DNA of 64,000 nt from Caenorhabditis remanei. Taxonomy: Eukaryota; Nematoda; Chromadorea; Rhabditida; Rhabditidae. Positions 1 to 64,000 of the stretch are shown piece after piece. The position numbers were made by a program, and so were the translations under genes. Under the pieces are notes generated by a model. That model saw only the letters and a list, made by a program, of their open reading frames with translations. It made no database searches and was not told where the DNA came from. Within the stretch, counting starts at the first letter, position 1; each line of letters starts with the position of its first letter. The DNA lies in the NCBI RefSeq assembly GCF_010183535.1, contig NC_071331.1, positions 19,902,001 to 19,966,000 of the forward strand. Reading direction: 5' to 3'.

Positions 1-2
1 CA

Positions 3-2567
3 AGAGGTTATTGGAGGTTGGGAAAAATAGTAGATATTATCGAATCAGGAGATGGAGCAATCAGAGAAGTGCACCTGCTGACGAAACCAGCGAAGAGTAA
101 GCCGCATGTCATCAAACGTCCACCAAACCTAATAGTACCATTGGAACTAGACTGTGTGGAAAACAGTCAGGAAGACGAAGTTCCGGTTCAAGAAAAGAGT
201 GGAAGAGGACTTGAAACTGAAGCAGAAATCGAAGAATCGAGTTCAACATCAGAGCCACCAAGATACAACTTGCGGAGAAGAAAGCTGGTGAACTACCAAG
301 AACCAAACGAAGATTTGGAGGTAGAAAGACAAGGAAGATTACCGAGTATTCACGTGAATTTCATTGCAACGATGTTAACGATATTCCTTTGTTTCTTATC
401 AGGAGTAGGAGCAGCAGAAACACAGAACGAAATCGAATGCACAAATTCTGGACTACGACTCACAGGACAATACGAAGCATTCGAAGCATGTGTGAAGAAC
501 TTCTGCACCAACAGGCCGAAACTGCAATGGAATCCCAGTGGACCCACAGAGGTATGGATACCACTGGCGTTGAAAACGAGACCACACCGAGCAACAGTCA
601 AGATATTCGACGGACTGAAGCTACACGTTTTGGAAAGGATATGCCCAGCAGTTAGTACATGCGAAGCGATCGAATGTACATTTTGCTTACAAAATATCTT
701 CAATCCGGAATGTTCACCGATGTGGGCATGGATAGGATTAGCTGGAATACTGTACTGCATCGGGATGGCACTTTATTGTTGTTTTCAAGTACCGGTAACA
801 TTAGGCGGTCCAGTAAGAATCCTATGGAGGATATGGAAACTGACAATGCTAGGATTCATTATTCTAGCGAGGATGTGTTTCAAGAAGAACGAAGTCGAAC
901 CCAAACCAGCCAAAGAAGTAAGAAGAAAATCATGGTCAAGCAGAATCGCAAGCTCATTAGTGATCGTCTGCATATTGGGAATGACTTCTGCATGTCAAGA
1001 AATAGAAGTGATACAACAGGAAACAAGAGAATGTATATCGAAAAACGGAATAGACGAATGCAAGTTTTTTACCGAAACGATATTACATCTAAACCAGTTG
1101 CAAAAGGAAGCATGTTTCCGGATGACTCACAACGGAACGACTTTCAAAGAAATCCGAGCGAAATTCCTATACACCAACCTAAGATGCATTAAGCGATCGT
1201 TAATTTACACCAAGGAGGTGGAAATTAAAGTGTGGAGCACGAAGAGGTGCCCTCACATGGGATCTTGCAAAGAAGAGAAGTGTGCGAAGATCAATGGAAG
1301 CAGCATGATTCCTGAATTGGAACACACACATGGTTATGTGGGAACAACAGGATGTGTAGAGAGTTGTGGAGGACCAGGATGCGACTGTTTCTTCCCAAGT
1401 TCAGCGTGTTTGTTTTACCGAATCTACGCAGTCCCACAATCGACCGAGCTATACGAGATCTTCAAATGCATCCAATGGGAGAGAAGTTTGGTGATTCAAG
1501 TGAAAACGACATCCTTGAACTCCAAGAGGAACGAAGTGATGGCCCAGAAGGTGGAGTTATTTCTAAATCAACCAACGAGAGTAGGAAATTCAACGATGGC
1601 GGCAAGTGCAATTTCGACATCACCGTCACCACTCTTGAACACATGGTTCATTAGAAACGAAAACGAAACTGCGATCTGGCCAACGATGGAGCTGCCATCA
1701 TACCAATGCTACTCAGAGAAAAAGGCATTGGTAAATGAATGTCAACTAAGGACAAACTGCCAATGCAATCCAGCCGAAAGCGAAATGAGATGCGAATGTG
1801 CGGAACGAAACTTGACGACCCATTTTAATACAATCGAATGGAGACTACCAGTACAAAATGGACACTGGACATTCGAAGATGAGGGAAAATCAGTTCTAGC
1901 ACATAGCACCGAAGAAGTATCTACGGAGATAGTGATCCGAAACGAAGGATCGACAAATATCGAAATCTGGAAAGAGCAAGATAAATGTGATGTGGAAGCA
2001 CCACACATCCAAGGTTGTTACGCATGCGCTGAAGGAGGACACATAAAAGTAGCATGTAGATCGGAGAAAATAACGACGGTGGGGACAATCAAATGTGAAG
2101 ATCACATCATGACAGTGGTATGCTCTCCAAAAGGACACGTGCAAGAGTTGACGTTTTTCTCGGAAAGAGCCCAATTCTACAAAAAGTGCGAAGTGAGCTG
2201 TGGAAACGAATCGAGAGAATTCCATATTACTGGAATTCTGAAGTACACAGGATCAATTTGGACCTCTGCATACCGACTCATCGAAGGAAACAGCTCAATC
2301 TATAACGAGATAAACCTACCGGATTTGGCACATCTCTACGACGGATTCATGACTTTTATCAAAACCGGAGTAATAGTGATTTTGATTGCTGTAGGAATTT
2401 TCCTAATGACCTACCTCACAATATTTTCGTGTTGTACGCGAATAATTCGAAAGACGCTATGGTTCGTTGCGAGACTACCAATTATCCTGCTATGGAAACC
2501 AATCCAGGTTTTTTGGGAGCGACGAGGAAGATGGACCAGACACAAATCCCCTCGTCACACAGTTTAA
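3..2567 (+). CDS. Pol C-terminus fused to phlebovirus-like envelope glycoprotein (partial)
   Basis: The frame is open from the first base, so the true start lies upstream. The first 45 or so residues match the DUF5641-like tail that follows integrase in BEL/Pao polyproteins (KRPPNLIVPLEL pattern near nt 111-150). The rest is a membrane glycoprotein precursor: a signal-like hydrophobic stretch near nt 360-410, a membrane segment near nt 720-780, further hydrophobic stretches near nt 830-880 and 950-985, a cysteine-rich ectodomain and a C-terminal anchor near nt 2365-2430. A CGGPGC-type cysteine cluster at about nt 1350-1400 is characteristic of the Phlebovirus G2 fusion glycoprotein family. 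The layout resembles a Gn-Gc precursor, with an internal signal before the G2-like half. No stop or frameshift is seen. Whether it is expressed or functional cannot be judged. Confidence 0.75.
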   Translation, partial: RGYWRLGKIVDIIESGDGAIREVHLLTKPAKSKPHVIKRPPNLIVPLELDCVENSQEDEVPVQEKSGRGLETEAEIEESSSTSEPPRYNLRRRKLVNYQEPNEDLEVERQGRLPSIHVNFIATMLTIFLCFLSGVGAAETQNEIECTNSGLRLTGQYEAFEACVKNFCTNRPKLQWNPSGPTEVWIPLALKTRPHRATVKIFDGLKLHVLERICPAVSTCEAIECTFCLQNIFNPECSPMWAWIGLAGILYCIGMALYCCFQVPVTLGGPVRILWRIWKLTMLGFIILARMCFKKNEVEPKPAKEVRRKSWSSRIASSLVIVCILGMTSACQEIEVIQQETRECISKNGIDECKFFTETILHLNQLQKEACFRMTHNGTTFKEIRAKFLYTNLRCIKRSLIYTKEVEIKVWSTKRCPHMGSCKEEKCAKINGSSMIPELEHTHGYVGTTGCVESCGGPGCDCFFPSSACLFYRIYAVPQSTELYEIFKCIQWERSLVIQVKTTSLNSKRNEVMAQKVELFLNQPTRVGNSTMAASAISTSPSPLLNTWFIRNENETAIWPTMELPSYQCYSEKKALVNECQLRTNCQCNPAESEMRCECAERNLTTHFNTIEWRLPVQNGHWTFEDEGKSVLAHSTEEVSTEIVIRNEGSTNIEIWKEQDKCDVEAPHIQGCYACAEGGHIKVACRSEKITTVGTIKCEDHIMTVVCSPKGHVQELTFFSERAQFYKKCEVSCGNESREFHITGILKYTGSIWTSAYRLIEGNSSIYNEINLPDLAHLYDGFMTFIKTGVIVILIAVGIFLMTYLTIFSCCTRIIRKTLWFVARLPIILLWKPIQVFWERRGRWTRHKSPRHTV

Positions 2568-4075
2568 ACGTGTCGAAAAATCGAATAAAGAGCAAACTAA
2601 ATCGAGGACAAACTGGACACACACTACCTGCATGGAAACATCATATATGCATGTTAATGAGCTTCATTTGCATGCTGCATTCGGTGCAGGGATTGACCTA
2701 TTACTCATCATCCGAAATTACAGAAACGATGTCACGAAGCCCAAGATCACGAGCAGTCGGGGATGAAATATTGGCGACCGGCATGAAGAAAATGACCGAG
2801 ATTGCAAACAAGGCTCGAGTGATCGAACAAGCGAAAAATCTCCCGAGACGAGGTCGAGATGCGATGATCCAACGGAAAGATATGAGGAACGAAGGAGAAA
2901 CGAAAAAAGACATCTTGCTCAACGTCCTTAAAATCCAATGGGATATCGATACTATATCCGAAAAGTATCGAGACCTGGAAAAGCAATACAAGAACGAAAT
3001 CGAGAAACTCCGAGTCCTGGGAAGACTGGAGATCTATAGCATGGACTATATCGAGTACCAACTCTCCCAAAGCGAGGTAAACTGGCAAATGAATCTAAGA
3101 AACTTTCAAGAAGAAAGAGATGAAAGGGCCAGTGACCGAACTAGAGCAAAAAGAGAAATCGAAGAGCTCAGGAGAGAGGTACAGGAGGAAGAAGACCAAG
3201 AAAAAGAAGAGAAACTAACCAATAATCAACGATTGGAACTCTTTGGAAAAATTCTCCTGGATAGAATCATCAAAATCGAACAGGCCATAGTGGCGGGAGC
3301 CTGCTCTAAGAGCACTCCAAACGAAGATGAGATCGATAACATGGACGAACTGAATCCAGAGGGCAAACTGGAGCACAGCGATGAAATGAAAGAGATGATT
3401 GAAAGAGAAATCAAACGAAAAAGAGAGCGATCGCCTTCTTCTTCGGAATCTGAAAGGAAAAGACGCTCGTCAAGCTCCAGTTACAAGCAAGCCCAAGATG
3501 TCGAGGAGATCGAGGAAGTCGAGGACGACAAGGAAGTCGAGGACGACAAGGAAGTCGAGGACGACAAGGAAGCCGAGGACGACAAGGAAGATCAGGAAGA
3601 CGAAGACGAGGACGAGCAGGAAGACGAGGAAGAGATGGAAGACGAGGAAGATCAAGACGTCCAGGAAGCACAAAATGAACGTCATCGAGATCGACACCAG
3701 GAGAACCATCCTGATCGAGGAAGACATCACCGTTCAAGATCGAGAGAAGAAAGAAGACGTTCAAGAGAACGTCATCAGAATCGACCAATCATTGTGAGGC
3801 AACTCTTCCCACCGGACACGAACAGACACAACTTCAACACATTATGTGTGTTTTGCCGATGTCGACACCATTCGAACGAATGCGGCACATATCCTGATGT
3901 AGCCGTACGAAAAGCAATGATCGATGCTCAGACTCGTTGTCGAGTCTGTCTCAACAAACACCCTTATCAAAGATGTCACAAAGAAGGACACACATGCTCG
4001 TTTTGCTTGAAGCGAGGAGAACGAAACACGTCACACCATGCAGCACTATGCGAATGGCCAATCAATCGAATGTAA
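2429..4075 (+). CDS. Accessory retroelement ORF: coiled coil, acidic repeats, gag-like zinc region
   Basis: This frame overlaps the end of the envelope ORF by about 139 nt in a different phase. It is probably reached by splicing, or starts at the ATG at 2651, which is followed at once by a short signal-like hydrophobic stretch. From N to C it has a long charged helical region rich in E/K/R (coiled coil, about nt 2800-3300), a serine/arginine patch, four tandem copies of an 18-bp unit encoding EVEDDK-like repeats (about nt 3513-3590), further acidic and RS/RE-rich stretches, and a Cys/His-rich end (about nt 3840-4050) with CxxC, CxxCL and CxxC spacings followed by HH. That end resembles the zinc region of BEL/Pao Gag proteins. 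Function unknown; nucleic-acid or nucleocapsid association is an inference. Confidence 0.6.
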   Translation: MLYANNSKDAMVRCETTNYPAMETNPGFLGATRKMDQTQIPSSHSLNVSKNRIKSKLNRGQTGHTLPAWKHHICMLMSFICMLHSVQGLTYYSSSEITETMSRSPRSRAVGDEILATGMKKMTEIANKARVIEQAKNLPRRGRDAMIQRKDMRNEGETKKDILLNVLKIQWDIDTISEKYRDLEKQYKNEIEKLRVLGRLEIYSMDYIEYQLSQSEVNWQMNLRNFQEERDERASDRTRAKREIEELRREVQEEEDQEKEEKLTNNQRLELFGKILLDRIIKIEQAIVAGACSKSTPNEDEIDNMDELNPEGKLEHSDEMKEMIEREIKRKRERSPSSSESERKRRSSSSSYKQAQDVEEIEEVEDDKEVEDDKEVEDDKEAEDDKEDQEDEDEDEQEDEEEMEDEEDQDVQEAQNERHRDRHQENHPDRGRHHRSRSREERRRSRERHQNRPIIVRQLFPPDTNRHNFNTLCVFCRCRHHSNECGTYPDVAVRKAMIDAQTRCRVCLNKHPYQRCHKEGHTCSFCLKRGERNTSHHAALCEWPINRM

Positions 4076-4113
4076 AGCTGAACCGAGATCGAAATCAATC
4101 GAATCAATCTTCT

Positions 4114-4125
4114 GGGAGGCGGGAG
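4114..4125 (+). other. Candidate polypurine tract
   Basis: A purine-only run of 12 nt follows the last retroelement ORF directly. A polypurine tract is expected just before the 3' LTR as the plus-strand primer. The position fits; the function is inferred. Confidence 0.4.
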
Positions 4126-4710
4126 TATACTCGAATTACTCGTATTCTTTTTATAATTATTATTTTATTCATATCGATTGTTTCTTTTCCACCCTCATCC
4201 ACAGTAACACTATCTAGACGAAGAAGCTTCTGTTGACTTCTTGTACTTTGTTATATTTTTAATATAACAAAGCAAGAAGGCGACAGAAGCAACTTCTGTC
4301 AAGGACAGAGTCTGGGTCTCCAGACCTGTCCTTGCTATTTCCTTTCACCCATACACATTCCTCCCCCACATTCACCCCCGCTCTGTCTGGGACGCGAACA
4401 CGCCCCCTACCGACAGAGCTTCTTTCATTCCTATCGAATCCAATCATTCCTATCGAATCGAATCACATCGAATATAACGAATCATCGACATTTTTTCCCT
4501 TTTTATCATCGACATTTTTCACCCTTTTCTTTATATCATTTATATATTTTCTCACTTCATTTTTACTTTCTCACCTGTTCACTATTGTCCTTTATTGTTA
4601 ATCTTTTATTGTTACCTTGATTATACTTGTTAAACTTATTTCTATTACATGAAGGTTTAATTACCCAAGTTTGAGGTATATCACATCCCACACAATCAAC
4701 ACACACAAGC
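4126..4710 (+). repeat. Probable 3' LTR (boundaries uncertain)
   Basis: This noncoding segment follows the purine tract and precedes AT-rich host DNA. It contains a perfect 12-bp inverted repeat forming a hairpin at 4246-4272 (CTTTGTTATATT and its complement). It ends in a CA-rich stretch (AATCAACACACACA, about 4697-4710). A TGTTGAC near 4232 could instead be the LTR start. The matching 5' LTR is outside the window, so identity is inferred from position only. Confidence 0.35.
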
Positions 4711-6870
4711 CAGGTGATCGCAGCCCTGGACTTTAAGATAAGCTATAGAGCAAATAAAATAGGTTATCTCAAACTTGTCAAGGCCCGGACCGGACATTAT
4801 CAGCGTTTCATTCAGAATTAGAGAATTCTGGAAAATAATCAAAAATGTTCACGATTTCGATGAAAAATTTCAAAATGGTTTTTTTTGAAGCCGGGGGCTT
4901 CGGACCGGACCGGGCCTAGAAATTATGTTTCATCTGAACTTTTGCCATCATTGAAAATGTGTTTTTCGAAAAAAAATTTGATAATTTTCTGAAACAGCAA
5001 AAAATTGAAATTAATATAGGCAAAATATAAAAATATAAATATAGCTTATCTGAAGTTCTGAGACGGATACGTTGATTTACAAGGGTTTCAGGCAGCTAGT
5101 GATGTCACCTCAACATTAACCTCAATTTATAACATTTTATTGTGAAGCTATGAAAAATTCGTATGAAAATTAGGGAGTAATAAACGATTAGTTCCATTGT
5201 TTTCTGTTTTCTCTGAAACAGAAACTCATATTTTAATTTTTCAGACAGAGTAGCGATATATTTGTCGCATATTTAAAAAAAACTAATATTTCATAATTTT
5301 ATTTGAAAACATTTAAAAACACTGTGTTTTTTCTTTGCATAGGTTTCCCAAATTTGAATAAACAATGACTTCTAAAAAGTTAGACATAATAGAACAAATA
5401 GCTAAATACTTTGTTTCAGCAACATTTGAAACAGGAAAATATCAAGAAACTATCCCTCAAAACTCCAAATTACAGTTGCATACAGTTTACTTATTTTCTG
5501 TACCCGTTACTCTCCAATTAGTTTTTTTTTTTTTAACAACCATAATCTGCCAAAAAGTACATTAACGAGTCCCCCCGCTCTACTCGAACATTCGTATTTT
5601 CCATTTTTAATCCTCTACACTCTCTTTTTATTCTAGAAACTGCCTGTGTTCAACCAGTACAAAAACAATGCTTGATTCCACGCCAAAAAGATCAGTTTCA
5701 ATGTTCGAATTGTTCATGTAAATCGAATTCCACTTTTTTTCACGTTTTAATTCAATTATTTTATTTTTCGCACCCAAAATGCAGTATTTTTAGGTTTTCC
5801 GACGTTGCAATCAATGAAAAAAGGTCCAATCCATTAGAATTGTGAAAAATTAAATCATCTATCTTACGGGCAATTTCAGAGCGTCCTGGAGGACATGTCA
5901 TGCAATTTTTGTTCGAAAATGTTTTCTGCCAAAAAAGTTATATTCAATTTTCAAAAAATACATTTTTTCATTGATTGCAACTTCTGAAAACCTAAAAATA
6001 CTGCATTTTCAGCGCGAAAAATAAAAGAATTGAATTAAAACGTGAAAATATCGGCTTCACGTTTCTTGCAGTTCTTTTTCGCAGTGTGGGAGACCATGTA
6101 GAATTAAAAATAGTTAATTAAGGAGAAAATAAGTTAGTTAAAAATTTTCTGGAACAGTAAAAATAAATGTTACTGAATGAGGAAACAGTACAGTTTGAAA
6201 TACGTTTAAACTCTATTATGTGGATTATATCTGTCTAACTTTTGCTGTTTCAATAAATTTTCTTAATACAATGCTTAAAAAAGAGTCTGTTAGATCCATT
6301 TCTAGTTTTCGGAAATTTAAAAATAAGGCAGATAAGACATTTAGCAACCAAGAAGTTTTAAAACCAGATATGCCGTTGGAGCAACACTGTTCCACCCTGG
6401 ACGCCTCAAAACCGAACTATTCAAAACTGTGTCATTTTGAAACTAATTGTAAGACATCTGGCAACCAGACGTTTCGTGAATAAATTCAACTGTTTCATAA
6501 AATTTATATTGATTCAGTGTTTGAAGAAAAATATATTAAATCTTTTCTGATTGACACTATCAGCCAGCTCCGGGACATCTGAAAACCGGCATCTTTTGGA
6601 TCTGGGTCATCTTGCAACCAAGACATTTCAAAACCAAACATTTTACAAGCAAAGAATTCTGTAATTGTGTTTTCTTTTTTTGTTAGACATTCAGACTGGG
6701 GCTCTGACTTGTGAAGGCATGTCTTGGTTTTTAAGCGCCTCGGTTTCAGAACTGCTCGTTTCGAAACCACCAATAAATTAAAAAGTATGAGTTCATTATG
6801 TGCACAAAACATGAGTGGATGGAATTACATAAGGCAAGGTTAATAATAAACACTTTTTCAGAATCCTGAT
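4711..6870. other. AT-rich intergenic DNA, no gene recognised
   Basis: Only short ORFs are present (66 aa at 5365-5565, 87 aa at 6220-6483) without family resemblance or splice context. The stretch holds an inverted-repeat element (5741-6044) and several copies of the dispersed TGAAACAG motif. Between about 6330 and 6740 there are loosely repeated phrases built on GCAACCAAGACATTT in both orientations, probably decayed repeats. Confidence 0.5.
5741..6044. repeat. Inverted-repeat element (MITE-like), about 300 bp
   Basis: The arm starting CACGTTTTAATTCAATTATT at 5741 recurs in reverse complement ending at 6044 (AATTGAATTAAAACGTG). The match runs about 75-80 bp, with inner ends near 5820 and 5967, around a unique centre of about 145 bp. 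There is no coding capacity. No target duplication was identified. Confidence 0.65.
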
Positions 6871-8133
6871 TTAAAAGTCGTTGTTGTCAGAAGAGCTGTC
6901 TGGTCCACCTCGTCTTCCCATCATTCCTCCCATTTGCATACCGTTTCCTCCCATGTTTCCACCGAATCCTCCTCCCATTCCTCCACGTCCTCCTGTTCCT
7001 CCCATCATCATCTCTCCAGAATCTCCACCACGTCCTCCTGGTCCTCCGCGTCTTCCACCTGGTCCACCGTGTCTGCCTCCTGGTCCTCCACGTCTGAATT
7101 GTCCACTAATGAAGAAGAGAGCTGGAATCTCTTGTGGGTATTGAGTCTTCAGTTGGTCAATGGCCTCCTTCATTTGTTGACGTGTCTGGTTCTTGTTGTT
7201 CATCACTGATTCAAGGGCGGTCTGGGCGGCGGAGAGTTGGCTCACGACTTGGGTGACGTTCTGTTGAACCTCGTTTTTGTGGGCGGTCATGTTGGCTTCG
7301 AATTCGTTGTAGATGTCCTGAAAGAAGAGGGAAAATAAGGTTGGAAATGAAATCTGGCGCGCCCGCGACGCGTTCCGAACAGCAATTATCTAGCGGGGTT
7401 TGTGGTCAAAACTGGTTTGGGATCATTGACTATTCTCCTGAAAAATTTTGATTCCAAAATTTCAGATATAAAAATCTCAACTTCCACCCTTCAAAACAAG
7501 ACAAAATCGAACAGATGCACCACACTTTTCTAAAAGCGCGTCAAAGGTACACCAGACAAGTATATATTCGTCGGAACACGGGTCAAAAATGTGTATAGGG
7601 TTGAAAAAAAGTTAAATTAAATTGACCAGATGCAAAATATTTTCCTAATAGCGCGTGAAAGATTCAGATAAAAACAGTGAATTTCTGGGGCGCCTTTGAC
7701 GCGTCGGTTTTTCAGAGGAGATCTGGCGTATTTTCGGCGCAAAACTGGTTGTATTATAAAAAGGTTTAAAAATGCAAGTTTAACTGTTTCAAAATCCTAA
7801 TAATCTTGTGAGCCTTAACCCCCGCGTTAGTTAGTCACTGATAGAAAAGACAAAAATCCGATCCAAAAAATTTTATTCACTCACCGAAACTCCATAAGTC
7901 TGAGCCCATGTAGAAGTCTGTGACTCCATATCAGCAATCGTCAGGTTCTGATTTCTCATGATATCGAAGAACGCTCTTCTTCCCTCATCAGTGACATTCT
8001 GGAGGAATGGAGGCATTGGTGGTCCATGTCTTCCACCACGGCCTCCACCGAATCCTCCTTGTCCTCCACGGGGACCAGCAAGGACTGTGGTGGCGAGGAT
8101 GACGACGGAGAAGATGATAAGAGAATATGTCAT
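6871..8133 (-). CDS. SXP/RAL-2 (DUF148) family secreted protein, glycine-rich
   Basis: Two exons, 8133-7885 and 7317-6871, are joined in phase 0 (donor GTGAGT, acceptor TTTCAG), giving 231 aa. Residues 1-19 form a signal peptide. A Gly/Arg/Pro-rich linker follows (20-42), then a helical domain of about 110 residues with the FF-x-I-x-x-N-x-x-L-T signature and a W-A-x-x-Y-G turn, typical of the nematode SXP/RAL-2 family. The C-terminus (about 157-231) is a low-complexity tail of GGPGGR/GGMGG repeats plus a short acidic end. The start is the ATG at 8133; an in-frame TTG at 8142 is not needed. A TATA-like TATATAAA lies at 8184-8191. Family members are secreted and several are allergens or cation binders in parasitic nematodes; the role here is unknown. 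Confidence 0.85.
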
Positions 8134-8183
8134 TATTTTCAAAGGCGCTTGAAAATGTTTGGTGGTCTAGTACCCCCTACCAG

Positions 8184-8191
8184 TTTATATA
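8184..8191 (-). promoter_or_regulatory. TATA-like box of the SXP/RAL-2 gene
   Basis: On the minus strand TATATAAA lies about 50 bp upstream of the ATG at 8133. Further upstream a pyrimidine/purine inverted repeat (about 8250-8305, CTTTCTC runs facing GAGAAAG runs) could form a hairpin. Confidence 0.45.
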
Positions 8192-8305
8192 CTTTTGTCT
8201 GCTAGGGAGAGAACCCACCCCCTTTTCCGTTTACTCCTCTTTTGTCGCTGATCTTTCTCTTTCTCTTTTTCGTGAAAAAGGGAGAGAAAGAGAGAGTAAG
8301 TAAAC

Positions 8306-10944
8306 TGTTATGAGTCACTTGGTCTCTGGATGGAACTGGTCATTTTACTGTCTTGTTAGCTTTGACCTATTCATGAGGATAGGCTATTGTGCAAATAAGG
8401 GGAGAGAGAAGCTGTCAATTTGTTCCGTGTACGAAAAAATAATGGAATAATAGGTTGAGTGGACAAGGAAGTGGTTTAGGTTATGGAGGAATTTTTGAAA
8501 CAGTAAATCTTAAGTTTGTTTTTTATGCAATTCTGTTCAATTTTTAAAGATTGAGTGACTACAACCATACCAAAATAGTCAGAACTTCAAGAATAAAAGT
8601 TTTTGAAGCAGAAAGGTAATTATGGGATTGAAGTCGTACTAAATTTCACTTATAACTATCTCATTGTCGAAATTTTCTGGAATAGTAAAAAATTTCAAAT
8701 TCTGATGATGAAGGTTGAAAATCAACAAATAATCAATTTACGAAATTTATCAGTTGTCAATCTCAAAAAAATACGGAGATAATGGCTTTCTGCGTTTCTG
8801 CATTTTTTGAAACATAAAAGTTTTTATTCCAAATTATTTGCAGAGACCATTGTTAAATCGTTTTTTCCTAATGTAAAGATCTTCAATGCACTAAATTTCT
8901 CTTCTAACTGTCTCATTTTGAAATTTTCTGAAACAGTGAAAAATTTCAATTTTGAATAAGGGAAATCTGGACATTAGCAAAGAATCAGTTGATGAAACTT
9001 CTTATTTGTTTCTGAAACCCGTTTCTCAAGTTGTTATGAAATATATTTTTTGTGGAAAAAATTTCTACATAAAATATTTGCACGGCACGCTTCTTACATC
9101 CGCGCTCTACCGAAATTGAAGAAAATTGTTTGGGAAAAAGAGACATTATTCAAGGGCATTCGATGGAGCGCAGTTATAAGAACTGTGCCGAGCTGATAAT
9201 AGTATCAATTTTTTTTACAAAAATCACAAAGATAATTTGGAAACATCAGTTTGAAAGTATAAACATACATACAGGTAGTTTTCAGATTCAAAACCCTGCA
9301 ATTGTAATAAAAAATAAGAATCAAAACCCATTTATCAAGTTCTTATGAATATACGTTTTCTGAAATTGTTGTCTACATCAAATAACTATTTGAGTAATTT
9401 TTTTTTCCTCTTAAAAACAGTCCTTCGCTTCAAGATCAGTATAATCCGTATTTTATAAACCTATCCAAATTCCATGAAACGGTAAATTTTAGAATTTAGA
9501 TCAAAACACAAAACACTACCTGAAATTGAGTTCGGGTAACAAGTTCGTTGTGAAAACAGTAAATTAAAGTTGAAAAGTCACTTAGAAGTTATAAATATCT
9601 AAACGAACATGCATTGGCTTGATAATCACTTTCTGTGTTTTTGAAATTTTTGGAACAGAAATTTTTATTCAAATTATTTTCAGATCCCATTGTTATTTAG
9701 TCCCTGTTATGGAAATATGTCAACTAGCAAAAAATTGTTTTACCAAACATTTCCAAATTTTCGGTTTCTTCTGAAACAGACTTTTTTTCGCGGGATAGTT
9801 GACTTGATTTTTCATTTTTCATATTTACCGTCTCTACCGAATTCCGTACTCCAAAAAGTTCCCGGTCTCTCTCTCTCTCTCATTCTATTCAATTTCTGAC
9901 CTCTGTTCCTTTAATCTTTGCTGTTTAGTGCCATTCGATCCTGAAAAGTGCTCATTGACTCCAAAATAATAAAGTCAATAAGAGCTTTGTTTATTTTCAT
10001 GTCGCATCTCTCTTTTGAAGAAGAGATCAGCGACAATTTCTGCTTCTGACTCATATCTTTTTACTCTTCTCAATTATTGTTGATGTATCTCTTTTTTGTA
10101 CTCATGCTTTTTTGATTCCCCCTTTCTCTCGTCATAATAATGTAAATCACCGATAACTCCCAAGCCCGCAGAGAAAACACGTTCCGATGATGTTTTGCAA
10201 CAGTTCTCTTCCAATAGTGTCTAGTTTTGACAGTTTATAGAAAGGGTGCATGGTAGGGGAAATTTCTGAAACCTATATAAGTTATCAATTTGTTGTGTCT
10301 TCTTAAGAAAATATGTTACTCCTGAAACAGAAATTTCAGTTTATTTTTCTATCAATTTCTGAAAATTTTTCTGAATCAGACTTACAAACAAGCTGTAAGG
10401 TGTTCCTAAACATTTTTAATTAAATTAAAAATTTCAACCAGGTAACCACTAAAATTTCGGTAATTTCCATTGGATAATATCTAACTAATTTTTATGCTCC
10501 CCAAATTTATAAAATATTTCAAACTGCAAGTGCTGTGTTAATTTATGGCCGATAATGTAATAATACTTCCGCCTAATACAAAACATGAAAATATTCATGT
10601 TTGAATTGGAAAAGTAGATTTTTAGTAACTTTTTAATTGCCAATAAAATATTTTCACTGTTTCAATTTAATTTCCAAATGTTCTCAGCCCTAAGTTGATC
10701 AATGAGACGGTCCTTTTTGCATCCGAAAAGACTCTTATTTGCAAATTCACTTTTGCTAAATTAAACTGAGTTTGTATAAACTTCGGCCTCTTTTTGGAAA
10801 CAAAAGGTTTTTTAGATTTCGAATTTTAGCTGAATTTTGATTAATCTGGAAATATGACTATCATCTTCTCTCATAGTTTTAAAATTAAAATAAAAGTTGA
10901 CTTGTTTCAGTCTACTAATTTTTCAGCTTCATCATGAACATATA
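8306..10944. other. Intergenic AT-rich DNA; right part belongs to tandem copy 1
   Basis: No supported gene. The dispersed motif TGAAACAG/CTGTTTCA occurs repeatedly. From about 10,080 rightwards the sequence matches 21,290-21,520 and then 41,041-41,870, showing that it is the left part of a tandemly duplicated host segment. A CT microsatellite lies near 9,870-9,885. Confidence 0.55.
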
Positions 10945-11570
10945 ACGCGTTCTCTGTAAGACTCGAGCAACGTGTGCCCTAGGGCCAGATTTTTATATAA
11001 ACATGTACTATGGGGCTTGGGTAACCCATATGCATAATATTGGGTCACAGCTCCGGGTTACTGTAGTACGGTAGGTGCTCAAAGGTGCAAAAATGAAATT
11101 TTTTCAATTTTGTCGTAGGAAGCTGAAATTTTTACCACATAATATAGACGCATAAAATAAACTTTTCACAAAGTTTCAGAAAATATGAAACAAAATTGGC
11201 CAAGTTATAACGAAAAAACTTCACTTTTTCGACATTTTTTGGGTTTAGAGAAAAAAAAAGTGCCATTTTTGAAATAACACCTGTGAGGATATTTTTTTAA
11301 AACAAAGTACGCTTTGTGACCTTCATTTAAAAAAAAAGCTCAACTCATATCATCTTGTCCGGACGGTCGAAAAGTGGCAAAGTTTATAATCGATTTTTTC
11401 AAAATTGAAATTTTTTAATTTTTTTTTGCAGAAATGAATAGCCCGTGTTTTACTGATAATTTTTTGTATTGACACTTGTTACCTAACTTCACTATTTCCT
11501 ACTGAAAAATGTGATTTTATAAAAAAAACTGAAAAAAATTTTTTCCCAAAATTTTTTTTTATTCTGCGGA
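10945..11570 (+). repeat. Left terminal inverted repeat of the DDE transposon
   Basis: It is the reverse complement of 16277-16930 over nearly its whole length, including a conserved GGGTTACTGTAGTACGGTAG block. It breaks up just inside CTGCGGA (right arm: CTGCAGA). Confidence 0.85.
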
Positions 11571-11955
11571 AATAGTTGGAATGGGTAAAAAAAGCGAACT
11601 TTCAGTTTTGTTCGTTGCAAAAAACGGTTTGAATCATGTGTGCGATCTGTCTTTTAACACTACTCAAAAAGTTTTTTTTTCATTTTATGTACCATGATCG
11701 TTTTTATTTTTTTCTTTATTTTTGCTTATATTTTCACAAGTCAACCCCCGGGAAAAAACAGTTTGTTATTTCCTGGCAAAAACAAAAAAAAAGAAAGAAG
11801 ATCCCATTTATTTTTATGTGCGTCCCTACTTGCTGCCGGAAGAGAGCAGAAACCACATGCTAGCTTTAGTGAGAAAAGCCGAGACGCGAAAACAACTTCT
11901 TTCTTACTTCTTCTACTTTTTATTCTTCTTTTTTTCTTATTCTGCTGGCCGAAAT

Positions 11956-14900
11956 ATGAATTTCTTCATACTTCTCGTTGGTTTCGGGCTTGTTTCCGGC
12001 TTCCCCAGTGATGAAAATGGTTCATCAAAAAGAAGGAGAACTGAGAGTCCTAAAAACGTTGGAAAACCAACTTTTCCTAAACCTACAACCGTCACCACAA
12101 TATCTCCATCCTCGCCGCCATCAACTTCTTTTCACCAATCATCAGCTAATGACTGTTATTTTTCTAAAATTCGAACATCTAACTTGGAACAGTCGGAAAG
12201 AAGCCATAATGCCAAAGTTTCAACGGAATGTAATGGAAATACGATGAAGTAAGCTGGTTTTTTATAGTTATAATAGCTTTCTTGCTCAATTTCAGGTGGA
12301 ACTCTTTGGTAGGAACTTACAAAGGAAGAATGTATGGCGCTCACAATGAGATGGATTTGTTGGCTACGAGGGGAGCTGCTGAATACCATGACTTCGAAAA
12401 ACAAGATATTTTGGAAGAAGTTGGAAACAGAATGGTTTGTACTCAACATTGGAAAGAGTTGGTGACGGACTGGATCAATTCAAGAACTATAAAACATGTC
12501 CAGAAACTTCCTGTTTCTAACACGCAGGAGTTTAAATGTGGGATGCCTTCGCAAATCAGTCCCCATCCTTCACGAACCACACCTCCAGCTTTTCATTACT
12601 TCTTATTGCGTGATGAAGCGGAAAGACTTTTGAATGAGTACCATGTTCATGTACATGTTGGAACGCGTAAGATCGATTTGAAAAAATATCAATCATTCTA
12701 TATTTTCAGCACTTTGCCAAACGCACAAAGAGTTTGTTTCGGTGGTTCAATGTGTAAAATTGTTTGAAAACTCAGTAACAATCGATAAGCCTGTTTCTTC
12801 TCGTTTACAATCGGCTGTCGCTAAATACAAAGATGAATCTGAATTTTGTCCTCAAGACGCCCCAATGGAGGTTGACGAACCAGAAGAAAGCGACGAAGAT
12901 TTACCAGCTTTCCTAACGACAGATGATAGCAATGTTTGTCATTCGAAGTTTGTTGAGTGGACCCGGACTCTGGGAATCAGAAGAGTTGAACACCGTAAGC
13001 AGTTCTCATCGTTAAGTCGGAGATCCAAAAGAAGAAAGGCTCTGGCAATGAATCAAATTCTCCGTTCAGCTTTAGAATTACTGGCTCCTGGTAGTTCCAA
13101 AGAATTGCGCGATTTGATGCAGGATATAGATGGTAATCAATGGACGACAATCAGATCAAAGTTGTTTGATGATCTAATGGATAGTATTGTATTGGAGCAT
13201 TCAAAACTTTCAACTCGTAAAGAAAGAAACAGCTTGCTTTCTGTGGTTACGTCTATCTTACCGTATTCTACTATTTTGAAATATTTCCCTGGCATTTCAC
13301 GATATCAATACACCAGTTCGCGAAAGTATAGCCTCTTGTTGAACAGAAGCCCATATGTATCCACAAAACGGCAGAAATATGTAAAAGAAAATGTGGTTGC
13401 GTTTGTTGATTTCATTACTAGGTAGGTGAATTTTTTTTAAACTTTCAAACAACACGTTCGTTATAGCCCTTTGGTGCGTTCGGATCTGCCCTACGGTCGT
13501 CGAGTTCTAAAAAAATCAGATGGGACCAAATTGGAAATTTCTGATTCTCTACGCAATGTCAGAGCAATTGAGGTGAGCAATGATGATGTTTGTGTACTAA
13601 AACCTATTTTAGATTGTGGAAATGTACATAAAAATGAAGACTGAAAACAAAGAGGAAGAACAATTGATGAGTAGAAGTACTCTTTTTAAAATATTGGACA
13701 AATGTAAGGCGACCAACAGAGAGGCATTAGAATGCGTCGATTATTTTATCAGTGACGCTTTAGAGGTAAGATGCTAAAATTATGTCTTTCAAAATTGAGT
13801 TTTTCAGTCTTTTGAAACACTCACACAAGTGCTGAACAAAATGAAAACAGCCGGCTACATTGATGGTAGAACCGAAAAAGACTACGAAAGGAGGCTTGGT
13901 GAATCAAAGTTATACTTGCAAACAGATTTCAAACTTCACGTGAAATTTGAGTCCAAAGTAAGAAAAATCATTCTTCAAAAGTCACCACGTTGTTTCCAGA
14001 TATCAGATCACTGTATAAAGTTTGGGCTGTCTGATCCAAAAGATAAACAGCACTCAGCGAGTTGTATGGATGGAAAGTCTTCACACGATCATGAGAAGAA
14101 TATGTGTGAGAGGTGTCAAGCAATTCGTGACGTTTTTGACGACTTAAGAAGCATCATAAAAAAGTTGCTCGACTCTGCGAGTAAAAAGAAGCTTCACAAA
14201 ACTTCTGAAGATAATGTCAAATCGGAAGCGGAATTAGCGGTGTTTTTGAACGACGTCGAGATAGCCGAAAAAAATGTTCAAGAGTTGAAAAAACATTTGG
14301 TGAGTGTGTTAGTTCTGAAACGAAATGAAAATTTATATTCAGCTTCGGAATAAACACTCAAACCACGTTCGTCAGGAATTAATAGATACACTCCAAGTTG
14401 GTGACGCAATTCTGACTCTTGATTGGGCTCAAAAAGTGATACCAAAACAAGCAATCGAATCTCAAACGGATTATTTCGGCAAAAGTGGAATCAGTGTGCA
14501 CGTTACAAACGTTCTTACCATTGATAAAGAAGGAAATCTGCAACAACATAACTTTGTTCACATCACAAATCATGAAGTCCAAGTAAGTTACTTTATGCTA
14601 TGATCTTAATTTCCACGATTTTATAGGATTCTATCACAGTGATTCTAATTCTTGAACACATTTTGAAAGAACTCAAACACACCAGCATTTCGCGTGTTCA
14701 CTTGAGAAGTGACAACGCAGGTAAAATCTTGACTTTAAAAAGTTAAAGAAACATCGTTTTTACAGGTTTCTATCATTCGAATAAAACAATATCATCGTTA
14801 CCGGGACTCTCGAAAAGCAGCAAGGTGGATATTGTTAGCTATACATTCAGCGAGCCCCAAGGAGGAAAAGGTAATTCATTTTGTCGTAACGAAAAATCGG

Positions 14901-16236
14901 AGAAAAAAATTCAGGTTCTGCCGACAGAGCTGCCAATGAGTTTAAGACAAAACTAAAGACATGGTTGGCTTCTGGAAAGAATGTGGAGACTCCGGAACAA
15001 CTGTTTGTTGCTCTCATCGAAGGCCGCGTTCCAAAAGCAATGTCGTCGTATCTGTGCACAGTTGATTACTCCACCATAGTAGAAGGATCGTCAGATATCG
15101 AGGGAATTCAAAACATGTATGATTTCCGGTTTGACTCGAAACATTCCAAGATGACGGCGAGAAAGTTTGCATTCATTGGAAGTGGAAATGAATATGATAC
15201 AACCAAATTCGATGCTGCAAAAGGAACACTGACTATTGAAAAATCTGGAGGCTACGAAAAGTCGGATTTGAACACATTTTGGAAATCTTCGAAGTGTTCA
15301 AAAAAGTGTTCGTTGGAGGACATTGAAGATCAAGAAAGGAGTTCTGAAGTTGTTCCTTTCGAAGAAAGTGATGTCGATGTAGAGGAACCTATTCCAAAGC
15401 CCATGGAAACGGCGGTATTTGAATGTCCGGAAGAAGGCTGCACAGCAACTTTCACAAAATATGCCAACTTAGAACGTCATGTTTCTTTGGGAAAACACAG
15501 TTTTGTGCCTGAACGGGAAACTCTTCTTGATTTCGCAATGGAACGTTATGCAGAAAACATCGAGGGTATACGAGAAAGTTCTGTTCCGAACTCCTTGAAG
15601 GACATGCTGACAGAGCTTCCTCCAGGAACAGTCCTCTTTTCGAACCCAATGGGCTGGGCTATGCCAAGCAAGAAGCACAACAAGAGATACGACAAGAATG
15701 TTGTTCAGTTTGTCATGAAGAAGTTTGAAGAAGCAGCGACAAAACAACTGAAAGTTTATCCAAAACTAATTGCAAAAGAGATCCGCGAGCAAAGAAAAGA
15801 TGGGAAATTGCAATTTTTACCTGACACGTGGTTGAATTACAAGCAAGTTTCAAACCTATATCACACCTTCGGACGAAAATCAAAAGAAATTGAGGCTAAA
15901 AAAGCTCTTGCGAAAGAAAATAAGGCACACCCCAAAGGCGACAAAACAGTCACATCATTGCCGACTACTGTTCGAACCCCTCAGAATAGGGCTACTGCTG
16001 CTTCTGCTGATTCAAAAAAACAAACGTCCAGAAGCTCATCGAGTGGAAAAGAACAGAAAGATCGATCGAAGCGAGAGTTCAATGATGAACTGATTGAGTT
16101 GGTATTAGAGGAACTCAATTCAAAGGAATTCGACGACTCAGAGGACATTTATGACGACAACAGTGAAGAAAACAAAGATTTTGAGAATCTCATTGCTGTA
16201 GTCGAGAAAGAGAAATTAGAAATTTTTGAAAATTAG
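11956..16236 (+). CDS. DDE transposase, ten exons, about 1295 aa
   Basis: Exons 11956-12248, 12296-12666, 12710-13421, 13467-13572, 13613-13765, 13808-14299, 14343-14582, 14627-14720, 14766-14870 and 14915-16236 join in phase with consensus splice sites and sum to 1296 codons without a stop. A 42-nt in-frame stretch at 13958-13999 also looks like an intron and may be removed. A likely catalytic triad is D736 (LTLDWAQ), D818 (RSDNAG) and E850 (SEPQGGKG), spacing D-81-D-31-E. The N-terminal half has VCTQH and LCQTH pairs that may bind zinc. A C2H2 finger lies at about 1024-1050 (FxCPxxGC...H...GKH). The C-terminus is lysine- and acid-rich and disordered. The start is uncertain: an upstream in-frame extension from 11722 is open. 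The intact frame suggests recent activity. Confidence 0.8.
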
Positions 16237-16276
16237 AACATTTGATTATTATCCATTACCGTGTTTCACTTTTTTC

Positions 16277-16930
16277 TGCAGAATAAAAAAAAAATTTTGG
16301 GAAAAATTTTTTTTCAGTTTTTTTTATAAAATCACATTTTTCAGTAGGAAATAGTGAAGTTAGGTAACAAGTGTCAATACAAAAAATTATCAGTAAAACA
16401 CGGGCTATTCATTTCTGCAAAAAAAAATCAAAAAATTTCAATTTTGAAAAAATCGATTATAAACTTTGCCACTTTTCGACCGTCCGGACAAGATGATATG
16501 AGTTGAGCTTTTTTTTTAAATGAAGGTCACAAAGCGTACTTTGTTTTAAAAAAATATCCTCACAGGTGTTATTTCAAAAATGGCACTTTTTTTTTCTCTA
16601 AACCCAAAAAATGTCGAAAAAGTGAAGTTTTTTCGTTATAACTTGGCCAATTTTGTTTCATATTTTCTGAAACTTTGTGAAAAGTTTATTTTATGCGTCT
16701 ATATTATGTGGTAAAAATTTCAGCTTCCTACGACAAAATTGAAAAATTTCATTTTTGCACCTTTGAGCACCTACCGTACTACAGTAACCCGGAGCTGTGA
16801 CCCAATATTATGCATATGGGTTACCCAAGCCCCATAGTACATGTTTATATAAAAATCAAAGCTATGTCTTTTCTACAGGCTCTAGGCCCCTATGTACTAT
16901 GGCCATGCTCGAGTCTTACAGAGAACGCGT
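16277..16930 (-). repeat. Right terminal inverted repeat of the DDE transposon
   Basis: This is the complement of 10945-11570, with about 30 extra bp near the tip (around 16,850-16,905) not present in the left arm. It begins about 40 bp downstream of the transposase stop codon. Confidence 0.85.
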
Positions 16931-18010
16931 TATATATAACGAAAAAGGACATATTCGGAAACTTTCTTGTTGGACTAATTAAAAAACCAGATTGTAAAAG
17001 ATTATCCAATTTTTGCTGGAACAACAAGTTTTGAGTAATTTTACGAATTTTCAAGATTTTTATTACTGTTTCACATTTTTCTATGAACTGACATGTACAC
17101 AAACTGGTTGATAGGAATAATTTCAACTGTTCATCTTCAAACTTTTTTTAAAAACTTTACAGTTTCAAAATGTTTTGAAAATAACTTAACACGGTTAAAG
17201 ATGTTGGCATGTTTAATTAATCAAAAATAATAATGAATTAAACAGAATTCTAATAAGCGACGTTAAACAAATTACAAATATCTTCTTTCAGATAAAAATA
17301 TCCCAAAAAACTACTACGTAACTCAAGTTGGAAGTTTTATAGTTTTTTAAAGCTTTCTTGAAACAGTAAGTTTTTTTGTGATCTTTACATATTTTCATAA
17401 AATTTTACTGTTTCATTTGTCTTCGAAAATCGGATCATGAACATTGTTATGTTTTTCATCTAAAGATAAAAAGTATTACTGTTTAATAATAATAATAACA
17501 ATTGATAATTGACCCATCTGATTCAAAATTCACTAGTTCCCCAATTAACTTTAAAACAGAGCTTTTAACAATTTTTTGGTTTTTCAATAAAAATTCTTCC
17601 TGTTTCACGTTGTTCTTTAGAAAAATGGCAATGATAGGACAGACAATTTACGGTTTTTTCTACTATCAGACAAGACATAAAAAAACGTTTAATTTCAATT
17701 TTCAATTTAGTTTTTTTGAATTATTTAACTGTTTCACCTTTTTTCAAATCGAAGTCGACAAAACCTAACTTGATTCGATTTTCCAGTCATCTATCTGAAA
17801 TTCAATAGTTTCTTTTGAAATACATCCTACTTGTTTGATAAGTGCAATCTCAAAGTAGTTTCAAAATGTTTTCAAAAGTTCTTTTGAAACATTAAATGTT
17901 GCATAAAATTCACATTATTGTCAAAATCAAGTCGAAAATGCATCAGAGTGTGAAATCTACTTTCAAATTATTAAATACTCAAGTCAGCTGGAGCGACTTT
18001 GACGCGTTAT
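16931..18010. other. Host noncoding DNA, tandem copy 1
   Basis: Continues the duplicated host segment interrupted by the DDE transposon; it matches about 41,880-42,635. No gene recognised. Several CTGTTTCA/TGAAACAG motifs (for example near 17,060, 17,360, 17,410, 17,600 and 17,730). Confidence 0.55.
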
Positions 18011-18149
18011 ACACTCCGGACATCCTGACCAACTATATATCCATATTCTCCCACCAGACAGAACATTTGTGAATGAAAATTATTTATTTGTTACGAGAGA
18101 ATCGGATAAAAATGTTCAGAAGTATAATAATCTTCCATTGATCTCCTTT

Positions 18150-18291
18150 TCCATCCGATTTAGCACATCTGTAAAAGAACAATGATGTCAAAGTTGCAAA
18201 ACAAAAGATAAATGTTCAAATATTGACACAAACCTGCGAGCAGACTGCTCCACTGGCGGCCAATTCGGCGGTACGGGCGAAGAATTTAATA
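18150..18291 (-). pseudogene. Relic of the prosaposin-like gene 3' end
   Basis: About 280 bp (18,010-18,290) closely matches 45,330-45,580, which holds the last two exons and 3' flank of the prosaposin-like gene. The relic keeps the final acceptor region and most of the penultimate exon (18,233-18,288), then stops abruptly at an AATTTAATA where the counterpart of about 46,950 resumes. Roughly 1.4 kb including exons 6-7 is thus deleted in this copy. It cannot encode a domain. Confidence 0.75.
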
Positions 18292-18746
18292 TAGCGTTCC
18301 TAGTCAGTGTAAACAAATGACGAAATCAGTTTAAACTGATAGTCATTTATACTATTCACGTCAACTAGTCGAAAGGAAATGATTATCGATATAGTCATAA
18401 TCATTTTAGAAATGACGAAAACGATAGTCGATTCAGCTATTTCGTCAAAACTTTTAAAAAATAGTCGAAATAGTACAAACGTAAATAGCCGAAACGTGAG
18501 TATTCAGAGCAGAAAAAAGGAAGAATGTTAGAAAATTTTTAAAATGAAAACTCATTTTCTCAGTCATTTACGTCGTTTTAATAGTTGTTTTTGTATCGGA
18601 ATTAATCATTTACGTCGTTTTGATAGTTGTTTTTTCATTTCCGATAGTCAAATTACACTGTGTTTTTAAAATTATGATATTTTGATTATCATTTTACGTC
18701 ATTTATCGCGTGACGAAAAATGACTAACTAATGACTAGGAACTCTA
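18292..18746. mobile_element. hAT-like MITE, 455 bp, with 8-bp target duplication
   Basis: Terminal inverted repeats TAGCGTTCCTAGTCA and TGACTAGGAACTCTA (one mismatch over the outer bases) are flanked by perfect 8-bp direct repeats ATTTAATA (18284-18291 and 18747-18754). An 8-bp duplication and TAG-type ends suit the hAT superfamily. There is no ORF; the interior carries several TTTACGTCGTTTTGATAGTTG-like inverted and direct sub-repeats. It sits inside the deletion scar of the saposin relic. Confidence 0.75.
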
Positions 18747-18754
18747 ATTTAATA

Positions 18755-19421
18755 GATGAAATTTTCATTAGAACCAGTAACGTCTTTTATCAAAAAACTT
18801 TCTCATAAAATGCATGCTATATTGTGAACTTCATATGTAATAACATTCAAAAACATGTCCATAGTTATTTCTTTGGGAAACAGAAAATGTTCATTACGAT
18901 TTCAAGCTATCTAACTAGCGAATGATATCTAGGTTTGAGGTGGGATGATTTGACATGACTTATATTATTCGAAAGCTTACTCCGCGGAGATTACAAATTT
19001 GTATTCATAGTTTGCTTACTACATAAGTGGGCTGAGTTATAAGAGTTTTTGACCAAATTTTGGAGTGTAATCCGCATGAGGAAAACTACCAAAATGTATC
19101 AAAAAATATTATAACTGGGTATTAAGAAAAATTTGAAATCATATTTAGAATTCCAATGTAGCTAGCTTTCCAATAATACTGGTCCCTTAGAATAATTTCA
19201 GCTTGCGTCTAGATCACTTTCTGATAAGATACAGAAACAAAGGATTCAGAAAAAAATTTTTTTTTCAACTTATCCTTCTCTGACGTTTATTGACTTAACA
19301 CATCATGAATCTAGTTAATCCAGTTTTTCTAAAACAGTAAACGATTCTAGAAATTTTTAAAAACAATTTCACTGTTTCAAGTACTCTAGATATAGTTTAT
19401 TTTTAGTTTATTTTGTTACTG
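18755..19421. other. Host noncoding DNA matching a saposin gene intron (copy 1)
   Basis: Matches about 46,950-47,310, intron 5 of the prosaposin-like gene, in direct orientation. No coding potential. Confidence 0.55.
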
Positions 19422-21029
19422 ACATGGAATGTATTTTGACTGGCCCCCCTAACCTATCACTTTTATTTGCTTAATCGATAGCTTTCAGAGAGAAAACACC
19501 AACCTGAAAGGGTTTTCTTGTGACGTTACCTGGTTTTTGAAAAATTGAGATTTTTCAAAAAATGTATTTTTTCTCAAAATTTTTTTTCTTCAATTTTTTT
19601 GTCTACAATGCAGCATGGAGAGCAAATAGAAAATACATGAGCTAGATAGATAATGTCTTTGGCTACAAAAAACAGAAAATTAAATAAAAAAATTAATTTT
19701 GAAAATTTTGGAATTTTTCAAAAAACTGAAGCCCTCCAAAAAAAATTTTTTCATTCATCCACGAATGTTTGATTTTTTAATTTGAAAAAATTCAGCAACT
19801 CATTTAAAATATTTTTTCAAAAAAAAAATTAGGGGGTTTCCGAATTTTGAAGCGAGATATAAGGATTTGAAAAATTTCGTTTTTCAAAAAAGTGCAATGA
19901 ATGGGGTGTGCAGAATGTGGAACCCAATTCACAACAAAGATGAAACTTTTGAATGGAACCGAATGAACACAGTTTATGTATAAGTTATAAGTCTCTGATT
20001 CTGAAATTTGAACTTATTTCGTCAAATCTACGAGAAAGGGCACATGTTCAAAACTAGCAAATTTTCCCGACGAGATGAAAATTCAGATGCTCATAACTAC
20101 TTAAAAACTCCAGTAAAACGGTTCTAGTATATAAAAACGTGCTGAATACGTCTAGTTTATCCAAATACATCATTTTGAGCAATTTTGAAATTTTTTATTT
20201 TTTTCGATTTTCAGATTTATTTTCATGTGGTCCCCCCTTATGAAAATCGAAAAAAATAAAAAATTTCAAAATTGCTCAAAATGATGTATTTGGATAAACT
20301 AGACGTATTCAGCACGTTTTTATATACTAGAACCGTTTTACTGGAGTTTTTAAGCAGTTATGAGCATCTGAATTTTCATCTCGTCGGGAAAATTTGCTAG
20401 TTTTGAACATGTGCCCTTTCTCGTAGATTTGACGAAATAAGTTCAAATTTCAGAATCAGAGACTTATAACTTATACATAAACTGTGTTCATTCGGTTCCA
20501 TTCAAAAGTTTCATCTTTGTTGTGAATTGGGTTCCACATTCTGCACACCCCATTCATTGCACTTTTTTGAAAAACGAAATTTTTCAAATCCTTATATCTC
20601 GCTTCAAAATTCGGAAACCCCCTAATTTTTTTTTGAAAAAATATTTTAAATGAGTTGCTGAATTTTTTCAAATTAAAAAATCAAACATTCGTGGATGAAT
20701 GAAAAATTTTTTTTTGGAGGGCTTCAGTTTTTTGAAAAATTCCAAAATTTTCAAAATTAATTTTTTTATTTAATTTTCTGTTTTTTGTAGCCAAAGACAT
20801 TATCTATCTAGCTCATGTATTTTCTATTTGCTCTCCATGCTGCATTGTAGACAAAAAAATTGAAGAAAAAATTTTTTGAGAAAAAATACATTTTTTGAAA
20901 AATCTCAATTTTTCAAAAACCAGGTAACGTCACAAGAAAACCCTTTCAGGTTGGTGTTTTCTCTCTGAAAGCTATCGATTAAGCAGATAAAGGGAAAGGT
21001 TAGGGGGCCAGTCAAAATACATTCCATGT
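19422..21029. repeat. Fold-back element, 1.6 kb near-perfect inverted repeat
   Basis: The arms 19422-20214 and about 20242-21029 are reverse complements over roughly 790 bp around a loop of about 27 bp containing GTGGTCCCCCC. The tips are ACATGGAATGTATTTTGACT and its complement. TGA occurs at both borders and may be a 3-bp target duplication. There is no protein-coding frame of note. The near identity of the arms (mostly isolated differences) suggests recent origin or gene conversion. Confidence 0.8.
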
Positions 21030-21520
21030 GAGGGTGTAAAGTAAGGCAACTGTTTAACAAAACGCTTGGATGAATTACTGTTTCAAACAAAATTGTAACA
21101 AAAAGTATTGAGAAGCTACATCCAATATTCTCGGAGAAATTGGCGAAATGCAATGTTATCATAATTTAACTTTAATTTTGAATAGCTGAGGGTTTTACAG
21201 TTCACAAACTTTTCGAAGTTTTCCTTAAATTCTTTCATCTGGACAGAATACAAAAGTCTCTGTTTCAAATCGTTTTGATTAATCTACTTTTTTGTTGTAT
21301 CTCATTTTTTGTACTAATGCTTTTTTGTTTCCACTCTCTCGTCATAATAATGTGAATCGCCAACTCCCCCGTCCGCAGAGAAAACAAGTTCTGATGATAT
21401 TTTGCAACAGTTCTCTTCCAATTGTGTCTAGTTTTTGCAGGTCTGGGGTAAAAGGGGAAACCTCTGAAAGAATGTTCCACTAGAATCAATTTCTTGCGAG
21501 CTCTTAAGAAAATATATAAC

Positions 21521-21526
21521 TGCTGA
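21521..21526. repeat. Polinton target-site duplication, left copy
   Basis: TGCTGA directly precedes the element and is repeated perfectly at 41035-41040. Confidence 0.9.
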
Positions 21527-21715
21527 AGAGAACTGTGGGGGGGAGTTTAGCACCATTTTTTCTTGTACCTCCCAGCACTCTCTCACTCTCTCACAGCTTC
21601 CCCTCGTCTTCCCCTTGGCTTTCCCTCTTCCCCGACCGTAACGCTGCGTCTCCTCCTCTTAAATACTATTTCACAATGTCTGCGTCTCTCGCCTGATGAT
21701 ATTGTCCCTCGCTAC
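21527..21715 (+). repeat. Polinton left TIR, 189 bp
   Basis: Reverse complement of 40846-41034 with few mismatches; similarity stops at CCTCGCTAC. It contains G-rich and CTCTCTCAC-rich tracts. Confidence 0.9.
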
Positions 21716-22378
21716 TATCATTTTTCTGCACATCTTTAGCGTATCCTTACGGTACCCAATAAATTTTTTACAAACACCCATGATATTGTACTTTTTAAAA
21801 TCGGGAAAACCAGGAGATTACCAAAATTTTAATTTGAAGTACGACATTCCAAATATTGAAAATATAAATATATACATTCTAAGTGTTACAAAGGGTAGTT
21901 TTTTACTAGTGATTCACCATCGGTGGGGAAAAATGCTACCATTCTACGAAAAAAGTTACCATTCTACATTTTTTGACAACTTACTGAATAGTTGTCTTTT
22001 TGCTGTATATTGATTTCTTGTGTCGAAAACTTTATATGGTTCTACTGATTTTTCTGAAATTCTTGTATTTTACTATTATTATACCAAAGTCTACTATTCC
22101 AACCACAAGATGAACATTCTTTCCCGGATGCAAAGTGTAAATGTTCTTCCGAAAACATATACTAAAATTGGAACAATGCAGAGAAGATTATGCTCAACGA
22201 CGTTATCAACTTTGTCAGCAATGTTGATTTTGCAAGAATGTAAGTTATAGTTTTTTTTTTTTTAAATTTCTATCGGTCTAATATTGTATTTTACAGCCGA
22301 GATGATTTAAGAAGAAAATTGAGCAGAAGTTTGTGAGTTTCGGAAAATAATTGACGAGAGCAAGCAAGCAGTGGTAAC
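21716..22378. other. Polinton left subterminal region, no firm gene
   Basis: Plus-strand ORFs of 76-105 aa occur (21696-22013, 22020-22250). The second could splice (GTAAGT near 22,241; TTTACAG near 22,296) into a few codons then a stop, giving a peptide of under 50 aa from the ATG at 22,110. No family resemblance; treated as unproven. Confidence 0.35.
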
Positions 22379-22570
22379 ATGGATTTTGGCGCCTGGTTCA
22401 GAGTAAGTTTTCATTAAATTAAATTAAACAAATATGAAAAATATTTTTTTCAGCATGAGAAGATGATTCGAGCATGGAATGGTATATTCGGCATGAGGGA
22501 ATCGATGTTGGTGGCCACTGGACAAGACGGATGGAAAACTCGTTTATTTAATTTTTTTTTAATAATTTAA
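22379..22570 (+). CDS. Candidate 46-aa Polinton protein
   Basis: ATG at 22,379 gives an 8-codon exon ending at a GTAAGT donor (22,402/22,403), a 51-nt intron with a TTTTTTTCAG acceptor, and a second exon 22454-22570 ending in TAA. The phases join and give 46 aa, including a W-N-G-I-F-G helix-like stretch and a hydrophobic C-terminus. The gene would converge with the protease gene on the opposite strand. I recognise no family; the argument rests on clean splice signals and phase only. Confidence 0.35.
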
Positions 22571-22710
22571 CTTTTTAAAAAAAAATATTTCAAACAAATA
22601 ATAAATACGAATTTATTATTCTTGTGAAAAACGCGTTTTGTATTCAACAAGTATTTATTTGTAAAGATGAATAATCACAACAAAAATTACATTACAACAC
22701 AGGAAAAAGG

Positions 22711-23487
22711 TCAGCCTGATGCAACATGAAGATTAGAATTTCCATCCTTATAAATTTTGATAGTTCCAACGAGGGTCATATTTTTGAAAGTGTCTTCAAA
22801 CAGTGGAAGCAACTGGGGATGAGCAAGTTGTTGTGGCCTCATTGGAGCATTTTCTCCGGTAGAAAAAGTAGTTGGTGTTTTGATTGGAGTGTTGTTGAGG
22901 GCACCGTCGAATCGCTGAGGATCCGTTGTAGTTGGGGAGAGCGGAACACCGTCAACCTGTTCGAACATTACTGAAACAATGAAATGATAGTTCTGCTCAC
23001 CTTTCAGGGGTTTATATACCCGGCTCTCGCACTGTTTCAGATGGGTTTTCACCCACTTTACTACAAATTCATCATTTCTTGTTAAATTTTTTGAAAATGG
23101 TGAACGTATCGTTTTATTAGATACTTTTCTAGTTTTTTGTATCAAAAAATAGATACAGTAGTAACCACACACATTGGATAAAATTCCTTGAATCGGTCCT
23201 CTGATAACTTTTTTCCATTTTGGACAATTCTTTGCAAAAAAGTCTAAAAACTCTTGTTGGGGGTCGAAACCACTACTATCAAAGAAATAACCATAATTCC
23301 GATCATCTATCCACAAAGCAACCCAATGATCTCCAGATTCGCTACTTGGTGCTGTATTCCAAATAAAGGAACATGGCCCCTTATCAATTATAGGGGTTTT
23401 ATCACAAGGGTATACCCCTTCAAATTTTTCTCTGGTAACACGACAAGTACTAAGAAAACAATCAAGTTGAATAGTTGACAAAGACAT
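22711..23487 (-). CDS. PRO: Adenain-like cysteine protease (Polinton PRO)
   Basis: 258 aa. The N-terminal 150 residues follow the adenovirus protease fold: H54 in GDHWVALWID, acidic D70 in FFDSSG, the oxyanion Q100 in IQG, and the nucleophile C107 in NVCGYYC, all in the order and spacing of the family. The product would mature capsid precursors during virion assembly. The C-terminal 100 residues are Pro/Thr-rich and specific to this element. It is the last gene of the minus-strand structural block. A GTGAGC...TTTCAG stretch near 22,971-23,002 resembles an intron but is short and in frame, so I keep it in the coding region. Confidence 0.9.
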   Translation of the reverse strand: MSLSTIQLDCFLSTCRVTREKFEGVYPCDKTPIIDKGPCSFIWNTAPSSESGDHWVALWIDDRNYGYFFDSSGFDPQQEFLDFFAKNCPKWKKVIRGPIQGILSNVCGYYCIYFLIQKTRKVSNKTIRSPFSKNLTRNDEFVVKWVKTHLKQCESRVYKPLKGEQNYHFIVSVMFEQVDGVPLSPTTTDPQRFDGALNNTPIKTPTTFSTGENAPMRPQQLAHPQLLPLFEDTFKNMTLVGTIKIYKDGNSNLHVASG

Positions 23488-23552
23488 TTATGCGAGTATA
23501 AAAATAAATAAAACAAGCAGGCTAATATTAAAAAGACAAATATATAATAAAA

Positions 23553-24085
23553 TCAAGAAATATGTATACGGATCCAGATGGCTTCAGTCGGGTACATTCT
23601 TCCACCATTGTCGCGAACGAGTGGAGAATGGCTGTAGTTGAGTGTTATCCCATATTTCTTCTCGAAATAGCTCAAAACGGTAACAAACTGATGTTTTGGC
23701 CCCTTGCCTGGTCGTGTCACCAGCTTCACAAAACTGTGATTGCGTGGTGTTGAGTCCCTAAAAAATATTTTTATAAATGTATAAATACTACACTTGTCAC
23801 TTACAAACTCAATTCACACGTCAAGTCGACCGGAAGGCCATTACATCCATTCCAAACCAAAGGAACATCCATTTGACGAAGATGACGATTCATCTCTCGG
23901 ATTTCAGAAGCGGAAAGATGATTATGTTTTCCAAACTTGAGTACCAAATACGTTGCAAGGTTAATATCCACACTCTGTAAAAGAAAATAACATTAAATTG
24001 TCTAATTAAAATATAATCTTACCCCCGAGGTCGGTGGAATATAATCGTCTGGGAAAACAATTGGCTTGGTGGTACCAGGAAGCAT
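23553..24085 (-). CDS. PAZ-like (Argonaute linker/PAZ) protein without PIWI, 145 aa
   Basis: Three exons (24085-24023, 23974-23805, 23757-23553) join in phase with consensus nematode splice sites and give 145 aa with no stop. The second half matches the PAZ pattern of Argonautes: a FVKL.TRP strand, then FVTVLSYFEKKYGITLNYSHSP (hydrophobic core plus K-x-Y-x-I-x-L-x-Y-P-like segment) and a following M-Y-P-T-E-A-I that corresponds to the YLPxEL of PAZ. The preceding S-V-D-I-N-L-A-T-Y and helix resemble the linker leading into PAZ. The frame ends where PAZ ends; no MID or PIWI follows. PAZ binds 3' ends of small RNAs. The gene lies 32 bp from the capsid gene stop, same strand, between capsid and protease. 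Capture from a host Argonaute and an anti-RNAi role are inference. The call rests on recalled family pattern, not on a search. Confidence 0.55.
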
Positions 24086-24117
24086 GTCGAACACAAAAAT
24101 GAATAAGACTGAGCAAC

Positions 24118-25368
24118 TCAGGGAAGTTGATTTATGTTGACATTTCGGAATCTATCAATTTCGAACATTCCATCAAATTGTGACAAAACCAACACATTTA
24201 GACCGCCTGTCGGTGTTTTCTTAGCAAAACGCAGAAAAAGCTGTGTACTGCCACTTTTCACAAGTTCCCATGCATTTGATGAATCAATTGCCGACAAATT
24301 GAAAACAAAGAATGTGAAGCCTTCTCGATACATTTTGTAGGAAATCCTAGGATTGCAACCATCTGACACACCACCCAGTTCTTCATAAAAACGTGCAAAA
24401 GCTTCAGCATAGTTTTTATTTTCAAAATCGCAATGAATTGGTTGTGCTGGATACATTGTTCCACCGGCATCAATTTGGATATCAGAAAGATTGAAATGAT
24501 CAAATTTCAGTGAATCTTTAGTAACAACAGTTTCAGGATCCAATAGACCGACAATAATTCGTCTTGGTATAATATCGTGATACAGTGTACTAAATGGTAG
24601 TTCAAGTCTACCTTCTGGAACTGAAATGAGTTTTACTTTTGAGGCTGTGAAGGGATATTGTGCAGGGGTAGTACGAAGACGATTTTCCAAGGCTATTGTA
24701 GCAGACGAAACAACATCAATCGCACGCATATGTAGTTTCAGATCGGTAATTTCCAATTCAGCTTTCGTGTCCTTTGTACTCTGCATACAAAAAGTATCAC
24801 TGCTTCGGTAAAGGGTCAGTTGTATGTTGATGTGTGGAACCAGTAGACGTTCAGTTTGAAAAGGTTCTAATAGCAATGGGGCGCAGAGATCAAGATGATT
24901 CTTATCAGTCAAAGCACGTTGATCGTCATCCTCATGATCCTGCCAACCAGCTGCAGTCAGATATCCATCTTTCGTATCACTGTTCTCTCCCAACAGGGTC
25001 AGGATGTAACTTTTAAAGTTATAATAGGACGAGTCGTAAACCTGTACATTGTTGAATGACAGTTTAATCTGATTGAAAAATGTGGCTCCACTGAAATTTG
25101 TGTGAATAATCTTCACAGGCTCTCCAGTTCCATTGGTCTCAACATTCTTGAGGCGTAGTTTGAATGAAACATAGGTTCGGTTGAGTTGAAAGAAATGAGC
25201 ACTATCAAACACATTGAAGGTATAAGGGCCTTTCGAATCTACAGCATTTGAGGGGGTATACGTCATCCATCTTCCTTTGCTAAATGCCACCTGGCTAGGT
25301 GGAGTATCAAAAAGACAAATGTTGGCTGGTGCACTTGGTGCACTCTTCGTGTTCATCAATTTTGCCAT
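24118..25368 (-). CDS. MCP: Major capsid protein, double jelly-roll (Polinton MCP)
   Basis: 416 aa with no membrane segments, rich in beta-strand-like alternation. It matches the family often labelled F54H12.2-like in nematodes, now taken as the Polinton major capsid protein: an early FxVxxSxxxxxLxxTYVxFxLRL block, an IHxNFSGATxFNQIKLSFN block, then GWQDH and L-E-P-F-x-x-E-R-L-L-V-P, and a second half with Y-P-F and R-L-E-L-P-F motifs. It would form the hexon-like trimer of the capsid. The start at 25,368 overlaps the upstream gene by 13 bp. Confidence 0.8.
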   Translation of the reverse strand: MAKLMNTKSAPSAPANICLFDTPPSQVAFSKGRWMTYTPSNAVDSKGPYTFNVFDSAHFFQLNRTYVSFKLRLKNVETNGTGEPVKIIHTNFSGATFFNQIKLSFNNVQVYDSSYYNFKSYILTLLGENSDTKDGYLTAAGWQDHEDDDQRALTDKNHLDLCAPLLLEPFQTERLLVPHINIQLTLYRSSDTFCMQSTKDTKAELEITDLKLHMRAIDVVSSATIALENRLRTTPAQYPFTASKVKLISVPEGRLELPFSTLYHDIIPRRIIVGLLDPETVVTKDSLKFDHFNLSDIQIDAGGTMYPAQPIHCDFENKNYAEAFARFYEELGGVSDGCNPRISYKMYREGFTFFVFNLSAIDSSNAWELVKSGSTQLFLRFAKKTPTGGLNVLVLSQFDGMFEIDRFRNVNINQLP

Positions 25369-25886
25369 TTTCCAAAAATATCACTCTTCCGTGATGTAGA
25401 TTTAGGCAGGGATCGTTTTTTGTTAGACCTTTTACGACTCACTTTCTTTGAATTTGTTCTCGGTTTCTTGACTTTTTTGACACGCCTTCTAACACGTCTC
25501 TTGACCGGTTTTCCTTTTCGTTTTGGAGCTTTCCTGCGTCTTCGACGACCACCAGATTGATCGAGTTTACCGATAGCACGGTTTACAAGTGAATTATAGG
25601 AATTGGTAGCGTTTTTTGATAGGGACTGTTTGAAAGAGTCACCAGCCACTACGTCGTTTGCAACACGAACTGAGGAATCCATAACTTCACGGCCTAGCGA
25701 AACACCCATACGTTTTAGCAGGGGAACAGCGGAAATGAAGAGTTTTCCGAGTAATTGCGAGAAAGGACCGTTTCCCCGCTGATAGAGACTTCCGGCACGA
25801 AATCCACCAGAACCTGCTTGATTCGGTGTGTTTTCAAAGAAATGGGTCCAATCAATAGAATTGTCAGGATCAAAATAAATATACAT
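25356..25886 (-). CDS. Basic virion protein with adenovirus pVI/core-like features
   Basis: 176 aa. The N-terminal half has G-F-R-A-G-S-L-Y-Q-R-G-N-G followed by an amphipathic helix F-x-x-L-L-G-K-L-F, a pattern shared by small Polinton proteins beside the capsid gene. The C-terminal 75 residues are almost entirely Arg/Lys (RRRRR, KKVKK, KKRS), suited to binding DNA inside a particle. It overlaps the capsid start by 13 bp in another frame. Role inferred from position and composition. Confidence 0.65.
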   Translation of the reverse strand: MYIYFDPDNSIDWTHFFENTPNQAGSGGFRAGSLYQRGNGPFSQLLGKLFISAVPLLKRMGVSLGREVMDSSVRVANDVVAGDSFKQSLSKNATNSYNSLVNRAIGKLDQSGGRRRRRKAPKRKGKPVKRRVRRRVKKVKKPRTNSKKVSRKRSNKKRSLPKSTSRKSDIFGKWQN

Positions 25887-25931
25887 ATTATGATACGTGA
25901 TTTATAAGTGTGGAAAGTGTTGATTTGATTA

Positions 25932-26705
25932 TCAACCATCAAGTGATGAAACAATTGGACGGAAGTGAAGAACGACGACAATCTTTCCAGAGTTAAATGG
26001 AATGAACTGATCACGATCGTTCTTTATTTGTATGCCAATCTGATCCACATAACTTGACCGAACTGGTACATAAAGCGGGTTTGTGAAGCTTTGGTCAACA
26101 TTTCCCATAATACCTGTAGAAATGGTGATAACCTTCAAAAGTGGCACTTTCATATGACTTGTAATCTGTGGTTCAACTAAACCGTCAGAATAAATATACA
26201 TGAGGTCTGACCCGGAATACACTGAATATTGACCAATGACTGGGAAAGTTGTCAAAACCTTATTTAATCCAAGAAAGTAGCTCAAGCGATCGGAAAGTTC
26301 AACTTTGGTGACTTTTGGGTGTTTCGGTACAGTTATCCGTTTGAATATCGAATCGTAGGAAAAAAGATCAATTCTGACTTTTGTGTCATTTGTAGCACGG
26401 CTTACAATGTTTGTCAGAGTATAGTTCAAAATAGTGATGAGCTCCAGTGGAGAATCGAATGAGCAATGTGGTATTGAACATTTGAACTCTTGTTTATCGT
26501 ACCAAACAGAAAACTCATTTTCGTACTTTCCATCGCTTTCGAGGGTTTTTGCTATCAAATCATGAGAAGTAGGGTAAATGATTGAACACAAGGCAACTTC
26601 ATATGGCTTATTGAAGTTCAAAGGAGATGCCAAATGTGTCTTAAAGTTGGAGATTGTAGAAGTAGCTTGGGCATTTGAGACGAGAGTAATGTAGAAATCA
26701 CTCAT
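25932..26705 (-). CDS. mCP: Minor capsid (penton-type) protein
   Basis: 257 aa. The opening MSDFYITLVSN...FKTHLASPLNF...YEVALCSIIYP follows the conserved start of Polinton minor capsid proteins (FYVTLPSN ... L-A-x-P-I ... W-E-V-G-L-x-E-I-x-Y-P). The rest is beta-rich with G-x-x-x-Y-V-P-V near the end. It probably occupies capsid vertices. It overlaps the upstream membrane-protein gene by 8 bp. Confidence 0.75.
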   Translation of the reverse strand: MSDFYITLVSNAQATSTISNFKTHLASPLNFNKPYEVALCSIIYPTSHDLIAKTLESDGKYENEFSVWYDKQEFKCSIPHCSFDSPLELITILNYTLTNIVSRATNDTKVRIDLFSYDSIFKRITVPKHPKVTKVELSDRLSYFLGLNKVLTTFPVIGQYSVYSGSDLMYIYSDGLVEPQITSHMKVPLLKVITISTGIMGNVDQSFTNPLYVPVRSSYVDQIGIQIKNDRDQFIPFNSGKIVVVLHFRPIVSSLDG

Positions 26706-26910
26706 TTTCCTTTATTTTTGGGTTTGGTAACAAGTATCCGATACAAGAACCAAGAATGACAAGCCACTGTTGATGTTGAGGGTAGTCGAGAGTACAAATT
26801 TTATATAAAGCAACAAAACTGACAATATAAATTATCAAAACTTGGGACAAGAATACAAGCAATGATTTGGAGCAATGAATATTACCACAAGACCACGTTG
26901 GACTATCCAT
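26698..26910 (-). CDS. Small membrane protein of the Polinton structural block
   Basis: 70 aa with a strong membrane helix (about residues 17-41, LLVFLSQVLIIYIVSFVALY) and a second shorter hydrophobic stretch ending I-G-Y-L-L-P-N-P-K. The latter ending is typical of a short conserved ORF next to the Polinton minor capsid gene. Role unknown; membrane association is predicted from composition. Confidence 0.6.
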   Translation of the reverse strand: MDSPTWSCGNIHCSKSLLVFLSQVLIIYIVSFVALYKICTLDYPQHQQWLVILGSCIGYLLPNPKIKENE

Positions 26911-26991
26911 CGAAAATACACGAAATGAATAAATGAATCACAAAAAACAATATAAAAGACTACATGTCAAAATTATCATACAAATATTCGA

Positions 26992-27985
26992 CTATTTGCC
27001 TTTTTCGTCATTTTGAAACAAAATCATCTCTTCTTCATACCAAATACCATCAAGCTCGTTTTCAGACGCATCAGCCAGAATATAAACAGGAATGTCATAT
27101 TCAATGATTTTGACCACTTTGAACACTTCTTCAGACCATTTAGCACGAGTACCTTTAGCGAATGGGGAATTTTCCATCAAAATACGAACAGTGTCACCCA
27201 ATTTAAATTTCGAATGTCGAATACGTGAAGATCCATATAACCGATTCCAGATTTTTTGTGCATTCTTCGATGTCACCTTCTCAGGCGAAGTCCCGATAGA
27301 ATCCATAAAAGTGCTATTCAATCCATCCACTATTTCATCCAAAACAGTTATCCATGCATAACTGCCTGTAGCTGTAAACCACTTTTCAAGTTTGTTCTTA
27401 ATCCTCATGATCGCATTTTCGGCATAACATGCTTTGACATTTGTATTTTTTGGGTTCATATGAGAAATTCCGCATGACTTGACAAGATGTTGGAATGTTT
27501 TCCCCATAAACTCGGTACCTGAAAAATCATAAATATTTGTGATTTGAAAAAGACAAAATACCTTTATCAGTGTATAAACGTGAAGGTATTCTCCATGATG
27601 TACGCAAAATGTCACGATAAGCATTAGAGACGGTAGCACATTCCTTGTTTTTCAGTGGTCTTGCAAACAGGAAACGGGAAAAAACATCAACTACAACCAG
27701 AATGTAACAAAATCCCTTGTTCTTCTTTTTGAGAGCTGGTAACATTGCAAGATCGGCCATATGATGACTATCGGGACCTGAGGCAACCCATGGGTTATGT
27801 TGAATTTTCTTGACTGGGTGAAAATGTCTCGTATAAACTGTATTTGAATGGAGATAGGATACGACATCTTTCCTTGTTATGTTCTTGTTGATTTTTCGTG
27901 CTTGAGCATGTAAATGAGAAACACCACGGAAACCAGACTTTGGATTGTGATACAACTTTTCAAGTATTTCTCTTTTTTCCTGCAT
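26992..27985 (-). CDS. INT: Retroviral-type DDE integrase (Polinton INT)
   Basis: Two exons, 27985-27562 and 27518-26992, join in phase (donor GTATTT, acceptor TTTTTCAG) to 316 aa. The catalytic triad is D78 (HMADLA), D140 (LYTDKGTEF) and E176 (ACYAEN), a D,D-35-E core. The N-terminal part keeps an H-x-H and basic helices but lacks a complete HHCC finger. The C-terminus has the chromodomain/SH3-like KxGDxVRI...F.KG....W.EEVFKV pattern of Polinton integrases. It joins the element ends to a target with 6-bp duplications, as seen at the borders. The 5' end overlaps the next gene by 26 bp. Confidence 0.9.
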
Positions 27986-28637
27986 TCTGATTACCGCTAC
28001 TCCAACGTCTAACTTTAAAGTTTCTGCTACTGGATCGTTGTGGGTATTTACGTTTTGGATTCAAAATGTACTTTTCCGGAAAATTGGTTTCGTTCAAGTA
28101 TTGTGAAATGGCAAAAAGGCCTGGAGTTGGTTTAGTAATTGGTTTTTCGTTGCTAAAGTCTTCGAGAACCTTTTTAATAGTGATGTTAGGTATTACAATA
28201 TTCCTCAAATAGAAAGTTCCAGTAGTCTTGTCAATTTTGAAAACTTGAGGGTTATTCTTGAAATGGTTGAAAAGTTTTTCTTTTGAAGACTTGATTTTAT
28301 CAGCAGTTTTAGAAGGTGATACAATAGGTTGTGGTGGTGGACTCTGTACCACATCATGTACACTATCAGCATCATCAAATACGTCATCGTTGTCAGGATT
28401 CACCGTTTCGCTTGTCGTGGGGGCATTTTCATCAAGTTTTGGTATTTTTACAGAATCCTCTTGTTTTGAGGCGTTTACACGTTTTCTCACCAAATCTGAT
28501 AATTCCTTTTGCAAATGAGCTAGTTTGGTGTCATTTTCCATTGGTGCATCAAGAATATTATCGATAGGGTTTTTTCGGTTGGAGATTAAATCTTCATGTT
28601 CTTCGATTGAAAGTAGCACGTATTTACCGTAAGACAT
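27960..28637 (-). CDS. Conserved Polinton protein of unknown function
   Basis: 225 aa from the ATG at 28,637 (an in-frame TTG at 28,643 is unneeded). It opens with the KYVLLSIEEHEDL pattern found in a family encoded next to integrase in many Polintons. An acidic disordered middle (D/E, P-rich, residues about 80-115) and a compact C-terminal half with IVIPNITIKKVLEDF and a basic tail follow. It overlaps integrase by 26 bp and the upstream gene by 14 bp. Function unknown. Confidence 0.55.
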   Translation of the reverse strand: MSYGKYVLLSIEEHEDLISNRKNPIDNILDAPMENDTKLAHLQKELSDLVRKRVNASKQEDSVKIPKLDENAPTTSETVNPDNDDVFDDADSVHDVVQSPPPQPIVSPSKTADKIKSSKEKLFNHFKNNPQVFKIDKTTGTFYLRNIVIPNITIKKVLEDFSNEKPITKPTPGLFAISQYLNETNFPEKYILNPKRKYPQRSSSRNFKVRRWSSGNQNAGKKRNT

Positions 28638-28983
28638 TTTCAAGAATAGTAGAAGCAGCGGATATCAGCACAGGTAAAAGTATGGCAACTGGTGAACCTC
28701 CTGTTTGAACTAGAAACTGTCTAGTTTCCTCAATATTCCGTAGAGTTGCCAAATGTCTCAAGTTTTCAGACTCTGGTTTGAGTTTTTGCACGAAGACGCG
28801 TGGAACTTTGACAGATCCGTTCAAAATGTTGAAAATGAGCTCCACGAGACAAACAATCATATTATCGGAAAACTCACCAATTTGAGTAATTCTTTCATTT
28901 TCGTCCAAAGTTTTTGAAAGAGTAAGAATTTTGTGAAAAGTATCCAAATCCCAAGTAGGGCACTCATTTTGGGATGAAGACAT
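28624..28983 (-). CDS. Conserved small Polinton protein
   Basis: 119 aa from the ATG at 28,983 (the frame is open further upstream inside the ATPase gene). The C-terminus LRHLATLRNIEETRQFLVQTGGSP..ILLPVL matches a short conserved Polinton ORF ending in V-Q-x-G-G and a hydrophobic helix. It overlaps the ATPase 3' end by 20 bp and the next gene by 14 bp. Probably a virion component; this is inferred from location. Confidence 0.6.
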   Translation of the reverse strand: MSSSQNECPTWDLDTFHKILTLSKTLDENERITQIGEFSDNMIVCLVELIFNILNGSVKVPRVFVQKLKPESENLRHLATLRNIEETRQFLVQTGGSPVAILLPVLISAASTILENVLR

Positions 28984-29593
28984 GTGTAGTTTTGCCAGGG
29001 AGAAGATTATCACGATAACGAATTTCGTCGGGGCAGTTTTTGTGAAGATCAATCAGTAAATAAGTATATGGTTCGCTGGTAGCGTCGTTATAAATGGCCA
29101 AAAATGTGTTGCAAGCACCTGGCATAAGTTGTGACCCCAAACATCTCACACTTGACTTGTCCGCATTGTTTTTGAACAAAATGATATAACTTGCTTGCAA
29201 ACGTAGATTTCTAATCACTTTTGAATAGAAAATGGTATGAAGTAGAAATACAACGGTCATATCGTAATGATGAGCCAAAACAGACACAAGTCGCTCCATT
29301 CCCGAGTTTTGATCGATTTTTGTCATTAAATCGTCAATAACCACCAATACCTGATCTTTCTTGTATTTCTTCAGTTCCTCCAGATTTGGTAATCCTTCAC
29401 GTAACATGACATCTTGTCGATTTTTCAACGAATCAGGGACACTTTCAAAGGTGTCGTAGTACCAAAAGCAGATTTTACTATCCACATCAAAAATAATGTT
29501 CCTTTGGTCGACCAGTTTCCGTGCCAAAGTACTTTTCCCTTGACCACTGGGGCCGACAATCAGAATAGTCGACTGCCAGGATAGCTTAACCAT
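28964..29593 (-). CDS. ATP: DNA-packaging ATPase (Polinton ATP, FtsK/HerA type)
   Basis: 209 aa. Walker A G14-PSGQGKST, Walker B LVVIDD (D87, D88) and a downstream sensor-like H-T-I-F-Y-S motif match the A32-like ATPases that pump DNA into capsids of poxviruses, virophages and Polintons. It is the first gene of the minus-strand structural block; the 500-bp upstream region contains a 106-bp direct repeat. Confidence 0.9.
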   Translation of the reverse strand: MVKLSWQSTILIVGPSGQGKSTLARKLVDQRNIIFDVDSKICFWYYDTFESVPDSLKNRQDVMLREGLPNLEELKKYKKDQVLVVIDDLMTKIDQNSGMERLVSVLAHHYDMTVVFLLHTIFYSKVIRNLRLQASYIILFKNNADKSSVRCLGSQLMPGACNTFLAIYNDATSEPYTYLLIDLHKNCPDEIRYRDNLLPGKTTHVFIPK

Positions 29594-30091
29594 GATGAAT
29601 GAATATTTTTAGGAATAAATTTTATTTATTTTCATTCCATCCGACGCGAAAAAATTTCTATTATTTTTTTGATTACTGAAGAATTTCACGAATTTTCCAT
29701 TTTGTCGTACAATTTCCGATATTAACACATTTCCGACAATATTTCACTAAAATATGTGATGGCCGTCCCGTAAATCGACACGACCTAACTCTTCTGTCTC
29801 CTAGTCCCCGGCCACGCGCAAGTACGTAGTTCACCACGGGCATTGCGGACTTTTCCCCTCTCTCAACTATTTCATCATCTCCCTTCTCTCTGTCTGTTTG
29901 CTTCCCCCCAGACGACCCCGCGCAAGTACGTAGTTCACCACGGGCATTGCGGACTTTTCCCCTCTTTCAACTATTTCATCATCACCTCCGCTTCACCCGT
30001 CTGTCTGTGTGCTCGTTGGCTTCCCTCTCTGAGAAAAAAGTCCTATTCAACAACAAATTTATTCAACTCTAATAATAATAATAACAAATAA
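29594..30091. promoter_or_regulatory. Upstream region of the structural block with 106-bp direct repeat
   Basis: A CGCGCAAGTACGTAGTTCAC block at 29,816 recurs 106 bp later at 29,922, each continuing through GGGCATTGCGGACTTTTCCC and TCAACTATTTCATCATC. The duplicated unit is GC-rich against AT-rich surroundings. It lies upstream of the ATPase gene and downstream of the RING gene stop (both minus), so promoter or enhancer function for the structural genes is likely but unproven. Confidence 0.5.
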
Positions 30092-30902
30092 TTAGAGTTG
30101 GAGGTTCTCCGGCGGTACTGGGACGTAAGCCGGCATCATCGCAAACACCGTTGGATATCCTTGTGCTGGTCTTGTGCTTCTTGTCCTACACGTGCTGCAG
30201 TGTAAATAAGATCCCCAGTTCATATGCACGGAAATGCGTTCAATACACTGGTTGCAGAAGGTGTGACCACATGCTGAAAAAAAAAAAGTTTTCAATACAT
30301 TATCTGAATTTTTTTAAAGATTCTTACTGAGGACTTTTGGTATGACTTGGCCATCATACGCTCTTATACAGAGCAGGCAGCACCGACTTTCCTCACCGCG
30401 GACATCTCGGTCGTTCCTGAAGAATGCGATTTCGGCGTTTCGCCTTCTCATCTCTTCTTGAAGGTGATCTCTTTCTCCTCGAAAGCGGTCTCTTTCTTCT
30501 TGGAGACCATTCTTCTCCTGACGCAGGATTGCGACTCTTCTCTCGAGGGCCAACATTTTGTTGTGGTCCGATTGCGCCTTTGTTGAAGTGACGCAATCAC
30601 ACAGGACATGTACCACCTGAAAAAAAAATCATTATATAAGTTTTACCAAGATTAAAAAAAAAAAAATGGAAAAAATCGCGTTTTTAGAGTTTTAAACTTG
30701 AAAAATGGCTTAAAATTGAGGAGAAAAATCTCAAAAATCGCGTTTTTTGAGTAAAATGGAAAAAAAAAATTAACACGACTATTAAAAGCCTAACCTGCAC
30801 TTCCTCCGTTTTGACGATCGCACCGGATGTTGATGATGATGATGCTGATGCAGTTTTCTTGGACGTTGGTGGGGGCTTCCTCTTGGGGAGTTTACCCGAC
30901 AT
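30092..30902 (-). CDS. Coiled-coil RING-finger protein (Polinton cargo)
   Basis: Three exons, 30902-30795, 30616-30328 and 30273-30092, join in phase to 192 aa. A basic, Ser-rich N-terminus (1-36) is followed by a coiled coil (about 55-105, with repeated E-R-D-x-x-R/Q heptads). Then comes a C3HC4 RING: CLLC, then TCGHTFCNQC split by an intron, then CSTC, with a Pro-rich tail. RING domains of this form recruit E2 enzymes, so an E3 ubiquitin ligase role is likely. The gene sits between polymerase and structural genes in the same orientation. It is not part of the core Polinton set, so host capture is plausible. Confidence 0.8.
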
Positions 30903-31017
30903 GGCTGAAATTTAAGATTCATTATACAGATGCAACTTTTTTTTGAAACAACAAAAGTATATTATCGTTCTAGTTTGATAGAAAAAAGATGGAAGGAGAA
31001 AGCTGAATAGTATTCTA

Positions 31018-31326
31018 CTAGAAATGTTTTAAATGTACGAAAAAAAAAATTGAAAATTGATAATGGCGTTTCTGTGATTGAATGGGAAAAATGTTTCCGT
31101 CAACAAATTTTTTTTTGAGGGTGGAGCTTTGTGAATTTTCGAGTAATAGTGGGTTGGACTTTTCTTTGTCTCTACAGTGATGAGTTATCATCAAATACGG
31201 CGGCACCTGGACGTTTTTGAATTTTTGAAATTTTTCTTTGTCTTTATAGTGATGAGTTAGCGCCAAGTACAGGCACCCTTTTGGAATATTTTTTTGTTTA
31301 CTTACCAATGAATCAGGAATACCCAT
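31018..31326 (-). CDS. Uncertain 102-aa ORF with internal duplication
   Basis: The ATG at 31,326 follows a good splice acceptor (TTTTTTAG near 31,387), so trans-splicing is possible. The frame contains two similar segments (LYLALTHHYKDKEKF and PYLMITHHCRDKEKS), reflecting a 69-bp direct repeat around TTTCTTTGTCT and GTGATGAGTTA (31,158 and 31,227). A GTAAGT within the start region could instead be a donor. No family recognised. Confidence 0.3.
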   Translation of the reverse strand: MGIPDSLVSKQKNIPKGCLYLALTHHYKDKEKFQKFKNVQVPPYLMITHHCRDKEKSNPLLLENSQSSTLKKKFVDGNIFPIQSQKRHYQFSIFFFVHLKHF

Positions 31327-31512
31327 CTTTGCGAATTTTGAATTCGTTTGAACTGGAAAAATCTTCTGTTTTACGGTAGTTTCCCTAAAAAATAGGATAG
31401 AAATGGAAATTGTTAAAAAATATATCATGGAAAAATCACCATTTTGATTGCAGGAAAAAGAAATGAAAAAAGAAAAAAAAAAAAAAAATTTATTTACAAA
31501 ATATACAACAAA

Positions 31513-34500
31513 TTAACAATACCCGTAAGGCAAAGTAGACCCGTCCGACAGTACCCGGCGTTTGTTGAACGTGTATCGGAATTTCTTCGTAGTATTCTTT
31601 GAATACACATTGTGCGCTCTATCCCTGATCATCTTGTGTTGGGGAAACTCCTCAACCGTCCTGGTCGGATCCTTATTCAGCACCTCATCGACCAGTTGCT
31701 TCATCTTCGAGAAGGTGAATTTCTTGTCGACCTGGGAGTTCATTGTTACTCCTTTGGCTTTTCTTGAGACCTGAAAATGTAATTTTTATAAATATTTTAG
31801 CATATAAAATATTTACCTTCTCCTCTCCAGACTCGAGCGTCTCCGTGTAACAATAAGTCTTGGGCCCAGTTGTGACAAATTCCTTCATCTCTCCATCGAT
31901 CTCACTTGTCAATTGTCCGAGATATGGACCCATCTCGTCGACAAGGGGATTCTGGCAACCGTCAGGTACGGCAAATACAATAGAGTCAGTATCTGGAAAA
32001 GAAAATATAAAACTTTTGAAAAAAAAAGAGACTATATACCTGTATAAATAATGTTTTCATCTCCAACAGCCTCCATAAATTTATACAGCCTGAGTCGGGC
32101 GTATGACGTCGTCAGAGCGGCGATGTGGACAGCTCCCGTTCGGAGACTGGTCAACGTCTCGACTTGCTTTCTGTACTGCACAACAACAATGTTGTTGACA
32201 GGCCTCACATCAATAAGCTCAATCGATGTGTCGTGGACCAGTCTCCAGAACTTTGCTGCTTTCGTGATGATCTCCGTTTGTATGCGGTCCACTCGTTGAG
32301 CGAATTTACCCCACTGAAATTGTATTTTGTTTTTCAGAAAAAAAAAAAAATTGAAATACTTACGAGGGAATTCAGCAACAACTTCGCCACAGCTCTCATT
32401 CCTGGATTCTTGATAAATCTTGTCAGGTCGTCGAGGTTGATGTGCTCCTTTGCCGCATACTCATCACGATAAGCCTCCTTTTCTTCGTCTGTGACCACAT
32501 TTGACGGGAAACCCGAGCTATACTACAAAGAATAAACTAAATTTTTTGCTACTCTAGAATGAAAAACTCACAATCTTTTCGGCCATCATTTTGTTGATAT
32601 ACGAAGTGAAGAGTCCACCCTCGTTGTTTTCATCATTTTTCAACCAAAGGGGATATTCAACTCCCTGAAAAAAAGAAGACATTTTATATTTTAATAACAA
32701 CAAAAAAACTCACGTGATAAGCCTCAGTTATTGTATAACCAAGACTGAGTGCCTTGGTGAGCTCGAAGGTTGTGAAGGTTCCGTTGAAGGATCTTTCTTC
32801 ATCTGAATGTTGACATGGACCTTGAAGTTGATTTTTGGCACACTCTGGAATTTTGTACAATTTCGATAAATCTTTTGGTTTATAAAACTTACTATGACAC
32901 AGGTAAAACATTAGTCTGTTCGCGACTCTTCCAGGAAGCAATGGAAGTTTCAAATCACGTGGTGCGACTACTCTGCAGCTCAAGAATCCCATGAACGTCA
33001 GTTGATCGGGAGATGTCATGGGTGTGGGAATTCTTGATCTTTCCACATCTGCAGGGGGTCCGACTGGGTATGGTTCATATTTCATCACAGTTGGATATAA
33101 ACTGAAAAAGAAAGAATTTTTCTCGGAAAAATGTATAAAATTTACCTGACAACATCCAAGTAGTGCAATTTTTTACCATTGTTGTTGGTATACAGCCGGA
33201 AAACTTCGGTCCTACCACCAACCAGAGCCCGTTCACAATGTAGAAGGTCCTTGAAATGTACTATTTTTGTCTGAATAGTAAAAGAAAATACTCACCATAG
33301 GCTCATAGCCTTCAAAGAATTCGGCCATGTCGACATCATTTTTCAGCTGGTTTCGGACTTCACATTCCCAAACTACTTGCACTGGATACGATTGTTCAAG
33401 AATCCTCACTCGCTTGTCGTCCTTTTCACGAATCTTTTTCACGGTTTTGTCCCCAATCATGGATTCCTCCGAGTATTTGCAGCAATGACCATGCCAATAA
33501 CATCCCTAAAATATAGTTTTTAATGGTTTTTGAAAATTTTAAAGTTACCCGAAAGTCGATGATCTGGCCTTTAGGATATTCCTCGCACTTGTCAATGAAA
33601 CCATCTACGCGGTACTTCCCAATTTTCTTCTCGCCATATGTCGTCGACATCTGGACGTGGACTTTTTCATTGTGTTCGATCCATGCCATGTATTTTTGAC
33701 TCATGACCGAAGCATTGACGGAGACGGCTGGCTTGGCATCCAGGACGATCGGTGACCCGTTTTTCAAATGGCCTCTTCTGAAGACCTGCATGGCAGCAGA
33801 TGCGGCAGTGACCGACTCCTGTAAGAAATTTCAAGTTTAAACGATTAAAAAATGTTTTTCTTACCTCCAACAAGCATACATCGGTCATCTCCTCAAACGA
33901 CTTCTCAAAGTTTGTCATGGCCGATGCGAGAATGAAGACATCATTATAACAATAGTTTTCAATTTCTTCAACAAAATTGAACTTTTTGTCTGCTGCCCGC
34001 TCCGCTGCCAAAAACTCCTCCAATTCCTTTCGTTTGGCCGGTGCCTTGTTGTCGAGGTCGTAATACTTATCGTCAGGGATACCACCATCATAGTCAAAGT
34101 TTTCTGGCTGGATGAACTTGACGGGGAAATCGCTGAAAATGTCTATTACTATCTAAACTGAGAAATAAAATAAAAACATACCCCTTGACCGAGTCGATTT
34201 GGAAAGTTTTCGCCACATTGGCCAGACTCATATTCAAGTATCTGACAGAGTCGACGACTTTCACTCCCTTGTGTTTCAAAAACACCAATTTAGTACCATC
34301 CAGGGCAATTTTGGGTGCCTCCTTGTTGCTGGCTATCAGTTTTTCAAGAATAAACTGAGCATCGTATCTAAAAAGTTATTTTACATACAAAGTTTGAAAC
34401 GAAAATAATTACCCCGACGCATTGTGAGCCACAGCCACAGCTCCCCTGTGCTCTTCCGAGAATAGCCACTTTACGAGCTCCAAACCGACGTCCACAAAGC

Positions 34501-36555
34501 GGTTTTCCTCTCGAACGCAGCTGATTTTTTTCACTCGACCTTCGGGAGAGCATTTCGAGCAAACAGTTCCTTCAGCATCTATCAACTTTTTTGGAACAGA
34601 GTGGGAGCATTCTTTACAACATTTTAGTGCAACAAAGAGCACAGGAACCTGGAGACCATCCACCTCTGCACGACTCTGAAAATTGGAAAATAAATAAATG
34701 AAAATGTATTTTCTCAAGTTTACCTCAATATCGAAATAAATTCTCAGATATTTCAATTTGCTCGGATTTTTGATGCTTGGCATCAATGTGCAATGATGAT
34801 GGGGCGCTACAAGACACTGGCATCGGTGACAATATCCCTCTCCGCATACATGGGGTCGACTATTTTTATTGCGATACACAGACTTCTGGCATTTACCACA
34901 TCTTTTGGTTTTGTCACATCGACTGGCACCACCTTTTGGCCCTAAAAATGCAAACTTTTACGCTAAATTTCAGTATTAAAACCCTCACCTTTCATTTGAT
35001 GGTTCTCAAAGCATGTCTTCGACTTGAATATCAGTTCACATTTTTCACATTTTTTCTTGTATCCAGCCTCCTTCTCTGGACAATCTCGCTTTCCACAAAG
35101 GCGATGGATCATCTTGCATGTGTAATGTGCACCAACCTCGTTGAAACCAGTTTCGCAAATGTCGCAATAGTAGTCAGACTTGAAGAGCCCACATAGAGTT
35201 CGCACTCCACGATAGTGACCATCTTCGAGGAGAAGGTACAATTCTTTTCCCTTCCCCACATCCGTCCCTTTGAAATAGGGGATATATGAGTTTTGCATAA
35301 AAACATATATCTGATATTTTCCGGCAAAGAGAGGGGACTCTTGGAATTTTTTAATATCATCGAAATCAAAATCTTTTGTTTTTTCGACACCGGCCAACTG
35401 TAATTTTTCGAAATTATTTTTGTGAGAAATTTTAAACTGAAATATTACCTGCTTCATTGACTCGACTCCATCATGTACCTTTTGAACCGGTTTTTGTTGC
35501 TGTTTTTGTTCAAACTTGCTACATATTTGACACGGTTCTTCTCGGTCTTGAAGTTTTGTATTCGTGATACATTAGAGCCTGGTAGAGCGCATGAGGGAGA
35601 CAATCGTCAGACACTGAAAATGATTTTTTTTTGTTAAAGTTCGTAAAAGTTTTAAAAGTTTACCATTATTCCTCATGACAACACCTGATTTGTCAGGTCT
35701 CTGCGCCACAGCCTCATCGTCCTCCGACTCTTCATCTGATCCTTCGTCACATTCAATATCGATGAAGTCGTGACCCTCTCTTTCAGCCACCACCTCCTCG
35801 TTGTTGTGGAGAGCCTCAAAGTCCTCCTCATCCGCCTCAAGACGTCTTCTTTTTCTCTTCTCCAAAGCGATGGTGTTCAGCAGATTCTCCAGACGATACC
35901 TCTTCACCCCGCTTCCTTTTGGTGGATGGAGGTATGTGATCTGCATCAACAGTCGTGGTACGTCGAGCTCGAGGGGAGATCTGTTCGACTGTGACATATT
36001 GTCCAAGTTGTTGACGATATCTTCCGTAGTAATCTTCGACATTTCCTTGAAACATAGACCAACACCATCTGTGATCTCTGGAGATTCGAACAAAACACCG
36101 GCCTTCATTATCGTTCCGGATCCTGTTGGTGGGGCATTTTGGCGGATCAGTCGGATCACATTATCAGCAAAAAGATCTGCTCCATCAGGATCAACCATAA
36201 AATCATTCGGAATTTCTATATCCAGTGCCACAACAGAAACCCCTTCAAGTTCTCCTTTGGTTTTTGCTTCACGCTTCCGAAGAACATTTAAAGAAGCTCC
36301 GCCTACTTGATTCTACAAGAAGGGAGGACTATATAAACAAAGATTTTCATTTAAAAAGACACTTACAGGCCATTCGCCAACATTTTCCTCGTCTGGATAG
36401 TTTTCCTCCGGTTCTCGAAATTCCTCCACTTTTCTGACCATTTCTTCTACCAATTCTTCGATTTCCTCTTCATCGCTCATCTGAATTCTTTCTTCATCCG
36501 CCACAACCTTTTCAACCAATTCTTGAACTAATTCTCTGACCTCGTCGTTAATCAT
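31513..36555 (-). CDS. POLB: Protein-primed family B DNA polymerase (Polinton POLB), multi-exon
   Basis: About a dozen exons with short introns. The acidic N-terminus (36555-36367) is followed by an exon with D/E and KRRR stretches and a DDCLPHAL motif typical of Polinton polymerase N-termini. Cys-rich CxxC finger regions follow (about 35,170-34,800). Exonuclease motifs are IYFDIE (near 34,730), AVAHNASG.YDAQF (near 34,420) and YCYNDVF (near 33,950). The GCYWHGH signature is near 33,500. Polymerase motif A DVVSLYP (exon junction near 33,150/33,110), motif B KLLLNSLWGKF (near 32,360) and motif C YTDTDSI (junction near 32,040/31,993) are all present. It replicates the element. Anomaly: a one-nucleotide phase conflict between 35,571 and 35,522 suggests a frameshift in the N-terminal part. 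Confidence 0.9.
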
Positions 36556-36591
36556 TGTTGTTTTTCAGCTCGAAACCTGAAAGAAAAAAAA
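36556..36591. promoter_or_regulatory. 36-bp divergent start region with facing splice acceptors
   Basis: The polymerase ATG (minus) and the small plus-strand ORF ATG are only 36 bp apart. Each is preceded by a TTTTTCAG or TTTCTTTCAG acceptor on its own strand inside this gap, the arrangement expected for SL trans-splicing. The promoters must then lie inside or beyond the opposite gene. Confidence 0.45.
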
Positions 36592-36871
36592 ATGAATACT
36601 CAAGTACCAAAAGGAAATACGATCAACAACACGACAACCGAGTACATCTACCAACCGCAAGACAACTACGCAACCGACATGGTGAGTTTATATACTATTT
36701 TTATCGATCAATTTTTATTTAAAAACTTGAAAATTTCAGGCAATGTCCCTATTCAACGAAACACCCATCACACACAATCAAACACAGAAAGCCGAAAAGA
36801 AAAAGGACGCGTACACCTTTCATTTCGCAAAAGGTTCGGCTCCTGTGATAAACATATATAAAAAGGATTGA
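36592..36871 (+). CDS. Small two-exon Polinton ORF, 73 aa
   Basis: Exons 36592-36681 and 36740-36871 (GTGAGT...TTTCAG) join in phase. The product is polar, Asn/Thr/Gln-rich at the N-terminus and Lys-rich near the end, with Y-T-F-H-F-A-K-G-S-A-P. No family recognised. It is divergent from the polymerase gene and could encode a terminal-protein-like or regulatory peptide, but nothing in the sequence proves that. Confidence 0.5.
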
Positions 36872-37235
36872 AAGAAGGAAAATGGAGCAAAAGGGTGTTT
36901 TCTACGACCTATGTGATGCGTCATCCAATCACTTTTCGACAAATTGATTGTGTCCCAGCCAACTTCTTCAGCGATGAATCATCCACTTTTTGCTATTTTT
37001 CACAATTTTTCATATCTCTTCGGTGTTTTAGCCATTTTCCGACTTTTTCATTATTTCTCGACATTTTATCCAAAATACATCTGTTTTGTACCCGCATATA
37101 TCCACAATCATCTATTTAACCCCGCCCATTTTCATTTTTGCGACGTTATTCTCCACTCTTCTCATTCTTTCTTTTTATTTTTCTGAATTTTTTCTTCTTC
37201 TTTTTAAATCTTTAATAAACTTTTTGTTTCTAGTA
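36872..37235. other. Polinton spacer, pyrimidine-rich
   Basis: A spacer of about 360 bp, mostly T/C-rich, ending in TTGTTTCTAG directly before the next ATG, which looks like a trans-splice acceptor. No gene recognised. Confidence 0.4.
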
Positions 37236-37899
37236 ATGGTTTTCCAACGCTGGGATGATCTGAGTGCTAAGCCTCAACCAAAAACAAAAATCTTACCGTG
37301 GGATGGAGACAACTGCATGGATGCTAGTCCCGGAGAATGTGAGGAGAAGCCCATCAAGATTCAGCAGAGTCGAAAACGAGATGCAAAAGGAGATGTCGAT
37401 CAGAAAAATCCATCGAAGAAAAAGCGTGGCAACGAAGACGTTGATGAAGCAGCTAAAAGAAGGGTTAGTTTTAGATACAGATTTCTATTTGTTTTGAAAA
37501 TTCATTTCATTTCAATTCATTCAATGTTTTATTTTTAGGAGTGGCTCCGTGGAAAAGCAAAGGAAGCCGTCATCCCTGAAGAGAAGGCAGCACAACTGAA
37601 ACCCGAGTATCTCTTCAAAGAGACGGGTCCACTTGTCATCTACCTATGCCATGCATGCAGGATCTACAACTCCAAGAGACCAATGAATCAACTCGGTGAT
37701 GGGATGGCCGAACTTCGTAAGTTTTTTTTTTGCTTTATTTTTAAAGAAAAAGCTGTGTTTCGCTGTAATTATCAAAATATATAATCTTTTTTCAGCACTC
37801 GGTATGTGCACAGTGTGCCGTCATTTCCTCATCCAACAACACACAATGAAATTCTACCACCACGACTTGCCATCTCTCAAAAAGAAAGAACTGTTATAA
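37236..37899 (+). CDS. CxxC zinc protein, 169 aa (Polinton cargo)
   Basis: Three exons, 37236-37463, 37539-37716 and 37796-37899, join in phase. The first 76 residues are charged with a bipartite nuclear-signal-like KKKRGNED/KRR patch. The C-terminal half has CHAC and, about 30 residues later, CTVC, with H-F-L and F-Y-H-H-D following; these four cysteines could form one zinc ribbon. A TTTCTAG acceptor lies 2 nt before the ATG. No known family recognised. Confidence 0.6.
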
Positions 37900-38273
37900 T
37901 TGTTTTTTATTTTCACAATCTTTTTTCTTTTATCATTCCTCTAAATAAATTTTCCGAGTACGATTGTTTTTGAGAAGTAGGGGAAGCCACAGATGCACAT
38001 TGTTTGCACTGTCGAGAAGACAATGTGATGACGAATGTCCTGTCCCCGTTTCGAGGAACATGGTCCTATCACGACCTGACACGGGAATGACAAAACTATA
38101 TTAATCATGCACAGTAGCATGTCCCTCATAACTCCACCTACTGTAGATAAGACTCCACCTACTATAGATAAATTGGGTCCTATTCAATTTTTAATTTCTG
38201 GAGTTTTTAATATTTGCTTTTTCTTTTTCTTGCTTTTTAAAATGTTCTTGAGAAAGAAACGACCTTAAAAATA
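37900..38273. other. Polinton spacer
   Basis: No gene recognised. The sequence ACTCCACCTACT.TAGATAA occurs twice at 38,132-38,170. The rest is AT-rich apart from a more GC-rich stretch at 37,990-38,100. Confidence 0.4.
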
Positions 38274-40211
38274 ATGCAATATCGTAGAAATTATAGACGT
38301 TGTCGATCTTCTACGATGCCTGTTTCTGCCAAGCCGTTGTTTTTCCTCTGCGCCTTCATCCTGAGCCAGTTGACGGCGATGCAGAAGACCATTGCAGTGT
38401 TCTTGCAAAATTTTCTGGAAAGAACCCCGGTAAGTTTCATTGATTTAAAAAAAAAAAGATTTATCAACCTACTATAAAACTTTTTCGACTTTCGAGAAAA
38501 AACTAACTGAAAAATATTACGAAAAGTTTATATTTTTGAAAAACTATCTTTAAAACAGAGTAACATTGTCATGTTTATCGTAATGCATATATTAGGAAAG
38601 ATGTCACTGTATCTCATGATACCTCCTCGCATTTTTTTTTTTTTAGTCTTTTTAAAATTTATTTTATTTTATTTGAAAATTAAAAACTCACATAGGATGA
38701 CTTTTCCAGGACCAACAACTTTTCCGGTTTGTCAGTGGGCCAGCTGGAACAGGAAAAACAATTCTTCTCCATTACCTCAGAGATGTCATTGTGCGCCATT
38801 TTGATACGAACGCAGCCTGTCGCCTGGCTGCTTCAACAGGAACCGCAGCATGGAACATCCACGGAGCCACACTACACTCGTTGATCAAATTATCTGTAAG
38901 TTTTAATTTAAAACAATATCGAAAGTATAAATTGTAGTAAATGATAAACTATCAGTAGAGTTCCTCAATTCTCTTTTTAAGTTTTTAATAATTTCAGATC
39001 GAAAACGAAGATGCTTTTCAAGTATTAGATGGACCTACTCTTGATACTCTGAGAAAGGAACTAACCGGAATGAAATTCCTCTTCATCGACGAAGTTAGCA
39101 TGATGAGCGCAAAGGCTCTCTCGGAGACGTCGTCCATCCTTCAGAGAGTCTTCTTGTCACATCTTCCTTTTGGAGGAGTCTCTGTTTTCCTGTTCGGAGA
39201 TTTGCTGCAATTGGAGCCAGTAAATGGAGAAGGAATATTCGAAGGTATGGTTTTTATACCTTTCTTTTTTTTTTTCAATTAGAAAAAAACTTACTTCCAG
39301 ATCTTCCAATGTGCTACTTGCCAGAAAGAAATGCTCGCTCCACGAACCCAAACAACGACCCACTTCACGAGAACCTCTTCCAGCTATTCAAAACATTCCA
39401 TTTGACAAAATGTGTGAGGGCTGAAAAAGAAGAAGATGTGGAATTGTTGATGAAAATAAGAAGAGGAGACACGGACAAAGCAATGTTTCGACAACTTGAA
39501 CTAAAATGTGGAATGTCGGGAAAATTCCCAAGCGAAATTTTCGCCGAATTGGAAACTCTGGAATCAGCAAATCGCGGTAAAAGTTTCATAATATTGACCG
39601 CTGGGAACAATGACGCAAAACAGCTGAATGATTACGTAAGTTTAAAAATATATTTTGTATAAAATTATGTGAATGATTTTCAGAAAATCGGGAAAATTGG
39701 TGAAATCACATCGTTGAAAAGAGTCAGAGCCACACCATCGCCGTCAATGCCTGAAACCTCTTTCAGAAAAGTCACAGGATTCGTACCATTCGTCAAGAAC
39801 GTCGCTATAGGCTGCAGGATAATGTTAACCTACAATAAGTGTTCTAGACGGGGTCTTGTTAATGGGGCCATAGGAAAATTGAAGGAAATCCATAGAGATT
39901 TCTTGATAATTGACTTCCCCCTTGCTAAAAATGAGAGAATTGAAAGGGTTGGTTATAGAAAAGGGGTTAACTACTGGCAAGATTTTCCCATTGTAGCGGC
40001 GGAGGCTATAACTATACATAAAGCCCAGGGCCTCACTTTCGATGGAGTGATCATTGTGCCGTCAAAGGATAACATCCAAAACGGCATGATGTACACAGCT
40101 CTGTCGAGGGCGAGGTCGCTGGATCTTTGCCGTATAGTGAAATATAATCCTTTATATTTCAAAACATCGGAAAAAGGAAGGGAATTTTATTCTAAGAGAG
40201 GTCGTTTGTAG
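38274..40211 (+). CDS. PIF1-like SF1B helicase (Polinton cargo)
   Basis: Five exons, 38274-38429, 38710-38895, 38998-39244, 39301-39635 and 39684-40211, join in phase to 483 aa. Motif I is GPAGTGKT (exon 2), followed by AASTGTAAWNI.G.TLHS. Motif II is FIDEVSMMS and motif III FGDLLQLEPV. The C-terminal motifs are ..FVKNVAIGCRIMLT, LVNGAIG and ITIHKAQGLTFD with TALSRAR (motifs V-VI). The order is that of PIF1/RRM3 helicases. The protein is short, close to the helicase core alone. Likely roles are replication or resolution of element DNA; host origin of the gene is possible. Confidence 0.9.
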
Positions 40212-40845
40212 TAATGTTGTTGATTTTATCTTAATAACCCTATTTCATTTTAAACATGTGGTCTTATTTATCCTATATTTATTTTATAATATATTATTTT
40301 CTAATAAAGATGATTTGATAGTTGTGAAAACTGGAAAAAAAGGTAGAAACTACCAAAATGGGGAGAATGAATGAGGAGATTGTAACAGACGGGAGGGAGA
40401 GAGAGGGAGACTACTTTTAAAATTGCGGCTTCTTAAGTGACTAACACTTGCGAAAAAACTGAGTATTCAAAAGACATTTATGTCTAACGTCTTTCTGCCG
40501 ACAAACCGAATAGGTATTTTTGAATTAGAAAGACAGAGAGGGTGGTATAACATCGATACGTGGTGTGTGTGTGCACGGGGCTAATCCTCCTCTCGATCGT
40601 ATGCGTCGCGGTCCGCGTGCGGTTACTAATATATCTTCGAGGTGATCCCCGAAATAAGGCCACTATACAAACTTAATTGTAACAAATTATGCAATATCGC
40701 TTCGAGACCAAGAAATTCGAAATCTACGCAAAATTCTGTTTTAGAAAAACATAATTTAGCTTGATTTTTCATTTAAAAAAGTTGAAAACGGGTGAGGGAT
40801 GCGCTGAGTGAAGGGCAATAATGGACCTAGTCAATAAGGAGAGAG
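40212..40845. other. Polinton right subterminal region
   Basis: No gene. It contains a polyadenylation-like AATAAA near 40,305 and a GC-richer island at about 40,550-40,650 with CG-containing hexamers, then AT-rich DNA up to the TIR. Confidence 0.4.
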
Positions 40846-41034
40846 GTAGCGAGGCACAATGTCATCAGGCGAGAGACGCAGACATTGTGAAATAGTATGT
40901 AAGAGGAGGAGACGCAGCGTTACGGTCGGGGAAGAGGGGAAGCCAAGGGGAAGACGAGGGGAAGGTATGAGAGAGTGAGAGAGTGCTGGGAGGTACAAGA
41001 AAAAATGGTGCTAAACTCCCCCCCACAGTTCTCT
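40846..41034 (-). repeat. Polinton right TIR, 189 bp
   Basis: Complement of 21527-21715, ending ACAGTTCTCT directly before the TGCTGA duplication. Confidence 0.9.
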
Positions 41035-41040
41035 TGCTGA
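41035..41040. repeat. Polinton target-site duplication, right copy
   Basis: TGCTGA, identical to 21521-21526. Confidence 0.9.
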
Positions 41041-42636
41041 GACAAAAAATTCCGTTTGTTTTTGTAGCACTTTCTTAAAATTTTCACTGTTTCACATGGT
41101 TTCATTAGGTCACAAAGACATGTTTGATGTGGTAATAGCATTGAAGAAAAAATGTATTTCAGATAATCATAATCAGGCCAGCAAACAATCTGTAGGGTGT
41201 TCCAAAACATTTTTAATTCATTAAAAATTTCAGCCAGGTAACAACTAAATTTTTGACAATTTCCATTGTATATTATATCTGACTGATTTTTATTGAACTT
41301 TTCTTGTTATCTCTACCAACACTGCAAAATTACCTATAATTATTTTTGATTTTTTGCTGTTATAAAAAATTGTCAAGTATTTTTTTTGTAAAATAAAGTT
41401 TAGTGATGGTTTTCTAAGCAGACGTATTTAATTTCTGGCCCATAATGCGATGATACGACCGCTTAACACAAAACATGAAAGTAATCCTGTTTGAATTGAA
41501 ACAGTAGATTTTTAGAAACTTTTTAATTGTCACGCAAAACATTTTCACTGTTTCAATTAATTTCCAAATGTTCACAGCCCTAAATTGATCAATGAGACGG
41601 TCCACAGCCCTGTGTTGATCAGTAATATTATGAATCCACTGAATTACAAGCTCACTTCTACCATATTATATTAAGTTTGTTTGAACTGGGGCACCTTTGG
41701 CGCGTTTGGAAACAAACTTTTTTTCCAGACATGAGAAATGGAATTAATCTAAATCATGTCTATCATCTTTTTTCTTGGTTTGAAATAGTAAAATTTTTTG
41801 AAAATTTCTTAATTTCTTACAGAAGTTGATTCGTTCCCGTCTAGTAATCTTTCATCTTCGCCATAAACAAATAAAACTACAAAGATATGAGCAGTTTCGA
41901 AAAAAATTTATTAGACCGATGAAAGAATTTAGTTTGTACGAAAACAAACTCTGGCTGATGAAACTCTCACATTTTCCAATTTTTGCTGAAACAACAAGTT
42001 TTGAGCAATTTTCAGATTTTTCAAAAAATCTTTCTCATTTTTTCTATGAATCGACATGAACACAAACAAGTTGATGAGTTTTTTGTAGTATATCTTATCT
42101 TATAGAAGACCAAAACTATTAACTTGATTTAAAAGTTTTATAGTTTTCTATCTTTCTTGAAACAGTAAGTTTTTTGTGATCTTTACCAATTTTCATAACA
42201 TTTTACTAATTCATTTGTTTTCGAAAATCGCAACATAAAAATTGTTTTGTTTTTTATCTCTTAATCAGTACTGTATATTAATAATAATTGGTAACTCAAC
42301 ATTTACTTGTTTTCCCACTAAAAGCAGTAACTTTTACGATTTTTCTGTTTTTCAACAAAGAATTTCCCTGTTTCACGTTGTTCTGAAAACCGATATAAAC
42401 CTAAACTGATTAATGGTAATAAAATTTTTTCTGCTTTACTTTTTTCTCAAACTCAAAAAATAACTTTTTTTCGAGTTTCCAGACTAACTTTAGTTTTCAG
42501 TTATCTATCTGAAATTTAGTAGTTTTTTTTTTGAAACACATCGTTTTCCTACTCGTTTGGAAAGTGCAATCTCAAACTACTCCCAAAAATAAAATTCTCG
42601 TGAAACAGTAAATTTTTCCTACCCCAACTATCTTTA
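41041..42636. other. Host noncoding DNA, tandem copy 2
   Basis: Continues the host segment interrupted by the Polinton; it matches 10,320-10,940 and then 16,940-18,030. No gene. Contains the dispersed CTGTTTCA/TGAAACAG motif many times. Confidence 0.55.
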
Positions 42637-45323
42637 TCTTTACTAATAATATTCAACAGATTCCGTCTGTCCGTTTATGTGTTGCAAGCCATAACTCCCT
42701 CTGTAGTGGACCGATTTCTATGAAACCTAGACAGATTGATTGGAAATTTCCCTTAGATGATGCCCGAACTTTTCTTTTTTCGAAAAAGTTGATTTTGACG
42801 TCTTCTGGAGACGATGACCATTTCAACAGTAAAAAGCGTTGAGAAAGGTGTGTCCCGACAGGGTGGTAGAAAGCTCAAACTTACTGACTCGGTGTTTCTT
42901 ATCTGCATTCTCGAAATGGCCACGGCCGCGCGTATTTGGTGTAGCGGTCTACACAGGTGGTTCGCGATGGATGCTATATGGGGCATATTCAAAATGGAAG
43001 CATATAACCTCCCATGTGCTCGCATAAAACGATGTGCTTTGCGCGCGGAAGTGATATGCTTCGAGGCGTGATGCTTGTGGCACGGATCCTGCGTGCTTCC
43101 ATGTAGCTCGCATATAGGATCCATGTTTTCACCGTAAACCTGAAACTTGCAACGACACTCCGCCATTACACCATGGCGTGTTGTTTATCGTAATTGAAAC
43201 TGCATTTTTTTCAAAGACATTTTCATAATTTTCTCCGTTTTTGAAGATTTTCATGCACTTTTTGTCAAATTTTGCTGAAAACAAATTACGACTAAATAAA
43301 AATTAATTTTTAATTAATGTCCGAAAAGTATAATTTTAATTTTCAAGCTGAATCTCGATTTTTTAGGAAAACCTCAATGAAATGAAACGATAAAATTATC
43401 TTATTCCATGAAAGTAAGAGCGTCTTTATTTTTCTTACTTCGGATTGGCTATAATAAGTATTTTTAGATGGAAAAAGGTAAGACGGTAAGTTTTTTTTCA
43501 AGACGAAGTAAGAAAAGCAAGAAGCTCATCACTGTGTAAGACGGTTTTCGGAAAACATTCATTTCGTTGATTAGCTGATTTAAACTTTTTTGATTCATTG
43601 ATTGATTTCTGTTTTTTTTGGTAAGAAATGGAATGAAAGAAAAAGGAACGAAAAAAGTTATAGCTTTCTCGAAAACTATTCGTATTTTTGTTTCTGAAAG
43701 TATAGTCGTAATTTGTTTTCAATGAAAACTGAAAACGGAGAAAATGAATATGTCATAAAGAATAGAGCTGAACAGACTCGGAATGGAATAGCAAAGTAGC
43801 AACACATTATAATGGGTGGAATTAGTGGGCGAAGGCATCGTACGAGCTATCGGTAGACATGATAAACAGCAAGAATAACACGAATCGCGCGTGGGTCATA
43901 TATGCTTCCCGCTGCCACCACATGCTTCCATATACCAGGCATATAACTAGCACATAAGTTTCCTATGACTCCCATATTCGACACCGCGCGAACGCACAAT
44001 GCTTCCATCGCGAACCACCTGTGTAAGCAGGTGACTCTCACGCACGGGGTGGTGAGTTCGTTCCCGCCAGGTCGGAAATGTTTTTTGGTTTTTTGTTTTG
44101 ATAGAAAAATAGACAGCCAGTATATGAAAGTTGTAAATAACGCCGTTACGGTCGAGATTTCGTAGATCAAAAGGGTTACGTGGGTATAATCGAGGAAAAA
44201 ACTACGGTTTGGAAACTGCGCCGCAAATTTGCGTTCGTATGTGCACCCTTTCCCCAATTTTCGTTCCCCGATTAAAAGGCTCTCTCCGATTTTCGTAGAG
44301 TTCCCAACTTTCAAAATGTTTAAAAATTACAATCCTGCAAACGCCGAGTCAAAAACTGATTTATCCTTAAGACTTTCGTCCGCATCTTCTTGGGGAAAGG
44401 GAGGCGGCATCGCCGCCGATCAGTCAAAAACTCAAAAAGATTACATTTTCTGTCAAAATTTTTTGTTAAAAGGAAAATATGTTTTGAAGTTTTTGAACAA
44501 AGTTATAACGTTTTTTTGCGTATATCACTATTTATACCGCACCCTGTACATAAAGTGCATTTCTTTGAAGATCTTTAAGAATTTTGTCAACAAATAGTTT
44601 TGAAGTATTCTAGAGAAAAGAGGCGGCATCGTCGCCGAAGAGGTATAAAATCAGAAAGCAGAACTTTTCGGATCAAACCAGACTAAGAAGAAGATAAGAA
44701 GATTTCTGTGTATGTATATGGAAAACATCTTGAAAGGCTTTGGAGAGGGAGGCGACATCGCCGCCAATCAGTAAAAAACTCAAAAAAATGCTTTAAGCGC
44801 ATTTTTTATACTGACATTCCATATTCCACAGGAAAAAGTCATTGAGAAAATTTGTTAAAATATTATCAGAAATACTGAAGTGTTTTAATTGTTCTCTACC
44901 GGAAAGGGCTTTTTAGCTAACGAAAACTAGCTTACAAGTGAATAAGTTATACGATCCAAAAGTAGAGGAGAATTCTGAGACCTCGATAGTAGTAATTCGG
45001 CATGATCACTCGCCTTTTGAGAAGGGAAGAAAGGAGTTATCAAGTTCACGTTCTTCTGTGAGATTGTTTTGAAATGAGGAAAACATAAGAAGAAAGTTCA
45101 AATTGGTAAATTCAAAAACAGCTCATTCTAAATTCCATGTTCTATCAGGATAGAAAAATTCATTGAGAAAGTTTGTAGAATTTGAGTCTGAAAAGGAGAG
45201 ATTTTACAATTGTGCTTATCGGAATGAACTGCTCGGCTAAGAAGCGCCGCAGGCGCTGTAAAACTGAGAAGGGTGGTGTAGGGAAGGAGGTTTAGTCGCC
45301 GCTAGGCGACGTAAACCGACTGG
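42637..45323 (+). mobile_element. Non-autonomous Helitron, about 2.7 kb
   Basis: The 5' end TCTTTACTAATAATATT follows an A. The 3' end has a GTCGCCGCTAGGCGAC hairpin, then 9-10 nt and CTGG, followed by a T: the TC...CTRR structure with A/T target of Helitrons. The paralogous host copy near 18,030-18,040 lacks the insert and reads straight through, which supports both borders. The interior has several GGCGGCATCGCCGCC-type palindromes (44,400, 44,630, 44,750) and an inner inverted repeat. No Rep/helicase is encoded. Confidence 0.75.
42890..44060. repeat. Inverted repeat inside the Helitron
   Basis: ACACAGGTGGTTCGCGATGGATGC at about 42,952 pairs with GCTTCCATCGCGAACCACCTGTGT at about 44,000. 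Inner arms near 43,230-43,295 (TTTTCTCCGTTTTT...ACAAATTACGACTA) pair with 43,700-43,745. A nested inverted element within the Helitron is the simplest reading. Confidence 0.5.
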
Positions 45324-45447
45324 TACATTCATATTCCCCACCAGACAGAACATTTGCGAATGAAAATGGTTTATTTGTTACGAGAGAGTTGGATAAAACA
45401 GTTCAGAAGTGTAATAATCTTCCATTGATCTCCTCTTCCATCCGATT

Positions 45448-48400
45448 TAGCACATCTGTAAAAGAACAATGATGTCAAAGTTGCAAAACAAAAGATAAAT
45501 GTTCAAATATTGACACAAACCTGCGAGCAGACTGCTCCACTGGCGGCCAATTCGGCGGTACGGGCGAAGAATTTACGGGAGAGACGGATGGCCGATGATT
45601 CACACTGCAAAGTAATAATAGGAGTTGGGGTGGGGGGAAGCAATTTACGGTTTCATGAAAATTTCTAGAAGAATGTTTAGGAAGAAAGAAACGATACGAC
45701 TTTTTTGTATGGATAAGGTAGAGTCTATTTTAGTTTTTATTACTTCTCATACTAAAATTCTAAAATGTTCCATAAACTTTACTGTTTCAAAAAACAGTAA
45801 AACAACCGGTATTTTTGTTTTAAGTGTTGAAATCAATTTATAGTTTCCAACATGGTATTACAGTTTCAGAAAAAACTGAAATGTAATAAATTTCACTAAA
45901 AATATTTACTAATAAATTTTGAGTTTGCAAGGAGTGTTTCCGTTGTTTATGATATTGTAGTTGAGAACAAAATTATCGATTAGAGACTTAAAAAAATAAA
46001 GCTGATCAATTATTGTTTCCACAAAGTAACTAACATTCAACCTTTTAAAAGTTCAGTTACAAAAAAGTTGAAAACAGTGAGAAATTATTTGTAGACATTG
46101 GGAAGACTAGAATCGGTGATAAAATTTCCTGTTTCAGAAATCATAAAAAAGTCCTGAACTCAGAATGTCACCGTTTCAGTGTTGCATTTGTTATTTTCAA
46201 AACATAAGCTCAATGGGCTTTTTTCTCAGTTTCTCAGAGATACTACTCCAGTTGGATGACTAAATATTGCTTTTTGAGTCAAGAATCAAACTTAAGGCAA
46301 AACTTCTTTCACTTACCATAGTTCCAAGAGCTGTTGGAAGTTTCTGGCAGACATTGGAATAGATTCCCTCAACAGCGTGAGCGTGAAGAGCCTCGTGGTT
46401 CTGAGCAATGAATTGCTCGACAGCTTGACAGTGCTCACATCCGATCATGGCCTTCTCTGGCTTGGCAAGAGCCAACAGTGCTGAAAAATCACATCAACTA
46501 ATATAAGCAACGTTACCCATAAAATCTTTCTTACCACTCTCCTTCTTCTCACAAGTATGCATTGCAGTACAGATTCCCTTTCCGTCAAATTGATTGTAGG
46601 TCAAGAAGAGGACGGTAGACATGTACATGTGGACGAAATCATTGCATCCGGCAGTCCATGCTCCAACTACTTTAGCACACACAGCTGCTTGAATATCATC
46701 GGCGGTTCCTTGCTGAAAGTTAGACAATGTTTCAGAAATATCTGGTATGATTTTTCAATTTTTTATTGTCGTTCAAAATGTGGTTCAATGACAGTATACA
46801 AAACTTTTCAAAAAGTTTTTGAAACAGAAAGTTTAGTACAAAATATCAACTGATCAACTATTAATAATAATAGCAAATAGGTTAGTTCAGTTTCTCTTGA
46901 AACTGTAATTTTTTCTGTTTCAAATGTTGTTCTTAATTTTCCTGATAGATGTCATTTTCATTAGAACCAGTCACGTCTTTTCTTAAAAAAGTTTCTCATA
47001 TTATGGATGCGATATTGTGAACTTCATAATAACATTGAAAAACATGTTTGTTTAGAATTTTTCATTTTGGTACAACTAAGGGATGTTCTAGACCTAAGTT
47101 GGAGTTCTCTGACTCAACCTATATTGAGAGATAGCTGAAGCCGTGGAGATTACAAATATGTATCCAACATTTGCTTAATACATAAGTGGGTTGAGTTATG
47201 TGGACTTGCTAATTCAGTTTTTCTGAAACTGTAAACGATTTGTAAAATTTTTTAAAAACAATTTCACTGTTTCAAGTACGCAAGATATCGTTAATCAATT
47301 AGTTAATTTTGTTATGTACTGTGTGTCGTTAAAATAAGTTAATGTATCGATAAGCTAAATCTAATATCATCACACAAATCCATTCGTTATCAGTATCTAA
47401 ATAAAATCTTGAATAGTTTTCCACAAATTCTTTCATCTGGATATTATACAAAAGTCTCTGTTTCAAAGCTTTTTGGTTATATTGAATTTTTTTTCAATAG
47501 TATTCTACTCTCTGCCCCTTTTGATAACTCACTCTCTTATTAATGAATTCCTCGAGAAGAGTATCCATGGAAAGTGTGCATTCGAAGCAAGACATCAACT
47601 CTTCTCCATTCGAAGACTTAATAGTTCCCATTGATTTCCACAACTCATTCAGTGGTTGTTTTGGTGTCTCACGAGTCAATGGCTTAGCAGTCGCCGAGCA
47701 CAATCCCATGTTTGAGCACATCAACTCCTTCTCTTGGAAGATATCTCTCATTTCGGTCATCAAGTCTGGAATGACCGAGGAGACGAAAATGTTGCATGCT
47801 TTGTGAGCCTTTCCGGCACTGCGGCACACGAGACGTTGGATTGTGGATTTGACCTGAAAGCTACTGTTTCAGAAGAATATTCTATTATTTTGGTTTTATA
47901 AAGGTGATTGATATTACGCTGAAAGATATGTTTTTAAAAATTCATAAGATTCAAGTTTTTTTAAAATTTTTTACAACAATTTCTGTAGTATTGTAACTTT
48001 AAAAAAAAACTTACTAAAACAAGTAATTCTAAAAACTTTTTATCAAGAATATTATATATCAAATTCCGCTCATTTTCAGCTTTCAGAAAAGTGCCCACAC
48101 GACGAGGTTCCGATCAATGTGGGTCCCACCACGAAAACTACAGTAATCCGAAATTTTTAGGTTACTGTATTATAGTTTTCGCGTCGAGACCCAAAGTGAT
48201 CCAATGCTAGTCATGACTATACTTTTATGAAAGCTGAAAATGAGCGGAATTTGAATTCGGAGTCAAAATTGTGAAAACGTGAAAATCGGGTTTGAATCCT
48301 TTGAATTTGTAGTTTTCGCTTCGATTTTTTCCTGATGATGTAATCAAATGTGTCTTTGATTTGACAGTATTTTTATTATAGTTCAAAATGTTCATAAGAT

Positions 48401-49189
48401 TTTTACAAGGTCGCAAATTTAATAATGAATTATACCTGTCAAATTATATTATTAACTTTTGTAACAGGAAAATTTCGCTGTTAAATTTTTGCCATATTAC
48501 CGATTGCTTATAAATTTCCCCTCAAACTATTACTGATATCTCTGAAACGGTAACTTACAGCATAAGAAGTGAAGTCATCGGCGAAAAGTTGTCCGAGTTG
48601 GCTGGAAGACGCCTGGCACTCGTCACAAACTTGTTGTCTCTAAAATCAATCAGATGACAATTCTGCGATAATTCAATCAACTCGCCCACCATAATGTTAT
48701 CATTTGCAACGATGCTCTCCGACTTCTTCAAATAGAGCATAGCGAGACGAGCGAGTGGTGAGAATTGAGTCTCTCCGCACATTTGGAGTTTCGAGCACAC
48801 GGCTGAGGTATCAACCTGGAATTGCCAATTAGAATCATTGAGAATCAAAGATGAGTGGTTTTTACCAAGTATGGAGCAAGTTTGAAGGCGATGTAGTCAA
48901 GTTTGTCGAGGGTCTTCGAGCAGTCCGATTGGTGGGATGTTCCGGCGCAGAGCATGGAGAGCGAGATCTTGAGTTGAGCCATTTTCATCTGGTCCTTGGA
49001 GGCATCGATGAAGTTTTGCACCATCTGAAAGAAAAATTTTGCAGTTTCATGGAACTTAAATGTTATTTTGCATCAATTATTACAGTAATTTCTTACCGAT
49101 TTGCAAGAGTTACAAGCAGATGGTGCATCCTTAGCCTGGCTTCCGATAGCCAATGCGGCGAGAACAGCGAAAATCAGAACTGGTTTCAT
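45448..49189 (-). CDS. Prosaposin-like protein with four saposin B domains
   Basis: Nine exons (49189-49097, 49024-48866, 48815-48690, 48639-48559, 47853-47533, 46712-46535, 46480-46317, 45604-45521, 45456-45448) join in phase to 404 aa ending ..CSQMC. Residues 1-19 are a signal peptide. Four modules follow the saposin cysteine order (CxxC ... CxxxxxxxxxC ... CxxxxxC): starting CNSCK, CDECQ, CFECT and CEHCQ. Such precursors are cleaved in lysosomes to lipid-binding activators; C. elegans spp-10 is the closest type I know, but orthology is not shown here. A TTTCAG acceptor lies 1 nt upstream of the ATG, so the message is probably SL trans-spliced. Its 3' part was duplicated to 18.1-19.4 kb. 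Confidence 0.85.
48059..48254. repeat. Short inverted-repeat MITE in intron 4 of the saposin gene
   Basis: TCAAATTCCGCTCATTTTCA at 48,059 is complemented at the other end (TGAAAATGAGCGGAATTTGA), arms about 27 bp, centre with two GTTACTGTA-type motifs in inverted orientation. Length 196 bp. Confidence 0.65.
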
Positions 49190-50778
49190 TGCTGAAACGA
49201 AAAATTTAATTTGAAACTGAAGAGTCTTTGCAAAAGGAAGAAATAATGGAAACACGTGTCGTCGCCTCTTTTTATCATAAATTTCTTATCGCGTCGACTC
49301 CATTCTACTCCTCCTCTCAATCACACCTAATTTATGGTTTCGCGAGGTTTCCGTGACCTCAATACACTAGAATACTTAATGGTTTTTGCTCGATAATTCA
49401 GTGACGGTCACGGAATTATCTTTCCACGAAAGTTGTTTGTCATCATAAATTTTAAATAGGAAAATAATAGTTTTTAGTTATCAGTGAGGGAATGAGATAG
49501 CAGTTGAGCGAAAAATAGAAAATATTTGAGTTTCTACCTGAAACAGTAAAATAACTAACCTGGTTGAACCTGCTTTGCTTGAGCAAAAATAATTAAAATT
49601 AGAGCTCCAAATAATCTCTAACGCTTTTGTTTGTTTTGACGAGTTGCAAAACGTCGTAGAACCAATTTTTGTGTCGTTTAAAAACCGGGACATTTTGCAA
49701 CCCGAAATATTTCGAAATTCTTGGGAATAACTGAATGGGTGAGCGGAAAATCATTGAGATCGAAGAGTTTTGAAAAAAGTTGAAATGGCTTTGAGACAGA
49801 ATTTTTGAAAACCACATTCAATAACCTGAAAAAAAACCAAGAACAAGATAAAACATGACTTTACTATCAAGAACTGCGATCCGTATGAACCTCCAATGTC
49901 GGAATTCAAATTTTTTTACTGTTTCAGTGAAAATTTGAAATACGAATTTATTAAAGACTGTGATCACAATATTGAACTACAAGGTGTCCTATTTACTGTT
50001 CCAATGAAAACATGAGCGTAAGATTTATCAATCTTAAAATTCACAACATTGGAATACAGCAATAAAATTAGCAAAAACTGAATAGAAATCACCGTAAAAC
50101 CACTAATTGAGGTGTCCCTTTAAAAGAATTGCCTAAACGCTAAGGATAGTGGACAACTCTTCACATAATGTGTCCCTCTATTACAGTTGCACCTAGCTGG
50201 TTTATATATTTTTTCGAGTATCTACTAAAAACTGGCTTAAACTGATAACTTACGCTAAAAAACACTTTTTACGTTGATCTTCTATCAAAGTTCAAAATTT
50301 TTCTAGCTTTTGTCGTAAAATTGTCTTGAAATGTCGTATAATTGGATTTTCCTCAAATTGAGTTTCTACGGTTTAAAAAAAATATCGGCTCAATGAATGA
50401 AAATTATAAAAACTTCAAAATAATTAAATTTTTCTGAAACAGAAATTGTTTTTTTCTGGTTTCCGTGAATAATTGAGCTACAAATTTGTTGATAGCTAAA
50501 CTTGAACATTTAAAATTTACTGTTCCAGTAAAACAGGATGTTTCAATATTATGACGGTAGTAGTAGTAGTCTATGGAGAATAACTTTTTCCTAAATTTTT
50601 TCCATTCGAAAACGTATTCATTGTATTTTTGATATCGCTCTCCCACAAAAAATAATCTCCACTGTAACTTTAGTTGTCTGTTATCTGAAATATTCGAAAA
50701 TCCATAAAATCAGAAATATAATGATGTTCTTTATTTTTTAAGTTATCAGAAATGAAGATGTAAATCCATGTTTTCAGT
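49190..50778. other. Noncoding DNA with a relic of saposin-type terminal exons
   Basis: At 49,497-49,600 the minus strand shows a SRFNQ-type exon end with GTTAGT donor and a final-exon-like CTCAACTGC. Its acceptor is CG instead of AG and its stop TAA is mutated to TAT, so it is a decayed copy of the terminal exons found at 50.8 and 63.9 kb. The rest has no coding sign and many TGAAACAG motifs. Confidence 0.45.
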
Positions 50779-53700
50779 TTAGCAGTTGAGCTGAAAATAC
50801 AAAACAATAAAGATATTTCTTGAAACAGAAAAAGAAACTTACAGCCTCTACATATTCAAGAGTTGTTTCCACATATCTGGACACTAAAAACACTACAACT
50901 TTTTTTTGAAAGATATTTGTTACTTTATCAGTAAGTAGATAAATTACACAGTTAGTTAGATATCAATTTTCTTATAAACTTGACTATGGTTCACTTCAGT
51001 GAATACAAAAATAATAGAAAATATTTGATTGATAGTCCGCAATTCAAGATCAGAACAACTCTTATATCAGAACAATATCAGAATTTTCCTAGTTCCTAAA
51101 AGGCTAACAATTCTTTTGAAACAGAAAGTTTCAATGAAAACTTTAAATGTTTACTGTTTCTCCTGAACAAGAAGTATTTGCAATTTGAAACTAAAACTGA
51201 TAATGCAGCTCACTTTTGGAATTGAAAGTACTAAAAGCATATATTCCAAAACCAGACTTTTTGGTATCATACGACTTGAATTTTTTTCATAAACAATTTC
51301 AGAACGTCGGATTTCAACTGAATATCGTAATGAATGCTCCAAAACCCCAAACCAATTTTCTATCTTTTAAACAGTAATAACTTGTTTAAAAATGTTCTGA
51401 TATTTTCAGCACACAACTTGATATGTTTTCTATTGAATCAAACGTATTCTAGCCGGGAACCTCACTCGACATCTTTTCAAATTTCCGATTTAGTTAAATA
51501 TCCATGTAAATGAAGAAGAATTAATTTTTCGAACTTTCAAGAACTCACACGGCTTTTAGAAACAGTGAAAAATTGAAAGAATGATTTCAAAAATTTTACT
51601 GTTTCAACACTTTTTAAAGATTGTTTCACTTTTATCACAATGATGGGCAAAAAGCCGCTGTATTGTGTTCAAAATAAAATGAGTATCTTTGAAACACCAA
51701 CAATTGTATTCTCTCCCAAGAACCCCTTGACTTACAGTTAGCTAGAAGAAGGAGATTGAATGAGAGAATATGCTTTCATCCACTGAAATAAAACTTGTTT
51801 CTTTTTATAGCCCACACATATCAGTCCGCAAGAATCAAATTTAAATTTGATTTCTTAGTGAAACAGTAAATTTAAAAAAAAAATTTCTGTACAAAACATT
51901 TTGATTTATCTCTAGGGATATTTAGATTTGGTTCAGAAAACGGACAAAATTATTAAAACTTGTTATTCCATTTCCAACAAAAAATATCAGCCAACTAGTC
52001 GGAACTCATTTCAACAACATTCTACTTTTTTTTGAAACTGGAAATGTTTGATCATTTTTATACAAAACCGTTTGGAATTTTCTAATGTTTTGCAGTGTCG
52101 TGGAATTAATAGGTCTTAATTCACGACCTTGAGTATCAAGCCTGGTCCATTGGCAGACTTACATAATATTTACTCTAAATAATGAATAATAAATGAACAC
52201 TAACAACTGCGTGAACCGTGACCAACCATACTGAATCCAACACTGTTCTTGACGTGCCCTCCTAAACTCAACCTGGTGACCTTACGATAAGGATCTGCTC
52301 TACATTCCGTGCATATAAGGAAGAGGAAGCCGTCAGAAGTCGTCGTCTCTCATTCATTCACTCTCCGATGTCCTACCGTGGAAACCGATGAACCATTGGC
52401 ACAATGGCTCCGAGGATCTTCTTATCTTCCTGCGGAAGCTTCAACTAAGCTCAAACCACCTCCATCGAGGGAACCTGTTCCAATACGGACAAACCTGCTC
52501 CAATACGGACAACCAGCCGCCATGACAAGCAGATCTACTGGAGAAGCCTCGACTGTTGAGGACAAAGTACCCTATTGGTTATACACGTTAATAAAGTTGT
52601 TAGTTTTCTCCTCTTCCTGTTACTCTCATATTATAAGTATGACACGGGCCCACCGTCCCTCAAAGGTGTCATTACACTTTTGTTGTTTTATTTCTATGTA
52701 TTCTATACAGAGGAAATGAAACATAAACTTCCTAGCTTTAGTATTTTTCTAAGTGTGAATGTGTTTCCCAGTACAGATGGCTGAAAATTCCTGTCAACAT
52801 GAAAAAAAAGATCATTTGAAATGTATTACAATCATATTTGTCTTTTTACACGCTATCAATTTTTCATGAAAAAGTGAAAAAGCAGAAATTATGTTTAGAA
52901 ATGTGCATTATGCATTGTTTTTGCAAATTTCTTTTTCAAAATCAAATTACCTTGAAACAGTAAATTCAAAAAATATAAATTACATTGAATGTCGGAATAA
53001 CACGGACATTGTTACTAGTGCAGAAATAATGAAATATTGAATTGTCCCAAGATTTTGTGAAGTTTAAAAATATTGTTGAAAATATCGATCATGGAAAACT
53101 ACCCTAACACGTAACTATTTCAATATAAAATTTTTATGGAACAGTAAATTTGATTTCTGATTCTAACTAGAAAATGATCGTGAGGTAAGCTGGAGTTATC
53201 AGACGTGACCTATATTATTGAGGGTATTTGTTCTCAGAACTCAAAAAAATAGAGCTCTAGTTTGAATGGAGCGCGTTTGCAATCTTGACTTTTTAGAAGA
53301 ATTAGAACAAATTTCCGAAAATATAAGATTTTAAATTCAGTCTAACTAGGGAAGGCCTTCGAGTCAGTGTGGAGTTATGGGTCGTGACCTATATAGTTGG
53401 AAAGCTTAGAAAACGCTGATTCCAAAAATATATTCAATTTTTGCCCTTGAGGCCTGGTATTCGAGAAAAACGAGTTCTCTCAGCTTTCCAATGATATAGG
53501 TCACGACCCTTATCTTCAGACCGAGTCGAGGACCTTCCCCAGTAAGTTTAATGTTAAACACTTGGTTATTTTGCTGTTTCAAAAAAGTATCTAGTATTTT
53601 TTTCAATAAGCTTTTGATGATGGTATGAGGTGCAGAATGTTAGATGAAGTACATTGCAAAACTACCTACAAGTAATTTCAATATAGGTCACGAACCAAAA

Positions 53701-54386
53701 CTCCAGACCGAGTCGAGGGCCTTCCCTAGTAAATTCAATTTTTTTACACTTTTTTAAAGGAGATTTTAAATTTCGATTATTACCCAGTTAAAAACTTTTA
53801 GTATTCAATTTTGGTAGTTTCCACAGCCTTTTTTTCATTTTAGTTCTGTGTATAATGCAAATTTTATGGAAAAGCTTGAAGTGACTAAATTATGCACACC
53901 AAAACTTTCTGTTTCAAATAGTTGATTAATATTTTCGAAATTTTGCAGAGAGCATTATTTTGTGTTTAATTGTTCGTATGAACTGCAAATAGAATCAACA
54001 AGTAAGTGGGAACAATTGGTATTAATTTTAAAAGTTTGCTTAAAATGTGAAAATTAATTTAAAATTTTTCAAAATAGAACTACCAGGAACTGAAAACACA
54101 AGTTTTGACTGTTTTACACGAACTGAACATTCATATTCCTAATTCCAAACTAAATTTTATTGAAACAGAAAATATTTCTCCCCCTCCCATCATATTTTTC
54201 CAACTAACCAGAATCCTTTGGACAGCACTTATTCGCCTCACAAACACCTTCGGCAGTGACTTGTTCAATGGTCATTTGAATGACAGTTGGCAAGTAGAGG
54301 TCCAAGAAATTGATGCACGATGCAGTCATGTTTCCAGGGACAATCTTGTAACACGCGAAGTCACGCACGTCGTTGGATAGCTTTTG
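50779..54386 (-). CDS. Saposin-like gene X, C-terminal exons
   Basis: Exon 54386-54209 encodes 59 residues with the second half of a saposin B domain (FACYK...ASCINFLDLY...VCEANKC). Its length (178 nt) and phases equal exon 6 of the 45.4-49.2 kb gene. It joins in phase to 50883-50843 (GTTTTTAG acceptor, GTAAGT donor) and 50790-50779, ending LNC-stop. AATAAA follows near 50,736. The more than 3-kb intron holds a relic segment and an inserted element. Upstream exons encoding the first half of the domain and a signal peptide are not identified with certainty (see 58,666-58,841). It may be a partial gene or pseudogene. Confidence 0.55.
52096..52770. mobile_element. Inserted segment of about 670 bp, possible solo LTR
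   Basis: Comparing with the paralogous sequence at 59,195-59,210 (GTTTCGCAGGTACACGTGGCTG), copy A carries about 670 extra bp starting TGTCGTGGAATTAATAGGTC, which folds on itself with TCTTAATTCACGAC. A TATA-like GCATATAAGG near 52,312 and the length suit an LTR, but the 3' end is not a clear CA and no firm target duplication was found. Confidence 0.45.
52771..54208. other. Intron-like noncoding DNA of gene X
   Basis: No exon recognised. A GACCGAGTCGAGG(A/G)CCTTCCC phrase, together with GTCACGACC- and TATATAGG-like motifs, recurs in both orientations between 53,340 and 53,730 (for example 53,345, 53,520 and 53,705), a small cluster of degenerate repeats. Confidence 0.45.
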
Positions 54387-54408
54387 CTGGAATAAATTTA
54401 TGAATAAG

Positions 54409-55710
54409 GTCTAGCAGAACAATTTTCTGTTAACCTTTATATCAATGTTTCAGTTTATTGGTAATGGAAGCTGTATTGAATGTATATTTTTTTTAGTTCA
54501 TTCGGGTACGAGAAGAAAAATTAGTGAAAAAAACATTTCAGAGTAAAACTAATAAAAACATTTTGAAACAGCGAAAAATTGAATTTCAAGAATTAGTTGT
54601 TTTTTGAAAACGTCAACATTTTACTCATTTTGAAACAGAAAATTTCAAGAAAAAATTGAAAACTTTGAAAACAGGAAGATTGAGATTTCTGTGGAAATTA
54701 ATTTGTTCGGCTTGAAATATCTGGTCTCATAACGTTCTAAAGCTATAAGTTTCAAAATTATTACTTCATTGTTCTATAAATTATATATTAGCAGTGGTGT
54801 GATACTTGTTAGCGCCTTTTTGTGGAAGGGATATTTATCTAAAATGACAGTATAAAAAAATGAGTTAGTTAGTTATTTTTTGAAGTTCTGAAACTGTAAA
54901 AAAAAGTATTCGAAAAAATTTGAAACAATAAAACAGTGCCGTTTCAACAATTTGTTTTGATCTCACAAAATGTTTTGACAGCGATATCTTCTCTGAGGGA
55001 TAAGTACTGTAGATCTTTTTTCGTTCATTTTCAAACTTCATGCTACAATTTTAAAATATTTGCTAGCGAGCATACAATCTTTTTTACTTTTAAAAATACT
55101 CGTTTTAGAATCACACCTTCAAAATGCGAATCACAATTTTTTAAATTTTGAAACAGTGAAAAATGTTTTTAGTAAAAAGTAACTGTTTCAGCAGTTCTTT
55201 CTGATCAAACAAAGTTTTCATACAGCGATTGGCTACTCACAAATGTGTTTTTTAAAACGTTCTTTTCAGATACATATAAAAACTTTAAAAATATCAAAAT
55301 TTCCAAAATCTTCTGTTTCAAAAAATTAGATTTTCCGACATCTTTTGAAAACGATATACTCGAATTGAATTGAATTGAATTGAAACGGAATCAATGGTCA
55401 ATAAAATCAACTTTTTCTGTTCGTTACTCTTTTCTATTTCTCTTTTCTCACCCTGTTTCCAATCATATCCTCTTGCATCGAGTCGACAACAAATTTACAC
55501 TCGAAACACGATATCGCGAGAATCTGCAAAAGTTCATATTTTCCGACTCTTCTTCGAGAAGCAACGACATGTGTTTAGCAGGTGTCCCCCTGTCTGTTCT
55601 TTTACCCAAAAACGAGAGGAGAGGGATGTCTATTTGAGACATCTACACTCATTTCATTACTCGCTTTTTGGCTCTTCTTTATAAAGCTGAAGAAATAAAA
55701 TCGATCGATA
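54409..55710. other. Noncoding DNA upstream of the bHLH gene
   Basis: No gene recognised. From about 55,430 it closely matches 60,340-60,606, the duplicated promoter region of the bHLH gene. Dense in TGAAACAG/CTGTTTCA motifs (near 54,567, 54,640, 55,150, 55,183 and 55,314). Confidence 0.5.
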
Positions 55711-58700
55711 ATGGCTAGAAAGATGCCGAAACCCGATCCGGAGAGGAGATCTTGCGCTAACATGTAAGTTGGGGGTACTGTAGGGTTACTGTAGGTAACG
55801 GGGTACAGTAGTAATTGGTGAAAGGTTCGGAAATAGTGATGTTTTGAAGTGTTTTACTGTTATGCGGGTACTGTAAGATTGTGGTAGAAAATGAATATTG
55901 TAGGTTCTGGTTTAAAGCAGATTACTTTAAAAGAGTACTGTAAGATTACTGTAGCATGGTAGAGAATGCTGACGAAAAGCGTACAGAAAAAGATACAGTA
56001 CCACTTCCTAAATTTATAAAACAGGAGGTTTTCACTCTGATTGCAGCTGAGCATACTGTACGGTTACTATAGCTAAGAGGAACTGTAGTGTTTAACCTTA
56101 ATCTGGATAGCTTGGAGGTACTGTATGCATTTCAAGATTACTGTAGTCTAGTACTCGCATCATTAAATTTATATTTCTTCCTAATCTTAAAAGTGTTTTT
56201 TGAACACATTCAAACAGTTTTATAGTCAGAATTTATCATCCTCTACTGTGTTTCCCATTACTGCCCCCACCTTCCCAAAACTTTTCCAAAATATCTGAAG
56301 CAGAAACTATATTTTTTCTAGGCGTGAACGTCAACGAGTCTCCAAATTGAATGGAATGTTCGAGGTGCTCATTGGACGTCTTCCACCATCTCTGTTCAAG
56401 AATAAGCTTTCTCGTGCTCAGGTTCTCAGGTATGTAAAGAAATATAGGTGTACTGGTTGGATTTGGATGAAACAATAAAAATGTTGCTTTTCTGTTTCAG
56501 TTTTACTGTATGAAATTGTTTTAGCAGTTTTCAAATTGCTATTTCACGCCGTTTTGAATATTATATTAATTTAGTATTAATCATAAACAATTCGCAATAA
56601 AAACGCTCAAAAGAACAACTCTCAAATACACTTCCTTTTTTCGAAAAATTTGGAATTAACATTGTTTATCTGTTTCAAAAACTCTCTTAGTTTTTTATTA
56701 AACATTTAATTTCATTATGGTTAATTCAGTATATTCAATCTTACAAGATTTTTAGCTGCTCAGTAGTTTCAGCCACTAAAAGGTCGGCTCTGTTCGATAA
56801 TAGCGGGACAATGGCGAACAAGCGGGACAATTCCCGAACAAGCGGGACAATTCCCGAACAAGCGGGACAATCCCCGAACAAGCGGGACAATCCACGAATG
56901 AACGGGACAATCCCCGAATGAATGGGACAATCACCCAACTGATACACTCATCACATTTTTTAATACTTGTGCCTATTTCTTTTTCTGTTTTTTGTTATCG
57001 AAAAAAGTTATTACAGTCATTTATTTATTGAATTGTTTGAGTAATAATGCAAAAATAACAAAAGGCTGCGAATTTAAGCAGCAGAAGTTCTTCCACGTGC
57101 CGCTCCTGTTGCCGATCCTTGGTTTCTTCCACGTGCTCCTCTTGTTCCACGGGTTTGTACTGTCCTTGGTCGTCCTCTGACGTCGTTTCTTCTTCCAGTG
57201 TGCAAAACTGAGACCGGAACGTCGGTTGAATCACTGTCCGAAGAATGGTCCGTTCGAAACAGAATTCGTCACAATTGGAACACGTGGGAAGTAATTCTGC
57301 TCAATTCCCGATAGTGGAGCACGGTCACAACTTTGCCTACAGTACACTGAAGGAGAAGAAATGACTGAGGATGAAGAGTACACTGAAGGAGAAGAAATGA
57401 CTGTGGACGAGGATTACACTGAAGAAGAATAAACCATTAATGATAATTCAATAAATAAATGACTGTAATAACTTCTTTCGATAACAAAAAACAGAAAAAG
57501 AAATAGGCACAAGTATTAAAAAATGTGATGAGTGTATCAGTTGGGTGATTGTCCCATTCATTCGGGGATTGTCCCGCTTGTTCGGGGATTGTCCCGCTTG
57601 TTCGGGGATTGTCCCGCTTGTTCGGGGATTGTCCCGCTTGTTCGGGGATTGTCCCGCTTGTTCGCCATTGTCCCGCTATTATCGAACAGAGCCAAAAGTT
57701 CCATGAGAAATAGATAAAAGTTTGTTAAGCACGTGGTTTCTTGTATAACTTTTTTGAAACAATCACTGTTTCAAAGATTAAAAAAATCAAAACCAATACC
57801 TATAAAATTGATCAGGCGTTTGTTATCATTTGACTCATTTTTTAGAAACAGTTTCTGAACATCGGATTTCATCGAAAAGTACTAATAAATGATACAAAAT
57901 TAAACGTGTAATTTATGTTTTTGAAACAGTAATAACTTTTTCAAAATGTTCTGATACTTTCGGTACAGTTTTTATTAAATCAAACTTGTTTTAGCCGGTA
58001 CCTCCCACATCTATCCAAATTTTTTACTTACAATTAATTTCACGCTCGTTGAAGAATTAATTTTTCAAACCTCCACGAATTTACACGGCTTTTTGGAAAC
58101 AGTAAAACATTTTCATTGTTTTATTAAAATTCTAAAAATTTTAAAATTTATTGTTCACCTAAAATAAGAAATGTTTACAATTTGAATCTGAAACTAATTA
58201 TTTCATCTAACCTATGGAAATCGGAAGTACCAGATATTTCAGAACCTTTTTTTAGAAGCTGTTTCAGAACAAAGATTCAATGAGATAGTAAATGCTTCAA
58301 AAAACATTAATTTATATTGAAACAGTAAAAACTTTTTCAAAATGCTCTGATACTTTGAGCATACGATTTTATATATTTTTGCTGAATCAAACCCTCACTC
58401 AAAATCTATCCAAATTTTTAGTTACAATTAATTAAACGCCCGTTTTTGAAGAAGAACAATTAATTTTTCGAGCCTCCTCGCGTTTTCACGAGTTTTTGGA
58501 AACAGTAAAAAATTGAAAGCTGTGGTAAATGTTTTTAAACAGTTTCAACATTTTTAAAAAATTGTTCGACTTTTTTCACGGTGGTGAGCTGATTAATGGT
58601 GAATTTTACTTTTATCTTTGAAACACTAATAATTGTTTTCTCTCCCAAAAAACCCGTCGACTCACAGTTGGTTGGAAGAAAGAGATTGAATGAGAGCAGA

Positions 58701-61700
58701 TGTTTTCAGTCAATGAATTCTCGAAGTACTTCTCCATCACACTTCCGACGAGGTTCGATGTCATGTAGGTCTCCAATTGATTCATAGTCGAACACTTCTC
58801 GGATTGAATCTCTTGGTAGGAGAAGGCGCGGAGGGCATCGACTGAAATGAAACATGTTTAGTTGGATTAATCGAAAAATTATAGTTGCAAATACGTTTTC
58901 TGTAATTAAAACTCAGTGAAATAGTACATTTAATCGAACGTATCTGCAGGAATCTTATCAAAATTTGATTCCTTAGTGAAACAGTAAAGTTTTCAAAAAT
59001 AGTTTTACTGTACTAAACGTTTTTCATTTATTTCTGGAAAAACGTACATTCGTTTCTGAAAACGGATTGAAGTGTGAAAATTCTTTATTTAATTTCCAAT
59101 CAGGCATAGAATCTTCAAAACTAGTCGGAACTCTTTTCAACAACATTTGACTTTTTTGTGAAACTATTTTTTTGTCAAACTTTTTATTGTTTCGCAGGTA
59201 CACGTGGCTGAAAATTGCTGCTAACATGGTATATCAGTCTTACTTGTATTTTTCAAAATTTCAGTTTCAGAATTTGAATAACTCGTTGCAGTTCTTTGAA
59301 ACATATTGCATGAAGCTTAAAATTCTCTCGAAACGGTAAATTCAAAAAAATATTTGAATGTTGGAATAACACGGAAAGATTTGTGAAGTTCAAAAATATT
59401 GTTGAAGAAGTTGAAAATGCCAGAGACATACAATTTTTTTCTTGATTTGCACGATACGATACTTGATAACGAATGAATAAATAGAACTATTCTAACAAGT
59501 CATTGTTTTAATATTAAATTTTGATGGAACAGTATTTATTGATTCGTTTAGTGAAAAATCTAGACGTTAGTTGAAGTTATCAGACAAAACCTATATCATT
59601 GAAAAATCACGTAATTATAGTGTTGATTGCACTGTGAATTTTATGGACAAAAAGCTTGAAACTGCTTAGCGACTAGATTATGATTATTTTTATTAAAGTT
59701 TTCTGTTTCAAAAAGTTGATTTATTTTTTTCATATTGCATAGAGCATTATTTAGTGTTCAATTGTTATGAACTGCAAATGGAATCTGTTTATGAACTGCA
59801 GATGGAATCTACAAGTAAGTGAGAACAATCGGTATTAATTTTTAAAAGTTTGCTCAAAATTTTAAAATTCTCTGACATCCCCAGTCTGTGCTTTTTAATA
59901 AATTATAAACAGTTATTAGTTCAAATCCTACTGAAATCTAATACGAACCTACGTGGATATATTATCGGAATAAAAAAGTTCCGACATTTTTCACCGACGC
60001 TGTAGCTTTTGCTGAAAATCAAGCTATTTGGGTATCGGATCAGAAAAGAAACTGAGAAAACAAATCAGAGTAAAACTAATCAAAACATTTTGAAACAGTA
60101 AGAAATTGTATTTCAAAAATTAGATCTAAAAAGCAGATTTTGAAAACAAATTAATGAATTTTCAAAGATTCTTTTTCAAATTATATTGCGCGTTTTACAT
60201 AGTAAAAATTTTAAAATCCTCTGTTTCAAAACATTTGTTTGATCTCACGAAATCTTTTGAAAGCAATTGATTCCAATCACACGTTGCTCATTAAAAAAAG
60301 CGTTCTATTGGTTTATTGTTTCAATTCCTCCTCATTCATTTCTCACTTTGTTTCCAATCATATCCTCTAGCATCGAGTCGACAACAAATTTACACTCGAA
60401 ACACGACATCGCGAGAATCTGCAAAAGTTCATATTTACCGACTCTTCTTCGAGAAGCCACGACATGTGTTTAGCAGGTGTCCCCTTGTCTTTCCTTTTAC
60501 CCAAAAAAGAGAGGAAAGGGGATATCTATTTGAGACATCTGCACTCATTTCATTACTCGCTTTTTGGCTCTTCTTTATAAAGCTGAAGAAATAAAATCGA
60601 TCGATAATGGCTAGAAAGATGCCGAAACCCGATCCGGAGAGGAGATCTCGCGCCAATATGTAAGTGAAGCGTACTGTAGGATTACTGTAGTGAAGGGGGA
60701 ACTGTAGTAGTTGGTAAACGGTTAGGAAATAGTGATGTTTTGAAGTTTGTTAGACGAATACTGTAAGATTATGGTAGAAAAGGAGTACTGTAGGTTCGGA
60801 AAAAGTATTGAGTAGAATTACAGTAACTAGAGTAGCACTATAAAAAACTGGTAGCTTACAGTAACAGCAGATTACTCTAATCAAGTACTGTAGGATTAGG
60901 TTGTCGAAAAGCGTAGAGAAACATTTGCAGTACCTCTTCTTAAAATTATGAAACAGTAGCTGAGAGATACTGTAGCTCTGAAAATGAATGTGGATAGCTT
61001 GGGAGTACGGTAAGCATTTCAAAGTTACTGTAGTCTCGGATTTCACTAGCAGTTATCACGGCATTACTTTTATGTTTTTTTCCTAATCCTAAAAAATTTT
61101 TTGAAACAGCAAGATTTCATTTCCACTCTACATTTCGATTACTGCCCAGTAACTAAATATTTTTAGGCGTGAACGTCAACGAGTCTCCGAAATGAATGGA
61201 ATGTTCGAGGTGCTCATCAGACTTCTCCCACCATCTCTGTTCCAGAATAAGCTTTCGCGTTCTCAGGTATGTCAATAAATATAGTTATACTAGTTGGAGG
61301 AAATGGGGTCTTGATGAAACAGTGATTTTTCACAATATTTATTTTCTGTTTCACTGAAACATAAGTGAAAGATGACAGATGGTGACTGAAGTGCCTCCTT
61401 TTGCAATACTCTAACTATAAATTACTGATAACTAGTTTAGATTAATTATCCATGTAATTTTCTAATTTTCAAATTACTGTTTCACGTTGTTAAAAAATTA
61501 AAAATATTAAATCTCATCTTAATTCATTGTGTTTTTAGTATACTTCGCAATACCAACTTTCATATACACTACCTTGTTTCGAAAAAGTTTGAATCTGTAA
61601 CATTTTATCCGTTCAAAAAACTCACATAGTTTTTTTAAAATTAAAATTTTATTTCTTTACACTCAATTTATTTCTTTACACTCAAAAAAGGTTTTTAGCT

Positions 61701-62876
61701 GCTTATTAGGTTCAGCCACTGAAAGTTTCGTAAGGAAAAGAAGAAAGATTGTTAAGCACTTGGTTACTTGTATAACTTTTCAAAAGCAATCTCTGTTTCA
61801 GAAGTTTATGAAATCAAAACCAATATCTATTAAAATTGATACTCGCACGTTAGATTTTGTAAGACTAATCTAGCATAAGTACAGAAATCAGTGTTGCGGA
61901 AGAGTTTGGACTAGTATCTTTCAAAAATATGGTCTTTATTGAAAATCATTTGAAACAGCAAAATATGTCTCCTGTTTCCCCAAAATTACATAGATTCGTT
62001 CGAATTCGCGTTTTTTTATAATGCACTCTGAATTGTCTACGCCTGTCCATACTAACTACTGAAAGAAAAAACCTCACGATGAACCAGTTCAGAATTATTT
62101 CAAACCAAGAAAATATACCGTCATAAAAAATTCTAATAATCCGGTCCATACTCGGAGAAAATCGGTTCAGAGGGGACTGAGCTAGGAGACTTACACACAA
62201 AACAATGTTTGGGTTTTATTTTTAAAAAGGATAGCTCGTGAAACTACATTATTCCAAAAAATAAAGGGTTACTGTTTCACTGAAACCAGATGTGCATGTT
62301 AAAGTTTTTGTTGTCAATGAGAATATTTTCATGGCATATAAAAGTGTATGCATACATGTCCTTTTTCACGAACGGCGAAAAATTCATTTTTTATACATTC
62401 TTTCTCCCCCATTTTACTTTCTACCCCTTGTTTGACAGTTTTTTCTACATAAGCACGTTGAAAAGCGAAAAACTGAAAAATAGCTGTTAGACCAACGCAA
62501 AACTGAGATTTGTAAAAATAGTTTCTCATGAATGAGGAAAAATGTATTAAAATACTCTTTTACATGTCATAAATAACCCCATAATGATCCTATAAAACAT
62601 CAAAACAATCTGCTATATTTCAGAGAAGCGGCTTTCTATACTCTCACCAAACATCTCCAATCCTCTCTGGAAAACAACGGCCTCGTGAAGTTCCCTCACA
62701 TCTTCCGTGAAGACAGAAAACAGAGTAACGATGGACATCGTCGTCCTCTGAAACTGAAGGAAGGCGTTGGTGTGACTGCATTCATCTCTCGTTACGACCT
62801 CCCATCCGATCCAGTTCCAGTCTACAAACCAACTCCAGTCCTACCACAATCTAATGTCTATTTCGCTTATTTTTGA
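55711..62876 (+). CDS. Small bHLH transcription factor, 137 aa, with duplicated 5' exons
   Basis: Exons 55711-55763, 56322-56429 and 62624-62876 join in phase to 137 aa. Residues 12-66 form a basic helix-loop-helix domain: ANMRERQRVSKLNGMFEVL, loop PPSLFKNKLS, then helix 2 AQVLREAAFYTLTKHL. The C-terminal 60 residues are unrelated to families I know. Helix 2 spans the exon 2/3 junction. A second copy of exons 1-2 with its upstream region lies at 60,340-61,266 inside the long second intron; it is out of phase with exon 3. Only the distal copy therefore gives a full domain. The upstream TATA-like CTTTATAAAG sits about 35-40 bp before the ATG in both copies. The join over 6.2 kb is inferred from phase. 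Confidence 0.7.
56786..57693. mobile_element. 908-bp TIR element with 20-bp subterminal tandem repeats
   Basis: The ends GGCTCTGTTCGATAATAGCG and its complement are flanked by AAAAGGTC / AAAAGTTC (8 bp, one mismatch; 56778-56785 and 57694-57701). The paralog near 61,715 lacks the insert. Each arm carries five to seven copies of a 20-bp unit (GGGACAATCCCCGAACAAGC), and the arms extend about 250 bp inwards (to GTCATTTATTTATTGAATT and its complement). The unique centre, about 400 bp, ends in an acidic coding remnant (EGEEMTEDEEY-like, 57,345-57,430), probably from a parent transposase gene. Confidence 0.75.
57702..58665. other. Noncoding DNA, start of duplicated block B
   Basis: Matches 51,340-51,750 in direct orientation (for example the TCTCCCAA...AAGAGATTGAATGAGAG stretch). 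No gene. Several GAAACAGTAAAA motifs. Confidence 0.5.
58666..58841 (-). CDS. Saposin-like exon of uncertain gene
   Basis: A 176-nt exon (acceptor ATTTCAG, donor GTGAGT) entering in phase 1 and leaving in phase 0. It encodes 58 residues with KCSTMNQLETYMTSN...ENICSHSISF, resembling a saposin half-domain with incomplete cysteines. It could splice in phase to gene X (54,386), skipping the antisense bHLH exons, or belong to a lost paralog. In block A the same position (51,780) has lost the exon precisely between flanking intron sequences. Confidence 0.45.
58842..60606. other. Noncoding DNA of block B
   Basis: Matches 51,790-55,700 with gaps. At 59,960-60,020 the counterpart of the 54,209-54,386 exon survives only as its first codons (CAAAAGCTA after a TTTTCAG) followed by stops. 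Promoter copy of the bHLH gene from about 60,340. Confidence 0.5.
60607..61266 (+). pseudogene. Second copy of bHLH exons 1-2, frame broken
   Basis: Exon 1' (60607-60659) and exon 2' (61167-61266) match 55711-55763 and 56322-56429. Exon 2' is 8 nt shorter near its 3' end (CTTTCGCGTTCTCAG against the longer copy), ending in phase 0 instead of phase 2. Joined to exon 3 at 62,624 it runs into a stop after about 27 codons and lacks helix 2. Several substitutions also alter helix 1 and the loop. It may give a truncated basic-helix peptide or be nonfunctional. Confidence 0.7.
61267..62623. other. Intron of the bHLH gene before the shared last exon
   Basis: No other gene recognised. It matches block A up to about 61,860 (counterpart of 56,430-56,780 and 57,700-57,830) and then continues uniquely to the TATATTTCAG acceptor at 62,623. 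Confidence 0.5.
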
Positions 62877-63916
62877 GAGAGTTGAGTGAATAAAAAGTGA
62901 ATGTTAATTGAAGATCTAGATGAGGAACGGGAAGATTCTAAATTGAAGATCTCATACTACTAATCTAACATCGGTGAATTACTTGTCAACGAAAGTGTTA
63001 CACCTGTGTTACAAATAAATTTAATACGAAACAGTTAAAGAATTTTAATGAATGCAATATTGTACATCTCAAAATATGTTTCTTTCTTTTCAGAGCACTT
63101 GAATTTGGCAAGTTGCTATTTTACAGTAATTCACTGTTTCACAAGCTTTTCAAAATTTGTAAAACTAAACACGTTAATGATCGTATACAGTGCCAAAATC
63201 TATATTCAAAAGAAACTGTCTTATTTTGTGAAAACGAGTTACTGTTTCACTGTTCAGAACTAGTGAAAAATGAAGTTTAATAGCTATCACTTCAATAGTT
63301 TTTCTATTCGAATCTTTTAAAATGTTCTAATCAGAACAGATTTTGATTTGGAAACTATGACAATCTCTTATGTTTTAAGGAAAATGGAAACAGTTATCAC
63401 TAATAAATTTTCTTTTAAAAAAGTTTCTGTTTCAACAGTTACAGTTTTTAGAAATTTGAAGAAATCAGTTGTTCATTTCTCTTATTTCGTTTTTTAAAAA
63501 TTGTATCTTTGGAGCGCGTTTTCCAACTAACCTTTCCCTTGTTATTCTTCATCGTCACCGAAAACAAAAACATAAAATTTTATCGATTTCGAAATTCACA
63601 AAGATTTATGATGATAGGAATAAATCAATACAAATTCAAGCTATATAAAGCGTCCCTTTAATACAGTTGAACCTAGTTGGTTTATGTTTTTCGAGTATCT
63701 ACTTAAAACTGACTCCACTAAAAGATGGAGGTCTATTCATTTCAAATTGAGTTGCTTTTTTTTCATTATATTTTTGATATCACTCTCCCACAAAAAAGTA
63801 ATCTCCACTGTAACTTTGGTTGTCTGTTATCTGCAATATTCGAAATTCCATAAAATCAGAAATATAATGATGTTCTTTATTCTTTAAGATATCAAAAGGC
63901 GGCAATCCATTCGAGT
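62877..63916. other. Noncoding DNA, start of a third duplicated block
   Basis: From about 63,650 the sequence matches 50,190-50,790 (for example ACAGTTG.ACCTAG.TGGTTTAT and AAATCAGAAATATAATGATG). No gene apart from the terminal saposin exon that follows; AATAAA on the minus strand near 63,880 would be its polyadenylation signal. Confidence 0.5.
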
Positions 63917-64000
63917 TTAGCAGTTGAGCTGAAAATATAGAACAATAAAGATATTTTTTGAAGCAGAAAAAGAAACTTACAGCCCGGCTGAACTTGTTCT
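63917..64000 (-). CDS. 3' end of a further saposin-like gene (partial)
   Basis: The final exon 63928-63917 encodes LNC-stop after a TATTTTCAG acceptor. The penultimate exon ends at 63,981 with ..NKFSRA and a GTAAGT donor and continues beyond the window. Both exon junction and terminal LNC equal those of gene X at 50.8 kb, which supports a tandem array of paralogs running leftwards. Confidence 0.5.

Follow-up and report, generated by a model that had tools for sequence, protein, structure and literature searches.

In the genome of Caenorhabditis remanei, a Polinton carries a small gene whose product is, almost certainly, a stand-alone Argonaute-type PAZ domain. PAZ is the part of Argonaute that grips the ends of small RNAs. 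By computation we show that the gene is under selection, has long resided in Caenorhabditis Polintons and keeps its place between the genes for the capsid and the protease. In our classification the product is a Polinton protein with a stand-alone PAZ domain; we call it neither an Argonaute nor, as yet, a silencing suppressor. Our most far-reaching reading, to which we give a probability of about 0.38, is that it would act as a PAZ-only decoy for small-RNA 3' ends and silencing suppressor, taken from a host Argonaute and kept beside the capsid gene while the element radiated in Caenorhabditis.

The gene and the Polinton that carries it

The window, by which we mean the whole 64,000-nucleotide stretch analyzed, contains a Polinton (Maverick) of 19.5 kb at 21527-41034. 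Terminal inverted repeats starting with AG and a 6-bp target duplication are features of these elements, and both are present here. The repeats are about 190 nt long, 97% complementary and start AGAGAACTG; the left one lies at 21527..21715 (plus strand; a 190-nt inverted repeat with its ends read from the sequence) and the right one at 40846..41034 (minus strand; found by inverted-repeat search, its end read from the sequence). The target-site duplication TGCTGA, read by eye, is located at 21521..21526 (plus strand), with its second copy at 41035-41040.

The Polinton core set is present, namely pPolB, an rve integrase, an ATPase, an adenoviral-type protease and a double-jelly-roll (DJR) capsid protein. 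The capsid protein and one polymerase piece exceeded the Pfam cut-off, the protease and rve matches stayed under it, and the ATPase was recognized via P-loop families. All of these genes are on the minus strand. The PAZ gene has as its downstream neighbor the adenovirus-type cysteine protease (22711..23487, 258 aa; PF00770, E = 3e-4, 20.9 bits against a cut-off of 21.3) and as its upstream neighbor the double-jelly-roll major capsid protein (24118..25368, 416 aa; PF21738, E = 1.9e-7), which bears out its placement in the structural block by the preliminary description. The block continues with a basic core-like protein (25356..25901) and a 259-aa protein that is a putative minor capsid candidate (25932..26711), both recognized as ORFs without a Pfam match. 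Further along lie a retroviral-type integrase core piece (27527..28060; PF00665, E = 3.6e-6, 27.6 bits against a cut-off of 32.6), overlapped by an ORF without a Pfam match (26992-27651), and a P-loop ATPase with a putative role in packaging (28964..29608; best E = 3.1e-5). The protein-primed type DNA polymerase B was found as three intron-split pieces at 32684..34375 (PF03175, E = 1.3e-6, 1.6e-4 and 7.4e-4); the gene probably extends further in both directions, and the ORFs neighboring the pieces, from 31513 to 36564, had no Pfam match.

Other features were observed in and around the element. Pieces of a PIF1-like/SF1 helicase on the plus strand (38992-40211; PF05970, E = 7.3e-8; PF13538, E = 4.8e-8), located within the terminal repeats, are either an element gene or a nested insertion. 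Just outside the element, at 19462-20991, one inverted repeat is nested in another (386 and 410 nt, 97-98%); the inner arms are separated by 27 nt, and the whole makes a long foldback. Beside the Polinton, at 10988-16857, about 5 kb are enclosed by inverted repeats measuring 471 and 123 nt (98-99% complementary). This has the look of a DNA transposon in its own right, and its plus-strand ORFs of 247, 184 and 448 aa had no Pfam match at E <= 0.01.

Splice enumeration recovered the PAZ gene on the minus strand as three exons (24085-24023, 23974-23805 and 23757-23553) that join in frame to 145 aa and a stop codon, so that the three-exon model of the preliminary description was confirmed with exact coordinates. 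Exon 1 (24023..24085) encodes MLPGTTKPIVFPDDYIPPTSG and recurs in 30 full-length models from 32 loci. It is followed by a GT-AG intron of 48 nt in phase 0 (23975..24022; phase read from the sequence). Exon 2 (23805..23974), described from splice enumeration, the alignment and the model of the homolog P0001, covers the linker strand and the first half of the PAZ fold with an invariant WNxCNG. After a second GT-AG intron of 47 nt in phase 2 (23758..23804), exon 3 (23553..23757) supplies the PAZ alpha-beta module (SYFEKKY, NYSHSPLV), the last strand and the stop codon. The segment TVLSYFEKKYGITLNY and the MYPTEA motif, the latter in the last strand, are both present in the product as claimed.

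Searching the 130.47-Mb assembly (186 contigs) with the exons gave 114 matches at E <= 1, with identities of 36-99%, a few of them to members of other families. Forty loci were fetched, and 32 of these were taken as lineage-A copies and modeled; several lie on short, near-identical contigs and may be uncollapsed haplotypes of one insertion. The remaining loci comprised L036, which has exon 3 alone in the stretch, two decayed fragments (L056 and L057), a copy at a contig end (L058), three members of an H family (L059-L061) and one of lineage B1 (L062). Full-length models of 143-145 aa, with two introns at identical positions, were obtained for 30 of the 32 copies; the choice of gene model was scored against the window protein, so that this intron agreement is partly by construction. 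A frameshift truncates L055, no gene model was obtained for L054, and both were excluded from alignments. Three annotated C. remanei proteins match the models: P0001 equals L048 plus one Met, P0003 equals L028 and P0004 equals L044. Together with the window protein, the 30 models represent 20 distinct proteins.

Fold and pocket of the product

The PAZ assignment rests above all on an AlphaFold2 model of P0001, built from a family-only alignment, which matched PAZ over residues 17-145. All structural matches listed were Argonaute or Piwi entries, with no unrelated family among them, and the predicted structure has the PAZ fold, an OB-like barrel with an alpha-beta insert. Pfam PAZ matched the window protein at E = 1.1e-4 and seven other copies at E = 4.3e-6 to 9.1e-3, every score being below the curated cut-off (27.1 bits at best, against 28.8). 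In hhalign, the C-terminal part of the family aligned with a host Argonaute PAZ profile at P = 2.9e-9, where the best shuffled profile scored 3 times lower and the reversed profile 17 times lower. A profile search of PDB sequences also supports PAZ, and in the databases PF02170 is listed for P0001 and the UniRef name of P0008 is PAZ domain-containing protein. The preliminary description had seen a stand-alone PAZ with a linker-like N terminus, and these lines of evidence agree with it; inclusion of a short piece of the preceding Argonaute linker is well supported.

It is very improbable, and close to refuted, that the product is a Polinton protein of another kind whose 40-residue C-terminal motif resembles PAZ by chance: such a likeness would fit the Pfam scores below the cut-off, the search of PDB with the window protein alone (no significant match; AGO1 PAZ came third with E = 1.2, and glutamine synthetase ranked ahead of it with 0.45) and the weakness of the separate parts, but it is contradicted by the match of the family-only model over residues 17-145, with Argonaute and Piwi throughout the matches listed, and by the shuffled and reversed profiles. 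As to those parts, the N-terminal part of the family alone had no significant profile match (score 13.8 over 11 columns, out of register), and its assignment to PAZ is owed to the structure model, whose subject is a homolog sharing 48% identity with the window protein. Exon 3 alone gave a poor AlphaFold2 model (pLDDT 62.9), without a match at E <= 0.001 and without PAZ among the 50 of 440 matches listed.

As the preliminary description had stated, PIWI is missing; of 67 Piwi matches listed for the genome, none falls inside the element. Since there is no PIWI in the same protein or beside it, the product is not an Argonaute.

In human AGO1, we take F292, Y309, F310, K313 and Y314 to form the 3'-end pocket and R275, Y277 and R278 to contact the backbone. 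The equivalents of the five pocket residues are invariant in 14 of 14 lineage-A sequences. At the positions of the three backbone contacts, our own alignment showed no Arg or Tyr. Instead, alignment places the invariant WNxCNG in the R275/R278 stretch, in the H269 region; it is among the most constrained residues of lineage A and was not found in the host PAZ alignment. The loop before YFxxKY carries three to eight Lys or Arg and no acidic residue in all 20 distinct proteins, and it may stand in for the missing R275 and R278. The pI of lineage-A proteins (8.7-9.8) is not distinctive, because 10 of 12 host PAZ sequences reach 8.8 or more. Judged from sequence, the invariant aromatic/Lys pocket and the basic loop would favor nucleic-acid binding in lineage A.

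Lineage B1, introduced below, has Val, Ile or Ala at Y108 and Asp at K112, and so lacks equivalents of Y309 and K313; its protein is neutral to acidic. Binding of 3' ends therefore cannot be general, and the function is not uniform. Because of this changed pocket and the missing Arg/Tyr contacts we are cautious, and we place the odds that the PAZ product binds nucleic-acid 3' ends only slightly better than even.

Residence, relatives and origin

In all 32 lineage-A loci, the capsid gene adjoins the PAZ gene on the same strand, and the protease (query, its C-terminal 85 aa) lies beside the PAZ gene in 31. The basic core-like gene is found beside the capsid gene in 28 loci; it is absent at L037, L049, L051 and L052, where the capsid match is also interrupted or N-terminally incomplete. 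Genome-wide, 43 lineage-A capsid places were compared, and 42 of them have a PAZ gene no more than 3 kb away, the sole exception being a short match on C27 (a 44th row, C5:16756323, was left out because L037's interrupted capsid gene is already counted and this row is another piece of it). Of 46 PAZ-gene places compared, 4 have no capsid within 3 kb (C6:21082270, C151:125, C6:2597697 and C6:2577173).

For the window gene against its nearest copy, dN/dS was 0.03, and six other pairs gave 0.055-0.28; among 14 sequences, these seven pairs had a usable dS (between 0.02 and 1.2), deeper pairs being saturated. These ratios, together with the presence at nearly all capsid places, demonstrate that the gene is real beyond chance. 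Its identity between copies tracks that of the capsid (Pearson 0.92, Spearman 0.51; 120 pairs, 16 copies).

A database search with the family alignment yielded eight proteins, three from C. remanei, two each from C. nigoni and C. brenneri and one from C. tropicalis. With a broader alignment we obtained P0001 and six more proteins, all from C. remanei and five at E <= 0.001. The window protein as a single sequence returned three candidates, none at E <= 10, so that the family alignment was needed. Among viral contigs there were 53 pattern matches, none confirmed as a relative, and of 75 matches to BFVD viral structures with E <= 10 not one reached E <= 0.001. By eye, the first 100 aa or so of the C. 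nigoni model P0002 look like the C-terminal end of a capsid protein, which indicates the same gene neighborhood in that species. The capsid and PAZ genes are separated by a short gap, and their fusion in P0002 is probably an annotation mistake.

Relatives were also found in a second Polinton lineage (B), whose capsid is about 30% identical. In five of five places, the B1 homologs (L062, L070, L071 and P0009) and the capsid gene run on opposite strands. These homologs share both intron phases with lineage A, align with it over 115 columns (P = 3.4e-9) and match the host PAZ profile at P = 7.9e-6; in Pfam they had no PAZ match. One further C. remanei protein, P0010, with the UniRef name BZIP domain-containing, has a bZIP-like stretch preceding a lineage-B1 PAZ-like sequence and is either a fusion or an annotation artifact.

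In two places, C2:16.28 Mb and C4:1.94 Mb, a small PAZ-like gene of B2 (L072) lies near a lineage-B capsid gene, at distances of 1.1 and 1.6 kb; near a third close copy (C3:5.34 Mb) there was no capsid match, and B2 likewise had no PAZ match in Pfam. Additional B2-related matches to small PAZ-like genes on C4 (5.06-5.86 Mb and 20.6-21.06 Mb), away from capsid matches, represent decayed Polintons or a host expansion. Within the 5 kb fetched, the H family (L059-L061) had neither a capsid nor a protease nor a core-gene match, and its Pfam PAZ match was weak (E = 0.003-0.02); the UniRef name of its member P0012 is PAZ domain-containing protein. We noted eight strong places of this family (L059 at 2191-2562, L060, L061 and others), six of them on C3, and an ORF downstream of the H genes that we take to be F-box-like. 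Like the window gene, B2 and H genes are stand-alone, with a similar C-terminal module and a phase-2 intron at the corresponding place, which is common to A, B1, B2 and H; unlike the 145-aa window protein, they are only about 90-110 aa long and lack WNxCNG.

We infer that an ancestral Polinton likely acquired the gene from an Argonaute gene. Capture from a host Argonaute, as the preliminary description had proposed, is upheld to that extent. A phylogeny with host Argonautes was built from 26 short rows; good support was obtained for 6 of its 23 inner branches, and lineage A had no supported sister group. The host Argonautes scoring best against the family profile are of the YP type (23.3 and 22.6 bits; the AGO1-like L001 reached 17.7). 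One host Argonaute exon (C2:14651504) starts after a phase-2 intron near the corresponding place, and L001 to L006 read through there, so that the intron says little about the donor.

Possible functions and comparison with known systems

We propose, as the favored reading, that the PAZ protein would be made in the productive phase of the element and that its retained aromatic/Lys pocket, aided by the basic loop, would hold the 3' ends of host small RNAs. As there is no MID or PIWI lobe, the protein could only sequester small RNAs or compete; host Argonautes would then have a rival for their guides, or for their partners, and silencing of the element would be blunted. The element may thus use a borrowed piece of the host silencing machinery. 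We hold suppression of silencing by the PAZ product to be a possibility at somewhat less than even odds, and the chain as a whole, from Argonaute capture over 3'-end holding to blunted silencing, is a tentative proposal of similar standing.

The position between capsid and protease argues against a decoy and suggests late expression or a role in the virion. A PAZ fold captured once could have been re-used as a minor capsid, cement or packaging protein, with RNA binding incidental or lost, and such a role is the default guess for a gene in this block. The constant same-strand adjacency to the capsid gene, the shared course of sequence identity, the altered pocket of B1 and the constraint on WNxCNG would all suit it. 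Adjacency alone is no proof, however; in B1 the gene runs opposite to the capsid gene and is not tied to its transcript, and the pocket residues are invariant in lineage A. On balance we consider a virion or assembly protein rather unlikely.

The same pocket and loop might serve replication, the protein capping 3' ends of displaced single strands, or of element transcripts, in an element with a protein-primed type polymerase B. To our knowledge, a PAZ-type end-binder in replication has no precedent. DNA binding by the AGO2 PAZ domain is mentioned in the available passages of PMC6361761, but the gene lies in the structural block and not beside the polymerase, and we consider replication an improbable setting. 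Equally doubtful is competition at the protein level, in which the PAZ surface would bind an Argonaute partner (e.g., a Dicer-type nuclease or a loading factor) and RNA binding would be unneeded; A and B1 do align over their shared columns although their pocket residues differ, but no interaction surface was identified, and the invariant pocket of lineage A would lack an explanation.

RNAi was discovered in the worm genus Caenorhabditis. If the decoy reading is true, the gene would directly record, at the molecular level, how a virus-like transposon and RNA silencing have been engaged in an arms race, and its single-domain product would be open to testing. Even without a suppressor role, part of an Argonaute would have been re-used by a mobile element, staying with the capsid genes across a radiation, and a previously unknown gene of the structural block gains a fold and a family.

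PAZ itself is already known, and databases tag P0001, P0008 and P0012 as PAZ-containing. The literature covered here on Polintons/Mavericks, viral Argonautes and stand-alone PAZ yielded no statement of a PAZ gene in Polintons, and key papers of 2006 and 2023 may mention the gene. The text portions available for PMC11071308 contain no Argonaute, PAZ or RNAi, and those for PMC6361761 are unrelated to a Polinton PAZ gene.

In contrast to the PAZ of Argonautes (PF02170; human AGO1/AGO2, Hiwi1), the one described here is encoded by a transposon; PIWI is absent from the element, and 145 aa leave no room for any other Argonaute domain; the Arg/Tyr residues that we take to contact the backbone were not seen, and WNxCNG occupies their region. 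With host YP-type Argonautes (e.g., L003-L006, FYPMEL) it shares YP instead of LP in the last strand, whereas those are host Argonaute genes without a supported sister relation to it in the tree. Viral silencing suppressors such as p19 and B2 sequester small RNAs and have unrelated folds. The proposed outcome would be alike, whereas here the sequestering agent would be a piece of Argonaute itself. Caenorhabditis Mavericks also carry captured host-type genes, wosp and krma, which the available passage of PMC10680173 describes as cargo, whereas the PAZ gene stands beside the capsid gene in 42 of 43 lineage-A capsid places.
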